From Laccaria trichodermophora (Eukaryota > Basidiomycota > Agaricomycetes > Agaricales > Hydnangiaceae): 64,000 nucleotides of DNA. Every line of letters begins with the position of its first letter. The first letter of the stretch is position 1. The translations under genes and the position numbers were made by a program. Shown one piece after another: positions 1 to 64,000 of this stretch. The stretch spans positions 620,001 to 684,000 of the forward strand of contig JACTVC010000020.1 of assembly GCA_018417955.1 (NCBI GenBank). The letters are read 5' to 3'. The notes beneath the pieces were generated by a model. It saw only the letters and a list, made by a program, of their open reading frames with translations. It was not told the origin of the DNA and ran no database searches.

Positions 1-252
1 CAACACCTTGCATAAATATTTCAAGAAGAGGGAGAGCTGACTGGATTAGCTATCAGGAATCAGAAGGGGAAAAAAATACCTCATGGAGGAATTGAACTCA
101 GCACATCAGGCAAAATGAAATAAATACAGGTAAATTCCACTAGACTAAATAACTGTATAGAACTGAGAGTAGTGGTCTTACATGCATTGAATTTTTGAAT
201 TTTTGAATTTTTGATTCTTTTTAAATTTGGTTCCAGACATGGCATGATAGCC
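1..252. other. Unassigned left edge
   Basis: No gene is visible. The stretch contains a short tandem array (about 187-215) of the unit GAATTTTT and then abuts the truncated 3' LTR of Copia-1 at 253. It may belong to whatever truncated that LTR; the window edge prevents a decision. Confidence 0.4.
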
Positions 253-482
253 TGTACCTAGATGATAAGGTAAGGAACTAGGTACTATGAGTAACAACAT
301 CGTAAGTAGAAGATAGAGTGGCTCACCTCAGTCTCGGTATAATGGACTGAGGTGCCCCAATACTACTGTGTCTCTATATACTATGTAAGATAATGAGCCA
401 CTGATGTAAGAAAGAGATAAAGGAAAAAGGAATAAGAAAAGATGTAACCGCATGTTCACGGTGTTGTGATATTATCACAACA
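253..482 (-). repeat. Copia-1 3' LTR (truncated)
   Basis: It matches 12786-13014 closely (shared core from TGTACCTAGATG to TTATCACAACA) with a few substitutions and a small indel near 460-475. It lacks about 70 bp that the 5' LTR has next to the primer binding site, so its distal end was lost or replaced. Confidence 0.85.
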
Positions 483-522
483 CTCCTCCTCACCGTGAAC
501 ACTCCTCCTCGCGTGGAATCTT

Positions 523-1614
523 GTTTATTTGAGGCCTAAAAATCCCCTGAATCGAGAGAATTTCTTGGGTTCGAGTGCTTTAGTGAATATATCGGCGATG
601 CTATCGTGCGTATTGATGTAGGAGAGTGAGAGTTCCTCCGTTTGAACACGTTCTCGCATGAAGTGATATTTTATATCGATGTGTTTAACTTGGTCGTGTA
701 GTAGCGGATCTTCAGAGAGATTTATGGCTGCGTTGTTGTCGCATAGGATTGTCGTGGAATTTATTTGCGTGTGACCGATTCCGTTTAATAGTGTGCGTAG
801 CCAGATCGCTTCTTTAGATGCTGCAAATGCAGCGACATATTCGGCTTCACATGAAGATGCGGCGATGGTCTTTTGCTTTCTTGCCTGCCAGGAGACAACG
901 CCTGAGCCCAGAGAGTATGCGTGGCCTCCAACGCTTTGTCAAGTTGTGTCTAAACAGTTAGCCCAGTCTGAGTCGGTAAAACCAAGTAGTTTGATTGGAT
1001 TTTTGCCGCCAAGGCAGAGTTTGTGTTCTCGTGTTCCGGAGAGATAGCGTACGACTCAGACTGCCGCGTTCCAGTGCGCGTAGGAATAGCAATCAAGGTA
1101 TTGAGAAAGTTGTTGCACAGCATACTACGTGATATTGGGAAGCATTCCAATCGACAGGTAGAGTAGGCAACCTACAAGTGAGCGATATGGGAGTTTCTTG
1201 ATGTCATCGAGTTCAGCTCATGACATCTTTTGTAGTCAGCACGTCGAAGCTTTAGCCCTGGATCCATTGGTACTGTTGAGGGTGAAGCGTTTCTTTGACC
1301 GAACTGTGCAACAATCTTGTCAATTAATGCGGTCTGAGAGAGCATTACTGTTCGATTTGGTCTGTCCCAATGTACGGCAATGCCGACAACGAATCAGACA
1401 ATGCCTAGGTCTGAAATTGTCCATACTTGGCGCATTTGATTTTTGAAGTTCTCATTTTCTTCTTTGGTACTTGAAATTGAGAGGAAATCATCGACGTTTA
1501 CGGCGCATATGACGATGCCGGTGTTGCTCTTTCTGTAGTAAATGCAAGATTCACAGGATAAGCGATCGAATCCCCATGAGATCATCTTGTCAAGTTGTCA
1601 TTCATAGTTTTCAT
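523..1614 (-). pseudogene. Copia-1 pol, distal part: RT palm and RNase H (degenerate)
   Basis: Minus-strand translation gives the RT active-site region with a VNVDD form of the YVDD box (about 1500), and then RNase H. The latter includes the ASSCEAEY and CDNNAAI motifs that hold catalytic Glu and Asp (about 740-860), a KHIDIKYHF motif, and the terminal ADIFTKAL motif just before the stop near 523. Several frameshifts and stops separate the blocks. The 5' side abuts the Plavaka-like insertion at 1615. Confidence 0.8.
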
Positions 1615-2635
1615 CAGGAAAATCGCATTCCATGTGGTGGGTGTGGCACCATGCTTACCACGCCAGCCACGACACCAGAAGTGAGTGTGGGGACATTATA
1701 CTTGCGGTGGCGGCTTCAGCGCCACGATCCCGACTTCAGTCACTAAAATTTTGTTGTTATTCCATATAATTTTGTTATTCCATATCTCCTACCAAGCACT
1801 TTTAAGTACTGAAGATTGTGTTTATCTTAGAGTCTTCGTTGTCGGATTAGTGTAATTACAAAATTTTGGTACTTAACAAGACTTGAACTCAAGATCTCCG
1901 GATCTTGGAACAAGGTGGAAGACATGCATACATGTTAACTCCGAGTCTTAGACTATGTGACACTTCAAGACCAGCCTAACACCATGTCCTACAAGCTTCA
2001 CCACTGTTCCAACCTCCAAAGAAAATTCCGGATATGACGAGCAGGATGTCGGACCTGGGACTTGTTGAGAGGGCGGCACAGGAGGGACCAGGTGGTCGGT
2101 ATCTACGATCATGCTGCCGAAGTGGTAGGGGGATGACGATGCCCAGGTGGGAGGTCGATCCCCAGAGGGTCGATGTTGCTGCAGAGGCAAAAGGGAAGTG
2201 GGCGCCGTGGGGTGGGTAGAAAGGGGTTGATCTATGAATGAGCGCTCGCCGCTCAGGTGCCAAAATTAAACTTACTGGACACTGTTCATCCCACTTAACA
2301 TGTCATTCCAATCCATCCAACGATTCGCAAATTTATTCCATAACTGGAATGGAAGCGAGCAAAATGATCCGTCGACGTCAAAGACGATGAGGCCGAGGTG
2401 AGTTGTGTGATGCTTGCCAGACTCGAAGTTGCGTGAGATTGACTTGTGGGAGAAAAGTGAGGATGGTGGCAGTCGTGGAAGCGTGTTCGTGGTGAATAGT
2501 TCGATTGTGGTGAGTGAGAGCAATCGTGGCGACGACAAAGAATTGTGGCAGTTGTGAGAACTTGTGACGAGCAGCTCCCACGCTGCCACATCAATCACGC
2601 ATCCCACGAGTCATCACGGTAGTGTGATTTTCCTG
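1615..2635. mobile_element. Plavaka-like non-autonomous DNA transposon in Copia-1 RT
   Basis: The ends are inverted repeats: CAGGAAAATCGCA at the left and its near-complement ending TGATTTTCCTG at the right. It is flanked by the dinucleotide AT on both sides (1613-1614 and 2636-2637). The end motif CAGGAAAA and the AT duplication are the same as those of the complete Plavaka element at 35792-44071, so I infer the same transposase mobilised it. No transposase fragment is recognisable in its 1,021 bp. Confidence 0.7.
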
Positions 2636-2637
2636 AT

Positions 2638-2797
2638 GTTGTTCCAGATGCGCCTGCCACTTTGCTTCATGCCGTAGAGACCGTGTTGAATCTCCCATAT
2701 CCAATCTTCCTTTCCGTGTTCTTCGAATTCACAGGGCTGCTCCATATACTGATACTCCTCCTCAGGGAGTAGTCCATAAAGGAATGCCGTTTTGATG
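2638..2797 (-). pseudogene. Copia-1 RT fragment between two insertions
   Basis: The minus strand encodes the RT segment DIKTAFLYGLL...HGLYGMKQSGR, a conserved Copia RT block that lies upstream of the YVDD box. It is an island of pol left between the Plavaka-like insertion (to 2635) and the hAT-like insertion (from 2806). Its reading frame joins that at 5573 once the hAT-like element and one TSD copy are discounted. Confidence 0.85.
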
Positions 2798-2805
2798 TCT
2801 ATTTG

Positions 2806-5564
2806 CAAGGGGTATGCACTGGCAATTGCTGACATACGGGGTGGGGAGGGGTGGTCGGCCAAGTGCTTATCCAATTTAAAAAATTCAGATGGTTATTTCA
2901 CTGTATAAGACCCACAGAAGATGATCCTCCATTGTAGATACCCTAAGTACACAATTTCTGGGGTGCCAGGTGCTATGCGAGCTAAAGAGTGCCCTAATTC
3001 ACGTTTTGTCTGCATTTGGCGTATCTGACATGTGGCAAAGTTCGGCCTGATTTCATTGGAGTGCTTATCTTTGTCCACTATCCAACACCCTTCTTGCTCT
3101 AGCATTTTCAAGTGGTATCTCAGGTGGCTGCCTGTGTGGATTTCATGCCATGCCCTGGCATTGTTACATACAGTGCAAGATACGGTGAGTCCTTACATTC
3201 ATTAACATTTACTTCCACTGACTTGGAAAAGGTTCACTGTCTGCCATGGCAAGAGGGAACTTGGAAGAAAGCCCCAAAAGTACGCTATTGTACAGTTGAG
3301 GCCATGGAGCTCATGTAAGCCTTTTTTTCACATTTGACGGAGAACCTACAATCCTGTTTCATGTATTCCAGAGCTGGTATTGATGGAAGGGCCAGCTCCA
3401 GTCCTCGATCCCCTGATTTTTGAACCAGCTTACCCACAAATATATAAATGCCAATATAAATACAGTATCACTTGAGCTGTCGTGGTCTTATTGAAAGGCC
3501 CGCTGGATGGTGGTTTTGTGATAACAAGTGCAAGGCAAATGCTGGAGGTAGGGTCTCTACATGCAAGCGTCAGTGTCAGAATGTCGGACCGCCCGCTGAC
3601 ATGGCTGCAAGCCCCAGGGCTCTTAGCCTTGAGGCTCATTCGGAAAACGCCGCTGAGGCTCTCACATGCAGCCACAACTAAACGTGACGAGGTGATGGGT
3701 CCGTCGCGTTGGTGTCGCTTCTCCGTTTCCCTTCTGTACTTATCACGCCGCTCGCAAACATTCAGTTCCACATATATACAATTTATTTAGAGCATTAAAC
3801 ACACAAAAATTTCACTGCCACATCATGCTTGAGTGGTAGTTACTGGTGCTAATTGGTTGATGCTTAGCCAGTGCTTAGCTTGACTTTGCAAGTTCTTCTT
3901 TCTAATTTTCACTTGTATACATTTGTCTTAGAATAATTCTTTGTGAAATCCATCACCGTATAAGGCTATAGAGTTGACAAAGTTGTTCACTTTCTGCCTC
4001 AAACTTTAATCCCAAAACGGAAGCCACCTTATTTTTAGAAATGCGCCTTAGCTAGTCAGAGTCCTGCGGGGCACTGGGTATATTTGAATACAAGATATTT
4101 TATGTTGCCTTGCAGCCTTAAGAAAAGGAGGTTACAGAGAAGCAAAAGAGACGAGCAACAACATCTTTAAGCAGAAATCCTAGTATTTAACTGCAACAAA
4201 TGTATATAGGTGTATCTTTAATAACAATATGAGGACCATTGATGCCACCATGGAATGATGATTCAACTAGCTTGTAGGAGATGCGCCTGCAGTTTGGCGT
4301 TCAACTGCTCTAAATACCAATCCCATCAACTCAGCGTTTCATGAGGAGCTCCTCTTCGCTCAACGCTTCCTCACGCTCACACCGCTCGAGGCAAAATGGT
4401 GCTCGCACTGTAGTGCTCTTCCTGGTGGTTCATTGTGATATAGGATTGGAAGGGAATGCCCAGAGGCCATAGTCAAACAGTGGTATATAGCTAGATTTGG
4501 ATATCTTACATAAAATATTGATCTTTTGTCTTGAACCACCACCTTGTCAGCAGTCTTGCCATCCTCTTGCACTACATGTAGTGCTTTGTATAACTGTACT
4601 TCCTACAGTATGCAGAATCATGTTGGGCCAGCTGAGTATCTTGTAACTGCTCATTGCTCACTCATGGGTGTTGATCCCAGATCCACCCATTCTTGCCTCC
4701 TCCTTCCCTCTTGGCTTCAGCTATGCAAGAAGTTCAGAGTGAACACTTCACATTCATTCTACAACATCGCGTGATGTTGAGGGGCTAGGGTTTCATATTT
4801 GTGGTGGCGGGTTTTCGTTGTGAGGGTTTTGTCAATTCATGATCGGATCTCAGGCTGTGGCTGAAAGAATGCTCGTTAGTAGCAGTAGTGGATATGAGGA
4901 AGACAAAGACATACCTTTGCGAGGAAGGCCGTATAGGGAATGAGGCTGGTGAGCTCCTGTACATAGTCGTCGTCGAGTTGGAGTACGAAATTACAAACAT
5001 GCGACTCCAAACACCGGTTTGTTTGTTTCTGCATGGCTTCCCGTTTTGGGATTAGAGTTTGAGGTGGAATCTCAAAAGTGAGTTGACACTCTATTTGGTA
5101 AAGTGTTTGGTGTTGTTGATTCCCTCACTCCACATCATTTTCAGAAAACTTGGGGTATCTTTCACAAAAGTTGTCTGGAATTTGAAAGCTTCTCTTGTTT
5201 TTATTACTCACAGAAAATTATTCGAGATGTTGGTCGTTCCACGAAAAAGTCTATGTAAGTTGTTGTTTAAACGGAGTCTGATGGGCTTGCAGGGTTTGCT
5301 GAATTCTTGATCGTTCTCGGTGTGGCCCATCAATGGCCCATCAATGATTGCACAAACAAGTACAAGCCTTAGGGCTAATAGCCCTAAGGCTTGTAGCTGA
5401 CTCTCCGGGTGGTCAGACGATCCCCTCAGTGTAGGGTGTATTTGATTTGTAAACACATGATTTATTTCCTTTTTAGGAAGGCTAAGGGAGGGGGGTGGGG
5501 TCTATGAGTCCTTATCCAAATAAAACAACCCTGTGTATGGGAATTTTTTTTTGCATACCCCTTG
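2806..5564. mobile_element. hAT-like non-autonomous DNA transposon in Copia-1 RT
   Basis: The termini are perfect 13-bp inverted repeats CAAGGGGTATGCA / TGCATACCCCTTG. They are flanked by a perfect 8-bp duplication TCTATTTG (2798-2805 and 5565-5572), typical of the hAT superfamily. No transposase is visible in 2.76 kb. A 33-bp nearly perfect hairpin around ACAAGCCTTAGGGCTA lies at about 5361-5394. A minus-strand 319-bp solo LTR is nested at 4434-4752. Confidence 0.85.
4434..4752 (-). repeat. Solo LTR, family S319, copy 1
   Basis: A 319-bp unit beginning TGTGAAG and ending ATCACA when read on the minus strand. It is flanked by a perfect 5-bp duplication TTCAT (4429-4433 and 4753-4757). The same unit occurs at 9051-9369 and 27439-27757. 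Three copies of equal length with different 5-bp duplications identify a solo LTR family. No internal region of the parent element is in the window. Confidence 0.9.
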
Positions 5565-5572
5565 TCTATTTG

Positions 5573-7695
5573 TTGGGTGTCCCAGTCTAGACTGGCAGCT
5601 AAGTGAAGTAAGATCCTCCAAGATTCCATGCACACTGTAGGTGAGGTGTTTTTGTGTAGTCTTTTCCATAAATCTGTTCGCAACCCTTGAAGACTAGCCT
5701 TACTTTCCACTGGACTGCCTTGCCGTTCTCATTGCATTTGATTCTAAAAATAGGCATGCCTTTTCTGATCTTCTTCCCTTGAGGAACATCTGACCTGGGG
5801 ATTAGTTTGTACACACCCATGTCTTTTAGTGATTTGAGTTCGTCACAATATCCCTCCTCCCATCATTTTCCATCGGCGGACGTCGTAGCCTCTTGCCAAG
5901 TTTTCGGCTCATCCTTGAATTTCAGGGTAGATGGGTCAATCTGTGGCATCTTGGAGATCATGGAAAAGGCTTGATCAATACGTTGCCCTTTGACGTCATC
6001 GAAATTCAGGTTCCGAAGATCTGTTTTAATTCTGCAATGGCCACATTTTCGACGATTTCTGGGATATTTCACGCTTCCTCTTCTTGAATATCTTGAAGAG
6101 TTTTCTTGCAGTCCGTTCGTGCTTCCTGGACTTGAATTCCAGCCTCGATGGAATCTTGGACTGCTCTCTCTGTGCACGTGGGCATTTGTTCATTCGGTTT
6201 TTCAGCTATGTGTGAAGAACGTCTGGGTTGGGCTTCCTTGTTTATAATCACAGGTGGTATGGGTTCTGGTAGATCTAGGTGATGCTCGATGGGTGGTAAG
6301 ACTTCCTCTTCGTCTTCATTGGTCTGAATTGGCGCTGGGGTTCTGCTTGTGAGGATATTGTTCAGCATCATTGGAACCTGAGCCTCTTCCTCGTCTGTAG
6401 GTACAGATGGAAGGTGACCATCATGACTTTCAAGGAAACGTACATGGTAAGAACTGATGACCTTTTTGGAGTCTCTGTGGTAACAGTGGTATGTTTTAGC
6501 TTTCTGATCATAACCAATGAGAACACATTCTATGGAGCGTTCATAAACCTTCAGGTTGTGTTTGTTCTGTATCAGAACGAATATGCAGCACCCTATTTCA
6601 CGCATGTATGAGTAATCAGGTTTTCGTTGATGAAAAATTTCCCAAGGTGTAATGCCGTCTTTCAATGAGTGTGTAAGGGTCTTTGAGTGTAGGTGAGCAG
6701 CCATTAGGTAAAATTCATCCCATAAACAAGGGGGACAGTGAGCATAGATGCACATGGTGCAGGCTTTTGCCATTAAAGTGCGATGCATGTGCTCGACGTG
6801 CCCAATATGAGCAGATGTATAGGGGGCCGTGAATAGTTGGTCTGTGCCTTGAGATTTTAGCCAGGTTTCCATTTTCTCGCTCTTCAGTTCTCCTTGATCA
6901 GTGATGTATGTGCCGACCTTGAGTCCAGTTTCCGTTTCACAAGCTAATTCCCATGCTTTCAGTTCAGGAAAGGAATCGTCCTTGTTTTTTAATGGAATCA
7001 ACCAAAGCAGACTTGTGTAGTCATCTACTGTGTCCATCACATATTCATTGCCAGTGCGTGATCTTATATGTTTCCCCAATAAATCCACCCACACCTTCTC
7101 TAATTTCCTGGTAGCCCTGTGCCCCACCCCCTCTTTATGCATCTTTGGAACTGGTGTTTTGGTCTGCTTCCCCAGAACACAAAAATCACATTTAGGTGGG
7201 TTTCTGGAGGCTAGGTTTGTGGGCATACCTGGTATGATTCCACTCTTCGCCATTTCCTTAACGGCTTGGTAATTTGCATGTCCAAGGCGACGATGCCAGG
7301 TTTCCAGGTCAGGTGCATGTGAGGTTGTAAGAGCATGTTTGGCAAGAGGAGAGTTGAGGTTGAGGGAATAGAGGTTTTTCTTGGCAAGGAGAGAGCCATG
7401 GCAGATGATTGCGCCGTTTGACTTGTTTGTTAGCCAGCAAGAGTTGTTGTCAAAATGAGCGACTGCTTGGCTATCACATGTCAGTGTGCTAACCAAGATG
7501 AGGCGTACTGTCATGTTTGGAATGAATAAAACATTTTGGAGTGTTAGATATGCGCCTCGCACAATGCATAGTTTGACGTCCCCTAGTCTGACAGCCATAA
7601 CAGATGATCCACCTACTCCCTTTACAGAGTGTGCTGTGATTGGTCGAAGCGTCAGGAAGTCTGACTGTTCAGGGGAAATGTGAACAGTAGCTCCT
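5573..7695 (-). pseudogene. Copia-1 pol: protease end, integrase, RT start
   Basis: The main open stretch (7598-6069, 509 codons) holds the GAG-pre-integrase zinc site (WHRRLGH...CDFC) and an integrase core. In the core VWVDLLG carries the first Asp, ITDQGE the second and the VEHMHRTL region the Glu. A C-terminal acidic, proline-rich linker follows. Beyond a frameshift near 6080 the RT N-terminus (RLVFKGCEQIYGKDY, about 5650-5700) and the block ending WDTQQID at 5573 are seen. Upstream, 7600-7690 reads as protease sequence that continues from the gag side across the palindromic insertion. Stops and frameshifts mark it as inactive. Confidence 0.85.
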
Positions 7696-7849
7696 CACCA
7701 GTGGGCACCACTGCTTATCATAACTTATAGTCAATTGCCTGCACAGTCATTTATTTGCAGCCAAGTAAAAATATGAAATGAAATGGCTAGGCAAATGAAA
7801 TGATATGTGTCTTATTTCATTCTGCCTACCTTATGTCATTCAACTTGGG

Positions 7850-8165
7850 ATCCTGTCATTCTTCCCTAGGACTATTTATCATTGCTTTCCTAGGGTGATA
7901 TTTTTGATATTTTATTATTCCCCAGGGCTATATATCATTGCTTCCCAGAGTGATATTTTTGATATTTCATTCTTCCCCAGAGGTCTATATCATTAGTTAC
8001 CTAGGGCAATATTTCTGGTATTTCATTGTTTTGCAGGGCTATATATCATTGGTTGCCTAGGGCAATATTTTTGGTATTTCATTGTTTTGTAGGGCTATAT
8101 ACCATTGCTTGCCTAGGGCGATATTTTTGGTATTTCATTTTTTCCTAGGGCAATATTTCTGGTAT
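7850..8165. repeat. 56-bp tandem repeats, left arm of palindrome
   Basis: About five or six copies of a unit containing CCTAGGGCAATATTT and GGGCTATATATCATTG. These are the inverted equivalent of the larger array at 10490-11170, so the arms differ mainly in repeat number. Confidence 0.8.
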
Positions 8166-8459
8166 TTCAGGGTTGTTAGAAAAGTGGTCACATGACCAAT
8201 TTCCTAAAATAGCAAAAAGATTAAAGTTGCAGCCCTGCACTCTAGCTTCTAGAATCTATTTGAATTATGTTCTGAAGTGCTCCCATTGTGGAGATATGAT
8301 GTAAAAGACTTTCAAAAATGTCACTTTTTTTTTTTTTTTTTTTGGCATTTTTCTCCATGAAAACAAAACCAAACAACATGATTTCAATATATTTAGAAAG
8401 CTAAAAGAAAGGGCTACAATTATTTTATCATTGGAAAAATGACCAAAAAAGGAAGGTGC

Positions 8460-8790
8460 ATGTAGTGTGTGCTTTTTCATTAGAAAAGTTTGTAGTGTCT
8501 GCTTTTTGAGACTACACAAGATTTGTAATGTGTGCTTTTTCATTTGAAAAGTTTATAGTGTCCGCTTTTTGACAGTACAAAAGATTTGTAGTGTGTGCTT
8601 GTTTATTAAAAAAGTTTGTAGTGTCCACTTTTTGAGACTACAAAAGAGTTGTAGTGTGCGCTTTTTCATTGAAAAATTTTGTAGTGTCCACTTTTTGAGA
8701 CTACAAAAGATTTGTAGTGTCTGCCTTTTCATTAAAAAAGTTTGTAGTGTCTGCTTTTTGGGACTACAAAAGTTTGTAGTTGACATGTAG
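8460..8790. repeat. TTTGTAGTGTCTGCTTTTT tandem repeats, left arm
   Basis: Alternating units of about 60 bp built from TTTGTAGTGTGTGCTTTTTC and GAGACTACAAAAGA. The mirror array lies at about 9930-10195. The long low-complexity reading frames here come from the repeat, not from a gene. Confidence 0.8.
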
Positions 8791-9050
8791 TTTATAGTGT
8801 CCCTGACTCTGTATAGGTTCTGAGGGATATGGTTGAAGGATTGACATGACATTGCATATTGCCATTGCTGCAGTCTATTCCTTCATATTTGATAGCTACT
8901 GTCCTATGTCAAAAGACAGTTATAGGTTCATGAAGATATGGGTTGAAGGATTCCCATGACCTTACATATTGCCATTTCTGCAGCATTGGGTTTTGACATC
9001 ATGCCCAGTTGGCTTTCAGACCAGGGGAGGCTATTCATATTGATAACTAT

Positions 9051-9369
9051 TGTGAAGCGTTCACTCTGAACTTCTCGCATAGCTGAAGCCAAGAGGGAAG
9101 GAGGAGGCAAGAATGGGTGGATCTGGGATCAACACCCATAAGTGAGCAATGAGCAGTTACAAGATACTCAGCTGGCCCAACATGATTATGCATACTGTAG
9201 GAAGTACAGTTATACAAAGCACTACATGTAGTGCAAGAGGATGGCAAGACTGCTGACAAGATGGTGGTTCAAGACAAAAGATCAATATATTATGTAAGAT
9301 ATCCAAATCTAGCTATATACCACTGTTTGACTATGGCCTCTGGGCATTCCCTTCCAATCCTATATCACA
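9051..9369 (+). repeat. Solo LTR, family S319, copy 2 (in the palindrome centre)
   Basis: A 319-bp unit TGTGAAGC...ATATCACA flanked by a perfect duplication ACTAT (9046-9050 and 9370-9374). It sits near the symmetry centre of the fold-back element, so it is younger than that element and now separates the two arms. Confidence 0.9.
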
Positions 9370-9429
9370 ACTATCTTTGGGACAGGCCAATAGCTATCAA
9401 TGTGAAAGCAGAAAATAGCCTGTTCTGAT

Positions 9430-9930
9430 GTGAAAGTCAACTTGGGCATGATGTGAAAGTCAACTTGGGCATGATGTCAAAAACTAATGCTGCAGCCATG
9501 GCAATATGTAATGTCATGTCAATCCTTCAACCCATGTCTCCATGAACCTATAACTGTCTTTCAATATGAAGGAATAGACTGCAGCAATGGCAATATGCAA
9601 TGTCATGTCAATCCTTCAACCACATCCCCCAGAATCTATACAGAGTCAGGGACACTATAAACTACATGTAAACTACAATAGCATTCCCTGGTCTGAAAGC
9701 CAACTGGGCATGATGTCAAAAACTAATGCTGCAGCAATGGCAATATGTAAGGTCATATCAATCCTTCAACTCATATCTCCATGAACCTAACTGTGTTTTG
9801 AGATAGGACAGTAGCTATCAATATGAAGGAATAGACTGCAGCAATGGCAATATGTAAGGTCATGTCAATCCTTCAACCACATCCCCAGAACCTATACAGA
9901 GTCAGGGACACTATAAACTACATGTCAACT
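9430..9930. repeat. Tandem repeats of about 120-140 bp next to the palindrome centre
   Basis: Repeated blocks share CTGCAGCAATGGCAATATG and TCATGTCAATCCTTCAAC. Inverted versions occur at about 8850-9000. They belong to the fold-back element. Confidence 0.7.
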
Positions 9931-10489
9931 ACAAACTTTTGTAGTCCCAAAAAGCAGACACTACAAATCAACTACAAACTTTTCTAATGAAAAAGCACAC
10001 ACTACAAATCTTTTGTAGTCTTAAAAAGCTGGAGACTACAAACTTTTTTAATGAAAAAGTGCACACTACAAATCTTTTGTAGTCTCAAAAAGCACACACT
10101 ATAAACTTTTCTAATGAAAAATCACACACTACAAATCTTTTGTAGTCTCAAAAAGCTGGACACTACAAACTTTTCTAATGAAAAAGCACACACTACATGC
10201 ACCTTCCTTTTTTGGTCATTTTCCCATGATAAATTATTGTAGCCCTTTCTTTTAGCTTTCTAAATATACTGAAGTCATGTTGTTTGGTTTTGTTTTCATG
10301 GAGAAAAATGCAAAAAAAAAAAAAAAAAAAAAAAAGTGATATTTTTGAAAGTCTTTTACATCATATCTCCACAATGGGAGCACTTCAGAACATAATTCAA
10401 ATAGATTCTAGAAGCTAGAGTGCAGGGCTGCAACTTTAATCTTTTTGCTATTCTATGAAATTGGTCATGTGACCACTTTCCTAACAACT

Positions 10490-11170
10490 CTGAAATACCA
10501 GAAATATTGCCCTAGGAAAAAATGAAATACCAAAAATATCACCCTAGGCAAGCAATGATATATAGCCCTGGAAAACAATGAAATATCAAAAATATTGCCC
10601 TAGGCAAGCAATGATATATAGCCCTGGAAAACAATGAAATACCAAAAATATTGCCCTAGGCAACCAATGATATACAGCCCTGCAAAACAATGAAATATCA
10701 AAAATATCGCCCTAGGAAACCAATGATATATGGCCCTGCAAAACAATGAAATATCAAAAATATTGCTCTAGGAAACCAATGATATATGGCCCTGCAAAAC
10801 AATGAAATATCAAAAATATCGCCCTAGGCAAGCAATGATATATAGCCCTGGAAAACAATGAAATACCAAAAATATTGCCCTAGGCAACCAATGATATACA
10901 GCCCTGCAAAACAATGAAATATCAAAAATATCGCCCTAGGAAACCAATGATATATGGCCCTGCAAAACAATGAAATATCAAAAATATTGCTCTAGGAAAC
11001 CAATGATATATGGCCCTGCAAAACAATGAAATATCAAAAATATCGCCCTAGGCAAATAATGATATAGACCTCTGGGGAAGAATGAAATATCAAAAATATC
11101 ACTCTGGGAAGCAATGATATATAGCCCTGGGGAATAATGAAATATCACAAATATTGCCCTAGAGAAGCAA
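10490..11170. repeat. 56-bp tandem repeats, right arm of palindrome
   Basis: About twelve copies with a 56-bp period, each containing ATCAAAAATATTGCCCTAGG and an AATGATATATRGCCCTG block. Neighbouring copies are nearly identical, with two alternating subtypes, which suggests recent expansion by unequal exchange. Confidence 0.85.
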
Positions 11171-11356
11171 TGATAAATAGTCCTAGGGAAGAATGACAGG
11201 ATCCCAAGTTGAATGACATAAGGTAGGTAGAATGAAATAAGACACATATCATTTCATTTGCCTAGCCATTTCATTTCATATTTTTGCTGGGCTGCAAATA
11301 AATGACTGTGCAGGTAACTGCCTAGTATTTATCATATAGGTGGTGCCCACCACTCA

Positions 11357-12621
11357 GCTCCTGTGTCAACATAGAAAGGGAGATCGTCAAGGGAGATAGG
11401 GGTGCGCTTGTTGGTCTGGATTGGAGCAATTTCTGATAGGGCAGCTAGGTCAAATTCTTTTGTGTGATTGTTCCAATCAATAGTTGTCTTTGGCTCCTCC
11501 TCAAGTGCTAACCATCCACTCCACTCGATCTCCTCCATTGTGCTGGGAAGTATGGAATTGACAGAGTCCGTTGCCAATCTGGCAAACTCTGGTTTCATGT
11601 TGTTTGTGGGGGATGAGATGTTGCCAGGGTCAACGTGGATGATGAATGCCTTCCTGTTGGAATCCTTTAGATTAATGGCAACTTTTCCAGTGCTTGAGCT
11701 GGATTTAGTATTGTTCCCCCCTGTGCGGTCCCTAATGCACACATCTTTTGACTCTTGGATCGTCTTTCCTGCCATCCCCCCTCCTGGTGAGATGCAGTAG
11801 AGGCTTGTGTGGCCAGGACGTTTGCAGTTGCTGCAGATCAGGGTGTTTGAAGATTTCACTTTAGATGTGCAAGCAGTGAGAGCGATGTCAGATGATTTGT
11901 CTGCTGTGGCATGGAGAGTTTGTTCGCTCTCAAGATAATGATGGATGTCCTTTGAGGTATATGGTTTTTCCGTTGTCGAGGCACATAGGTCATGTAGGAT
12001 GCTGGAGCAAATGTGGGGAAAATCTTCAAGAGAGTTGATGATGGCTATGCATTGGAATAAATCGACAGTGAACTCTCCCATTGTGAATGCTTGATCTACC
12101 GCGTCACATACTTCACGGCATGTTTGAGGGAGTGGCATACCTTTCTTGCACTTTACATTAAGAGCTGTGCGCAAGAGATCCACCTGCCTAATTGGCCCCT
12201 CATTTAGGTGTTGAACCTTTAATGTGTCCCATGCTGCCTTGGCACCCTTTGCCATGTCGAGTTCCGCCTCATCGTCGTCAGATATGTTCATGGCAATGGC
12301 TGTGTACACAAAGCGATCGTTCTCAATCCAGTTTTCATGGGTGTGTGGTTTGGAGCTGATGGAGGGCTTTGTCTTCTCTCCAAGGATGTAACTGAGTAGG
12401 CCATTGATGGCAAGGTAATGTACCATGTCTTTGCTCCATTTCTTATAGTTTGACTTTAATTTGTCAAGTTTTTCGCCAGCAAAAACATTGTTTGGGTGAG
12501 TGAGGGCAATAGAAGGATGAAGAGCATCTGCTTTGAGCAGTGCTGCATTGAAGGAGGGATTAGTGGCAGTGATGGATTCCTTCAGCGCCATGATGAGAAG
12601 TAGACAAAGGAAGTTTGACAT
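11357..12621 (-). pseudogene. Copia-1 gag and start of protease
   Basis: An open frame of about 420 codons. It has an N-terminal UBN2-type gag region (WSKDMVHYLAINGLLSYIL, then a DTLKVQHL block). A retroviral zinc knuckle follows (CSNCKRPGHTSLYC, C-X2-C-X4-H-X4-C), and the protease signature FYVDTGA comes at the end, where the fold-back element cuts in. Start candidates are the Met at 12621 or the one at 12591. The frame is intact up to the insertion. Because the protease is split, the element cannot make an active polyprotein. Confidence 0.85.
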
Positions 12622-12699
12622 GTCTAATTGACATGTTCGTTATGCATCTGATGTGACAAGATGAAATCTAGGGTTAGGTTCTTCAGTCACTACATGTGA

Positions 12700-12715
12700 C
12701 TATAGGCCCATAACC
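12700..12715 (-). other. Copia-1 primer binding site
   Basis: Immediately after the 5' LTR the minus strand reads GGTTATGGGCC. This is complementary to the anticodon region of initiator tRNA-Met, the half-tRNA priming used by Drosophila copia. Copia-2 has the same site at 35731. Confidence 0.7.
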
Positions 12716-13014
12716 TGTTGAATCTAGACCCTGGATGATAAGGTAAGGAACTCAGTCTCGGTATAACAGACTCTATTAGGATCTGTGTACCTAGATGATA
12801 AGGTAAGGAACTAGGTACTATGAGTAACAACGTCGTAAGTAGAAGATAGAGTGGCTCACCTCAGTCTCGGTATAACGGACTGAGGTGCCCCAATACTACT
12901 GTGTCTCTATATACTATGTAAGATAATGAGCCACTGATGTAAGAAAGAGATAAAGGAAAAAGGAATAAAGAAAAGATGTAACTGCATGTTCACAGTGTCG
13001 TGATTATCACAACA
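12716..13014 (-). repeat. Copia-1 5' LTR
   Basis: The 299-bp LTR read on the minus strand begins TGTTGTGATA and ends ATTCAACA, directly next to the primer binding site. Its first 229 bp match the truncated 3' LTR at 253-482. Confidence 0.85.
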
Positions 13015-13868
13015 GACCACAGGTATGCCAGAATACTATGGTCATCTACATGAGGATGCCAGGTATATGAGAGCCAAGATAGAGCCGAGGTTGGGTTAGG
13101 GAAGGGGGAGTTTTTTGAGCCATCTCATGGGGCAGGATGGCAATGGAGAAAGAGCTGACGGCTGAGGAGATGAGCGTTGGGAATGGGTTGGCAGATAGTT
13201 CTGGACTGTGCTTTGCCTTCTGCCCACATATTTCGTGTCAGAGAAATACATAGAGTGGGAGAATGGAGGAGGCAGGTGTGAGGGGATGGGGTCGAACAGA
13301 TGCTCAATGGGTAAAGTGCTGCTCTGATCAGGCTTCTTGCCCATCATTTTGTTTCACTTCAGATTATCCCTTCAGGAAGATTCGCTTTTAGTGGCAGGAG
13401 GGTCGACATTGATGTTTAGCCTATTGTTTTCTGTCAGAGAAGTGGGCTGCTATTCAAACTGTTAAATGTGAGTCAGAGAGATATATAATAGTGGTGAGGA
13501 AACAGAAGGTCTTACAGCGAAAGTTCTCAGAGGGGATTTTGATCTTGAACTGCACTGAGCCCATACTTCAAACACCGAGGGGCCCTGCTGAATTTCATCT
13601 CAACACTTGCTGCAGCCAAGAGGCGCAGATTTAAGGGGTGTTTTCAGGTGAACCGGCAAACTGTAATCTCGCAGGGTTTGGTCACAAGAGTTGGCTTGGT
13701 GAGAGTTGACGTGGGTCTGCCTATGTCAGTACTTGAGAGCAACATTTTTGGGGCATGATACATGGAGTTTCATCCCCCAATTGGGATTCCGACAAGGAAT
13801 TCTCACTACTGATCTACAACACATTTCATCTCCATCAACTATGACAATTACCCGACCTATCGACATCT
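13015..13868. other. No gene recognised
   Basis: About 850 bp between Copia-1 and the NACHT pseudogene. I see only short open frames without domain motifs and no terminal repeats. It may include the promoter or 5' exons of the NACHT gene. Confidence 0.4.
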
Positions 13869-15566
13869 TTGGCCCTTGAAACTTTCTTAGTCTTCATATT
13901 CCACCATGTCATTTCACTCATGCCATCTTCCTCCATAGTCGCATTGCTGCCAAACGCCATCAGAACCACCATATTTGGAGGACAGTTCATAAACGCTGGC
14001 TGCAATGTTAACCTTCATCCCCCTGCAGGTACATCAAAGTTTTACAATCCCTCAATATCACTAATATACTGGATGGCATCTAGATCTAGCAAGCTTGCTT
14101 AGGCCTGTCAGCAATGCTACACATACTTGTGCAGGTCAGGTTGCTCGATGTGATCCTGGAACTCGTTTGGACGTGATTGCACAGATCCGACAGTGGTTTG
14201 ATGGCCATGATAATGATAAGTGAGCTGTTGTCTGCTGGCTCAATGGACCAGCTGGCTATGGAAAATCGGCATTGGCACAGACAATTGCTGAGTGCTATGT
14301 TGCAGAGGGTCGCCTTCTAGGGAGCTTCTTCTTTTTGTGAGGGGCTAGCAAATGCAGCCATATATCTCGCCTGATTCCTACTCTTGCCCATCAAATCTCT
14401 CTTACTGTTCCTGGCACAAAGCTATTGATTGAAAGTGCTCTTCAAGATAACTCTGGTTTGCTAGAGTCAACTGTCTCTTTGGCTCACCAACTTCAAAAGC
14501 TCATCATAGAGCCAATCCATCCCAACACTTCACAAGTCTCCTATAGCTCTGAAGATGTCTCCTGTTTTGTAAAGAAACAGATTGTTGTCATTGATGCTCT
14601 TGATGAGTGTGATGACAAAGCTGCAATGGAAGACTTCATTGATGTCTTGCTCAGTGCATCTTCTCGGGGGACTTATCTTCCTTTCCAGATTCTCCTCACT
14701 AGCAGGGTAGAGGAACATATTTGAAAAAAATTTGATAGTTCTAAAGCTCAATTTTTACACCATCTGGAGCTGCAGAACTTTGATACTCATCTGGACATCA
14801 AAGTATATCTTCAAAGGGCATTTGATTGCATCTATGATGAAATCAGCGAATTATGCAGAGAATAACAAAGCCCTGGCCATCACCTGGAGATCTTACTGCA
14901 CTTCTTGACAAGGCTGGCAGGTCATTTGCATTTGCCACTACACTGATCCAATGTGTTTGTGGAGATCGCATGCCACACAAGGCCTTGCAAAAACTTCTAG
15001 GATCAGAAGTTAATGGTCTGGATTCACTCTATGAACAAGTTTTCTCCTCTGCTTCCAGGACAAAAGACCTCCATCAGATTCTTGGAACAATTATGGTTCT
15101 GAATGATAGCAAGTCTATTTATTTTCTCAGCTCCCTCCTCTCTCTCCAGCATGAGGAGGTCATTTGTGAGCTTTTACAAGTGCAGTCCATTTTGAAAATT
15201 CCTGGAGATGATAATGAGCCTATTATGCTCTATCACACATCTCTCCAGGATTTTCTGACTATCAAATCATGATCAAAGCAATATTTCATTGATTCTCCTC
15301 TGCAACACCTTCACCTAGCTATCCACTGTTTGCAGCATCTGGCTAGATACCCTTCAAAAGACTTTTTTGAGGGTGATGTGGCTGACTATGCTTGCTTTAA
15401 TTGGCCATACCATATTGTTTCAGGGTTTGAAGACCAAAAATCAAAAGTGGATAAAAGGATTATGACCTCTTTGGTAACTCTTATTCAAAATTTACTGACT
15501 TTTCAGGGTAAGACATGGTATAATACCATGCTGACTGCTGAACATCACAAGAAGAGCTGGCCATGA
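13869..15566 (+). pseudogene. NACHT-type STAND NTPase (NLR-like) pseudogene
   Basis: Fragments in order match a fungal NLR-like protein. There is a short N-terminal motif TTIFGGQFINAG (about 13960), then a Walker A WLNGPAGYGKSALAQTIAE (about 14240-14300) and a Walker B IVVIDALDECDD (about 14580-14620). A sensor-like ILLTSRVEEHI and winged-helix-type sequence (YHTSLQDFLT, about 15235) follow, then a HLARYPSKDFFEGDVADYACFNWP segment. In-frame stops at about 14221, 14338 and 14721 plus frameshifts break it, and the sensor repeats expected at the C-terminus are missing. Family members act in the cytoplasm as nucleotide-driven switches in heterokaryon or xenorecognition responses. This copy is non-functional as read. 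Confidence 0.8.
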
Positions 15567-15956
15567 AACTTCTTGAAATATGGAACAGTTTTGTTTGAGG
15601 TCAGTTTTTGCAATTCTCAGATAATCACCATACTCTTAACAATTGCAGAAATCAATTGTTATGAAGGGTTTGCTACAGTCATTTGAACAAACTATCAATT
15701 TCTTTCAAGTAAGAGTTTTTTAATAGAGTATGTTTGCCAATTTATCAACATCTTCCAACAGATAGTAAGTAACAAGAGAATAATACTGCTCAAAAGTTGA
15801 TTTTTAAGGTTAATAGGAGGTATGTAGAAATGAACTGTGACTAAAAGGTATCAAAATAAAATATTGACCTATTTTACAGGATGTAAGCTGAAACAAAATA
15901 ATATGTTATTGCCAGTGGGGTTTACTTTAGTTAATGTTCAAAGTGTATAGACCTCT
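15567..15956. other. No gene recognised
   Basis: AT-rich sequence between the NACHT relic and the O-methyltransferase relic, with no motif or terminal repeat that I can support. Confidence 0.4.
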
Positions 15957-16240
15957 GAAGGTACGAAAATAGGTGCCCAATTTGCTATTGGGATGGCCGG
16001 GTGGAGTGATGCTGTCAAATCAAATGCTATCATGCAAGGTTAAAGTGAAAATACAAGACTTGTTTCTGTTTATGTCAATACTAATGTTCTGCAGTCAACA
16101 GTGCACCCATGGGGAGAACGTTTTGGTCAAGGCACTTTGGTTTGTGACGTGGGCAGTGGGATTGGAAACGTAACTACTCTGTTGGCCAAATGGTTCCCAA
16201 CTTTGCAACTGAAACTAGCAAGGAATGAATATTGGCCATG
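15957..16240 (+). pseudogene. O-methyltransferase copy A, 5' fragment
   Basis: The frame reads GAQFAIGMAGWSDAV. A probable intron (donor near 16040, CTAAT branch, TTCTGCAG acceptor near 16092) follows, then HPWGERFGQGTLVCDVGSGIGNVTTLLAKWFP. The latter is the SAM-binding glycine-rich motif of class II plant/fungal O-methyltransferases. The following DLPE-type motif is missing, so a short deletion has occurred. The N-terminal dimerisation part is absent upstream. The fragment stops at the CCATG target duplication of the giant LTR element and resumes at 27142. Confidence 0.75.
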
Positions 16241-16608
16241 TGTAACGGTGTGCTAGTATAAGCTACTCTTGCGTGACCTAGGATCATCGTATTTACTTCT
16301 GTTTACTTCTCACTATATAGTGTCGCTTACAAAATAAATAACACACTTTGCAACCACATCATATATTACATGTGGACGGAGTCACCCCTTTTCTGTACGG
16401 CTAGGCAGCCTTATGCCTCCCCTCCGGGATACAAGAGTCCTGCGCCGGGTGACCGCGCCCCAGTTCCTGGGTCACAGGATAAACTACACGTGGTACCGCT
16501 TTGCGGCACCACGTTACGAACTCTTTCACGCGTACCACGAATATTCTCCGCCGCCATCTCGCACTCGCGCCTTCGTCAAGAAGTCCCGAATCGCCCTACG
16601 GTTTCACA
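16241..16608 (+). repeat. 5' LTR of giant-ORF element
   Basis: A 368-bp TG...CA repeat. It contains a TATA-like CACTATATAG (about 16310) and an AAATAAATA stretch (about 16332), consistent with promoter and poly(A) signals. The giant ORF begins at 16370, inside the LTR. Confidence 0.93.
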
Positions 16609-19600
16609 ATGGTGGGGGCACCGCGGACTTCATCAAGATGAAGTCCCAGAGTGCAAAGACTCGGAGAAACTACATAAGGCAAGTCTGATTGACAGATCCT
16701 GTCAACTCATGACACCTTCCAGAATTCCCAACTCCCAAGTAAACCTAAACCCTAACACAGGCGAGAAAACCGTTGTCCACGCCTCGCATGATGCTCCCAC
16801 ATCCTCGTTAGCGCGAATATCCGCTGCTTTCGAGGGCAACAACTCTGCCTCTCCCTTCCCCACATTAGCGTGGATACCCGCTGCGTTCGAGGAACATGAC
16901 TCGGTTACGACAGACAACGGCTCACAGCCTCCAAAAACCCTAACGACACCAAAGAAGCAACCTCTCCCACCCGACACGAGCTATGCCCACTGCAGTTGTG
17001 CGAGGAACTGCCCTCGCCAGGTCCTTGAAAGCCAAACGATCGTACCCCTAGAGAAATTTCCATTCCGTCAATGCCCTATCGACTACACAAACCCTCGATC
17101 GTGCAAAGACACCAACCCAGTCAGCCAATCCACTCTGGAGACCTCGTTAGCGCGAATAATCGCTGCTTCTGAGGGCAATGATTCAGCTATGACAGACGAC
17201 GCCTCTTCACTTCCCCTATCCATGTTAGCACGTACATCTGTAGCTTTCGAAGATAACACCTTAGCCATGACAGACGTCGACCCTACACCGTCTCTACCCA
17301 CGTTAGCGCGTACATCCGCTGCTTCCGAGGGTAACCACCCAAATCCGATGGATGACCTCTTCGTGCCTCTTACATCCAACATTTTGGAGGGTGATGAAGT
17401 AGCTATGAGGAACTATGACTCGGTGCCTCCCATGCTCGCCACAGCATTCTTATCGACGGCTGTATCACTGGAGGAATTCCCTTCCCGTCATCGCCCTAAT
17501 CACCAATTGCCACCATTTAAACCAGGCGTCTGCGGGCAGATCACTTCGTTGTCCTATTCGACGAAATGGACAATCTACCCTTCCGATGGCGACCGCCATA
17601 AGATCGAATTCCGCAATACCAACCGTTCTACTAGTCACGAAATCGTAGCGTCAATAAGGTCTAGGGAAAGGGGGAAGGGAATGTCGATGACAGAAGAGCC
17701 TGGTATTGAAGTCGATTCTCCCTCTTGTAGTAACCCCATACTCTCGAAAGCGCGAACACCCGCTGCTTTCAAGAGCAATAGTTTGACTACGATGGACAAC
17801 GACTATACTCTTTCCATACCCATGTTAGCGCATATGCCCGCTGCTTTCGGGGATAACGACCCAACCATAATACCCTTTAAGGAATCCTCACTCTATCAAT
17901 ACCCGAGCATTGACCCAGCCAACCAATTCATCCCGGAAAGCTCGTTAGCGCGAAACCCGGCAGCCTCCAAGGACGAGACGACAGACTATCAAACTACCCT
18001 AGCCATTCCTAGACCCTTGGTAGCGCGACTGCCCGCAGCTTATGAGGGTAATCACCCAGTTACAAAGGACGACCACCCCATACCCTCCATACCTGCGATA
18101 GCGCGACTACCCATTGCTTTCGAGAGTAATCTCTCTGTTACAATGGATGACAACTTTACGGCTTCCTGCCCCGTGATAGCGCGATTGCTCGCTGCTCTCG
18201 AGAGCGACAATCTGACTAGGATAAATGACGGCTCTTCAACCTCCATATCTACAATAACACGAACATTCGCCATTTCCGAGGGTAACGATGTGGCTACGAC
18301 AGACCGTGGTTCCAGCTCTTCTGTAACCATGGCGTCATCAGAGCGACTGGAGAGTAGTCCTCCAAATTCTCTGGAACTATCAAGCATGGAAGACATCACT
18401 AATGGATGCTCAATGAATCCGGCTCTCCCCATCAACTCAAGCTCCGCCCGTTGCGATTACTGGTCCTGCTGCCGCCTGCAAAGCCCTGTTAACAAGAATT
18501 TACCCGTGCTGGCGACCCAAGTAATGGTGGCGTCGAAGGAATTTCCACCCTGTCAACGCCCTCATCACCAATCGCCTCCTGTTAAACCTGGCGGCCACCA
18601 AACCAGTGTGATTACCCTCTTGGATCAAGCCGCCTCTAAAAGGGCGAACTCATTACCTGTGCTCATAGAGAAAGGTGCGAACAAAGTGTTCGCCACTCGT
18701 AAGGGCGCAGACAACCTGAGCAACAGCGTCAGTGTCTCATACTATCCAGCTAATCATGATTTCGTGATGCTGTCAATGCCTAGAAGAGAAAAGAGAAAGG
18801 GAGCAGCAATGAAAGAGGAACATGTTTCTGATGCCGCTTACCTCTGGGACAATAGTCCTTCATCTCCATCTGACCATACACTTTTGGAATGGCGCTCGCT
18901 GTTCAAGCTCGGTCAGGCAGATCTATCCTCGAATTCCGCAGCTGTCCAATACGTGAATATGTTGTCTGTGCTCAGTAAAGACACGACTAAGATTCTCGCT
19001 ATTCTGGAGAGCGCGAACAACTCTAAAATGATTGCTCCCCGCAAGATGACGCGAAGGCCCTGGTCCACCAATGTGAACCTACTCATTATCCTCCATGCAG
19101 CATCCCAATTTAAGATTAGGTTCAACAAAAATCAGTCGTCTTTACGGAGCCGAACTGATAAAAAGGACGAGCTGGAAATAACGTCGGTAGAACACAAGAG
19201 CACAACTGAATCTCATGCGGCTCCACAGGATTCTAAACTCACTTCCCCTTTCAATAACAATTCTATGTGCATATCCCAGCCCGAGTCGACGAGTTCCCAC
19301 GTCCTAGACGATATGGGAATGTGCCCGAACCCCGTCGCTCCGCTAAGCATGAATTACTTACCTGTCCTCGGCAAGGGTGCAATTAATCTACTTGCTGCTT
19401 TCACTAGCGCAGTCAATCATAGTCCCAAACCGACCACCTCGAGTAAGATGAATCAAAGGTCTTCGGCTATGGGCGCGACGCAGCTCGCTGCCTTGAGACG
19501 AAGTCCATGGAGACTAACGTTAGACCTTGCTCGAACAACCATGAAGAACGATAACAATCAGAAGAAGTTCACGGAATTGAGATTCAAGGGGGATGAAAAC

Positions 19601-22600
19601 CAGATGCTCCCCTTTTGTCAGACCAGAGCGAGAAATGAGCCTTACAACACTCGACGAAAGCATGAGAGTTCATTCAAGTTTAGTGCGGTCCTCGAGGACA
19701 ATGAGGAGGTCAAGGATCTATTCGACTTGGCGAATCCTACTACCGCTCCAGTGAAACACTCTCCTGGACTCTTTGGCTCCACCATGAATGATAATGTTCT
19801 GTTTTCATCAAGCTTGTTGAACGAATCACTCCTAAATCAAATGAAAGACGAATGTGATCGGTCAAGAAATACTATTGAGTTAGTATACGTAGCTTTGGAG
19901 GTACACTGTTGGGAACACTTGGACGTAACTAAACGAAATTCAGCCAGCCAAGACATCAGTTTGGAGATCCTAGCCAGATGTATCAACCTGATCTTCTCTT
20001 ATGAAGTCGAACATAACCAACTGCTAGAACCTTCCCAAGTAGTTGCGACCATTCATGTAGTCCTACGAGCCCTAGAAGAATTCGTTCCGGATCATCAGAT
20101 TACCTCTTCGCAGTCGCTGACTACTCAAACAAGTCGAGCCAGAACTCCCCCACTCAACCTAGTGTTACGAAATTATCCGGCTAAGACCTCCAAACGCTTA
20201 GTACAGGAAACCAACACACTTTCATGGATGCATGAAGTGAATTCCGATCAGAGGACCACCGGCTTCCACGAACCGACAAGAGTACTATGGCTATTCATCC
20301 CTGGTAGCAGAACTATTAGGAGACAAGTTGGGAAGCTCTTCGCCAAACTGGAGTACTCCGATGAAATACTGAAGGACTTGCAAATCCTGAGAAAGCTTAC
20401 TACTCACCAACCATGCCGAACACAGAATTCGAACAAGGGAGCCGAATTAGACACTACTAGAAAATCGCCAACCCGCTCCGCGAAACTGAATTTTACACGA
20501 AGTTTTACTTTGAGTAAAGGACAAGGCGTCAGGAGGGCTCCAACACAGTGGCCGGAAGTAACGATGGCAAAAGAATCTGTCGTGAGGAGGCTTCCGGTGT
20601 GGACGGCAACCTCGAATGACAGCTCGAGGACGGTAGCTCCTCGTGACAATGATAATGAGCTCAGGGTGCCTGCTGCGTACAGAACGCGCATATCAAGCCC
20701 TAAGACATGCAGTCGCTCTTATCAGTTTGAAAGTGATCTATCGCGCATCCTACTTGCTGCGAAGATAGTCCCAAGGGTAACAAAAGAAGCGAACCTTATT
20801 CGTGAAACCAAAACCAATACTAGAGCTTGGCGAGCTGGGGGGATAAAAGCTAGGAACCTTAAATCTAGTCTCAATCGGCCGTTCGAAGATAGCTTCTTAC
20901 ACGATAACCCCAAGTGTTCCCCTCGAAATCACCCTCGTTTTCGGAGTACTCTTCCGAAGGCTCCTAATGCACCGTTAAATTGGGGCCCCAAGGAGGTAGA
21001 AGTAGTCGATACCCCATGCTCAGAGAAGTGGGCGGAGGCGGAGCCCTATATTCCTGTTTATGAAGAAGACGAGGTAGCGAAAACGTCTGCCCCTCTTTCG
21101 TCGAGAGAGGACTTTGAAACTGCATGGGATCGAAACGTCCTCAGTTACCCTACCAGATACGGCAGAAAGTTAATAGGAGGGTCCATGGGGCGCGAGTTAT
21201 CCGCAGCCTCGGTCCAGAATATCCATAGAGAATTTGTAATTCAGATCATACCTGCCAAGATGCGAACCGTCGACTACGAGAAGGCAGTAAGCTCTACAAA
21301 GCCGAATAAAATTAGCAAAAAGGAATACGTAAGAGATAGAGCCTTGGACGACTCCTTTGATCAACCCTATCCCTTGCAAAACGTGGCGGTTCGCGTGACT
21401 TTCAATGGTATAGGCAAAAGGATAGTAAAAAAAACTGTTGTAACCCATACTATTCCATCCCATCGATGCGTAAGAGCGGTCAAGGTTATCAGATTCCTGC
21501 ATGCCATCATTGTAATGGACGACGACTCACCCCTAGACGAAGAAATTCTCGACAACATAATTCAAGGTTTAGCGGCCATGAAGAATCTAATGGCGGCTAC
21601 TCCTAAGTATGACGTCGGCTTTGAAAGCGAACATAACGAATCTCGAGAACCTAAGACGTCGGTGGGTTCAAGAGATCTGTTAAGTGATGACAAGAGTGGG
21701 ACAATAGATCTTGAACCCAGAACTCCTGAGGAGTATCGAGAAGGGTTATCGGAGAGGTTACGCAGCAATGCTACAACTTTCGGAGTTAGCCGTCACATAG
21801 GGTACATAGACGCGCGAGTCCTCATACTGCTGCTCCTCAACGCCCAACCAATCCCTGAACCAAAATGCGGTGCCTCACTCGCAAGAGAAGAAATCATAGA
21901 TCGACAGCGTGGGACTTGGATTGGAAGAGGAGTAATCAGACCATCCACCCACTCCGAGTCAGGGAAATGCTTAGAGCCTAGCACAAAACCTGTGCTCGAT
22001 GAACTCTCTATGTCTCGACAGTCGGAGATCACGCAGGTGTTATTGAGGGCACGGACAGCGCCACCTTCCTTGGACCATTCAGCTGACACTCAGTTGGCTT
22101 TGCGTTACCCGTCAAGACTACAAGTTCTGACCCCGTTTCTATTGCTCGTCGCATTCGGATTTCGCAAAAACCGGCTTGAAATCAAATCATTAAATGAACG
22201 GGGGGCTACTCTGGATGAGGATTCTGTCCGACTAATCACCTACTGGAGCAGAACGGCGTTGAGATCGACTGAATGCAATTACGACGCCATAGGTCATGAA
22301 ACCCTTGCCATGAAAAGGAATCTCGTGGAATACGCTGCCCTACTAGTCGGGGCGCGAGCTCACGAACACGCCAATCGTCGAGAGGCAGCGTGGGGGGCAG
22401 TGATTACCGCTCACCCAGACCTCAGGATTGTACGCCGAGCAAGTCGGGTCTGCTCTATTGATAATCCTCTATCATGGCTAATACGAAGCAACTATCAAAT
22501 AGCAACGTGGAGAGTGGTGCCTAGGATTGTACGCCAAGCAGAACAAAAAGAAGTCGCCGTACCAACTAACCCCGCTGCCCTAGCTGCAAATAGGGCGCGA

Positions 22601-25600
22601 GTTCACGGGAGCCCCAGACGTCAAATTGAAGTACGGGGGGCAACACCTGTCATTCACCACAATGTTAGGCCTGTACGTCGAGCTGTGGCGGGACGAGAGG
22701 CTGTATACCGAAGCATTGCTCAAGGATTAGATGATTTAAAGCTTGTCGAAACAACGGTCGAAGCTCATACTCACCTCAATCCTGAGACTACACCTGACAC
22801 AAGATGTCCAACCGCACAGGCTTCGGCACATTTGCACTTGGACCGTCACGATCCTGCAGTAAAAAACGGATGGAAGTATCAATATACGACCATATTGCCT
22901 GAATTCGACTCGGACGGGATTGCTCCGTTAGAGTACGATACAACGGCGGAGAACATTGCTCGAAACCCAGCGTACTCAATCGGTACCCGCATTTCTGATG
23001 AATCTCAGGCCAATTCGATCACGGCGTCTAAACCTACGTTCCGTGCCATGCAACAGGAAACCATTCACGAACCGAGTAGTCATACGAGTTGCAAGCTCGC
23101 AGCTGAAGCGAAGCGCGAAGCCTGGATAAGAACCATGAGTGAGAGTCTCAGTGGAAGTTCGAGCTCCGGCGAGACAAAGGACGATACTGTCGTAAATGAT
23201 CTCGAAGATATTCCAACGCGCTCCAAGGTCGACTCTAGGACTCACCAGATAGGAGTCAGACCTTATGAATTTCCGCGGGACGAGGATTATGCAAGACAAT
23301 GGCAACAGCGCACCCCAGTAGACCTGAAAATCCACAAGGAGATTACGAAAGGCAATAGGACGAATGAACCTTGCCCCACTCCTCATTATACTAGGGAGTT
23401 ATTCTATGAGAAACTCTCAAACCCCACGAGCTATCATCATGGAGGACAAAATGAGCCTCCATATCTCATCTACGATGGATGGGAAATATGTCCATATGTA
23501 CCCGAGTTAGAAGTTGACTATATATTATGTTATATGCTTAGATCTCAGGCTTCATATGGGAGAACTCCCTCTGGATCTCGCCGCTTTATAGCGCGACTAC
23601 AAAGGTTGTTTTTCTGTGTGCTCGAGTCAGTAGTCAACTCTATGGCACGACGGAAACATGGATCTCCATATGAGAATACACACGCAGGTCCCCGCCGCTT
23701 CACAGCGCGATCACAAGAATGGTTATCCCAGCCATTCAATAGGAAGAATGTTGAAACTTGCACGCCTACTTTTGAGGCTCAGTGGAAGATTAACTCTGAT
23801 CCCTCTGATCTAACGGGCGTGTTACCGTTCATGCGTAGTATTCCATCGCAGACCTTCCCATTAGTAGTAATGAAAGCCATGTTGACGGAGCTACCAGCCG
23901 CAGGTCCCAGGGAGCGAAAAGAATTCGCCAGACCTTCTATTGAAGGAGTTGTTAACGTATTTGGATTACCTGGAACTGTCGCTTCAAGCCAAGACAATCT
24001 TGCGCTTGCATCAACAAACCACCCGCTAACGGAGGGACAAGTGGAAATTTGCAATACGACTACGGAGCAGACGTTTCGCGTTTACGATTCCCCTGCTGAG
24101 AAGAGCGAGTCGAATGGGCTCCGAGCCCTGATTTATGCGTACTACCACGGCTTACAGTCTTCCACCAAATGGTTTCGGAATCATACCCTATCGACGAGAT
24201 GTAATCGAATAACATCCACTGTGAGCGTGACAATGTCAAAGAACAAACCTCCACACAGACCCTCTCTGCTTAGTCAACTTACAGAAGACCATATCGAAGC
24301 CTTGGTAACTATTCAACTCGTCATCGAAGGGAGTGCTATCACCCTGTTTCAAGATCAGCTAGTAGCTAAAGCCCGCATCGAAGAGGGACGATCCTTTCAA
24401 GAGTTAAGAGATAGTAGAAACTACACCTTATTCAAATTTAACCTTCACTCTCTCAAACCTCTAAAGGATCGTAACACTGGCAAGAAAAGTTTGAAGTACG
24501 GATCTACCTTTGATTATCAGAGGAGTGACAAAACCTCGCCCTTTGACCCTGAAGGAAATCATGACTATCATACCAGCAAGTTAATTCGGCTGAATCAAGT
24601 ACCAGACAATACGAGGAAAGAAATTCTATGCGAACTCCCTAACGACTTCCGCTCCTTCGGCAGAGCGCACAGAGCTCTATGGAGTGTTGTAAGCCAATCT
24701 GGTGTACTGGTTCTTAAGTTCATCAAATCCCTACGAAGCCGCGAACAAGCTCCATCAGCCGTTGCAAATATTGAGGACCAAAGAGGAGCCCCATTCTGGA
24801 TACTGGATCCCGAGGCGAGGATGAAGGAAGCTGGGGACCGCTACATAGGAATATGGACAAATAACACAGAAGAACAACCTACTCAATGGTTCCTGAAGGA
24901 GGGTCTCCATCACGTCACGGCGCGAGAAATTTGGTCCTCTAAGCGCGTACAACTCGCTGCTCTAAAATCAGTAATCGTCTTTGCGATAAGGGTTGCCGCC
25001 GTGTCTATTTGTCACACTCCAACCTTCGACAACTCAGAACGGACCCGAACACGATCAGAAGCTGGCATGGACAACTCATTCATCATCGCCATCAGTGAAG
25101 GTAGACAACTTCGGATCAACGTGCTCTCTTCAGCAAGGAAAGCGGATCTAGCTCATCTTAGTGCTCTCTCGTATGAACCGAGGCGAGGGAACGGATATAG
25201 CAGGAAATTCTGCTTGGAAAGAATCTTACTGGAGGGGTCCGCGAAGAACAGTGGAGATCACCATGCTTGCTCTATGTACTACCGAAATGAGCGTTATCAG
25301 ATTCCGTCCCTTCAAACTCTCATAGTCCCTGATGGATGTGAAGCGGAACCCGACGAATACGAATGGCAGCGCCCCAGAGATGCCCAGGAGGACTTAATCA
25401 GAACGCGAGGGCAATGTATTCAACTTTGCGGGACCTACGAACACTCACAACTTGAGACGTTAGCTGTGTCAAAGGTAACTCCCTGCTCCCTCGTGGAACC
25501 AGAACCCCTCAGGAAGTTTTCTCCTTTGACTCCGGGTGACGTTAGGGACAGCGACACCGATTGTTATCTGGGTACAAATAATGCGGAGGAGTCTGCCAGA

Positions 25601-26254
25601 AATGACCCCAAGAAAATCGATGGTTCGATTAAAAGCGCGACAGACTACTTGCACGCTGCTCAGAGCCCCGAGCGAGAATCCGTTGTCAACGACACGAACA
25701 CGAATTCTAGGGCCGTTCACGAACGGACTCCCCTCTCCGTCATTCAAGCTGATTCAGCTATGGTAACTCATGTGATCCGGCTGAACGATAAATTTCTACC
25801 GGAGGAGGAAGATTCTAATACTAGGACGAAGAGCCCAGACATTCCCTTAACCACACTCTTCAAGGATTTCAAGGTTAGAACGAGAAGAATCGCGACCACC
25901 AACCCATTAGTATTCGCTGCGTCGAACTTTATGTTTCACAGGACACCCTTACGGTTGACCGTTAAACAAGTATACAGAGCCACTCGTATAAGACAAAAGC
26001 AAGATTACTACCAAGAGTTTTTTATAGTAATCCTTGAACAAGCACGTCAATGGGGAATCTACAAGCATCACCAGCAGCAAAATAAGATGGAGCCTTTGGG
26101 ATCCTCCGATGACTATGGAGACTCTGTAGGAGCTCTCGGACGGCCTACTGATACGTGGCACGATCAAGTTCGTCGGTGTGGAACGGGATCCAAACACCAT
26201 TGCATCCATAACTCAACCACCTATGATCCACCCCATTACGCGGGGACTGCATAA
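16370..26254 (+). CDS. 3,294-residue polyprotein-like ORF with vestigial Gypsy domains
   Basis: One uninterrupted frame of 9.9 kb; its first ~80 codons are LTR sequence. Residues about 145-650 carry roughly twelve copies of a degenerate repeat of the type LARxxAAFEGND with acidic spacers. Around residue 1954 the block ITYWSRTALRSTECNYD...HETLAM and then SIDNPLSWLIRSN resembles the Gypsy RNase H segment (YYSRxLxxxExNY, the KELLAI Glu, the TDHxPLxWL Asp). Near residue 2531 a segment with FGLPGTVASSQD and HPLTEGQVEICNTTTEQ resembles the end of a Gypsy integrase core. It keeps the GQxE glutamate but has lost the SD aspartate. I see no YxDD, no D[TS]G protease and no zinc knuckle. Function unknown; translation of this whole length is unproven, but the lack of stops argues for constraint or recent origin. 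Confidence 0.75.
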   Translation: MWTESPLFCTARQPYASPPGYKSPAPGDRAPVPGSQDKLHVVPLCGTTLRTLSRVPRIFSAAISHSRLRQEVPNRPTVSQWWGHRGLHQDEVPECKDSEKLHKASLIDRSCQLMTPSRIPNSQVNLNPNTGEKTVVHASHDAPTSSLARISAAFEGNNSASPFPTLAWIPAAFEEHDSVTTDNGSQPPKTLTTPKKQPLPPDTSYAHCSCARNCPRQVLESQTIVPLEKFPFRQCPIDYTNPRSCKDTNPVSQSTLETSLARIIAASEGNDSAMTDDASSLPLSMLARTSVAFEDNTLAMTDVDPTPSLPTLARTSAASEGNHPNPMDDLFVPLTSNILEGDEVAMRNYDSVPPMLATAFLSTAVSLEEFPSRHRPNHQLPPFKPGVCGQITSLSYSTKWTIYPSDGDRHKIEFRNTNRSTSHEIVASIRSRERGKGMSMTEEPGIEVDSPSCSNPILSKARTPAAFKSNSLTTMDNDYTLSIPMLAHMPAAFGDNDPTIIPFKESSLYQYPSIDPANQFIPESSLARNPAASKDETTDYQTTLAIPRPLVARLPAAYEGNHPVTKDDHPIPSIPAIARLPIAFESNLSVTMDDNFTASCPVIARLLAALESDNLTRINDGSSTSISTITRTFAISEGNDVATTDRGSSSSVTMASSERLESSPPNSLELSSMEDITNGCSMNPALPINSSSARCDYWSCCRLQSPVNKNLPVLATQVMVASKEFPPCQRPHHQSPPVKPGGHQTSVITLLDQAASKRANSLPVLIEKGANKVFATRKGADNLSNSVSVSYYPANHDFVMLSMPRREKRKGAAMKEEHVSDAAYLWDNSPSSPSDHTLLEWRSLFKLGQADLSSNSAAVQYVNMLSVLSKDTTKILAILESANNSKMIAPRKMTRRPWSTNVNLLIILHAASQFKIRFNKNQSSLRSRTDKKDELEITSVEHKSTTESHAAPQDSKLTSPFNNNSMCISQPESTSSHVLDDMGMCPNPVAPLSMNYLPVLGKGAINLLAAFTSAVNHSPKPTTSSKMNQRSSAMGATQLAALRRSPWRLTLDLARTTMKNDNNQKKFTELRFKGDENQMLPFCQTRARNEPYNTRRKHESSFKFSAVLEDNEEVKDLFDLANPTTAPVKHSPGLFGSTMNDNVLFSSSLLNESLLNQMKDECDRSRNTIELVYVALEVHCWEHLDVTKRNSASQDISLEILARCINLIFSYEVEHNQLLEPSQVVATIHVVLRALEEFVPDHQITSSQSLTTQTSRARTPPLNLVLRNYPAKTSKRLVQETNTLSWMHEVNSDQRTTGFHEPTRVLWLFIPGSRTIRRQVGKLFAKLEYSDEILKDLQILRKLTTHQPCRTQNSNKGAELDTTRKSPTRSAKLNFTRSFTLSKGQGVRRAPTQWPEVTMAKESVVRRLPVWTATSNDSSRTVAPRDNDNELRVPAAYRTRISSPKTCSRSYQFESDLSRILLAAKIVPRVTKEANLIRETKTNTRAWRAGGIKARNLKSSLNRPFEDSFLHDNPKCSPRNHPRFRSTLPKAPNAPLNWGPKEVEVVDTPCSEKWAEAEPYIPVYEEDEVAKTSAPLSSREDFETAWDRNVLSYPTRYGRKLIGGSMGRELSAASVQNIHREFVIQIIPAKMRTVDYEKAVSSTKPNKISKKEYVRDRALDDSFDQPYPLQNVAVRVTFNGIGKRIVKKTVVTHTIPSHRCVRAVKVIRFLHAIIVMDDDSPLDEEILDNIIQGLAAMKNLMAATPKYDVGFESEHNESREPKTSVGSRDLLSDDKSGTIDLEPRTPEEYREGLSERLRSNATTFGVSRHIGYIDARVLILLLLNAQPIPEPKCGASLAREEIIDRQRGTWIGRGVIRPSTHSESGKCLEPSTKPVLDELSMSRQSEITQVLLRARTAPPSLDHSADTQLALRYPSRLQVLTPFLLLVAFGFRKNRLEIKSLNERGATLDEDSVRLITYWSRTALRSTECNYDAIGHETLAMKRNLVEYAALLVGARAHEHANRREAAWGAVITAHPDLRIVRRASRVCSIDNPLSWLIRSNYQIATWRVVPRIVRQAEQKEVAVPTNPAALAANRARVHGSPRRQIEVRGATPVIHHNVRPVRRAVAGREAVYRSIAQGLDDLKLVETTVEAHTHLNPETTPDTRCPTAQASAHLHLDRHDPAVKNGWKYQYTTILPEFDSDGIAPLEYDTTAENIARNPAYSIGTRISDESQANSITASKPTFRAMQQETIHEPSSHTSCKLAAEAKREAWIRTMSESLSGSSSSGETKDDTVVNDLEDIPTRSKVDSRTHQIGVRPYEFPRDEDYARQWQQRTPVDLKIHKEITKGNRTNEPCPTPHYTRELFYEKLSNPTSYHHGGQNEPPYLIYDGWEICPYVPELEVDYILCYMLRSQASYGRTPSGSRRFIARLQRLFFCVLESVVNSMARRKHGSPYENTHAGPRRFTARSQEWLSQPFNRKNVETCTPTFEAQWKINSDPSDLTGVLPFMRSIPSQTFPLVVMKAMLTELPAAGPRERKEFARPSIEGVVNVFGLPGTVASSQDNLALASTNHPLTEGQVEICNTTTEQTFRVYDSPAEKSESNGLRALIYAYYHGLQSSTKWFRNHTLSTRCNRITSTVSVTMSKNKPPHRPSLLSQLTEDHIEALVTIQLVIEGSAITLFQDQLVAKARIEEGRSFQELRDSRNYTLFKFNLHSLKPLKDRNTGKKSLKYGSTFDYQRSDKTSPFDPEGNHDYHTSKLIRLNQVPDNTRKEILCELPNDFRSFGRAHRALWSVVSQSGVLVLKFIKSLRSREQAPSAVANIEDQRGAPFWILDPEARMKEAGDRYIGIWTNNTEEQPTQWFLKEGLHHVTAREIWSSKRVQLAALKSVIVFAIRVAAVSICHTPTFDNSERTRTRSEAGMDNSFIIAISEGRQLRINVLSSARKADLAHLSALSYEPRRGNGYSRKFCLERILLEGSAKNSGDHHACSMYYRNERYQIPSLQTLIVPDGCEAEPDEYEWQRPRDAQEDLIRTRGQCIQLCGTYEHSQLETLAVSKVTPCSLVEPEPLRKFSPLTPGDVRDSDTDCYLGTNNAEESARNDPKKIDGSIKSATDYLHAAQSPERESVVNDTNTNSRAVHERTPLSVIQADSAMVTHVIRLNDKFLPEEEDSNTRTKSPDIPLTTLFKDFKVRTRRIATTNPLVFAASNFMFHRTPLRLTVKQVYRATRIRQKQDYYQEFFIVILEQARQWGIYKHHQQQNKMEPLGSSDDYGDSVGALGRPTDTWHDQVRRCGTGSKHHCIHNSTTYDPPHYAGTA
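16610..16628 (+). other. Putative primer binding site of giant-ORF element
   Basis: TGGTGGGGGCACCGCGG starts one base after the 5' LTR. Its complement ends in CCA preceded by TGCCCCC and a discriminator A, which fits the 3' end of a tRNA whose acceptor begins GGGGGCA (possibly tRNA-Ala). The tRNA identity is inference. Confidence 0.55.
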
Positions 26255-26773
26255 TCGGGAATGACGCCTTTCGAGTAAACGTCGTAGATCTACACCGCCA
26301 AAACATTATCAAGAACTTCGGTTCGACACGTAAACCCCCAAAGACATCAGTGGTCGCCCATTCTCCTTCCTCACCAGATAATTCACTTGCTGCTCACCAT
26401 ACGAGTCTCACTCCTACCTCCTATCTTCTGCGCCCCAGTCATCACAGACTTACTATCCAACTCCCCATGGCCTTACGGCGCGAAGGGTATCTCTACCTGA
26501 CTCTGTTACATTGAGTTCTACCTGGCCATGAACGGCGCGACAACGCTACCTTTCTCAGAACCCGATGAGTATCATTGCCTCCATTATTTCACATCGACCC
26601 TGCCGATGACTGTCTGATGTCTAACTGCCCGGCTAAGCTGTTCAAGTCAAAGCGAAACGACGGGATGAACGTAGTATGAGGCTGTCAACAGGTCAAAGAA
26701 GATACCACAAGAAACTCAGTGGAAAGGGAACGATTGCGCCCATGGTCGATGCTCCAATCTCACGGGGGGGCTT
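26255..26773 (+). other. 3' untranslated part of giant-ORF element with polypurine-like tract
   Basis: About 520 bp between the stop and the 3' LTR, with no open frame of note. It ends in CACGGGGGGGCTT (26761-26773), a short G-rich tract that could prime plus-strand synthesis, although three pyrimidine-containing bases separate it from the LTR. Confidence 0.5.
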
Positions 26774-27141
26774 TGTAACGGTGTGCTAGTATAAGCTACT
26801 CTTGCGTGACCTAGGATCATCGTATTTACTTCTGTTTACTTCTCACTATATAGTGTCGCTTACAAAATAAATAACACACTTTGCAACCACATCATATATT
26901 ACATGTGGACGGAGTCACCCCTTTTCTGTACGGCTAGGCAGCCTTATGCCTCCCCTCCGGGATACAAGAGTCCTGCGCCGGGTGACCGCGCCCCAGTTCC
27001 TGGGTCACAGGATAAACTACACGTGGTACCGCTTTGCGGCACCACGTTACGAACTCTTTCACGCGTACCACGAATATTCTCCGCCGCCATCTCGCACTCG
27101 CGCCTTCGTCAAGAAGTCCCGAATCGCCCTACGGTTTCACA
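26774..27141 (+). repeat. 3' LTR of giant-ORF element
   Basis: A 368-bp copy identical to 16241-16608 by direct reading. The same ATG opens a frame here that runs out of the LTR into O-methyltransferase sequence and stops near 27205. Confidence 0.93.
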
Positions 27142-28080
27142 CCATGAAACTGTCCAGAAGCTATCAGAGAAAAGAGGATCGAGTTCCAGTCAATGGATTT
27201 CCTGACCGAGTCTCCAATTAAAAACTGTAATGTGTACTTGGTGAGATGAATTTCAGCGCTTCTGTTGGCTGCGCTGAAGCTTTACTCATTTTTATTAATC
27301 GTAGCTGAAGAATATCATGTAAGTAGGTCTCCGATCTCACCCTTAACTCAAACAACTGTGTACTCTGTCTCTTGCATATCAGTCACAACTGGCCTGACAC
27401 TGATAGCATCAAAATTCTAACAGGCGTGCAGAAGACAATGTGAAGCATTCACTCTGAACTTCTCGCATAGCTGAAGCCAAGAGGGAAGGAGGAGGCAAGA
27501 ATGGGTGGATCTGGGATCAACACCCATGAGTGAGCAATGAGCAGTTACAAGATACTCAGCTGGCCCAACATGATTATGCATACTGTAGGAAGTACAGTTA
27601 TACAAAGCACTACATGTAGTGCAAGAGGATGGCAAGACTGCTGACAAGGTGGTGGTTCAAGACAAAAGATCAATATTTTATGTAAGATATCCAAATCTAG
27701 CTATATACCACTGTTTGACTATGGCCTCTGGGCATTCCCTTCCAATCCTATATCACAGACAATGGCTCCATACAGTCGCGTCCTCGTCCATGAGTGACCT
27801 CCATTTGCCCTTCATATCATAATTGCTAAAGTCAAGTAATTACTACATTAATCAAATAGATGAGTATGTTCTACAGGATGCCAACAAATGTTCCGCAGAC
27901 TTGCCTGCCAGTGGTTTATTCAAGCCCGCTCCCGAGCCTCTTCTGTCGCAGGATTCGGCAGTATAACCACATGATGGTTGTATTGAACAGCATGGAGCGC
28001 TGCTTCCATGATTTTATTAGGCTTGGGAATGTGGCAGGTTTGCAGTTTGGGATCTTGGGGATATGGGAGCTGTAGAATAT
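27142..28080 (+). pseudogene. O-methyltransferase copy A, 3' part
   Basis: After the CCATG duplication the frame continues ETVQKLSEKRGSSSSQW. After a gap that may be intronic, it shows WPDTDSIKILTGVQK (27390-27433), the conserved DWPD...KIL region of O-methyltransferases. A solo LTR (27439-27757) interrupts that exon, which resumes as MAPYSRVLVHE. The last exon has RQYNHMMVVLNSMERCFHDFIRLGN near 27955-28030, the usual C-terminal helix region. The enzyme class transfers a methyl group from SAM to a hydroxyl of a small metabolite. With two LTR insertions and deletions this copy cannot be functional. Confidence 0.8.
27439..27757 (+). repeat. Solo LTR, family S319, copy 3 (in O-methyltransferase A)
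   Basis: A 319-bp unit TGTGAAGC...TATCACA with perfect 5-bp duplication GACAA (27434-27438 and 27758-27762). It splits the exon encoding the conserved DWPD region. Confidence 0.92.
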
Positions 28081-28349
28081 CAACTACCGGAGAATAGGGT
28101 TCAAGTCAGGGCCAAGCTATAAAATTAAACGACTCAATACTGGCTGTAATTTTAACTACATACATGAGATAGTGCAGATATCCATGGGAGGAGAGCAGAT
28201 TTCTCACTTACTTTTTTGTGAAGACAAATTGAAAGGTGCGAACTAGGTGGTACCGATTGCCGAGATGATCTGTTTGCTGAAATCCGACTGCTCCATAAAA
28301 TCTATGGACAGTTGAAACTTCCAGCAAAGAGAACACGCGAAGAAAAGGA

Positions 28350-28538
28350 TAAAGATCCTCCGACGACGCTAGCCGATTCTGCAGCAGCAAGGTCATCACA
28401 TCCAAGGGGTGCAAGCAGAGCCCAAGGAACTGAGGCGGCAAAAATAGGATAACCAATAGAGGCGTGCCTCAATAATAGCGGTTAAACTATTAAGAACAGA
28501 TACTACACTTGATCTAAGCCAAGAAGGCCAGAGTGGTG
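28350..28538 (-). ncRNA. U2: U2 spliceosomal RNA, copy A
   Basis: The minus strand begins about CACTCTGGCCTTCTTGGC and continues TTAGATCAAGTGTAGTATC. This is the near-invariant U2 5' region, including the GTAGTA branch-site-pairing element, followed by TGTTCTTAATAGTTTAAC. Stem-loop II sequence and an Sm-like site CCTATTTTTGCC follow. The 3' end is estimated from the usual length of about 190 nt, because the homology to copy B runs further. A TATA box (ATATATAAGG on the minus strand, about 28562-28572) lies some 25-35 bp upstream. The RNA base-pairs with the intron branch site in the spliceosome. Confidence 0.85.
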
Positions 28539-28561
28539 AAGATGTAAGGAGGCTGGCAGGG

Positions 28562-28572
28562 ACCTTATATAT
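28562..28572 (-). promoter_or_regulatory. TATA box of U2 copy A
   Basis: ATATATAAGG on the minus strand about 25-35 bp before the U2 5' end. It is preserved at the same distance in copy B (about 56488-56498), consistent with a polymerase II snRNA promoter. Confidence 0.6.
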
Positions 28573-28579
28573 GATTCTG

Positions 28580-30530
28580 TTGGAGCGCACGGACCATGAT
28601 CATGACTGCATGAATCATGTTGAGCCTGAGACTAGTCACACGACTTCCGAACCGAAAAGCCTGTCAAAGAGCGATGACTCGAAGACAATCTTGACAAAAA
28701 ACGAAGTGCTGAGGGAAAGCGACTTGGAATTATATAATGAGCCCATCAGCAATGCAGTTGGCCATTCGGCATACACGGCGGCCTGCACCCAGAGAATATC
28801 AAGGTCCGATGGAATGAAAAACGTTTCGAGTTGGTTTCGAGGGGGAAAGATACAACGCGCTAATTCATTACAATTCAGAGGGAGGCTAGTGGGTACCACG
28901 ACGAACAAACCCGCCTACTCAACATTTTTATCGCAGAACCGGATGCGTTCTCTGAGGCCAAGATAAACCACTATGATCGTCGCAACTGCGCCTGTTGATC
29001 GCGAACAAAAGGGTAAGTGGGCCGGAAAGACTGAGACGTACGCCAATCAAAAACCCCATGCAATGTTTCCGACATCACAAAAACGTATGCAAGCTCTCCA
29101 TTGAAAGACAAGGGACGATGGACCCCATACCGAGTTCTATAGCAAGCCAAGGTATGACCAAACATTGTTCGCAGGGGAAAATGAGGAGGTCGAGTTCATG
29201 GGTGCCAAGAACATGTACCACGTACAGGCTTTCCACAAGGGAACCGCGATACCATTACCGTTGGTCTGAATGTGGTAAATTTCAAGTCTCGAAATTTCCC
29301 CCCCACCCGTCACAGCACCACGCTTATCTAATTTTAACACCCGCAGAGCCTTAACGTCAGCGTTACAACTGAGAGGTAAAACCTTCGTCAGGTTATTATC
29401 AGGCTGGGTCCTTGGTGGGCGTTGTGGTCGTCTCAGAGAAAAGGATCCCAAGTCCTCATTTCTCAGTAATCGGCTGGAAAACCCCAGCTTCGAAGTTCGG
29501 ACCACTGAACCATTTCCAAGTGATCTGGCCTTTCCGGTGACGATGATATCGCCAGAATGGATACCAGTTACCAAGGTATGGGCGCCCTTGGTTTTGGAAG
29601 ATGGAGATCATTGTTCCGTGCCGATGCACGCGCGTCCCAAAATGAAAGCGGAGAAGAGGAGCCCATGGACCACTGAGATACTTGAGTACAATCCTATTCT
29701 TGGTGTCGAATGAGAGAAAGATACCATATAGGGTGAGGGAAACATACGCCAAATGGTGTAAGAATAACAGGTAGTTTTACTGTTGTTCAATGGGGGCGAT
29801 ATCAATATGGAAGGACGCGGCATCCAAGAAGTACCCATCACTCGAATCGATTGCGTAGAACACTAGAACAGTAGGGATGATTAACGTACGGAGGTATTTT
29901 AAGTTTGGAATCTAACCAAAAAATATCAATTTGGTATCACAGAAACCTGAATAATGAAGAACCTACCCACCAAATACCAACGGCCAATTCAACGGTTCAA
30001 CAGCGTCAAGGAATAGCCTCCTCTCGTCAGCATCAGCTCCAACATCATCCCGAACAGCCTCTCGATTTCAGATACTCATCCACCTTCTCATTCCACGCTA
30101 TCCTCCCCCCTCCCTCATATTCGACAACAGCAATAAATCTACCAATCTTTTCCGCTTCGGGGCCGTGTTCTATGGGAAAAGTTATCCAGTTGTGTAGTGC
30201 TAAGCATTGTGCGGAGCATGAGGAGAGTTCGAGGAGGGTTGAGAGAGTTATTGATGGCGATGAGAGTTTGAAGGAGAGGAACGGGAGAGGAGGCAGTAGA
30301 GGAAGCTTAGGAGACGGTGCCAGTGAGCCTAAGGTGGACGGAGTCTTGGGGCATCGATGTATTCGGAGCAGCTGTTTCAAAGAACCAACCAACTACAAGA
30401 AATTCGGTAAGTAACCACTCTCTTACACATTTGGGCATCACAGACCTCATTGATATTCCGGGTAGATATTTCGAGAATACTCAAAGAATACCCTCCCCAA
30501 GTTGAGCATGCCAGTGTGCAAGTGTTGACG
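28580..30530 (-). pseudogene. Decayed unknown gene, copy A
   Basis: Homologous to 56500-58480. Conserved minus-strand blocks include LYGIFLSFDTKNRIVLKYL (about 29690-29720) and EYEGGGRIAWNEKVDEYL (about 30070-30130). Frameshifts separate the blocks and no domain can be named from what is visible. It could be an F-box-type or other fungal orphan protein, but I cannot support a family. Short plus-strand open frames here are probably incidental. Confidence 0.4.
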
Positions 30531-30906
30531 CTGTTATTTTCAGAAGGCGGAGGCCAGATATCACAAACATACATAACCTCGTCTTGATCCTATTCTCTAA
30601 CGTCAACGTATCATCGCTTTTACAGTCCAGAGGGAAGAAAGAATCAGCGAATGGCCCGCCTGTCGCTCCTGTGTCCTAAGGCTGTGCGTCGAAACGGGGC
30701 GGTTCAATCAGAAAATACTATTTCCAACAGACGACGACAGGGGAGCGAGTAACAAGCTAGTAAGTGCACTCAGTGCCCTTTCAACTTAACATAATGATAA
30801 GAAGTAATCTAGAGGAAGCGGGTGTTGTGCCAGAAGAAAAGAAAACCTCCATACAATAACAGACGAACAAGGCGTGCGATCTTACAGGCCTAGGATATCA
30901 ATGTTT

Positions 30907-31591
30907 CTACACAGCCAGGTTCTCTCGGCGCTTCTTAATATGGCGATTCAAAGAGGAATTCGTCGCAAAGCTTTTCCCACAGCTAGCGCATTTGTGACTT
31001 TTTCTCTTATAGTGAGAGTTGATATGGTCTGATTCAAAGTGAATTTAAACTCGAGGTCGTGAAAAAAAAAAAGAAAAAAGAGTGCTAACTCAGTAGGTTG
31101 TGCTTGGCGGTAAAATCTCGTGGGCAGAAGCCACACGCAAATCGCCTGGGTGAACGATTGCTTCTGCGTCTATACGCTGCAGAAACCTGTGCTGGCAACG
31201 CGACTATTGGTTGGGGCAGTCCTGCTGCGCCAACGCCGGAGACGGTCGGGTCAGTTGGCAGTGGCAGGACTTCTTGTGGTTGCCAGTGATCTGGGGGTCC
31301 TATAGGGTTGATAGTCCCGCCCTCTCCAAATTCTTGGATAGGTAATGGCAAGGCTACAGCCGCGGCATTGCCATAGAACGACTGCGTACCTGATAGCACG
31401 TGTTGCATGGGATGGAATGGAGTATGGATTGCAAGAGGATGCTGATATTGTGGCGACGCTAATACCACTGGTTGGCGTTCCATAGTTCCAATATCAAAAG
31501 TGGCAAAATCTTGGTACAGCTTGGAATAGCACAGGCATAGGCATAATTCCAGAGGGTAGAGGCACAAGTTGCAGTAAGTGTCTGACTGCAT
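30907..31591 (-). CDS. Small C2H2 zinc-finger protein, copy A
   Basis: Two exons: 31591-31090 and 31028-30907, with a 61-bp GT-AG intron. The protein has 207 residues. The N-terminal ~140 residues are proline/glutamine-rich without a domain. A basic linker RRRSNRSPRR follows, then finger 1 spanning the intron (C-X2-C-X12-H-X3-H: CGFC...HINSH) and finger 2 (KCASCGKSFATNSSLNRHIKKR). In finger 2 the fourth ligand is Arg. The inter-finger linker is short and basic. It probably binds DNA as a nuclear regulator; target unknown. Its paralogue at 59272-59934 keeps a Cys at the fourth ligand of finger 2. The intron position is conserved between the two. Confidence 0.75.
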
Positions 31592-31775
31592 GCCAGTGAG
31601 GTTTGGGGCTTAGTGCTGGGGGGAACTTTTCTCTTCGCCTTTTATATATCAGGGGTTCGAATTTTGCTTATGTTGTTGAAACGGCATCATGATACTATGT
31701 GGCTTTCGATTTTTTATGCCAATGTGGACATTACATAGTTATTTTATTTGTTTCAATCGCTTCGGAATCGGCAAT

Positions 31776-34039
31776 ACATTCTTAGCTGGGCTTCTTCACA
31801 GATCGGTCACGCTGATGGGACTGTCTTTTTCGTCGGTCGCAGCTCTACTTCTTACTGACCTCACGTGAGACATTGACAAGGCCGCCGCTGGGGCCGCGAG
31901 AATCTGAGAACCACGGCTTCTCCACTACCACGTCCACGAACCCGATCGATGACACGACAATACCACTAACCCAGAATCCCAACCCATTCCCCCTCCCACC
32001 CTGGTACCCCGAAAGTGCGCACTTTGTCCGACGATGGAGGCCTACCGAACATCCCACGCGTAAGGTCGTCTTATTGACGGAACACGACGAAGTGAGCCAT
32101 CGTCTGCACTTCGTGCTCGCGCAACATAATTTTCGGGTGCCGGTCAATCACGATGAGTGGGATAGCGACAGTTTGTACGGACTGCTTCTGGGTTTGAGGT
32201 GAACGGCGGCACCCCTCCTCTTCGCCCTTCCTCTTCCTCCTCTTCCGGATCTCAATCTCAGCCCCCCATCACATCCACATCCACATCCACCACATCGTTG
32301 AACACCCCCGCGCAAATAGCGTAAGATGACGGACTGATGCACCTCTGATATGGCAGCACATCATTCGAAGTGGTCCGCGTGTTTCGACGCGATCTCTGAA
32401 GAAGTAGCCTGGTTGGCCTAGACCGTTGGTGGCTGTTGATTTTGGACATGCACGCTGGAGGTTCCTGAAGAGTTGAATTTGAGTGTGGTTGAGATGATTA
32501 ATCTTGATCAGAGTCATCTTTCGGACAGGGATATTGGGACGATCTCTCTTTTGTGTTATGAGTAGATCACTGTAGATGTGCTTTCAATTATTCCAGGAGA
32601 CCTCGATCGACGCGGCTGACCATCTAATTCGATGATGGCCAGTTGCCCAGTCCTCAACTACCTAGAAATAACATCCTTTGTCTGCCTCCATATTGCTTAC
32701 TGAGACGAAAAACACGTTCGTCACAGTATAATAGCCAATTGCGGGTCATCAGGTGATTATTCTATTCTCTCCCAGTTAATTTATTGAGGTTTGCTCGAAC
32801 AATTTCTTTCTGGCGCATTTTCATATTTGGACCTTTTGGCAGGTACCCGCAACGTTAGTCAGCGACTGGTCCCGCCGGTTGACGAGCACGAACTGGGACC
32901 TCCATCATACGAAGCTACAGTGCAAGATAAAAAGACGCCTAGCAGCCTACACCTCAGCAGCGTCAACCCTTCCACCTCGGCCCGACGAAGGATGAGCCAT
33001 CAGTATCGTTTGTGCCTCCTCATCGATCAGGAGAACAAGCCCCCTGATACTGTTTTTATCATCCTATAGCTTCTGACCGAGGTTGTCACCGACTTGAATC
33101 AATCATGTTGATTGGGTTAACAACTTGTGTCCCACAACGTCTACGTCCTGATGGGTTTAATCCCGATGCGAAGCCAGATAAGTGATAGTATCCGCTGCAA
33201 AGGATGATATACAGACCGCTATCCAGTTCGTCGATGGCAACAATGCACGAACGTTGAACCTAACAACAAAGCTCGCAAACGTCGATCCCAAGGAGTTGAT
33301 TGTGGTTCGTGATGATGCCACCGTCTTGGGACTGAGAGGCGAGGGTCCGAAGAGGAAGCCGACAGCACAAAGCTTCTAAAGTTCAGCTGAGGTTCGCAGC
33401 ATTTTGAATTGTGACGAAGACGACGTCAAAATAGCACGGACCGTTCTTGCTCCTTCCTCGGCCGCAGAGACGCCAGCCTTTCTGAAGGAGCACAGAACAC
33501 CAACGGCTGTCCGTCTCATAAATCTGGTTCCGCTTGTTGCCATCTTTGATGCATTTCAACTTTCAAGGCGCTAAAGACGATGAGTCGATTTTCATAGACG
33601 CCGAGACGTATGCGCCGGTCCGAAGACTCGAAGCAAACGTGCACAGGAGGTCAGGCTGCGACAAGAGAGAGAGAGATTGACGTCATTGAATCCTACTTAC
33701 CTTGAAAAGTTTTCTCCGATTCGTGTCACCTTTCAAACACTCAAGCGCTCGCTAAAGCACGGGTTGAACTGAAACATACAAAGGTTAAAACGTTAACGGC
33801 TGAATATGGTGTGAAGGAAGCGTGAGAGGGTTGTGCACCATATGTGATCTGGGCGGCGTTGGCTTCGAGGATGAGGGTAAGGTGACACTCGCGGTCTGTC
33901 ATTACTTGCTTTGTTGAGACGAAGAAAAGGTCAGAGAATCACTACAACCGTGTCAATAGTATCTAACATGAAGATTTCTTCTCGTACTCATCCACCTTTG
34001 TTTGGAAGACGATGTTGACGGCGTCGGATTGGTCATCGA
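31776..34039. other. Unique region with only short coding-like fragments
   Basis: This stretch lies between the end of duplicated block A and the 592-bp MITE. Coding-like pieces on the plus strand are 31873-32202 (109 codons, listed separately) and 32791-33069. Others are 33182-33379 (AKDDIQTAIQFVDGNNARTL, a plausible exon without a recognisable family) and about 33570-33650 (DDESIFIDAETYAPVRRLE). They may be exons of a decayed gene that I do not recognise. Confidence 0.35.
31873..32202 (+). CDS. Hypothetical protein fragment
   Basis: An open frame of 109 codons with a proline-rich start (TQNPNPFPLPPWYPE) and a compact end (TRKVVLLTEHDEVSHRLHF...WDSDSLYGLLLGLR) that looks protein-like. No family is recognised and no clear promoter or splice partner was found. 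It might be a C-terminal exon or a chance frame. Confidence 0.3.
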   Translation: MTRPPLGPRESENHGFSTTTSTNPIDDTTIPLTQNPNPFPLPPWYPESAHFVRRWRPTEHPTRKVVLLTEHDEVSHRLHFVLAQHNFRVPVNHDEWDSDSLYGLLLGLR

Positions 34040-34047
34040 GCCGCGTT

Positions 34048-34639
34048 TAGGGCTGCGCACCGTCCGTTTGACGGGGACGGCCGTCGATCGACGGGCGTAA
34101 ATTTGCAACTCGAAAGCCAGAACGGGAACGGGCGGGCAAAAAACGGCCGTAAACGGGTTGTACGGACGTTTGCCCACCCTTTTTTTTTCCCTCACTGTAT
34201 ATATTTTTTTTCACAGTTTTTCTCTTGTTTTTGGGTACCTGGTAGATGTAAGAAGAGATATTAAGCACGAATAATAAAGATTTGCACCTTCAAACAGCAA
34301 ATCGTGAGCTCGAGGTGTGAATAGACCTTTCGTGGGGTTTCAATTGCGATGAGTCAGCACCATTCTGGTTGTATTTGAGCTGCAATTGAACTCGCCTGGA
34401 GCCATTTAGTGTGATAGAGATATGCAAAAATCTAATAATGAAGCACTTCAGACATTGTCAATAGATAATACAGTTAATTGTGGGTAAAATCACAGAATCT
34501 GTCGATGACCCGTCTGACGGCCGTTACGGCCGTCATGTGACGGATAAAAACGGGTGTTCAGCAAGCCCAAATGGAACGGGTAATTGTCCGTCAGACCCGT
34601 CCGTCGACCCGTCTATGACGGGCACGGTGCGCAGCCCTA
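34048..34639. mobile_element. hAT MITE, 592 bp
   Basis: The terminal inverted repeats are TAGGGCTGCGCACCGT and its complement. A perfect 8-bp duplication GCCGCGTT flanks it (34040-34047 and 34640-34647). TAGGGCTGC-type ends and 8-bp duplications are typical of hAT. Subterminal regions are rich in ACGG/CGTC motifs (clusters at 34060-34160 and 34500-34620), which may be transposase binding sites. No coding capacity. Confidence 0.92.
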
Positions 34640-35020
34640 GCCGCGTTGGTAGGTAGTCGCCATTCCGCATGTACTCCGAGTCGTCAATGATCATCATGGT
34701 AGCCTCCAGCGGCATTTTGGGCGACTCAGAAGGGGGGATCGAATGGATTTGTGATGAAGGTGACGCGTCGAACTCACTATGACAGTTATTTGTCTGCTAT
34801 TCCTCAAGCGCGATCAGATAAGATATCAGCTTACCCACCTCCTTGTTGCCTTGCCTCCGTTGTGATCACCCGATACTGGTCCAAAAACTGCTGAAACTCT
34901 CTATGAATTCCGAAGACATTCTCATGAAGGATGCCGCGTTACATAAGAACGTTAAGTCTGAGCGTAACTTGGAAGTACTTAAAATTGATACGGGGACGGA
35001 CCGTCACCCTACCGCTCTAA

Positions 35021-35500
35021 ATGCAGCGACAGTGGAACCATTACTCCCATTGCAGATGCTTCGATCTCCACTTCACAAATTGCAATCAAGTCGTGGATCA
35101 AGGCTTGGAAAAAAAATCATCTTCCAAGCTCACCCTTGAACAAGACCACCTTCTGGCTCCCAAAGACAGCCAACTGTCCTCTCTTGAGACCCTGATCACA
35201 GACGCAACGAAGATCGTGGAAGCCCACTACAAAAAAGTCGAAGCGATACCTTATGGCCCTTCACTAGACAGTCTTGACGCTGATAAACAACTATGCACCC
35301 GGGCTGCAGTTCAGACAATCGAGGGTGCTCATAAGGAGAACTTGGCCAAGGCGGTTCGGTTTGCGATGTCTGCAGTGGGATCGGAAACATCACAATTCTA
35401 ATGGTGAAACGATTCCCGACTTTGCAACAAGACCTCCCCGAACGTATTTTACAAGCGAGGAACGAATTTTGGCCCCGAAACTGTCCAAAAGCTATGAAAG
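35021..35500 (+). pseudogene. O-methyltransferase copy B, 5' part
   Basis: The frame shows an N-terminal dimerisation region (LSSLETLITDATKIVEAHY... and RAAVQTIEGA). It then jumps by an internal deletion into the SAM-binding segment, now in a shifted frame (CSGIGNITILMVKRFPTLQ, QDLPERILQARNEFW). Loss of the middle and the frame change mark a pseudogene. It is cut at the GAAAG duplication of Copia-2 (35496-35500) and continues at 55463. Confidence 0.75.
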
Positions 35501-35730
35501 TGTTGGAATAACACCCTAGTATATGGTCAGCAATTTCACGGACGTCGTAGATAGATCGAGAATACTTAATTACTAAGCCCGAGGATATCACTGAGGTGAT
35601 TTCTCACACACCTAGTATCTTGTAGTATATTCTAGTATTTACATTCTGTAGTATATAAGGGCGACGAAATTGCCCTCTAGAATAATTATCTTTATCCCCT
35701 ACTACCACTGCGCTATATACACTCTCAACA
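35501..35730 (+). repeat. Copia-2 5' LTR
   Basis: A 230-bp repeat from TGTTGGAATAAC to ACTCTCAACA. It is the same as the reconstructed 3' LTR except one visible T/C difference in the ATCACYGAGG segment. Confidence 0.95.
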
Positions 35731-35745
35731 GGTTATGGGCCCCGG
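35731..35745 (+). other. Copia-2 primer binding site
   Basis: GGTTATGGGCCC directly follows the LTR. It is complementary to the anticodon arm of initiator tRNA-Met (GGGCCCAUAACC), implying priming from a tRNA fragment rather than the tRNA 3' end. Confidence 0.75.
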
Positions 35746-36022
35746 CCTATAAAAACTTATACACATATTCATTACACACGCACACGCACATCAGGAAAAC
35801 GGTCTGAGCTCGTAGTTTGGTCTTGTTTATGTAGACAAGGTACTCCCCATAGGTGACTGTAGGTCGCCGCCAACCTTGGTAAACTACAGTAGGTCTGATT
35901 GGTTAGAATAGAGCAAGTTCAAATATATGTAAGAATGTGTAGTATACAATGAATGTGAACTGGTCAATGATGTCATAATCTTAGAACATTTACGGATAAG
36001 TTACCGGATATGACATCATACA

Positions 36023-39000
36023 CTAGCGAAAGTTCTGATCCTCATAAAACGTGGACAGATCAATGTACTTGTTGAGAGAGAAATGCTTGCAGTTGTCGAG
36101 AATTTCGAGATGGGTCCATTTGGCAGGGTAGAACTTGGTGCCAAATTTCGGAATGAGGTAGCAGCTCGAGACAAGATCACGGATGGGAACGATTTCAGCG
36201 ACAGGGCGGCCGTGGGCAGATGAGCGTGTAACGGAATAGAGGCCGGAGTCGGGATCAGGAGCTCGGAGAGGGTTAAACCACTTGATGTAAGCAAGGAACT
36301 TGGGAATAGAATGGTTGTGACGAAGATGATCTGGGAGCGCAAAGAACATGCGCACTTGCGCTACCCGAAGGCCTGTGAAAACGAAAATGTGAGCTGACGA
36401 TGTTTGTGAAGGATGAAGGTGGCCGCACCTTCCAAGTAGGTCCCCTTGGTGACCTCATTCCTGGCTTCACCCTCGGCCCTAACCAAAACGATGTCAAAGC
36501 TTGCCGCAGAGTCTTTCCGAGGTCCAGGGATCAACGGCACTGCACGAATGCGTTGCAGGATATTGCTGCGCCCCGTAGCAGGGAGGTCGTGTAAATGAAT
36601 GGATAGACGTTTGAAGGTGTCGAATCGATCAGTTGGGTTGGGGAGGATTGGTTGTTGAGGAGGTGGGAAGTGACGTCGAATAAACGTTGTAAGAGCAGGA
36701 AGGAAGTCGGTTGCATGAAAGCGATTGACGATGTCCTCAAGATTGACTAAGGGGAAACTGGGCTTGACTGGAAGATGGTGGGTGATGGGTAGGTCGTTGT
36801 TGGATGTCGGTTCATTGTCGTTGATGTCGTCAACCGTGGGGTCGATGTCACTCATGTGACTGGTCCCTTCAAAGCTGTCACCAATCTCCTCATCATCGCT
36901 TTCCAGGTCGTCTAACTCCTCACGCCGCAAAAGCCAGTCGAGGTATGCTCTGAAACGTTCCGTTGCTTCCCGGCGGTCAAGCCACTTTGTCATCTGTGCC
37001 ACAAAGTCACGCTTGTTGCTTGCTCGATAACCATCTTTCGCGAAATCGATGTGGAGCCGTTCGGACCACTCTGTGTTGAAACCATCGGCAGAGCCTCGTG
37101 ACTTGATGGCCTCGACATAGTGAATCATTTGATGAAGCTTTGGTATGTTGAAGTTCTCTCGAATGCCTTGCCGTATGAAAACATCCTTATTTTCGTGGAA
37201 CATCTTCAGTGCGTCCTGCAGTGCGTTCAGGGTTTCCGTGGTATGTACTTGCAGGCGAGCGTAATAGATAAAATCGATGACCACCCTTGCTGTTCGCAGG
37301 ACCTGAGGTTGCACCGCTCCCACAAGAAGACCTACAAACACGCACTGCATCTCTTTATGCTCAGTGCCCGTCCACTGCGACACATGTGAGATCCCGTTCT
37401 TGAAGTGCCGAAGACCAGGATAGCCTGGCATGCTACGGAATCTTTCATCCAACTCAGCTTCTCCCGCCACCTCGACACACCATTTGACCAAGTGATCGTG
37501 GAACACGCCTTTGTGAAGTTGGTGGAGAAGATCAGGCGTGAAACACGAGAAGATGTCGCTATGTGGAAGGTTCGCCCAGAACGGCTCCCAAACTGGACGT
37601 ATCCCCTCATCATTGAATTCTGGAACCCGTCGCCCAGATGCCTTGTGCTTGAGCATGACTTTGGTACGCTCCTCGTCACGTAACAATGACTGGACAAATG
37701 ACCCTCTGTCTCCAGGTGCCACCAAACACTTCGGACAGTAACTCTCCTTGCAGCATGCCACCAAGCACTGCTCTGGAAAGTCCGCGACATATGCAGCCAA
37801 GAGAGGGAAGACTCGACGAATGAAGCCATCCGCGCAAACAACGTCCACACCATCTTTGCCTGCCTCGACAATTGGGCTTAGGATTTGGGTCATGCAGTAG
37901 TGGAACAGGCGGTAACCCTCCTCTGAGCGTGAGGCATCGGTGTAGTTGTCTAGCTTGGCGACAGGAAGGTACCCGATGAGGACAGTCGCATGGGCAGTGG
38001 GCTTACGGCGCTTGTCTTTCTCTATGTTGCCGATGGTCAAATATACCGGCCACGCCTTCTTGTCTCCTCGGAAAGTGGACAAGTGTGTTTTGTCAGTCGA
38101 AAGAATGATAGCCGCAATTGTTGATCCAATAGGTAATTTTTTCTGATCAGTCGGTGAGATATTTGTTTGAGCGTTCTTTCAAACACACTGACCTGAGTGT
38201 CCCACCACCAGCTGGCCATCCACATCTCATCATACACCCTGTTCTTTCCCTCACGATCTGTGTACGCTCGTTCAGGTGCATATTGCAGCGCATCTCTGAA
38301 AGACTCATTCCCCATTAATTCTTTTATGACCTCAACAGGATTCCGTCGCCAAAGTTCAAGCTTCTCTGGGGGCATGGGCTTCCCATCATTAATGGTGCGG
38401 TTCCCTGGTGCGGTAACAATGTCACATATCCATCGATCCCTGTGCGTGGGTAGGGCATCGATCTTTTTTAGAAAATTGCGGTTGCTGTTGTAAGACGGCT
38501 TTGTTCAATCGAGCTCTTTACACTCCCCCACCTATTCCTACTGGACTCCTACTGGATTCCCGGACTCCTACTGGATTCTACTAGGACTCCAGCCAATTTC
38601 ATATTGCCTGAACACCATACAAATTTTGCATCTCAGTCCTACTGGAGTCCTAGTAGATTCCTACTGGAATGATCCCAAATCACAAGGAATTAAGGATTCC
38701 TAAGGAATGGGTATAGTGGAGTCCAGTACAAGGAGTCCAGTAGGAGTCCAGTAGGAGTCCACTAGGAATCCAGTAGGAATTTCCGAGTACCAGGAGTCCA
38801 GTAGGACCACAGTTTGTCACTGTTATTGTTATTAATATAATATAAAAATAAAAGTGCAACATCGGAAATCGAACGCTCGACCTTAGCATCAAGGTGCCAC
38901 AATTAAGGGAAGCGCTCGAACACCTAGACCACGAAGGCTTTATTATAGGTATGTACTTTAACCTACACATACCTACAGCTCGGCTGCTTTCCCAGAACGA

Positions 39001-41256
39001 ACGTCGGCAAATTCCGTTCGTGGAAATTCTCCACAAACCCTCGACCCACTCTTCCTCGCAACCACCACCATCGACAACGCATCGACAACCACCGCACACC
39101 ACCCACTGCTTCCACCACCCATTGACACACACCACGCCCGCCAACGCACACTCCGCAAAGCCACGACGACCCCCCAGCAGCTGCAAAGATGCGAAGGAAC
39201 GAGAACAACGCCCACCCAACGACGCCAAATGCCAGCACACGCGAATGGACAGAGGCGCCGACGGCGAGCTCAGGTGAGCTCGCTACCCTCTCCCCCCTTT
39301 ATTTCTCACATAAACCAGGTGCCACGTCAGTGACGTGGCACCAGACGACGAACGACGAACCGAAATTCGTCGTTCGTCGTCGTTTTTTTTTCTGCTAGTC
39401 CACGAAAAACCTACAAATGACACCCTCCGCCCACAAAAAACACCCACCACCCACGAAGAACACCCACCAGCCCACAAACGACGACCGCCACCCACGAAAA
39501 ATGCCCTGCGCCCACAAACGACGACCGCCACCTACGAAAAACACCCAGCGCCCATAAACGACCGCCGCCGCCCACGACAAATACCCAGCGCCCACAAATG
39601 ACGACCGCCACTGCCTACGAAAAACGCCCAGCGCCCACAGACGACGACCGCCGCCGCCTACGAAAAACACCCAACGCCCACCAACGACAGCTGCCGCCCA
39701 CGAAAAACATCCAGTGCCCCCAAACGACGACCACCGCCCACGAAAAGCAGCCCACCCATGCCCACGGATGACGAGCGCTCCCTCGTGATGAGCTCCTTTC
39801 ACTCCCTCCCCCTCAAACCCTCCCTGTCTACTCTCTGTCCTCCCCCCCCTCCCCCTCCATCACTCCCACCTCCCTTCCCCTCCCTCTCCCTCCCCCTCCA
39901 TCACTCCACTTCTCTTCCATCACTCCCACCTCCCTTCCCCTCCCTCTCCCTCACCCTGTCTCCCCCTCCCTTCTCCTCCCTTCCCTTCTCTCACCCTCCC
40001 TTCCCCTGCCTCCCCCCTCCCTCACTCTCCCCCCCCTCATCATTTCCCACCACTTCCTCCCTCCCCCACCCTGACCACATTAGATTATTAAATACTTTTG
40101 TATATATTTGTGTATATAGTCATCAATATAATATCTATGTTTAAATGGAAGTTTGGTATGAAATTGAGGTGTTAAAAGATCTGACTGACTTAATCAAAAA
40201 TTGATAGAATGCATGATACTCCAGTAGGAGTCCAGTAGGAATCCAGTAGGAATCCAACTGAAGGTTTGGATTTTTTTTGTCTAAGTTCAGTTGGAGTCCA
40301 GTAGGAGTCCAGTAGGAGTCCAGTAGGAGTCCAGTTGGAGTCCAATAGGTGGAAATTGCCTTTTTTGGAAGAATTGTTGAAATCCAGTGGGAATCCTACT
40401 GGAGTCCTGGAATCCAGTAGGAATCTTACTGGAGTCCTGGAGTCCAGTAGGAATAGGTGGGGGAGTGATAAGTACTGGTTCAATCCCGTGTCTATGTTCA
40501 CTCTACCATGAGAATCTGTCAGAAACATTCACACAGAAAACGTACAATAGGCAGCTTGAGGTAAGCATCTGATTGTTTCTGTCCCACATTTCGTAGCAGC
40601 CATTGCGCTAATTCCCATTCTGCTTCATCAGCGAAGGGCCCCCAAATTGAGTCACCATCTCGCTCCTGCTGTTGGCGTATTGACTCAAACAATGGAGTTC
40701 CTGTTCCCCAGGTAGCCCCCGCTTTTTCATTCTCTGGATAAACTTCAATGTAGCGGAATTCATGCGTTGAGCGAGGGATGGCATCCTCGTCTTCGACCTC
40801 CTCGACGGTAGCGCGTCGCGATGTCGTTGGTGGAGGGCCTTCATCTGACCGAGTCTCTTGGGCCCTAGGTGTCAGGTCGCCAACAGTGTCAAGGTCTTGG
40901 TCGAGTTGAACCTCTTCGTTTGGAGGGGAGGTAGGGCCGGCATCAGTAAGGTGGTCCTCTGTTGTTTGAACGGCCTCTTCATCTGTCTGACCAGGTAGTT
41001 CTCTCCAGATATTTGCCACATAAGATCCAAACTCAGCTTGACATGCTTGATTACAGGCAGGTGTGTTGTAGACATGTTTGTGCAATCCTGGAACGCTCGG
41101 GAAGGGCCCTTTGCCACAGAAGCCGCACATGGTCGATACCGAAATGGGAGTTTGGTTGGGTGAGGCAGAGCGTTCAGCTACAGCCCTCCTTAATCGTGTT
41201 TGGCGGATACGGGGAGCGGTCGACATGTTCGATGAGGTCTCAGGTCTGTTGGTCAA
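36023..41256 (-). CDS. Plavaka transposase
   Basis: Four exons in register: 41256-40546, 38498-38193, 38142-36399 and 36372-36023. They give a 1,036-residue protein. Exon 1 has an N-terminal zinc finger ([25 protein letters not shown]) and an acidic linker. Exons 2-3 hold the transposase core: [26 protein letters not shown], then CPKC and [17 protein letters not shown]. Exon 4 carries the family's C-terminal region (YSVTRS...LIPKFG). Intron 1 is about 2 kb because a hAT-like element (38511-40477) is inserted in it; the other introns are 50 and 26 bp, the last unusually short. No stop or frameshift is seen in exons, so the protein may be active if intron 1 is still spliced. Confidence 0.85.
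38870..38950 (-). repeat. tRNA-like segment (SINE or tRNA relic)
   Basis: The minus strand has an A-box-like TGGTCTAGGTGTTCGAGCGC and, about 45 bp on, a B-box-like GGTCGAGCGTTCGATTTCC. The flanks do not pair as an acceptor stem, so it is a tRNA-derived relic, not a working tRNA. It lies inside the hAT-like element. Confidence 0.45.
39395..39760. repeat. Minisatellite of CCCACGAAAAACACCCAGCG type
   Basis: About ten imperfect units of 33-42 bp built from CCCACGAAAAAC, CCAGCGCCCACAAACGACGA and CCGCC blocks. Long open frames across it, rich in Gly/Val/Trp on one strand and Pro/Thr on the other, result from the repeat. Confidence 0.8.
39800..40080. repeat. Pyrimidine-rich low-complexity tract
   Basis: A strand-asymmetric C/T run composed of CCCTCCC and CACTCCC blocks, part of the hAT-like element interior. 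No gene. Confidence 0.8.
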
Positions 41257-41564
41257 AGGATGGAATAAAATTTTCTCAACTTATCGATCGCAGATGTTTT
41301 ACTTGTTCATTCTCCCACATTTTATATGTCAGCTGAACCACTCTCCGATCTTTTATATGGTCGGCTGAATTGTCACGTTACGAGCGCGTTTCAAATCGCG
41401 TCATTGTCGTCCTTGTTGATTTTTCGGAAAATCAACACTGCCACCCGATTCTCCTATTAAACCACGATGACCACCTCACTCAAAATCCTGTGTGCTATCG
41501 CTTCCTCCCCCCAGATTGCAACACTATAACCTTTTTTTACAGTCTAATCACCACTCTATTCAAA

Positions 41565-43837
41565 ATGCCCCCTCGCACTCGCACCACAGCTCTCAAAACG
41601 GCACCTGTACCTCCTATTGAGGTGCAGCCGACTTCTTCCGGACATGCACGTACATTGTCTACCAAGCAGCAAATGCTCAGTAAGCACCCAAAATCAATCA
41701 TGATACCAACGCCGTACTGATCAATATTTTTAGAAGTTGAAAAGTCTCAGAAGCAAGCTGCGCTGCAGGAGAAAGCTTACACCCAAGCCCTCCGTGGTCA
41801 TCAAGCCCAGGAAGCGATCATGGGCTACCAGTCGATCCCAGTCCAGGCTCCAATCGAAGCTTCAGCACTGATCACGGGTACAGCTGTCAATTCGCGTGCC
41901 AATCAGGATGATGTTGAGTCTGAAGACGAGGACGAGCCTCTTGCACCGGCTCAAGGAGTCAGTATTCTTTTGATTCCCAGGTGTCGGGTGACTAACCTTT
42001 TTTCTTTTTTCAGTTTACTTCTTTCACGCTGCAGCCGGTTATCAAGACGACCGTACGCGATGGTCGAACTCTGACACATCGAGTAGCAACCGCAAACAAG
42101 GAAAACGCACCCCCCGCACCCGTAGTATGTATTCTGTTGTGATTTTCTATCTGTCCCTTTCAATGAGAATACCAGCCGACGGTGCCCTCAAAGAATCTTG
42201 TCTGACGTGTCAGTGGACAGCCCCCTCAACCACCAGTATCCATGGTGCAAGATGAACCGACTGCTGGTCCATATAGCCCCAAAAGCATCTCGCTTTATGG
42301 GCGCGGTGATGGCACTTATTATACGAAAGAAAGGAGGTGCCAGGAAGCTGAGGGTAAGTTTTTTTTCTATTGCTCGAAGTGTCATCATGATGACTTTTGG
42401 ACTTTTCAGATAGTGATGATGAGTTCGGAACGGCAATACATGGTGTACCATACCCACAACCACAATTGTATCAATATCCTGATGCACACCCCGATTTGGA
42501 AATCTTTCCGCGTTCACAGTCGCAGGTGGAGCGAGCCGCCATTCTCTACCTGCCCCCCTATCTCACTAACTTCTTGTAGGTAACGCAGCCTTCTACAGCC
42601 CCAGTAGTGAATACCCGTATGCGGAAGGAACATCAAGCCACCCCAGCACCATCTAGTCATGCAGCAAAGAAGCTGGAACCTGTAAGTTTTACATGTTGTG
42701 TCGAAGTTGCTTACTAACTTTCTTTTTCATGGAGGTGGTGATGAACTCTCGAGTCCGAAAAGATTGTCCTGCAACGCCTGCGCCATCAACTACAGTCGTC
42801 ACCAAACGACCCAAGACTGAATCATCAGGTTCACGGGGACGAGCCCGTGTTGCGGACTTCGATGATCTCAGCAAGTTTCTGCTTGAAGAGACCATCTCTA
42901 TCTACCGCGCTCAAATTGGTGGTGTTCATCCCTATCCGGACCGCCTTGAAGATCGTGATGTGGCCACAGGAGCTTGGGTGGAATCCTGTAATGCACGGGG
43001 TGTTCGCGTCGAGTTTGATGAGGACATGCTAAAGCTTGTAAGCCTCATCATCAACCATTTTCCATCATCTAATCACTCAACAGATCACCGCTCGTGCATC
43101 CCAAGTCCGTGGCCAGCTCAAGACCCTTGCACGGCCTTTGGTCGAGGCCGCGTATGGAATCAACCCAAATGCTCCAAAGCGCAAGATCAGAAATCTGATT
43201 GAGGACCTTCTCGATCGGAACACATTTATGTATAAGGTTCGTTGCCATATTTCCCTTTGCCGTCGATTCTCAGACATCCCCCAAGGACACAAAGGAGCGC
43301 AAAGGTCTTTACCGCCACCCTGTCTTTCAAGCTATCATCAACAAGATGTGGTTCCGAAACAAGACGGACGAAGGTGTCATCCACCCTGAGTTCTCTGAGG
43401 ATGACATGCTCTCGAAAATTACAATGACTCTTGTCATTACTGTCGTACGTCGGTCATCCTTTCATGTGGATCATCCCTTCTAACTTGTATCTACAGGTGG
43501 AGAATTGCATTGATGAATGGCAAACAGGCGAGCATAACGATGTTCAGTTCATGGCGACGGCCTACAAGCACAAGTTCAACGCGCACCTCAAACAAATCAT
43601 CGAGTTCGACAAGAAGACCCAGGAGTCCGACATTGTCCCTCGCCTTCTCAAACACATGCTCAAGATGGCAAGGTAAGTCATACCTATAGTCTTGAATGTC
43701 CTCTTTGCTTACATCGTCGTAGGAAACACGCAAAGGTTGTTGATGCACCAGATGCGGTGGCACTGCAGCTCACTGAGGACGATGTCGAGGCCGCTAAGAA
43801 GGAGTGGGAAAGCATGGTGTTTTCTGATGAGGAGTAG
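41565..43837 (+). CDS. DUF6532 protein, accessory gene of the Plavaka element
   Basis: A multi-exon gene from MPPRTRTTALKTAPV (41565) to VFSDEE-stop (43837), with about eight short introns such as 41680-41733 and 41958-42013. The N-terminal half is low-complexity and acidic. The C-terminal half is a DUF6532 domain: ITARASQVRGQLKTLARPLV, NLIEDLLDRNTFMYK, HPVFQAIINKMWF and VENCIDEWQTGE in separate exons. Its function is unknown, but DUF6532 genes often accompany Plavaka transposases. The exon 3-4 junction near 42120-42220 is uncertain: a shorter intron choice would meet an in-frame TGA near 42206. The start is near the divergent transposase start. Confidence 0.75.
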
Positions 43838-44137
43838 TTTACGTTGTCCGTTGTCTTTGTAGCCTATTGTGCCCAATACAACGCTTTGCTATGATATGCT
43901 ACAAGTCCTATCGGTCCTATCGACACAACCAACTACTGACCTACCGTGATCTACAGCTGGATATGTATTTGTTGTGCTTGGCTATCAAACCTATATATTG
44001 GGGGGGAACCTATCAACCTACATGACCTATGTATGCTTTGTAGACCTAGGTAGGTCTCGACTGTTTTCCTGATGCATACACACGCATATGCACAAACTTT
44101 ATCTTGTACGCTTATCTACATTACGTAACCTACTACA

Positions 44138-44944
44138 ATGTCGGAAGAATATACAACAGGATCTTACCGGATGGAAATGCTGAAGGCCACAAATTGGATG
44201 CCATGGAAGCGACGGATGATGGCCGTGCTTCGTGACCTTGGACTGGAGAAGTATATTGCAAAGGATGCAAAACCTCCAGGATCAGCCGATCCCCAAAACC
44301 CGAAAACGGAAGAATTAGCAGCGACGAGGAAATGGGCCGAAGGCGACGCCAAGGTGCAGACAAGAATAGAACTCGCTATCAGCGATGCGGAAATGATCCA
44401 CATCAGTGGCGCAACGACAGCGCGGGAAATGTGGGATCAACTCACCATGGTCAAGGAATCCAAGGGCAGGCTAGGGGTGCTTGCAACACGTCGCGCGCTA
44501 TACAGAATGAGTGCGGATGAGGGAATTGATCTGGTTGAACATATATCAAAGCTAAGAAAGCTTCAGGAAGAATTGCACCTAATGGAAAACATGGTATCAG
44601 ATGAAGATTTCGTCATGATCTTGATCACATCACTCCCTGAAAGTTGGGATAATTATACTTCATCGTACCTGGGTGCATCTGGAAATAAACCAACCCTGAA
44701 ATCACACAAGCTTATTGCGATTTTGATTGAAGAATACCGCCGTCGTCAAGGACGAAATGAGGAGACATCTGGAGGATTGTCTATGCAAGCTAGGCATCAG
44801 CAAAAGGGCGGAAGAAATACAAGCTCACAGGGAAAGAAGAAAACAGATGTGGAGTGTTACAACTGCCACAAGAAAGGCCACATGTCAAATGAATGTTGGG
44901 CCAAAGGTGGAGGCCGTGAGGGACAAGGTCCTAAGGGCCGTTGA
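44138..44944 (+). CDS. Copia-2 gag
   Basis: 268 residues starting at the first ATG after the leader. It is a UBN2/Copia-type gag (LKATNWMPWKRRMMAVLRD, GATTAREMWDQL, LITSLPESWDNY) ending in a zinc knuckle CYNCHKKGHMSNEC (C-X2-C-X4-H-X4-C). It stops with a single TGA at 44942-44944, and the same frame then continues into pol. Gag forms the particle that packages the RNA. The separating stop could be a readthrough site or a point mutation. Confidence 0.85.
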   Translation: MSEEYTTGSYRMEMLKATNWMPWKRRMMAVLRDLGLEKYIAKDAKPPGSADPQNPKTEELAATRKWAEGDAKVQTRIELAISDAEMIHISGATTAREMWDQLTMVKESKGRLGVLATRRALYRMSADEGIDLVEHISKLRKLQEELHLMENMVSDEDFVMILITSLPESWDNYTSSYLGASGNKPTLKSHKLIAILIEEYRRRQGRNEETSGGLSMQARHQQKGGRNTSSQGKKKTDVECYNCHKKGHMSNECWAKGGGREGQGPKGR

Positions 44945-47900
44945 GGACCAAATCGAGGTGACAGATCTCATCAAACACAAGATTCCGTGAACAAATCACT
45001 GGGAGATTGTGCTTACATGGTCAACCAGAATATCCACAAATTTTCGAAATATGACTGGGTACTTGACTCAGCCACAACTTCACACATTTGCACAACCCGA
45101 GACGCATTTATTGATTATGAGCCGTTGAAATCTGAAGTAGACGGCGTGGGCGGATCGGCGATGACACAGGGACGAGGAACAGTGGCAGTCAACTTTAAAA
45201 TTGATGGCCAATCAATCAAACACACTTTGCGGAATGTGTTGCATGTCCCGAAAGCACCAAATTGCTTACTTTCAATTCCTCGCTTAGCAATTGGAAGAGG
45301 AAGGGTAGAATTTAATGGCAATGGATGCCAACTATATGACAAAACCAATAGGGTTATTGGAAAGGGAAAGTTGACGAACATGTTATATTTGCTTGATGCA
45401 CGTGCGGAATTGCCAAATCGGGAAAGCGCCCAATACGCATCAATTCGAACACACTCTTGGGATCAATGGCATCGACTTTATGGCCACATCTCTGTCAATG
45501 CAATTAAAAACCTGAAATCAAATGAAATGGTGGATGGGCTCAAGATTGATGAGTCTACAATCCCATCATTGACTTGCGAAGCTTGTATTCAAGCAAAACA
45601 AGCACACAAACCATTTCCACAAGAAGCAAAAAATCGATCCGAGATACCTGGTGAACGCATCATGAGTGATGTATGGGGACCAGCACAAACAGAGTCAATC
45701 GGACAGTGGAAATATTATGTTTTATTTACAGACGACAGCACACGTTTAACTGCCGTACTATTCCTAAAAAACAAGGGACAAGCATTTGACCGCATTAAGG
45801 AATATGTTGCCGTTATTGAACGGAAATTTGGAAAACCCCCAAGATTTATGCGATTTGATAATGGGAAGGAACTGGTTAATGAGAAACTTCAAAATTGGAC
45901 TGCAGAAAAAGGAATTACTATTGAAACATCTGCTCCATATTCACCTTCTCAAAATGGAGTTGCAGAAAGGTTTAATCGCACACTTTTGGAACTTGCATGG
46001 GCAATGTTAATTGCGAAAAACCTTCCAGTATTTTTATGGGACGAAGCGGTCACGCACGCGGCATATGTACAAAACCGCGCACCCACAAGCGCTTTAAACG
46101 GCAAAACGCCGTACGAAGCTTGGACAGAAAATAAACCTGACATTTCGCACCTCAGGGAATTCGGATGTGACGTTTGGGTGCTAGACGAGACCAAGGGTCG
46201 TTCTAAGCTCGCACCAAAATCAAACAAATTTATTTTTGTAGGATTTCACGATGGATCGAAGTCAATCCGTTATTACGACGCTAAAACTCGAAAAATTGAA
46301 GTCTCACGCAATGTGGCATTTAACGAAAATGAAGAGCCACGAGAACTCGAAATTAAAGCTAATTTACTGGGTTTGCGCGTCGAGGGGGAGCCAGAGGAAA
46401 AATCGAATGCTCAAACACCTCAAGAAATCGAAAATCCATTAAATCCTATCCCTACAACAGTTCCTACACAAGAAATGAGAAGTCCTATTGAACCCATAAA
46501 TTCCCCAGCTCTTAGACCTCGTAGAACTCGCACTGAACATGATTATCGACTCCTAAATAATCCACAGGCACATCCAACAGATCGCACACTTGAAAATGCG
46601 ACACCACCTGATATTACACGACACACAGAGTCATCAGCTGCGAAAATAATTTCTAAAAATCACACTCACCTTGCCTTCGAAGATTTTATCGGAAATTTGA
46701 CCGAAAAATCGTTCCAAGTGCTCTCAGGAATTTCTGACAAAGATGGATTACCAGAAACACTTGAAGATGCGATGCAGACTGAGGAGAAAGAACATTGGAA
46801 AGCTGCTGTAGAAGCAGAATTAAATGTTTTAGAAAAAATGGGCACATGGAAAATGGAAAACTTACCAGTTGGAAGGGAACCAATCGGATGCCGTTGGGTA
46901 TTCGATAAAAAACGAGATGAGCACGGAAACATTGTAAAATACAAGGCACGACTTGTAGCGCAAGGTTTCTCGCAGAAACCAGGAACGGATTTTAGCCATA
47001 ACGGCATGTTTGCACCTGTTATGCGCTTCGAGACGCTACGCACGATGCTTGCACTCGCCGCAGTCAATAAATGGGATATGCGTCAGCTTGATGTGAAAAG
47101 TGCATATTTAAATGGAAAACTCACGGAGGAAATTTATATGAAGCAACCCCCGGGTTTTTCAGACGGCAGCGGACGCGTTTGTCGATTACAGCATGCGCTT
47201 TATGGATTAAAGCAGGCCGGACACGCGTGGAATCGTGAATTTAACAGTGCTATGGAAGAACTGGGATTTATGCAGCTAAAAACGGATTATTGCTGCTATA
47301 TTCGGAGAGAGGGGGAGAAATTTGTGATTTTATTGGTATGGGTGGATGACATACTCACACTCACCAATAACCCTGCGGAAAGTGATTGTGTCGAAACAGA
47401 ACTCAAATCAAAATATGAAATCAAAGCATTGGGCCAACCTTCATTACTGTTAGGCATGAAGGTTACTCACGACACTACAAACCATACTGTCTCACTGTCG
47501 CAAACTCATTATATCGATAAACTCCTCAAGAAATTTAATCTCGAAAACCTGAATCCAGTTACCACGCCACTCGATCCGAACGTAGATCTAAATCAGGATG
47601 ATGAGCCATCAGACGATGACATCACTCACGGCACGCAAGGGTCAGGGATCTATGCAACAATGATTGGATCGTTGATGTACGCCGCATTGGGAACGCGCCC
47701 AGATATTGCGTACACAACAAATAGACTTGCACAATTTACGAGCCGACCCCAACCAAAGCATTGGACAGCCGTTAAAAGAATATTCCATTATTTGAAAGGC
47801 ACGAAGAATTATATGCTCACGTATGGAGAACAAAATTCTAATGCAGACGTGAATATTTATTGCGACGCTGATTGGGCTTCACATGCCGACAGGAAATCAG

Positions 47901-48331
47901 TCAGCGGATATATTGTAATCATAGCAGGAGGAGCCGTGGCTTGGAGCTCGAAAAAGCAAAATACCGTTGCTCTTTCAACTGCTGAAGCAGAATATGTTTC
48001 TGCTACTCACGCTGCCAAACAAGTACTTTGGCATAGGTCTTTATTTGACGAACTCAAAATTCCGCAGCCGAAAACTTCCACAATTTTCACAGATAATCAG
48101 GCTGCAATATCTATTGGTCATAATCCGGAATTTCACGCTCGCACAAAGCACATCGACATAGCGCTTCATTTCTTGCGAGATCACGTCGAAAAAGGAACAC
48201 TTAATATGGTCTACATAACAACCCACAACAACCTTGCAGATCTGTTCACTAAAGGGCTACCTAGGGTTGTACATCAAGACCTAACTTATGAAATAGGTGT
48301 AATACCTGACCAAGGGGGAGTGTTGGAATAA
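44945..48331 (+). CDS. Copia-2 pol: protease, integrase, RT, RNase H
   Basis: Open from the codon after the gag stop; the first Met is at 44987, giving 1,114 residues. Domains in order (numbered from that Met): protease WVLDSATTSHIC (~25; Ala replaces the usual Gly of DSG), and integrase zinc site WHRLYGH...CEAC (~165-200). The integrase core follows with Asp in SDVWGP, Asp in RFDNGKEL and Glu in SQNGVAERFNR. Then come RT with DVKSAYLNG and the VWVDDIL box, and RNase H with DADWASHADR, STAEAEY and TDNQAA. The C-terminal NLADLFTKGL motif is complete. No frameshift seen. The 3' end runs into the LTR, whose first base is 48321. Confidence 0.9.
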   Translation, partial: GPNRGDRSHQTQDSVNKSLGDCAYMVNQNIHKFSKYDWVLDSATTSHICTTRDAFIDYEPLKSEVDGVGGSAMTQGRGTVAVNFKIDGQSIKHTLRNVLHVPKAPNCLLSIPRLAIGRGRVEFNGNGCQLYDKTNRVIGKGKLTNMLYLLDARAELPNRESAQYASIRTHSWDQWHRLYGHISVNAIKNLKSNEMVDGLKIDESTIPSLTCEACIQAKQAHKPFPQEAKNRSEIPGERIMSDVWGPAQTESIGQWKYYVLFTDDSTRLTAVLFLKNKGQAFDRIKEYVAVIERKFGKPPRFMRFDNGKELVNEKLQNWTAEKGITIETSAPYSPSQNGVAERFNRTLLELAWAMLIAKNLPVFLWDEAVTHAAYVQNRAPTSALNGKTPYEAWTENKPDISHLREFGCDVWVLDETKGRSKLAPKSNKFIFVGFHDGSKSIRYYDAKTRKIEVSRNVAFNENEEPRELEIKANLLGLRVEGEPEEKSNAQTPQEIENPLNPIPTTVPTQEMRSPIEPINSPALRPRRTRTEHDYRLLNNPQAHPTDRTLENATPPDITRHTESSAAKIISKNHTHLAFEDFIGNLTEKSFQVLSGISDKDGLPETLEDAMQTEEKEHWKAAVEAELNVLEKMGTWKMENLPVGREPIGCRWVFDKKRDEHGNIVKYKARLVAQGFSQKPGTDFSHNGMFAPVMRFETLRTMLALAAVNKWDMRQLDVKSAYLNGKLTEEIYMKQPPGFSDGSGRVCRLQHALYGLKQAGHAWNREFNSAMEELGFMQLKTDYCCYIRREGEKFVILLVWVDDILTLTNNPAESDCVETELKSKYEIKALGQPSLLLGMKVTHDTTNHTVSLSQTHYIDKLLKKFNLENLNPVTTPLDPNVDLNQDDEPSDDDITHGTQGSGIYATMIGSLMYAALGTRPDIAYTTNRLAQFTSRPQPKHWTAVKRIFHYLKGTKNYMLTYGEQNSNADVNIYCDADWASHADRKSVSGYIVIIAGGAVAWSSKKQNTVALSTAEAEYVSATHAAKQVLWHRSLFDELKIPQPKTSTIFTDNQAAISIGHNPEFHARTKHIDIALHFLRDHVEKGTLNMVYITTHNNLADLFTKGLPRVVHQDLTYEIGVIPDQGGVLE
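48311..48320 (+). other. Copia-2 polypurine tract
   Basis: AAGGGGGAG lies directly before the 3' LTR start TGTTGG, the expected position for the plus-strand primer. It overlaps the end of pol. Confidence 0.8.
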
Positions 48332-48378
48332 CACCCTAGTATATGGTCAGCAATTTCACGGACGTCGTAGATAGATCG
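48321..48378 (+). repeat. Copia-2 3' LTR, first part
   Basis: The first 58 bp of the LTR, ending in ATAGATCG, which is duplicated on the far side of the KDZ element (55283-55290). Confidence 0.93.
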
Positions 48379-48770
48379 GAGTTATATGCCCGGAACTGGA
48401 AAGGTTATTGTTGTCCATTGATGGTTGTCAATGGACGTTGGTGGCTATTGGTAGCTATTGCCAGACATTGGTGGATGACGGTGGATGGCGGATGATAACA
48501 CCTGACAAGATAAGATAACAATTACTGGCAATTTCCGACGGTGTTTGAAAACCTGATTCCGGTTGACCAACGATTTCCATCCTTCCCCAATGTCGGCTAC
48601 CGACGTTTGCTGGTTTTCATTGGAATTTACCTGCATTTCATACTGTACTTTGACCCCTGAGTCTGTCCGAATTTGCCCGAGGGCTGCTATACAAACATGT
48701 GAGCACTCTTCATTTCTTATCATCCATCATCATCAGCTACCCATCTACGACATCGCACAACCTCCTCGCC

Positions 48771-50696
48771 ATGAGCACCTTTCAAGGACCAATCAACAGC
48801 AAATCCAAGAAAGAGGATCTCATTGCTGTAGCCGGCGCTCTTGAACTAAACGCAACTGGCACCAACAAGGATCTCATCTCTCGCATCAACGCCCACTTGC
48901 ACAGCCATCCTGAGCTCGCCAACAACCCTCGCTTCCAAGGCCTGTTTTCTTATCGGGCACAACCTACCTCTTCGAAGAAGCAGATTAAGAAGAGTTCAGA
49001 CAAGACAGCCGAAGATGATCAGGAGCAGGAGACTGGGAAAAATCAGCCCACCGCGTACGTGCTCCTTCTCTATAGCGTGAATATTATGTTTACATTTCCA
49101 TTTCAGTGCTAGCCATGCCCTCCTGAAGATGGGGTTTACCACTGATCCCCTTCCGCAAGTCACTCGCCTTGGGAGCGGTAAGCTGACAATGTGCATATTA
49201 TTCATGATCTAATACCTCGTTACAGGGCCGCAAGCCATGAAACATGTACCTTCGCCTGAAGGCAGTGATAACGAGAGCAGCCCGGGCAATCAGACTTGCA
49301 TAGGCAATGTTCCGGGCGATGAAGAGTTTGTCGACGAACCAAGAACACCGACAAAGGCTAAGCACGAGCTGCAGAGAGAACTTGCGATACCCCGTACGTC
49401 CTTTTTTATTCTAGATAATGCATCCACTGATCTCTTTTTAGTTGTCGTTAACTTCTACGACCCATACGATAAAGAGAAGCAACCCTGTGAAGTATGGATA
49501 CCCAATCAAAACGACGAACGAGTTCCTATCAGCGTCGTAGAGAAAGGCGATAGGTTGATATATACCACATCCCTTACAAAACTTTTGCAGGCTGCCATTG
49601 AAGAGGAATCTCCCATTAAAGGTACGCTCTCATATTTGTTCCAAAATACTGTCTGTAGCTGACTTTATCATTTCAGGCGGAGGGGGGCGCGTCCTGCGCA
49701 AAGGCCTCTCAGCTGGAACTGTTGACCTGGGTCACGTTGATACCCTCCTTGCGGGAACTAGCAAGACGCTCGCCTTCGGTCTCATCGACACACACGAACT
49801 TGAAATGGAGGATGGGTATCTGCGATGTGATTTGTTTCTTGATGAGGGGATTGTGCGTGTAGCACGCTTTCATTATCCAACGTTGATTGATATCGCACTT
49901 TAGAACCACGGGACTTCTAGCATGAAGCCACTTGAAGTCGCTCGTACCAAGATTGGAGTGGCTAGATCCACCGCTCAGGCCCTCAAAGCTCCCTCCGGGC
50001 CTGTCGATGATGCGTTTACTGACTATCTACGACAACTTCTCGCAACGGGAGAGAGTGAATGGCCAAAGGCCACGACTATACGGCATGTTCTCGATAGGTT
50101 TCTCCACGTGGAGGATGTGTTCAGGAAGTTGGAAGCTTTGAAGTGGGGTCGTGCCGGAGGAGGATATAAAGTTCCCGCTGGTAAGTCCGCAAGTAATATT
50201 TCACATTGCCCAACCTCAACGTCGTGTAGATTATCAGGAACATCGATATCGTGGTCAAACATTCACCCGAAATGATGTGTACACAGCCAGTCGCCTTCCC
50301 CATAGCAAAGCTGGGGCCGATGCCGCTCTTTTCAGTCCAACGGCTTTGCGCCATGCAGACAAGGCCAAGGAATGGGTGAAGGATCCTGATGGAGAGTATG
50401 GCGACGACTTCAACAGGTTGCGGGTCGCGAAATTCAAGGAGTATTTGGAAGAACAGGACGAGAAGGCAAAGTACCGACGCCGTAAAGGAAAACAATCGTC
50501 CTCCAAAGGTAAGAGACCTGTCTCAAAGGTGGATGACAGCTCGGGGGAGGAGAGAAGCAGTCCGAAGTACAAGAAATCCAAGGGCAAGGGTCGGAAGGTA
50601 GATAGCGACGAGGAGAGTGAGCCGAAAGGGAAGAAGGGGAAGGGGAAGAAAGGAATTAATTACATGGACTCTGAACACATGGATGACTCCGATTAA
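48771..50696 (+). CDS. SAP-motif protein of the KDZ element
   Basis: Seven exons in register: 48771-49054, 49107-49177, 49226-49393, 49442-49621, 49677-49852, 49904-50180 and 50230-50696. All introns are GT-AG and 48-55 bp; the protein has 540 residues. Residues ~12-43 (KKEDLIAVAGALELNATGTN...LISRINAHL) match a SAP helix-extension-helix DNA-binding motif. The middle is without a known domain. The C-terminal ~90 residues are strongly Lys/Ser/Glu-rich (nuclear-localisation-like). It ends 112 bp before the transposase start. I infer a DNA-binding helper in transposition; this is not established here. Confidence 0.8.
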
Positions 50697-50808
50697 CACC
50701 CTGTCGTAGCTTTTGTAGTGATTTAACGACACTGTAGTAGGCGCTTCAATGATTAATCGATCATCGATAGCAATGTTGTAAATTTGATCTGGTCCTCCTC
50801 TTGCTATC

Positions 50809-53024
50809 ATGTCTTCGTCTGTCCGTGATCTGATTGCTGTTTTGCAGATATTCTTTCCTGGTGCAGTGCCCCTTCCCACTGCGCTCTTTGCTTTAGTGTC
50901 TGTTGTCTCAGTGTTTCCTCTTCTCCGACTGCATAAAAATCAACGACGGGATGCACGCCAGCCACAGCGTACGGCGTGGTTCAACAGCATTACATCTGTT
51001 CTTTCGAAATCCTTCCGAGCAGAACAAGACATTGAAATGGAGCAACTCTATATTGATGAAGAGTATGCTGATGGTCGTCAACCAGAAGACGTGCTCGCAG
51101 AGGACATTGCAAATGAAATAGAGGGTGTCTATGAATATCTTGGTCTAGATGAATCGACTATGACACCTTCTGACGGCTTATTTCCCCGCATCCCTACAAT
51201 CCTTATTACATCCCATACACACTGCACTATCTGCCCGCAACAAAATCCTCCATCCCTCCGGCGTCGCGAGAATTTTCAGAACGTGCGTTTGCTTGATTCT
51301 GACTTTAAGTGGTACACCGCATACCTCTTTATCGCACACTGTTCATCCTGCCGTGCCGACCACTACCCAGATAAGGTCACCTACGTCTCAGGGGACTTGC
51401 GGAGACAAAAGCTGGAGTATGATGCGATGTATCTTCGAGTATCGAAAAGCGGCGTTTGGATGCACCGAAAAATTGCGCTTGCTCAAGAGCGTGCACTGTA
51501 TCGCTTTCATTCAGGCTGGTCTAATTTTGCGGGCTGGCTCAATGACACACTGCAATCCAAGCCAGCAGTAACGAACCGTCAATCACAGCGACTTTTTATC
51601 GAACATTTCTCTCGTCGGCTTCTTTCAACTCATGGAAAACAGAATATATTTTCGTGTTCAGCACACCCAACATCAGCAGAACTTGCTGAAAGTGTCTGTG
51701 ATCTTCTTGGGCAGGAGGGAGGCGTCATCCCTTCCTCGATGCATCATGGATGTGTTGATTGTACACATCGGAAACGATATAGAGCGGACCTTCTTGCTGA
51801 GGGGGCAATCCTAGATAATGCTGAGGAAAATGTTGCGGGGCTGGCTGCAGATTTACAAGATGGACACCAGGTATGTAATCTTTGTTACCTGAAGCCATGA
51901 AAGCATGTAAATTTGAAGTTATAGGTTCCGAACCCAATTGCTCCACTTCCACAAAACATGATGGAGCAACCAGCTCAACAGGTGGCTCTACCAGCGGGCG
52001 CCGTTCGCGGTTATGTGCGGATGGCGGTAATGGATGGAAAAACAATTGGCCACCGTGTGAGTGACAAAATGTTTCATGACGTGTCGTACTTCTTATCAAA
52101 GCATAGATATGTGCACTTGACACATGCAACAAACCATTAGTTAACTACAAGAATGGTCGCTTCTGTCAGGATCACCTTGGTCTCAAAGACATTTGCGGCA
52201 TTATACCTTGCGGCCGTCCTGTGTCCCCCCCAGGATCTGTCACCTGCGATAACCTAGACCATCGTAGTTGGCACCAGCGATACACTCAGAGATTCACCCG
52301 CTTATCTTTTCCGGGAGTTCAAAGAGTTATTAGGCGGCAGCGTGAAGCTCAGGGAGGTGGTGCTGTACAAAATGCTGGCCCAGCCCTGCAGGTTCAACAA
52401 CAGTTGCCAATGCTACAGGATATCCCAGGAAATGAGGTTGTTCATACCTTCCGAGCTCAGTCTGTGTATTGCCTTCAAATGGTACAATGGGCTTGTGGCG
52501 TTCCCATTGGATGGGGCAAGTGCTATAAGTCGGAAAGTTCGCCTCAAGTCCTTGCAATCATTGATAGGATTTGGTCATCCCATCCAGAGTTCCGGCCCAG
52601 CTTCCTTGCATACGATGATGCATGTGACCTTCTCCGGCATATTGTCACTCAAAACCCAGAGGATCTATGGTTGAAGTCGACGAAATTTATTGTTGATGCA
52701 TGGCACTACATCGGTCACCGCACAACTGATGCTTTGTGTCGACTTTGGTGTAATCCAGCTCCAACTAATGGCTCTCAACCTGACCTCGTTATCACAGAAA
52801 TCGATATGAATGGTCAAGCGCACACTACTCGGGCGTTCAATACTGAAACCGCAGAACAACTGAATTCATGGCTTGATGGATTTGAGGCCCAGTTGACACA
52901 GATGTCAGCGGTAAACTACAATTTTTTTGTCCATTCTCTGATGATGGTTTACAAGGAAGTTGTGGAAGAAAAGGTACAAAAAAAGGGGCGGGGGCTTCCT
53001 GAGGAGTTTTGGGAGGAAGAGTAA
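50809..53024 (+). CDS. KDZ transposase with cysteine-cluster region
   Basis: Three exons in register: 50809-51870, 51925-52054 and 52141-53024, coding 691 residues. Exon 1 has a hydrophobic helix near the start (~20-45), then cysteine clusters HCTICPQQ...HCSSCRADHYP (~140-190) and CVDCTHRKRY (~330). These are of the CxC5/CxC6 type seen with KDZ transposases. The exon 2-3 junction gives NYKNGRFCQDHL, a cysteine/histidine signature. The KDZ part includes HTFRAQSVYCLQMVQWACG, FLAYDDACDLLRHI and FIVDAWHYIGHR...CNPAPTNGSQPDL. No disruption is seen. It probably cuts the element at its CAGTWATATGCCCGGA ends. The donor of intron 2 (GTGTGA) is weak but required for the frame. Confidence 0.85.
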
Positions 53025-53149
53025 TTGTTAGGGTACTTACTACCATCACAATATGGATCATATCTGGATTGAAATTCTGATAATGGGATTGAAAGAGAAA
53101 ATGTGATTTTGTACTTGCAAAATTTATATTTGACCACCTCAGGTCAGAA

Positions 53150-53617
53150 TCACTTCACACATTTTTTGGAAGGAAAAATATAATTGCAAGAGTCTAAATT
53201 CTGTTTGAAGTCAGAAGTGAGCACCAGTGTGGGAACATGGGATAATGGACCATTGACAAGAATTCTCTCTTGCAATACTCTGGTTTATAATTTGTATGTT
53301 AGCTTTATGCCTTTCAGAATTGCTCCAGACATTTTTTGGAAGGAGAAGAATAAGTGCAAGAGCTTAATATCTGTTTCAAGTCAGAAGTGAGCACTGGTGT
53401 GGGAACATCAGATGATGGGACATTGACAGAATGTATCTTGCTCATCTGAATTCTCTCTTGCAATACTCTGGTTTATAATTTGTATGACAGCTTTATGCCT
53501 TTCAGAATTGCTTCAGACATTCTCTGGAAGGAGAAGAATAAGTGTAAGAGCTTAATTTCTGTTTGAAGTCAGAAGTGAGCACTGGTGTGGGAACATCAGA
53601 TGATGGGACATTGACAG
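53150..53617. repeat. Tandem repeats of about 185 bp in the KDZ 3' region
   Basis: Two full and one or two partial copies share CAGACATTTTTTGGAAGGAG, TCAGAAGTGAGCACTGGTG and ACATCAGATGATGGGACATT. The pattern continues at 54254 beyond the solo LTR, showing the LTR landed in the array. Confidence 0.8.
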
Positions 53618-54253
53618 TGTTACAAACTCTTTTCTTACATGTACAAACACACGCAGACACTTACATATTCCTAAGACGTACCTAGACCATACTGGACAGA
53701 CTCTAGATACGCAGCCCAGCCAGATTTCACCTATACTTACTTAGAATGACTCATATGACTCCTACTGAGTCATATGAATCATACGGACTCACTATGACTC
53801 GTATGACTCCATACGAGTCATAACGACTCATATCTCTGACTCATAGTGACTCATACCCTTAGTATATAGATAGGGTACTTTTTGTTTGTATTCGGTAGCT
53901 TGAACCTAGGCAATCAAAGCTTTAGTTCATCCCTCATCAGACCCTTGGAACTCTGATCGCCCTCGAACTCTATAGTCTTTCGACTTAGAGCCTCTATTGA
54001 AACCTCGAACGACTTAAGTCTTCACGTCGAAGACTTCGTCACCCAGGCCTAGTCAGCGTAAGACTATAAACGAACACCGAATCTCTATTTGAGCCGTTGT
54101 GCCATAGAGTATTGCGGGAACCTGTAGTGTCGTTATTCAGGGCATAACGAACTGACAGCAAAGACTACGTCGTCTCAGAAGGGAATGTAGCACGAACGAA
54201 CCGACGAACTCGAAGCTTATCATAACTGCCCGTTACGCTTAACAACCGTAACA
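53618..54253 (+). repeat. Solo LTR of 636 bp, family S636
   Basis: It begins TGTTACAAAC and ends ACCGTAACA. The 5-bp duplication GACAG is perfect (53613-53617 and 54254-54258). It contains a cluster of GACTCATA/GACTCGTA repeats (53740-53860) and a TATA-like AGTATATAGATAGG. No internal sequence of its parent is present in the window. Confidence 0.9.
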
Positions 54254-54549
54254 GACAGAATGTATCTCACTTATTTGAATTCTCTCTTACAATGACTCTG
54301 GTTTATGATTTGTATGGTAGCCTTCAAGTTATGTGTTGTTGCAACTTTAACAGGTTCAAAAACTGTGAGAAAAATACACATGTGTGCTGGGAAGCTTTGT
54401 TCTCCCATACCAATCCAAGTAAACAGGTGAAACTAATTTATTTGCATAGACATACTAGTTAAAACTACTTCTCAAAAGTTACTAAGGTAACCAACATGTA
54501 GAACATCTCTTAATAAGTCAATCAAGACATACAACCAGTGATCACATGA

Positions 54550-55260
54550 CCATGTTTTATGTGAAATCTGTTGACTCCCATAGGATGACATCAATTTCCA
54601 TCCACTTCCATTGGTTATCATTGGCTATTCCACTCAGATACATTGAAATCTGGTAATTGTTGTCATTTAATATGTTAACATCCATTGGCCTCTGTTGGTC
54701 AGAGTCATCCATTCCAACTGTTTCCATTGTTGTCCATTGGCTGTCATTCTATATTCTAACTGTTTCCATTGTCATCCAGTGGTTGTCAATCTATATTCCA
54801 ACTGTTTCCATTGTCATCTGTTGGTTGTTGCTCTATATTCCACCTGTCTCCATTGTCATCCATTGGTTGTCAGTCTATAATCCATTGGATACCATTGGCT
54901 GCACACTTTACATCCACTTAAATCCACTGAAAGCCATTGGCATTAATAAGAATTTCCAATGGAATTTGTTGGATGTTGGTGTGGAATTAGTTGGCTCCTA
55001 TTGGAATACAGTGTCTGACCAGTGGATTCCATATTGTTTTTGCAAAATTATCTTTTCAAATGCATACCATGCATCCTATTGGGATTTGATGGTTTTCAAA
55101 GTATTGGTATATGCATCCATCAGAAAATGACAGCATCCAATGACAGGTGATGGATGTTGATGGAGTCTGTAAAGAAAGGATATGATGATGGTAACATCCA
55201 ATGACATCCATTGGATCCAGTGTCAAAGTCCACTGGTATCCAATGGCTGTCAGTGACCTT
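54550..55260. repeat. KDZ right subterminal CCATTGG-rich region
   Basis: Dozens of CCATTGG/CCAATGG or near copies, as well as a recurrent TATATTCCAACTGTTTCCAT unit. The left end has the same motif (48405-48480). Clustered short motifs inside transposon ends are typical transposase binding sites; binding here is inference. Confidence 0.75.
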
Positions 55261-55290
55261 TCCAGCTCCGGGCATATTACTGATAGATCG

Positions 55291-55462
55291 AGAATACTTA
55301 ATTACTAAGCCCGAGGATATCACCGAGGTGATTTCTCACACACCTAGTATCTTGTAGTATATTCTAGTATTTACATTCTGTAGTATATAAGGGCGACGAA
55401 ATTGCCCTCTAGAATAATTATCTTTATCCCCTACTACCACTGCGCTATATACACTCTCAACA
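55291..55462 (+). repeat. Copia-2 3' LTR, second part
   Basis: The last 172 bp of the LTR, from AGAATACTTAATT to CTCTCAACA. With 48321-48378 it makes 230 bp, the same length as the 5' LTR. It is followed directly by the GAAAG duplication. Confidence 0.93.
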
Positions 55463-55467
55463 GAAAG

Positions 55468-56045
55468 AAAAGAGGATCGAGTTCCAGTCAATGGAATTTC
55501 TGACTGAGTCTCCAATTAAGAGTAATGTGTACTTGGTGAGATGAATTTTGGTGTTTTTGTTAACGGCGCTGAAGCTTTACACATTTTTATTGATCATAGT
55601 TAAAGAAGATCATGTAGGTATCAGGGATTTAAATTTCATCCCTAGCTCAAACAACAAAACTTTTTCTCTTTCGTTCTCAGCCACGGCTGGCCTGATGCCG
55701 ATAGCATCAAAATTCTGCCGGGTGTGCGCAAGGCCATGGCTCCATATAGTCGCGTCCTCATTCGTGAGTAACCTCCGTTTGTCCTCCATATCGTAATTGC
55801 TGAAGTTTGTTCTACAGGACGCCAACAAACCTTCTGCGGCCGACCTGCCTGTTGCTAGTGGTATACTCAAGTCGGCCCCCTAGCTCTTCTGCCTAATTTT
55901 GGGGAGGGTAGGATCGAGTCGGCAGTATAATTTTGATGTTCACCCGATGGTCGTATTGAATGGCGTGGAGCGCCACCTCCATGATTTTTTTAGGCTTGGA
56001 AATGAGGCGGGGCTTGCAGTTTGAGAGAGATTAAGGATTGACGTT
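55468..56045 (+). pseudogene. O-methyltransferase copy B, 3' part
   Basis: It continues from 35500 after Copia-2. The pieces are AAAAGAGGATCGAGTTCC (matching 27167 in copy A), then the exon with HGWPDADSIKILPGVRKAM and APYSRVLI (about 55679-55770). A last exon follows with DANKPSAADLPVASGILKSAP. The terminal FFRLGNE-type motif near 55990 is in a changed frame. Together with the internal deletion in its 5' part this copy is dead. Confidence 0.75.
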
Positions 56046-56274
56046 AGGGTCAAGCTGTAGAATTGAATAACTACATATATCATGATGAAGTTAAGATTAC
56101 CAACCAGTAGTGAGTTCAGATATCCATCTGCGAAGGACGGACTCCTCGCTCTTTGAAAAGAAGCGAACCAAGAAGGTGGAAGACTGTCGCGATGATCTGT
56201 TTGCTGAAATCAGCTGCTCCATAAAATTTATGGACAGTTGAAACTTCCAGCAAAGAGAACAAGCGAAGAAAAGG

Positions 56275-56464
56275 ATAAAGATCCTCCGACGACGCTAGCC
56301 GGTTCTGCAGCAGCAAGGTCATCACATCCAAGGGGTGCAAGCAGAGCCAAGGAGCTGAGGCGACAAAAATAGGATAACCGATAGAGGCGTGCCTCAATAA
56401 TAGCGGTTAAACTATTAAGAACAGATACTACACTTGATCTAAGCCAATAAGGCCAGAGTGATGA
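56275..56464 (-). ncRNA. U2: U2 spliceosomal RNA, copy B
   Basis: The minus strand reads CACTCTGGCCTTATTGGC and TTAGATCAAGTGTAGTATC, the U2 branch-site-pairing region, then TGTTCTTAATAGTTTAAC and the Sm-like CCTATTTTTGTC. It differs from copy A by a few bases (stem I loop TTATT vs TTCTT; GAACCGG vs GAATCGG). The 3' end is estimated. The TATA box ATATATAAGG lies upstream at about 56488-56498. Confidence 0.85.
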
Positions 56465-56499
56465 GATGTCGGGAGGCTGGCGGGGACCTTATATATGAT

Positions 56500-58480
56500 T
56501 CTGTTGAAGCGCACGGACCATAATGATTCTGCATGAATCACGATGATCGTGACTCGAACCTGAGATTAATAACACGACTTCCGAGTCATTTCACGAGGAG
56601 TCGTTGAAGGAAAAAAGAGGTTGAGTGAAAGCGTTTTCAAAATAAATAATGAACTCATCAGCACTGCAGTTCGCCATTCGGACAACCCGGCCACTGCCGC
56701 GCCCAGAGGATATCAAGGTTCAATGGCTTGAAACCTTTCCAGGAAGAGCACTGCACGCTAATGAATATACATACAACTCAGAAGGAGGCTAGGGGTATTT
56801 CAACGAACAAACTCGCCTACTCAATCATTTTCATCGCGCAACCAAGAAGCGCGACTCGGATGTGTTCTCTGAGACTAATCCTGCTGAGATGAGCCACTAT
56901 GATTGTCGCAATGACATATTGCGCCTGTTCATCGCGAACGAAAGGGTAAGTGAGCCACTGCACAGAACGAAAAAGAAAAAGGAAAAAGTGGTAAGCATAC
57001 CTCTCCAGTACAACAGCCACATTCCGACCCATTGCTCATTTCCTTTGTTGTTCGGAAATCCTATCTCCCCTGGAAGGGCTTGACGGAGACCATTTACGTG
57101 AGGTTTTGCCAACGCTCTACTTCTCGGGCATTAAGAACGCCCGCCCGAACAAGCCCCCATATCTCTTCCCTCCACCTTAAAACTCAAGACACAAGGTTTG
57201 GGCAACGGCCGCGTCTCGCGAGGCAATGCCAAGAATAGCTCAACATCGACGTCATTAGCAAAGGCAATTTCTCAGCTGAGAAGGGATCCATCGTCCGACT
57301 TGGGTGCGCGTTTCGAATGTCGTAGAAAAGGAGGAAAGGAGATATCGCGAGAGGGAGAAGTGGAAGTACCAGGAGGATACGATGCCTAGCAAGGGGAGTG
57401 GGGAATTGGACCAGATAGAGTCGGGGACGGCCCATTTCTAAACACAAAATTATGTGCCTTTGCGAAGGGAGGGAGGAGCTCATGGGGATAAGGTCCACGA
57501 GGATGAGGTAGCGATCTAGAAAGATAACAGAGGTCGATACAGGGGAAGTTGGAATTCCAAGGGGACCATCTAGTTTGTAATATACCGACGAGGAGTCCGT
57601 GTCGATGAATGCAACATAACTTGTTGGAGAAAAAGCGATTATGCCTGAGACGGGACCTACGCGCTCTCTCAACACCCCCAACCATGAAAGTCCTGCACAA
57701 ATGAGCTGCGAAAATGACTTGAGACCATCTCGCTGACGTTGGTACGTCCTGCACTTCTCAAAATATCATCTTGAAGTCTCCTTGTTCCTTCTCACAAAGC
57801 AAATACTGACATCAAGTTCAGCACCGTGAACATCTCATGATGGGGGGTGGTACCGTGCGCGGCGCTATACGGGTAAGAGTTGGTAAGAGAACGCAAACGT
57901 TCGAGTCGGACATGAAAATGGAGGAGGAGAGGCGGCCACGGACCAATGAGATATCTGAGTACAAGTTTATCTGTGGTGTCGAATGTGAGGAAGATGCCAT
58001 ATAGGGTTTTAAAAAAAATACGCCAACATGGTGTAGAAATAATGGGTAACTTCACTGTTGGTCGATGGGGGCGATACCAGTATTGGAGACCGCCTTTGGG
58101 CGTCTTCCGTGAAAGGAAGGTGATTGCTCGGGGAGCGAGACACTGGAATCGACTGCGGAGAACACTTAACGCTGGAACCGTAGGGATGATTAACATACGG
58201 TTGGCATACAGAGGTACTAGTAGTTTACACGGCCGCCATCTGACCGAAAAATATCAATTTGGTATTACAAGAACTTAAAGAGCCTACTCACCAAATACCA
58301 AACCAACGGCCGATTCAAGGTGTCAAAAGCGTCAAGCAGCAGCCTTCTCTCGTCAGCATCCTCCAACATCATCCCGAACAACCTCTCGATTTCAACAACA
58401 TACTCATACACCTTCTCACTCCACGCTACCCTCCCACCCTCCCTCATATTCGACAACGAAGTCTACAGCAATGAATCCAC
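56500..58480 (-). pseudogene. Decayed unknown gene, copy B
   Basis: Homologous to 28580-30530. Readable minus-strand pieces include EWSEKVYEYVVEIERLFGMM (about 58390-58430) and DADERRLLLDAFDTLNRPLVWYL (about 58310-58370) before a probable GTGAGT donor, and LYGIFLTFDTTDKLVLRYL (about 57950-58005). A further open block is at 57681-57184. The frame changes several times and no family can be named. Confidence 0.4.
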
Positions 58481-59271
58481 AGGATTATACGGAGCATGAG
58501 AAAGGCGTCGCAAAAATGGGAAGGCGTCGCGAACGTGTGAGGTATGGAGGTCGGCGTAGGTCGGAAGCGCCGGGGTGGTTAGATGGGCGGGTAGAGGAGG
58601 GTTGGGAGAGATATATGGCGATGAGCGTTGAACGTTGAACGTTGAACGTTGAAATGTTGGAGGAGAGGAACGGGAGAGGATGTAGAGAGGAGGTAGATGA
58701 TGCTTATGGGGACGATGATGTCACGGATAATCGGAACTGTTGTACACTTACTAGAAACAACTACAAATAATTCAGTAAGTAAACCTCCTTGTTCTTATGT
58801 GTCAAGAGATTGAGCGTAACAGACGTCAACGTTGATCCGGATAGATATCTCGACAATACCCTCACCGTGCGCATTCATTCGACGGCTATACCTCAGTGTT
58901 AAACTCAGGAACCAAACATTGCGTCCACAGAAGATACCCACCAGCGTCCGTCGACTGAAAGCCGGCTCAACGCTCACGGGAAGATGGGGCTGATGATGTG
59001 ACAGGTTGTATCACCGCTTTTCAACCGCTTTTACAGTCCAGAGTCGCTCCTGCCAGAGTGTCCCGGCGCTGTGCGGCGGAACGAGAGGTTCAGAAAATAT
59101 ATCCAGGGGACGACGATAGGGAAGCTAAGTACACCCCTTTGAACATGATGATACGAAGTGACCTACGTACAGGAAACGGGTTTTGTGCCAGAATTGAAAA
59201 AGGCTCCATACAATAACAGACGAACAAGGCGTTGTTTACAGGCCTGGGGTATGAATGTGTCTATTTTGTTT

Positions 59272-59934
59272 CTACTCACGCAGAGCCATAGTATTCGATC
59301 GGCACTTTTTAAAATGGCGAATCGAAGAGGACCTCGTCGCGAAGCTTTTCCCGCAGCTACCACATTTGTGGTTTTTTCTCTTCAGGTGAGAGTTGATATG
59401 ATCTGATTCCAAGTGAAATTAGACTCGAGGTCGTGAAAAAAAAGAGTGCTAACTCTGTAGATTGTGCTTGGCGGTAAAATTCTGTGAGCACAAGCCACAC
59501 ACATATCGCTTGGATGAAAGGTTGGTTCTGCGTCTATGTGCTGCAGAAACCTGTGCTTGCGACGCGACTACTGGTTGGGGGGGTGGTCTTGCTGAGCCAA
59601 CGCCGGAAACGGTTGGGTCAGTTGGCAGCGGAGGTGGCTGCCACTGACCTCGGAGGCCGATAGGGTTGCTCATGTCGCCCTCTCTCAATGCTGGGATAGG
59701 TAATAGTAAGGCAACAGCCACAGCGTTGTAGAGGGACTGCGTACCTGATAGCAGGTCCTGCATGAAAGCCTGAAACGAATTATGCTGATCTTGTGGCGAC
59801 GCTACCACTGGTAGTTCCATGGTTCCAAGCTCAGATGCGGCAAAATCAGTGGATGGTATTTCGGGCAGCTCGGAATGGCACACGCATGATGTCAGAGGGA
59901 AGAGGCACGAGCTGGAGTCAGTGTCTGGTTGCAT
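59272..59934 (-). CDS. Small C2H2 zinc-finger protein, copy B
   Basis: Two exons (59934-59454 and 59402-59272) with a 51-bp intron at the same position as copy A; 203 residues. The N-terminal ~135 residues are Ser/Pro-rich. Then come finger 1 (VCGLCSQNF...NHINSH, C-X2-C-X12-H-X3-H across the intron) and finger 2 (KCGSCGKSFATRSSSIRHFKKC, C-X2-C-X12-H-X3-C). Zinc ligands of both fingers are therefore complete here, unlike copy A. It is probably a nuclear DNA-binding protein; target unknown. Sequence conservation is highest in the finger region and in a GTQSxYxxxxAVAL block. Confidence 0.75.
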
Positions 59935-60119
59935 GGTTGGGGGTTGGAGTTTACTGCTGGCATTCTCTTTGCTTTATATCAGAATTCAAGCATCCGCGGA
60001 TTGTCTATGTTGTTGAAGCAACATCAGTGACACCACATACAGCTTTCAATTTTATGGCAATGAGCGTGCGAGCGAGAGCATCAGATCTATATTTGGAAAG
60101 ACTCGGAAGCCGAAGTAGA

Positions 60120-60604
60120 ATAAAATAGAATAATAGATTGGTTGACTGACAGAACAGGTTCCCAAATCTGTGTTCCTGATCCACACAAGGGTAAGCTTCA
60201 TTACCTTTTCTTCAACCCGCAATGCGTATTTTTCAAGCTCTCATAAAGTTGTAGGTACACGATGCCCTTGAAAATTTAGCCTGAATGATATACATATCTC
60301 AGTATCCAAAATATTCAAGGCTTGTAGCCACCTCAATAACAACATTATTCTGCCCCAACCCCTTGATCAACCAGGAGAATCAACCTTGAAAATCCTTGAG
60401 GGCCGCAATCTGTGGATCTGACCTTGGATCGGAGGGAGCTTGGCATGACTCAATTTTGCCACGTTTTTGCCACGTTTTGATCAGTTGTCACGAACAGCCA
60501 CACTGAGAGTCTGTTTGGTAGGAACGAAAACCAGAATAAGATGGCATCCGGACAGCTCCGGCAGTTGCCAATTTGATTACTTATGGGAAGTCACCCAGTG
60601 TATT
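60120..60604. other. No gene recognised
   Basis: About 480 bp past the end of duplicated block B. The only structure seen is GGGAAGTCACCC at 60586-60597, a partial copy of the end repeat of the neighbouring MITE. Confidence 0.4.
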
Positions 60605-60614
60605 GGGTGACTTC

Positions 60615-61260
60615 AGGACCCCTGAAAGTACCCTTCGAACCCAGATCCAAAAAGTCGAAATTTTCCAAATTTTTATCCGGACAGTTTTGGACAATTTCTA
60701 TCCGGATGGCGGATCTGGGTTCAGGTATGGGCAAAATTTATCCGGACGTGGATCTGGGTTACCCAAAACCACTATTTTCGCTTTTTTCGCTTTAAAACGC
60801 CTATTTTCGCTTTGAAATGCCATTTTCTCGCTCGGCATCTCCTCTGGAGCCCTATCAGGCGTCCTACAAGCATCTCAGATAAGATAACACTGAAATACAC
60901 TAAATCGTGCCCATTTCGTGGCCCCTCTGGAGCATGTTTGAGAGTGCAGAGAAATGCAGATGATGTAAGGTGGTCAAAGCAGGAACCTAATATTATGTCT
61001 AGTTGGTGTAGTGGTTAATGTCTCCATTGATGACCTTCTCAATCGGTATGTCTTGAGTTCGGATCCCCACCTGCACCAATTTTTATCCGGAAGTGGCTCT
61101 GGGTTTGGTTGGTCAGTCCAATTTCTATCCGGAAATCCGCCTCCGGGTTCCAGCCAAAATGGCCCAAATTCTATCCGGACAGTGCTATGGGTTTTCAAAA
61201 TTTTTTGAGAATTTTTATCCGGATTGGGATCTGGGTTCCAAGGGTACTTTCAGGGGTCCT
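60615..61260. mobile_element. hAT MITE, 646 bp, nested in the outer MITE
   Basis: Inverted ends AGGACCCCTGAAAGTACCCTT and complement, with a perfect 8-bp duplication GTGACTTC (60607-60614 and 61261-61268). The interior has about eight copies of TTTTATCCGGA or a close variant in both halves, plus a tRNA-like segment. No transposase. Confidence 0.9.
60996..61079 (+). repeat. tRNA-like segment within the hAT MITE
   Basis: An A-box-like TGGTGTAGTGGTTAATGTC is followed by a B-box-like GAGTTCGGATCCC at the normal spacing, and the end reads GCACCA. The 5' and 3' ends do not pair as an acceptor stem, so this is a tRNA-derived relic or SINE head. Confidence 0.5.
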
Positions 61261-61974
61261 GTGACTTCCCGTAACACAAATTCGCTAGATTTAAATAAAT
61301 CGACGAGATCTAGGGTCTTTTGCCGGGATGCCGAGTCTTGTAAGGGTTCAACTTTGATGGAGGCCCTGGTTGGCACCCAGTTATAAACCTTAATCTATTC
61401 AGAGGGTACAGACCCCTCGAATAGATTTCAAACACTGGAATCAACCCTGCCATCATGACACCTTTCCTTCCTGGGTACGTTTTCTTCCCACCTGGCTTAG
61501 TCAGCTCTGCCTCATCCCTCTCTACTCTCCTACGGCTGAGGGCAGTCTGCTCTCTCGTTATAATTTGAAGCCATTACGGAGTTTATTAGCAGTGCCAACG
61601 TCCTATGGCTCCAAAATATCCTCTCCGAAGCTGTTTTTCCTTCCACAAACAATCTTCTCAGCACATAACTCACAGAACCACAGCATGTTCAGCTCAAGTT
61701 GACATTTTCTCGGCTTTATTCATTATGTGTCCTACTTTCTGGCTGATATGATTGAGCATCAACTATAATACACCCATTCATGGGCCTGTGTGTCCTCAAA
61801 ACAGCTCAGATGAGAGGGAAGTAAGTTTATTCAAGTCAAGTGAATAAATCTAATCAGTTGGCATTACGGTTTATTCGCTTGATTAAATCGCAAGCCAGGG
61901 CACCCATTTCAAACTCCGATAAGGGTCAGATTTATTCGTTTATACAGATTTATGTTACGGGAAGTCACCCATTT

Positions 61975-63680
61975 TTTACAATCTACATATTCTAGATCTA
62001 GTTTCTATCTAATCCCTTAAGGCATTGCTCAGGCAGTCATTCCGAAGTGTAGGGTTGCACGGCCACTGCCCAATCTCATTTTTCTGGGTATGTTAATGTT
62101 ACAAGCTAGAGACCATGTAGCTACGCAAAGAAAAAAGGAGAAGAATACTTATGTTCTGGTGATGAGAGTGGGATTTGAAATTTGAACGTTTGAACCCACG
62201 CCCTGAAAGACCGAAGACCAGAACAATGACGCCATACCCGGCAACTTGCAGCAAATGAAGGGCACGGATGACGTCATAGCTGCAACATCCCAAAAATCCG
62301 GCTTTGAGGGCGCGATGACATCATATGCTGCTTGAAGATACCGGAGCTGAAGGGATGGTGGGCGGGAGACGCGCGAGACCGTACTGACTGCCTGTGGATC
62401 AAGAAATGTCAGGAAGGGGGAGCGCGAACACGGAGACGTGTTTTACTCACCTGGGGATCAAGAAATGTCAGGAAAGGAATGACATTTCAAGAACACCCAG
62501 CGAAGAGTTCAAGTAGCGGCTGATGTTTCACCTGGGGGGTGAAAACAAGGAGCCACTACAATGTTGTGTTGCAGGAACAACAACATGTACGTACATGCCG
62601 CAATGTTTGAGGGGGAACAAGGTGGGCATGCCGGAAGCGTGAGCGGGTGAATTACGGAAATTCACGCGCCTCAGGCCTCAGGCCTCAGGGATTAGATTTG
62701 TGTAAACACAAGTTTTTAAATCCAAGTATTTTACATGGTTTCACATATTTTTGTGGCCATAGATAGTGTTTTTCGGTAGAAACATTGGTTCTATTCTATA
62801 GTTTTGATCGAAACAATATATGCATTCTAATTTCTATATGCGCATCGTTGGCAGTGGCGAAGAGGGAATGGGCTTGTTTGTGGGCGCGTGCGCTGTCTGC
62901 ATTGGTCGGAGAGATGGAGGATGTCTGCACCCCCGGTCACGCTTGTGGTTGTGAATCTACTGGTGTCGTCGTAGCTACTGTTTGAAGTTGTCGACCTGTT
63001 CTAATGTTGACCGCTTCAGATGTTGTGGTCGCCGTTTTTGGGAGATCGGCACATTCGGGTGATTGTCGTGGATGTGGCGTTGAACGGACTCGAACGGAGA
63101 ATAATGTTGAACACGGTGAACGCGTGTATGGAGGCCGGCTAATCTGCAATTGAAAAATTTGTGTTAAAGTCCGCTCAAACTCCGGGGCGTTGTGATTATG
63201 TTTCCCAACAGGGTTGTTCTTGGGTTGTTATGTCTTCCCACCACATGGATGTCCCGCCACGCTGACAACCGCTCGACATCAGGCAGCTAAGGGTCACAAG
63301 GAGTAAGGTGCCAGTGGGCACCTACCATCCCCATTCCCAACGCTGGCTAGCGCTGACTATCCATCCTGAACCCAACAAGATGAACGCCGCAAACCGGCGT
63401 AAATGATTTTGCCGACGCACCAACGTGAGAGGGGCAGCTAGTAACCCAGTCTACATCAGCGCGCTAACCACCCATGCAGCCGTCTTTCTGATCGTCTTCT
63501 TGTCTTTAGAGTAACAAATCCAACGGCCAACGACGACACTAACGATCATAGCAAGCACGCCCACCCTCACCCTGCGCAGTGGCGGGGCAGAGATATGGGA
63601 GCTAGCTAGGCGAAATGCACAGCCAACAGCATGATTGGTGAGGTTAGACGACACCCTCGAGGCCTTTGGACTTACGTTTT
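61975..63680. other. Sparse region, no gene supported
   Basis: Short open frames only. Noted structures: a direct repeat of GGATCAAGAAATGTCAGGAA at about 62399 and 62456, a short CAGGCCT tandem near 62670-62690, and a tRNA-like minus-strand stretch near 62160-62245 (weak). The right part may hold upstream exons of the carrier fragment, but I cannot define them. Confidence 0.35.
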
Positions 63681-63681
63681 C

Positions 63682-64000
63682 CCAGCTGGCGCAGGTGGGC
63701 AAGTAGCTAGCATTGCAACCTGTCCTTTTGACGTTTTCAATTACAGGCGCAGAGGGGGTTCCGGGACAGCCGAGTTATCAGGGGATTGCTAGTGAGTAGG
63801 ATGCACATCCCGAGTCATTTTCATCTTCTGATCAAAATTTCTTTTGTCTCTTTGAAGAGACGGAAAGAACGATCTTGAGCAAGGGTTTTGGGGCTTGTAC
63901 AGAGGTCTGGGACCTACTATTCTCGGCTACCTCCCTATGTGGGTTATATGTTTCGCCGTTTACGATGGGATCAAGAATATTTTTGGGGAACCGCCGCTGG
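63682..64000 (+). pseudogene. Mitochondrial carrier fragment (NAD/FAD/pyrimidine-nucleotide carrier type), partial at window edge
   Basis: After a probable acceptor near 63681 the frame reads AGAGGQVASIATCPFDV, the start of a mitochondrial carrier PxDxxK signature. A shifted frame gives GVPGQPSYQGIA before a GTGAGT donor. After an intron GFWGLYRGLGPTILGYLP and FAVYDGIKNIFGEPPL follow, typical of the RIM2/NAD carrier branch, whose members sit in the inner mitochondrial membrane. The residues that should follow PFDV (IKTxLQ) are missing. One G appears lost in the GGGGG run near 63755, and the TILSK block is out of frame with GFWGLY. It is either a decayed copy or a misread exon; the gene continues beyond the window. 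Confidence 0.55.

Follow-up and report, generated by a model that had tools for sequence, protein, structure and literature searches.

A 10,901-bp LTR element in Laccaria trichodermophora carries a single open reading frame (ORF) of 3,294 codons which, to judge from comparisons between copies, is under strong selection for openness, while its amino-acid sequence is under no or hardly any selection. The element lies within the 64,000-nucleotide stretch of DNA that was analysed (the window); it lacks RT and is related, on the same sequence evidence, to a Ty3/gypsy family of this genome. An open frame whose protein drifts almost freely suggests that being translatable is the selected trait. The explanation favoured here, held with somewhat more than even confidence, is that the element is a trans-mobilised Ty3/gypsy derivative whose RNA is shielded from nonsense-mediated decay (NMD) by full-length translation in cis, with openness selected and the amino acids hardly or not at all.

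Architecture and Ty3/gypsy ancestry

The ends are those of an LTR retrotransposon, with a TG...CA LTR pair, a 5-bp target duplication, a primer site and a polypurine tract (Table 1). As the preliminary description had stated, the 368-bp LTRs are identical and the CCATG duplication is perfect, and its view of the element as young is supported by the identity of the LTRs. No primer tRNA was identified for the primer site; the first 24 bases of the primer-binding region, together with the LTR end, form a pattern common to the RT-bearing family considered below. Two points are new relative to that description: the ORF starts inside the 5' LTR and crosses the primer site, and the RNase H and integrase traces come from a Gypsy pol (see below). 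The context of the ATG is maintained in the other copies compared.

Table 1. Features of the element (positions in the window)
Feature	Position	Strand	Remarks
Target-site duplication CCATG, left	16236..16240		abuts 5' LTR; perfect match to right copy
5' LTR	16241..16608	+	TGTAACGG...TTTCACA; TATA-like box near 16316; ORF ATG at 16370
5' leader RNA	16340..16720	+	predicted structured; MFE z -4.6; 0/100 shuffles as good
ORF	16370..26254	+	3,294 codons; stop 519 nt upstream of 3' LTR
Primer-binding region and hairpin ATGGTGGGGGCACCGCGGACTTCATCAAGATGAAGTCC	16609..16646	+	nearly invariant among 11 copies compared
46-nt repeat	16803..18294	+	12 degenerate copies in ORF; spacing 78 nt (26 codons) in 6/11 intervals
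Remnant of Gypsy region just 5' of RT	21560..21955	+	codons 1731-1862; 43-51% amino-acid identity to most matched Gypsy places
Site of lost RT core	21956..22159	+	68 codons, against ~311 codons with RVT_1 at RT-bearing place in C12
RNase H remnant	22160..22486	+	codons 1931-2039; 46-58% amino-acid identity to most matched Gypsy places
Integrase remnant	23558..24496	+	codons 2397-2709; H2C2 motif gone
Polypurine tract CAATCTCACGGGGGGGCTT	26755..26773	+	from copy comparison
3' LTR	26774..27141	+	368/368 bp same as 5' LTR
Target-site duplication CCATG, right	27142..27146		abuts 3' LTR

Chance is ruled out as the source of the frame. From the base composition a stop would be expected roughly every 21 codons, so that the probability of an open frame of this length is ~10^-69, and the other five frames of the ORF stretch contain 138-208 stops each. 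An antisense coding frame is excluded by the 138-192 stops in each of the three antisense frames, and a stop-poor mutational bias by the richness of the other frames in stops together with five nonsense changes among sister copies. Codon composition is non-random and similar in the related lineages A, C, D and C24 (G1.281-.286 and G2.171-.178, against.238/.223 expected), which counts against the favoured explanation. GAN codons are common in the ORF.

The preliminary description saw no RT YxDD box, protease triad or zinc knuckle in the ORF, and the searches agree: YxDD, C-x2-C, zinc-knuckle, H2C2 and hydrophobic-D-[ST]-G motifs were not found in it, Pfam returned RT_RNaseH_2 alone (E 0.17), and a search of PDB sequences gave no match up to E 10. 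For the ORFs of other lineages, Pfam gave weak unrelated matches alone (E 0.13-0.47). The weak RNase H and integrase traces that had been noticed are remnants of Gypsy pol, and the remnants follow the RT-RNase H-integrase order of gag-pol ancestry; the intact RT and integrase catalytic residues of an autonomous Ty3/gypsy element are missing. Absence of the RT core rules out an ordinary autonomous element, and the earlier reading of a non-autonomous element derived from a Gypsy polyprotein stands. The further suggestion that this polyprotein had been rebuilt is upheld in its Gypsy origin but not in the rebuilding, as decay with in-frame loss of the RT core fits better.

A search for an autonomous Gypsy sharing the LTR end and primer site had been proposed, and such a family was found, with RT and integrase domains. 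Among 100 primer sites listed in the 59-Mb genome, 27 have an RT domain 3.5-7 kb downstream, in open frames that reach 2,970 codons, and 62 have no RVT_1 match 3.5-30 kb downstream. This single-ORF Ty3/gypsy family (e.g. from G000:C12:3357352 onward) resembles the element in its LTR end and primer region (at most 3 mismatches in 33) and around RT and RNase H (mostly 43-58% amino-acid identity), but differs in that its 2,956-codon single frame has RVT_1 and Integrase_H2C2, judged by domain matches. Three RT-less lineages, A, C and C24, have the loss of the RT core in common, and a fourth, D, has another lesion. A, C and C24 are ~40% diverged from one another, and protein alignments between lineages reach E < 1e-90. 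Viral contigs gave four pattern matches and no relative.

The LTR matches used were from the 40 listed of 261 candidates, with those at C45, C34, C7:216k, C9 and C4:407k and two at C23 left out. One frame of at least 3,149 codons, stop to stop, is present in 11 of the 18 copies in which both LTRs were found, a count of young copies that leaves out C1, C15 and C3 (a single LTR found in each); LTR mismatches in the 18 number 0-2 over the matched part. The length of intact copies varies by lineage, from 3,149 to 3,565 codons, and early stops occur in the young copies D_C11, A_C7b, C_C67 and C_C6.

Selection on the frame and on the protein

Among sister copies, 5 of 141 differences are nonsense changes, which is the neutral rate. 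Between A and C_C11, which were picked as intact copies, the choice itself thereby removing stops from their last branches, 2,975 differences include no internal stop (p 1.8e-7 against the within-lineage 5/141, or 1.0e-6 when the single codon pair touching the terminal stop is counted). A, C_C11, C76 and D_C37 have the terminal stop alone, and unconstrained simulation of 2,500-codon sequences leaves 104-118 stops in each pair. Gaps between A and C_C11 are multiples of three in 76 of 108 cases (p 7e-15), with a weaker excess between A and C24 (62/115); in local blastn alignments, many pairs have gaps that are mostly not multiples of three, yet are compensated. The earlier claim that the frame is selected is thus supported by the lack of internal stops between A and C despite ~40% divergence. 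The outcome which that claim had set against itself, random stops and dN/dS near 1 among other copies, was found in its second part and, between A and C, not in its first.

Statistics for the ORF body were taken from frame-blind nucleotide alignments and exclude the first 750 nt, given apart below; lineage D was unused against A, C and C24 for dN/dS, its alignments being unreliable (50-59% of columns in phase). Identities at codon positions 1/2/3 are.593/.601/.590 for A-C_C11,.600/.610/.587 for A-C76,.568/.550/.550 for A-C24 and.597/.578/.586 for C24-C76, and the respective dN/dS values are 1.03 (0.94-1.12), 1.01, 1.06 and 0.98. Simulations in which stops were barred give 1.01-1.20 without amino-acid constraint, 0.78-0.97 at a true w of 0.7 and 0.61-0.64 at 0.5; at w = 1 the estimates run slightly high, and the true w may therefore lie at 0.85-0.95. 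In a separate test of the D-C1 pair, 315/374/351 differences fall at 1354/1356/1355 sites of codon positions 1/2/3. An MK-type test gives missense/synonymous counts of 95/41 within lineages (C_C12, split by an insertion, being excluded from the alignment) against 2104/871 for A-C_C11 (p 0.85), and both agree with the N/S part (.681/.285) of the neutral expectation of.285/.681/.034. Windows of 600 nt along the ORF show no consistent codon-position trend. As a control, Copia copies of the window have 90-92% DNA and 91-93% amino-acid identity in four full-query matches, where neutral drift predicts 82-86%. With dN/dS near 1 in the ORF body, the earlier expectation that the protein matters is not supported.

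Protein-guided alignments between lineages give dN/dS of 0.38-0.70 among the values listed, which counts against neutrality; these low values are attributed, overall rather than pair by pair, to alignments being pulled towards amino-acid similarity. Within lineages, differences in the first 750 nt fall most often at position 3 (20/22/44, p 0.002), and leader w is 0.54-1.14 in six pairs, the interval spanning 1 in five and excluding it for C24-C3 (0.74, 0.65-0.96, from 75 codons alone). The N-terminus may be under some constraint, or may have undergone recent exchange with coding relatives.

Candidate explanations for an open frame

We infer where transcription starts, that the frame is translated, that NMD is at work and that the element is mobilised in trans; these would combine as follows. 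The RNA would start just 5' of the first ATG, which would open the frame over nearly its whole length. If ribosomes terminated early, as much as 10 kb of the RNA would become 3' UTR, and NMD would degrade it. A frame extending almost to the 3' end would spare the RNA, so that helper proteins of the RT- and integrase-bearing family with the matching LTR end and primer site could package and reverse-transcribe it, and this family would mobilise the element in trans. Selection would remove stops and uncompensated frameshifts, except in the last ~1 kb. UPF1, UPF2 and UPF3 domains are present in a domain search of the genome. Against NMD as agent stands Cryptococcus, a basidiomycete in which loss of NMD is reported to have left most intron-retaining transcripts unaffected (PMC5006051). 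The wider proposal, of a class of LTR retroelements whose frame is a pure translation shield of unselected content, an escape from NMD, is tentative and rated a little short of even.

Full-length translation in cis could be needed otherwise, with ribosome transit or the nascent chain bringing the RNA to particle assembly, or ribosomes shielding it from Dicer or nucleases. This is rather unlikely, although it predicts the same open-but-neutral frame: it has been argued that narnaviruses have an open complementary-strand frame with no functional protein and are shielded by ribosome cover (PMC8155312), and persistence of a Culex narnavirus is reported to need reverse-frame translation (PMC8316113). 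However, Gag of Ty1 and Ty3 is described as capturing or recruiting RNA (PMC4974528), for which a whole open frame is not obviously required, and helper proteins are presumed to act in trans for this element. It is improbable that the product is a long, acidic and disordered bulk polypeptide of which composition and length matter and sequence does not; the shared codon composition and common GAN codons are as this would have it, but a coding Gypsy in slow decay could arrive at such a composition (another Gypsy pol has G1.306, G2.165), and intact copies differ in length.

The frame of a functional protein that evolves fast through conflict with the host, its positive and purifying selection balancing to give w near 1, would also be open and translatable and could align between lineages as strongly as is seen; it is very improbable, given the flat windows, the lack of any domain or catalytic motif found and the agreement of within-lineage, between-lineage and neutral N/S. 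A Gypsy that is simply dead or broke down recently, and is still open for shortage of time, would account for identical LTRs but is scarcely credible, being contradicted by the RT-core loss shared at ~40% divergence, over which free evolution would leave ~110 stops per pair.

Significance and comparison with known systems

A frame of ~10 kb that is open over such divergence with its protein hardly constrained implies that openness alone can be a selected trait of an LTR element. Long open frames are usually taken as evidence of a protein, and frames of this kind should not be annotated as genes. If true, a translation shield would be a direct genomic signature of NMD as a retroelement defence. 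An origin of NMD in the policing of foreign RNAs via their translation pattern has been proposed (PMC5031192), and the present frame makes that proposal directly testable. Nonsense compared with missense changes, within and between lineages, provides a clean test that is usable on other non-autonomous families. In titles and abstract openings, with subscription papers mostly outside the search, no LTR element was found whose frame stays open in the absence of constraint on the amino acids.

LARD, TRIM and TR-GAG elements are non-autonomous LTR classes maintained by an autonomous partner. LARDs are long LTR elements that lack an open frame in their interior, and TR-GAGs are coding non-autonomous elements with gag under purifying selection; in the present element there is a long frame selected for openness, its body w is near 1 and no gag domain was found. 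In common with non-autonomous families that have a partner, it has kept its LTRs, primer site and polypurine tract, has lost its enzymes and shares its genome with an RT-bearing family of the same ends. Non-autonomous members of wheat Angela differ in their numerous frameshifts and stops (PMC9744471). The Athila non-autonomous families of Arabidopsis are similar in that they are active and consist of Pol-less LTR elements with intact ORFs, but these ORFs are under purifying selection (PMC2410132), whereas the body of the present ORF is near neutral. Ambigrammatic narnaviruses also have a long open frame whose product is argued to be non-functional; there, however, it belongs to an RNA virus whose forward strand is coding and lies on the strand complementary to this, whereas here it is the sole long frame, on the sense RNA of an LTR element.

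The element, its copies and the state of the frame

The ORF of the window element starts at the first ATG 3' of a TATA-like box within the 5' LTR, reads through the end of that LTR and the primer site, and terminates 519 nt short of the 3' LTR. The window lies at G000:C13:620001-684000 in the genome searched (59 Mb, 77 contigs, numbered with a C), which the Plavaka transposase and the KDZ-associated CxC5 cluster of the window suggest to be that of a basidiomycete. The subfamily of the element, A, has six more copies there, each with its own identical LTR pair and 5-bp duplication. Five hardly differ from the window copy, except for deletions in two of them. The sixth, on C43, carries an LTR only 94% like that of the window, with an end resembling those of C24 and C1, although its two halves are 99.5-99.6% like the window element; its sequence points to a mosaic copy produced by template switching between lineages.

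Related LTRs delineate lineage C (C67, C11:434k, C6, C12 and C76), lineage D (C11:96k, C37, C33, C19 and C26), C24 as a separate lineage, and further copies at C1, C15 and C3, which are probably older. In this matching, 40 of 261 candidates were scored; 20 copies and that of the window (21) were taken, and seven listed sites (C45, C34, C7:216k, C9, C4:407k and two at C23) were left out. Both LTRs were found in 18 of the 21, with 0-2 mismatches per pair over the matched part (compared without the first LTR bases in C and C24). In 11 of these 18 one frame is intact, measuring 3,149-3,565 codons between stops. A single in-frame stop occurs in four (named by lineage and contig: A_C7b, D_C11, C_C67 and C_C6) and two stops in C24, while a 1-nt deletion breaks the frame of A_C43 and an insertion splits C_C12.

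The frame is homologous between lineages, A and C sharing approximately 29% amino-acid identity along long stretches. The ATG context, LTR end, primer region with its hairpin and polypurine tract are almost invariant among the copies compared, and the body is variable. The 381-nt leader RNA forms a better fold than any of 100 shuffled versions (z -4.6). Lineage C contains internal repeats about 75% alike (e.g. C_C67 ORF nt 518-1603), and C_C11 differs from three other C copies by an in-frame 540 nt in length.

Features of the window and of related places in the genome
Feature	Location	Strand	Remarks
Window LTR element	16241-27141		LTR pair of 368 bp, identical to each other; flanking 5-bp duplication perfect
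Its ORF	16370-26254		3,294 codons
Copia element	44138-48331	+	long gag and pol frames
Fragments of further Copia-type elements	6069-7598; 11332-12621	-; -	
Plavaka transposase	36361-38082	-	
CxC5 cysteine cluster	50809-51900	+	associated with KDZ transposases
U2 snRNA match, full-length	28354-28539	-	92.4 bits; close downstream of window element
U2 snRNA match, full-length	56280-56462	-	90.3 bits; 28 kb from the other
A copy on C43	G000:C43:16452-27351		
Separate Gypsy inside the C3 copy	L047:4275-6725; L048:3-4499		nested; chromodomain, RT, integrase; weak gag/protease matches
ORF-matching segments, C12	3362327-3362716; 3363650-3364024		
RVT_1, C12	3362750-3363211		between those segments
Place of an apparent second open frame, C12	G000:C12:3366599-3367897		frame of about 1,160 codons

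Gypsy ancestry and an RT-bearing family

Codons 1731-1862 and 1931-2039 of the window ORF are 43-51% and 46-58% identical, respectively, to most Gypsy-family places among the matches listed, and codons 2397-2709 are approximately 40% identical to the Gypsy family. The RT interval spans about 311 codons in a family member at C12 versus 68 in the window ORF. Loss of the RT is common to A, C and C24, because alignments of the window ORF to C24, C67 and C76 cross this place without a comparably large gap. D and C1 carry a lesion unlike that of A, C and C24: the region aligns to the pol of another Gypsy but the YIDD box does not.

The C12 frame of 2,956 codons that includes the RT also carries Integrase_H2C2. 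A 33-nt pattern of LTR end and primer region (up to 3 mismatches) has 186 genome sites, and the reversed pattern none. Among 100 sites and 150 RVT_1 matches listed, at least 27 sites are followed on their own strand by an RVT_1 match at 3.5-7 kb (median 5.3 kb), with open frames of up to 2,970 codons, eight being of at least 2,870; for 11 sites a listed match lies at 7-30 kb, and for 62 no listed match lies within these distances. The genome therefore contains a family that combines RT and integrase with these ends, and we infer it to be the autonomous partner of the window element. At C12 and similar places a second open frame seems to follow the pol of this family. Window ORF codons 2711-3092 match that C12 frame, and thus two frames appear fused in the window ORF.

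Divergence of an open frame

ORF DNA was aligned frame-blind (MAFFT), the first 750 nt (leader) were dropped, and differences in the remaining body were counted per codon position. For A and C_C11, 7,401 of the 7,991 alignment columns keep the phase. Windows of 600 nt along the ORF revealed no consistent codon-position trend. In well-aligned stretches only, divergence by position is.353/.350/.379,.347/.374/.369 and.363/.379/.357; the independent pair D-C1 gives.233/.276/.259.

Comparison of ORF bodies between copies (dN/dS with kappa 4)
Pair	Identity at positions 1/2/3	dN/dS (interval)	Gaps of 3-multiple length
A-C_C11	.593/.601/.590	1.03 (0.94-1.12)	76/108 (p 7e-15)
A-C76	.600/.610/.587	1.01 (0.93-1.09)	75/103
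A-C24	.568/.550/.550	1.06 (0.96-1.18)	62/115
C24-C76	.597/.578/.586	0.98 (0.89-1.08)	58/91
C_C11-C76	.972/.971/.974	1.16 (0.98-1.54)	5/11
C24-C3		1.06 (0.90-1.26)	
A-C3		1.04 (0.87-1.25)	

When simulated with stops barred and amino acids free, the same estimator returns 1.01-1.20, with 0.78-0.97 at w (dN/dS) = 0.7 and 0.61-0.64 at w = 0.5 (four replicates each); the true body value is taken to lie near 0.85-1. Simulation without the stop bar leaves 104-118 stops per pair; A, C_C11, C76 and D_C37 have the terminal stop only, C_C67 one internal stop and C24 two.

Within lineages (7 A, 5 D and 4 C copies, each against one reference copy), body differences comprise 41 synonymous, 95 missense and 5 nonsense changes, the neutral expectation being.285/.681/.034. 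Between A and C_C11 there are 871 synonymous and 2,104 missense differences and internal stops in neither; both were selected as intact, so that stops of their last branches are absent, an effect limited to the small number of differences dating from those branches. The missense/synonymous ratio does not differ within versus between lineages (p 0.85), whereas nonsense does (p 1.8e-7, or 1.0e-6 when one codon pair touching a terminal stop is included). New copies therefore gain stops at the neutral rate, and those bearing stops seem to leave no lasting lineage. In local blastn alignments, gaps of other than 3-multiple length predominate in many pairs, yet most columns are in phase; the out-of-phase stretches listed are open in both copies, at 51-72% identity, so misalignment is possible.

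Several results speak against a purely neutral protein. Protein-guided alignments between lineages give dN/dS of 0.38-0.70 among the pairs listed, below the frame-blind values. Within-lineage differences in the leader favour position 3 (20/22/44 at positions 1/2/3, p 0.002); between lineages its w is 0.97, 1.14, 0.54, 0.91 and 1.05, each interval spanning 1, and 0.74 (0.65-0.96) for C24-C3, on 75 codons. The leader may be somewhat constrained or exchanged with coding relatives, the latter being suggested by the mosaic C43 copy. A, C, D and C24 are nearly alike in codon composition and differ in it from random open sequence; another Gypsy pol of the genome is similar, and the composition may therefore be inherited.

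As a control, the window's Copia element was compared with genome places. Full-query matches have DNA/amino-acid identities (%) of 98/97 (C35), 97/96 (C25:193k), 95/94 (C34:2471k), 92/93 (C8), 92/92 (C25:214k and C16) and 90/91 (C1). A shorter match (C56) gives 92/89, and fragments are mixed (C34:848k 86% DNA, 83 and 78% amino acid; C31 86/86). In neutral simulation, DNA identities of 92.6% and 90.8% correspond to amino-acid identities of 85.5% and 82.3%, respectively; with w of 0.15-0.3, about 93% DNA identity corresponds to 91-94%. The comparison thus detects protein constraint in this genome, and full-length copies show it more clearly than fragments do.

Explanations and known systems

The distance from stop to 3' LTR is 870 nt in D_C37, 519 in A, approximately 170 in C24 and about nil in C, where the stop lies near the LTR edge; it is 1,047 nt in D_C11, whose frame also contains an early stop. 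Up to about 1 kb of untranslated tail therefore seems to be tolerated. UPF1, UPF2 and UPF3 domains, those of nonsense-mediated decay (NMD) factors, are present in this genome. The basidiomycete Cryptococcus neoformans is described as having UPF1-3, with mostly frame-shifting events among the alternative splice-site events that increase in its upf1 mutant and mostly NMD-independent intron retention (PMC5006051). An excessively long 3' UTR is stated to make NMD generally likelier, and an early role in defence against retrotransposons has been proposed for NMD (PMC5031192). The tolerated tail, the UPF1-3 domains, the long-3'-UTR rule and the defence proposal together favour escape from NMD as the most likely explanation, whereby a frame open to near the 3' end would let the element RNA evade decay. 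The main rival is that translation in cis is required for other reasons.

Non-autonomous LTR families as such are already known. A literature search found no LTR element described with a frame kept open without amino-acid constraint: the frames of Athila are reported to be under purifying selection (PMC2410132) and those of wheat Angela to be broken (PMC9744471). Outside LTR elements, the open frames of narnaviruses have been argued to be without functional product (PMC8155312).
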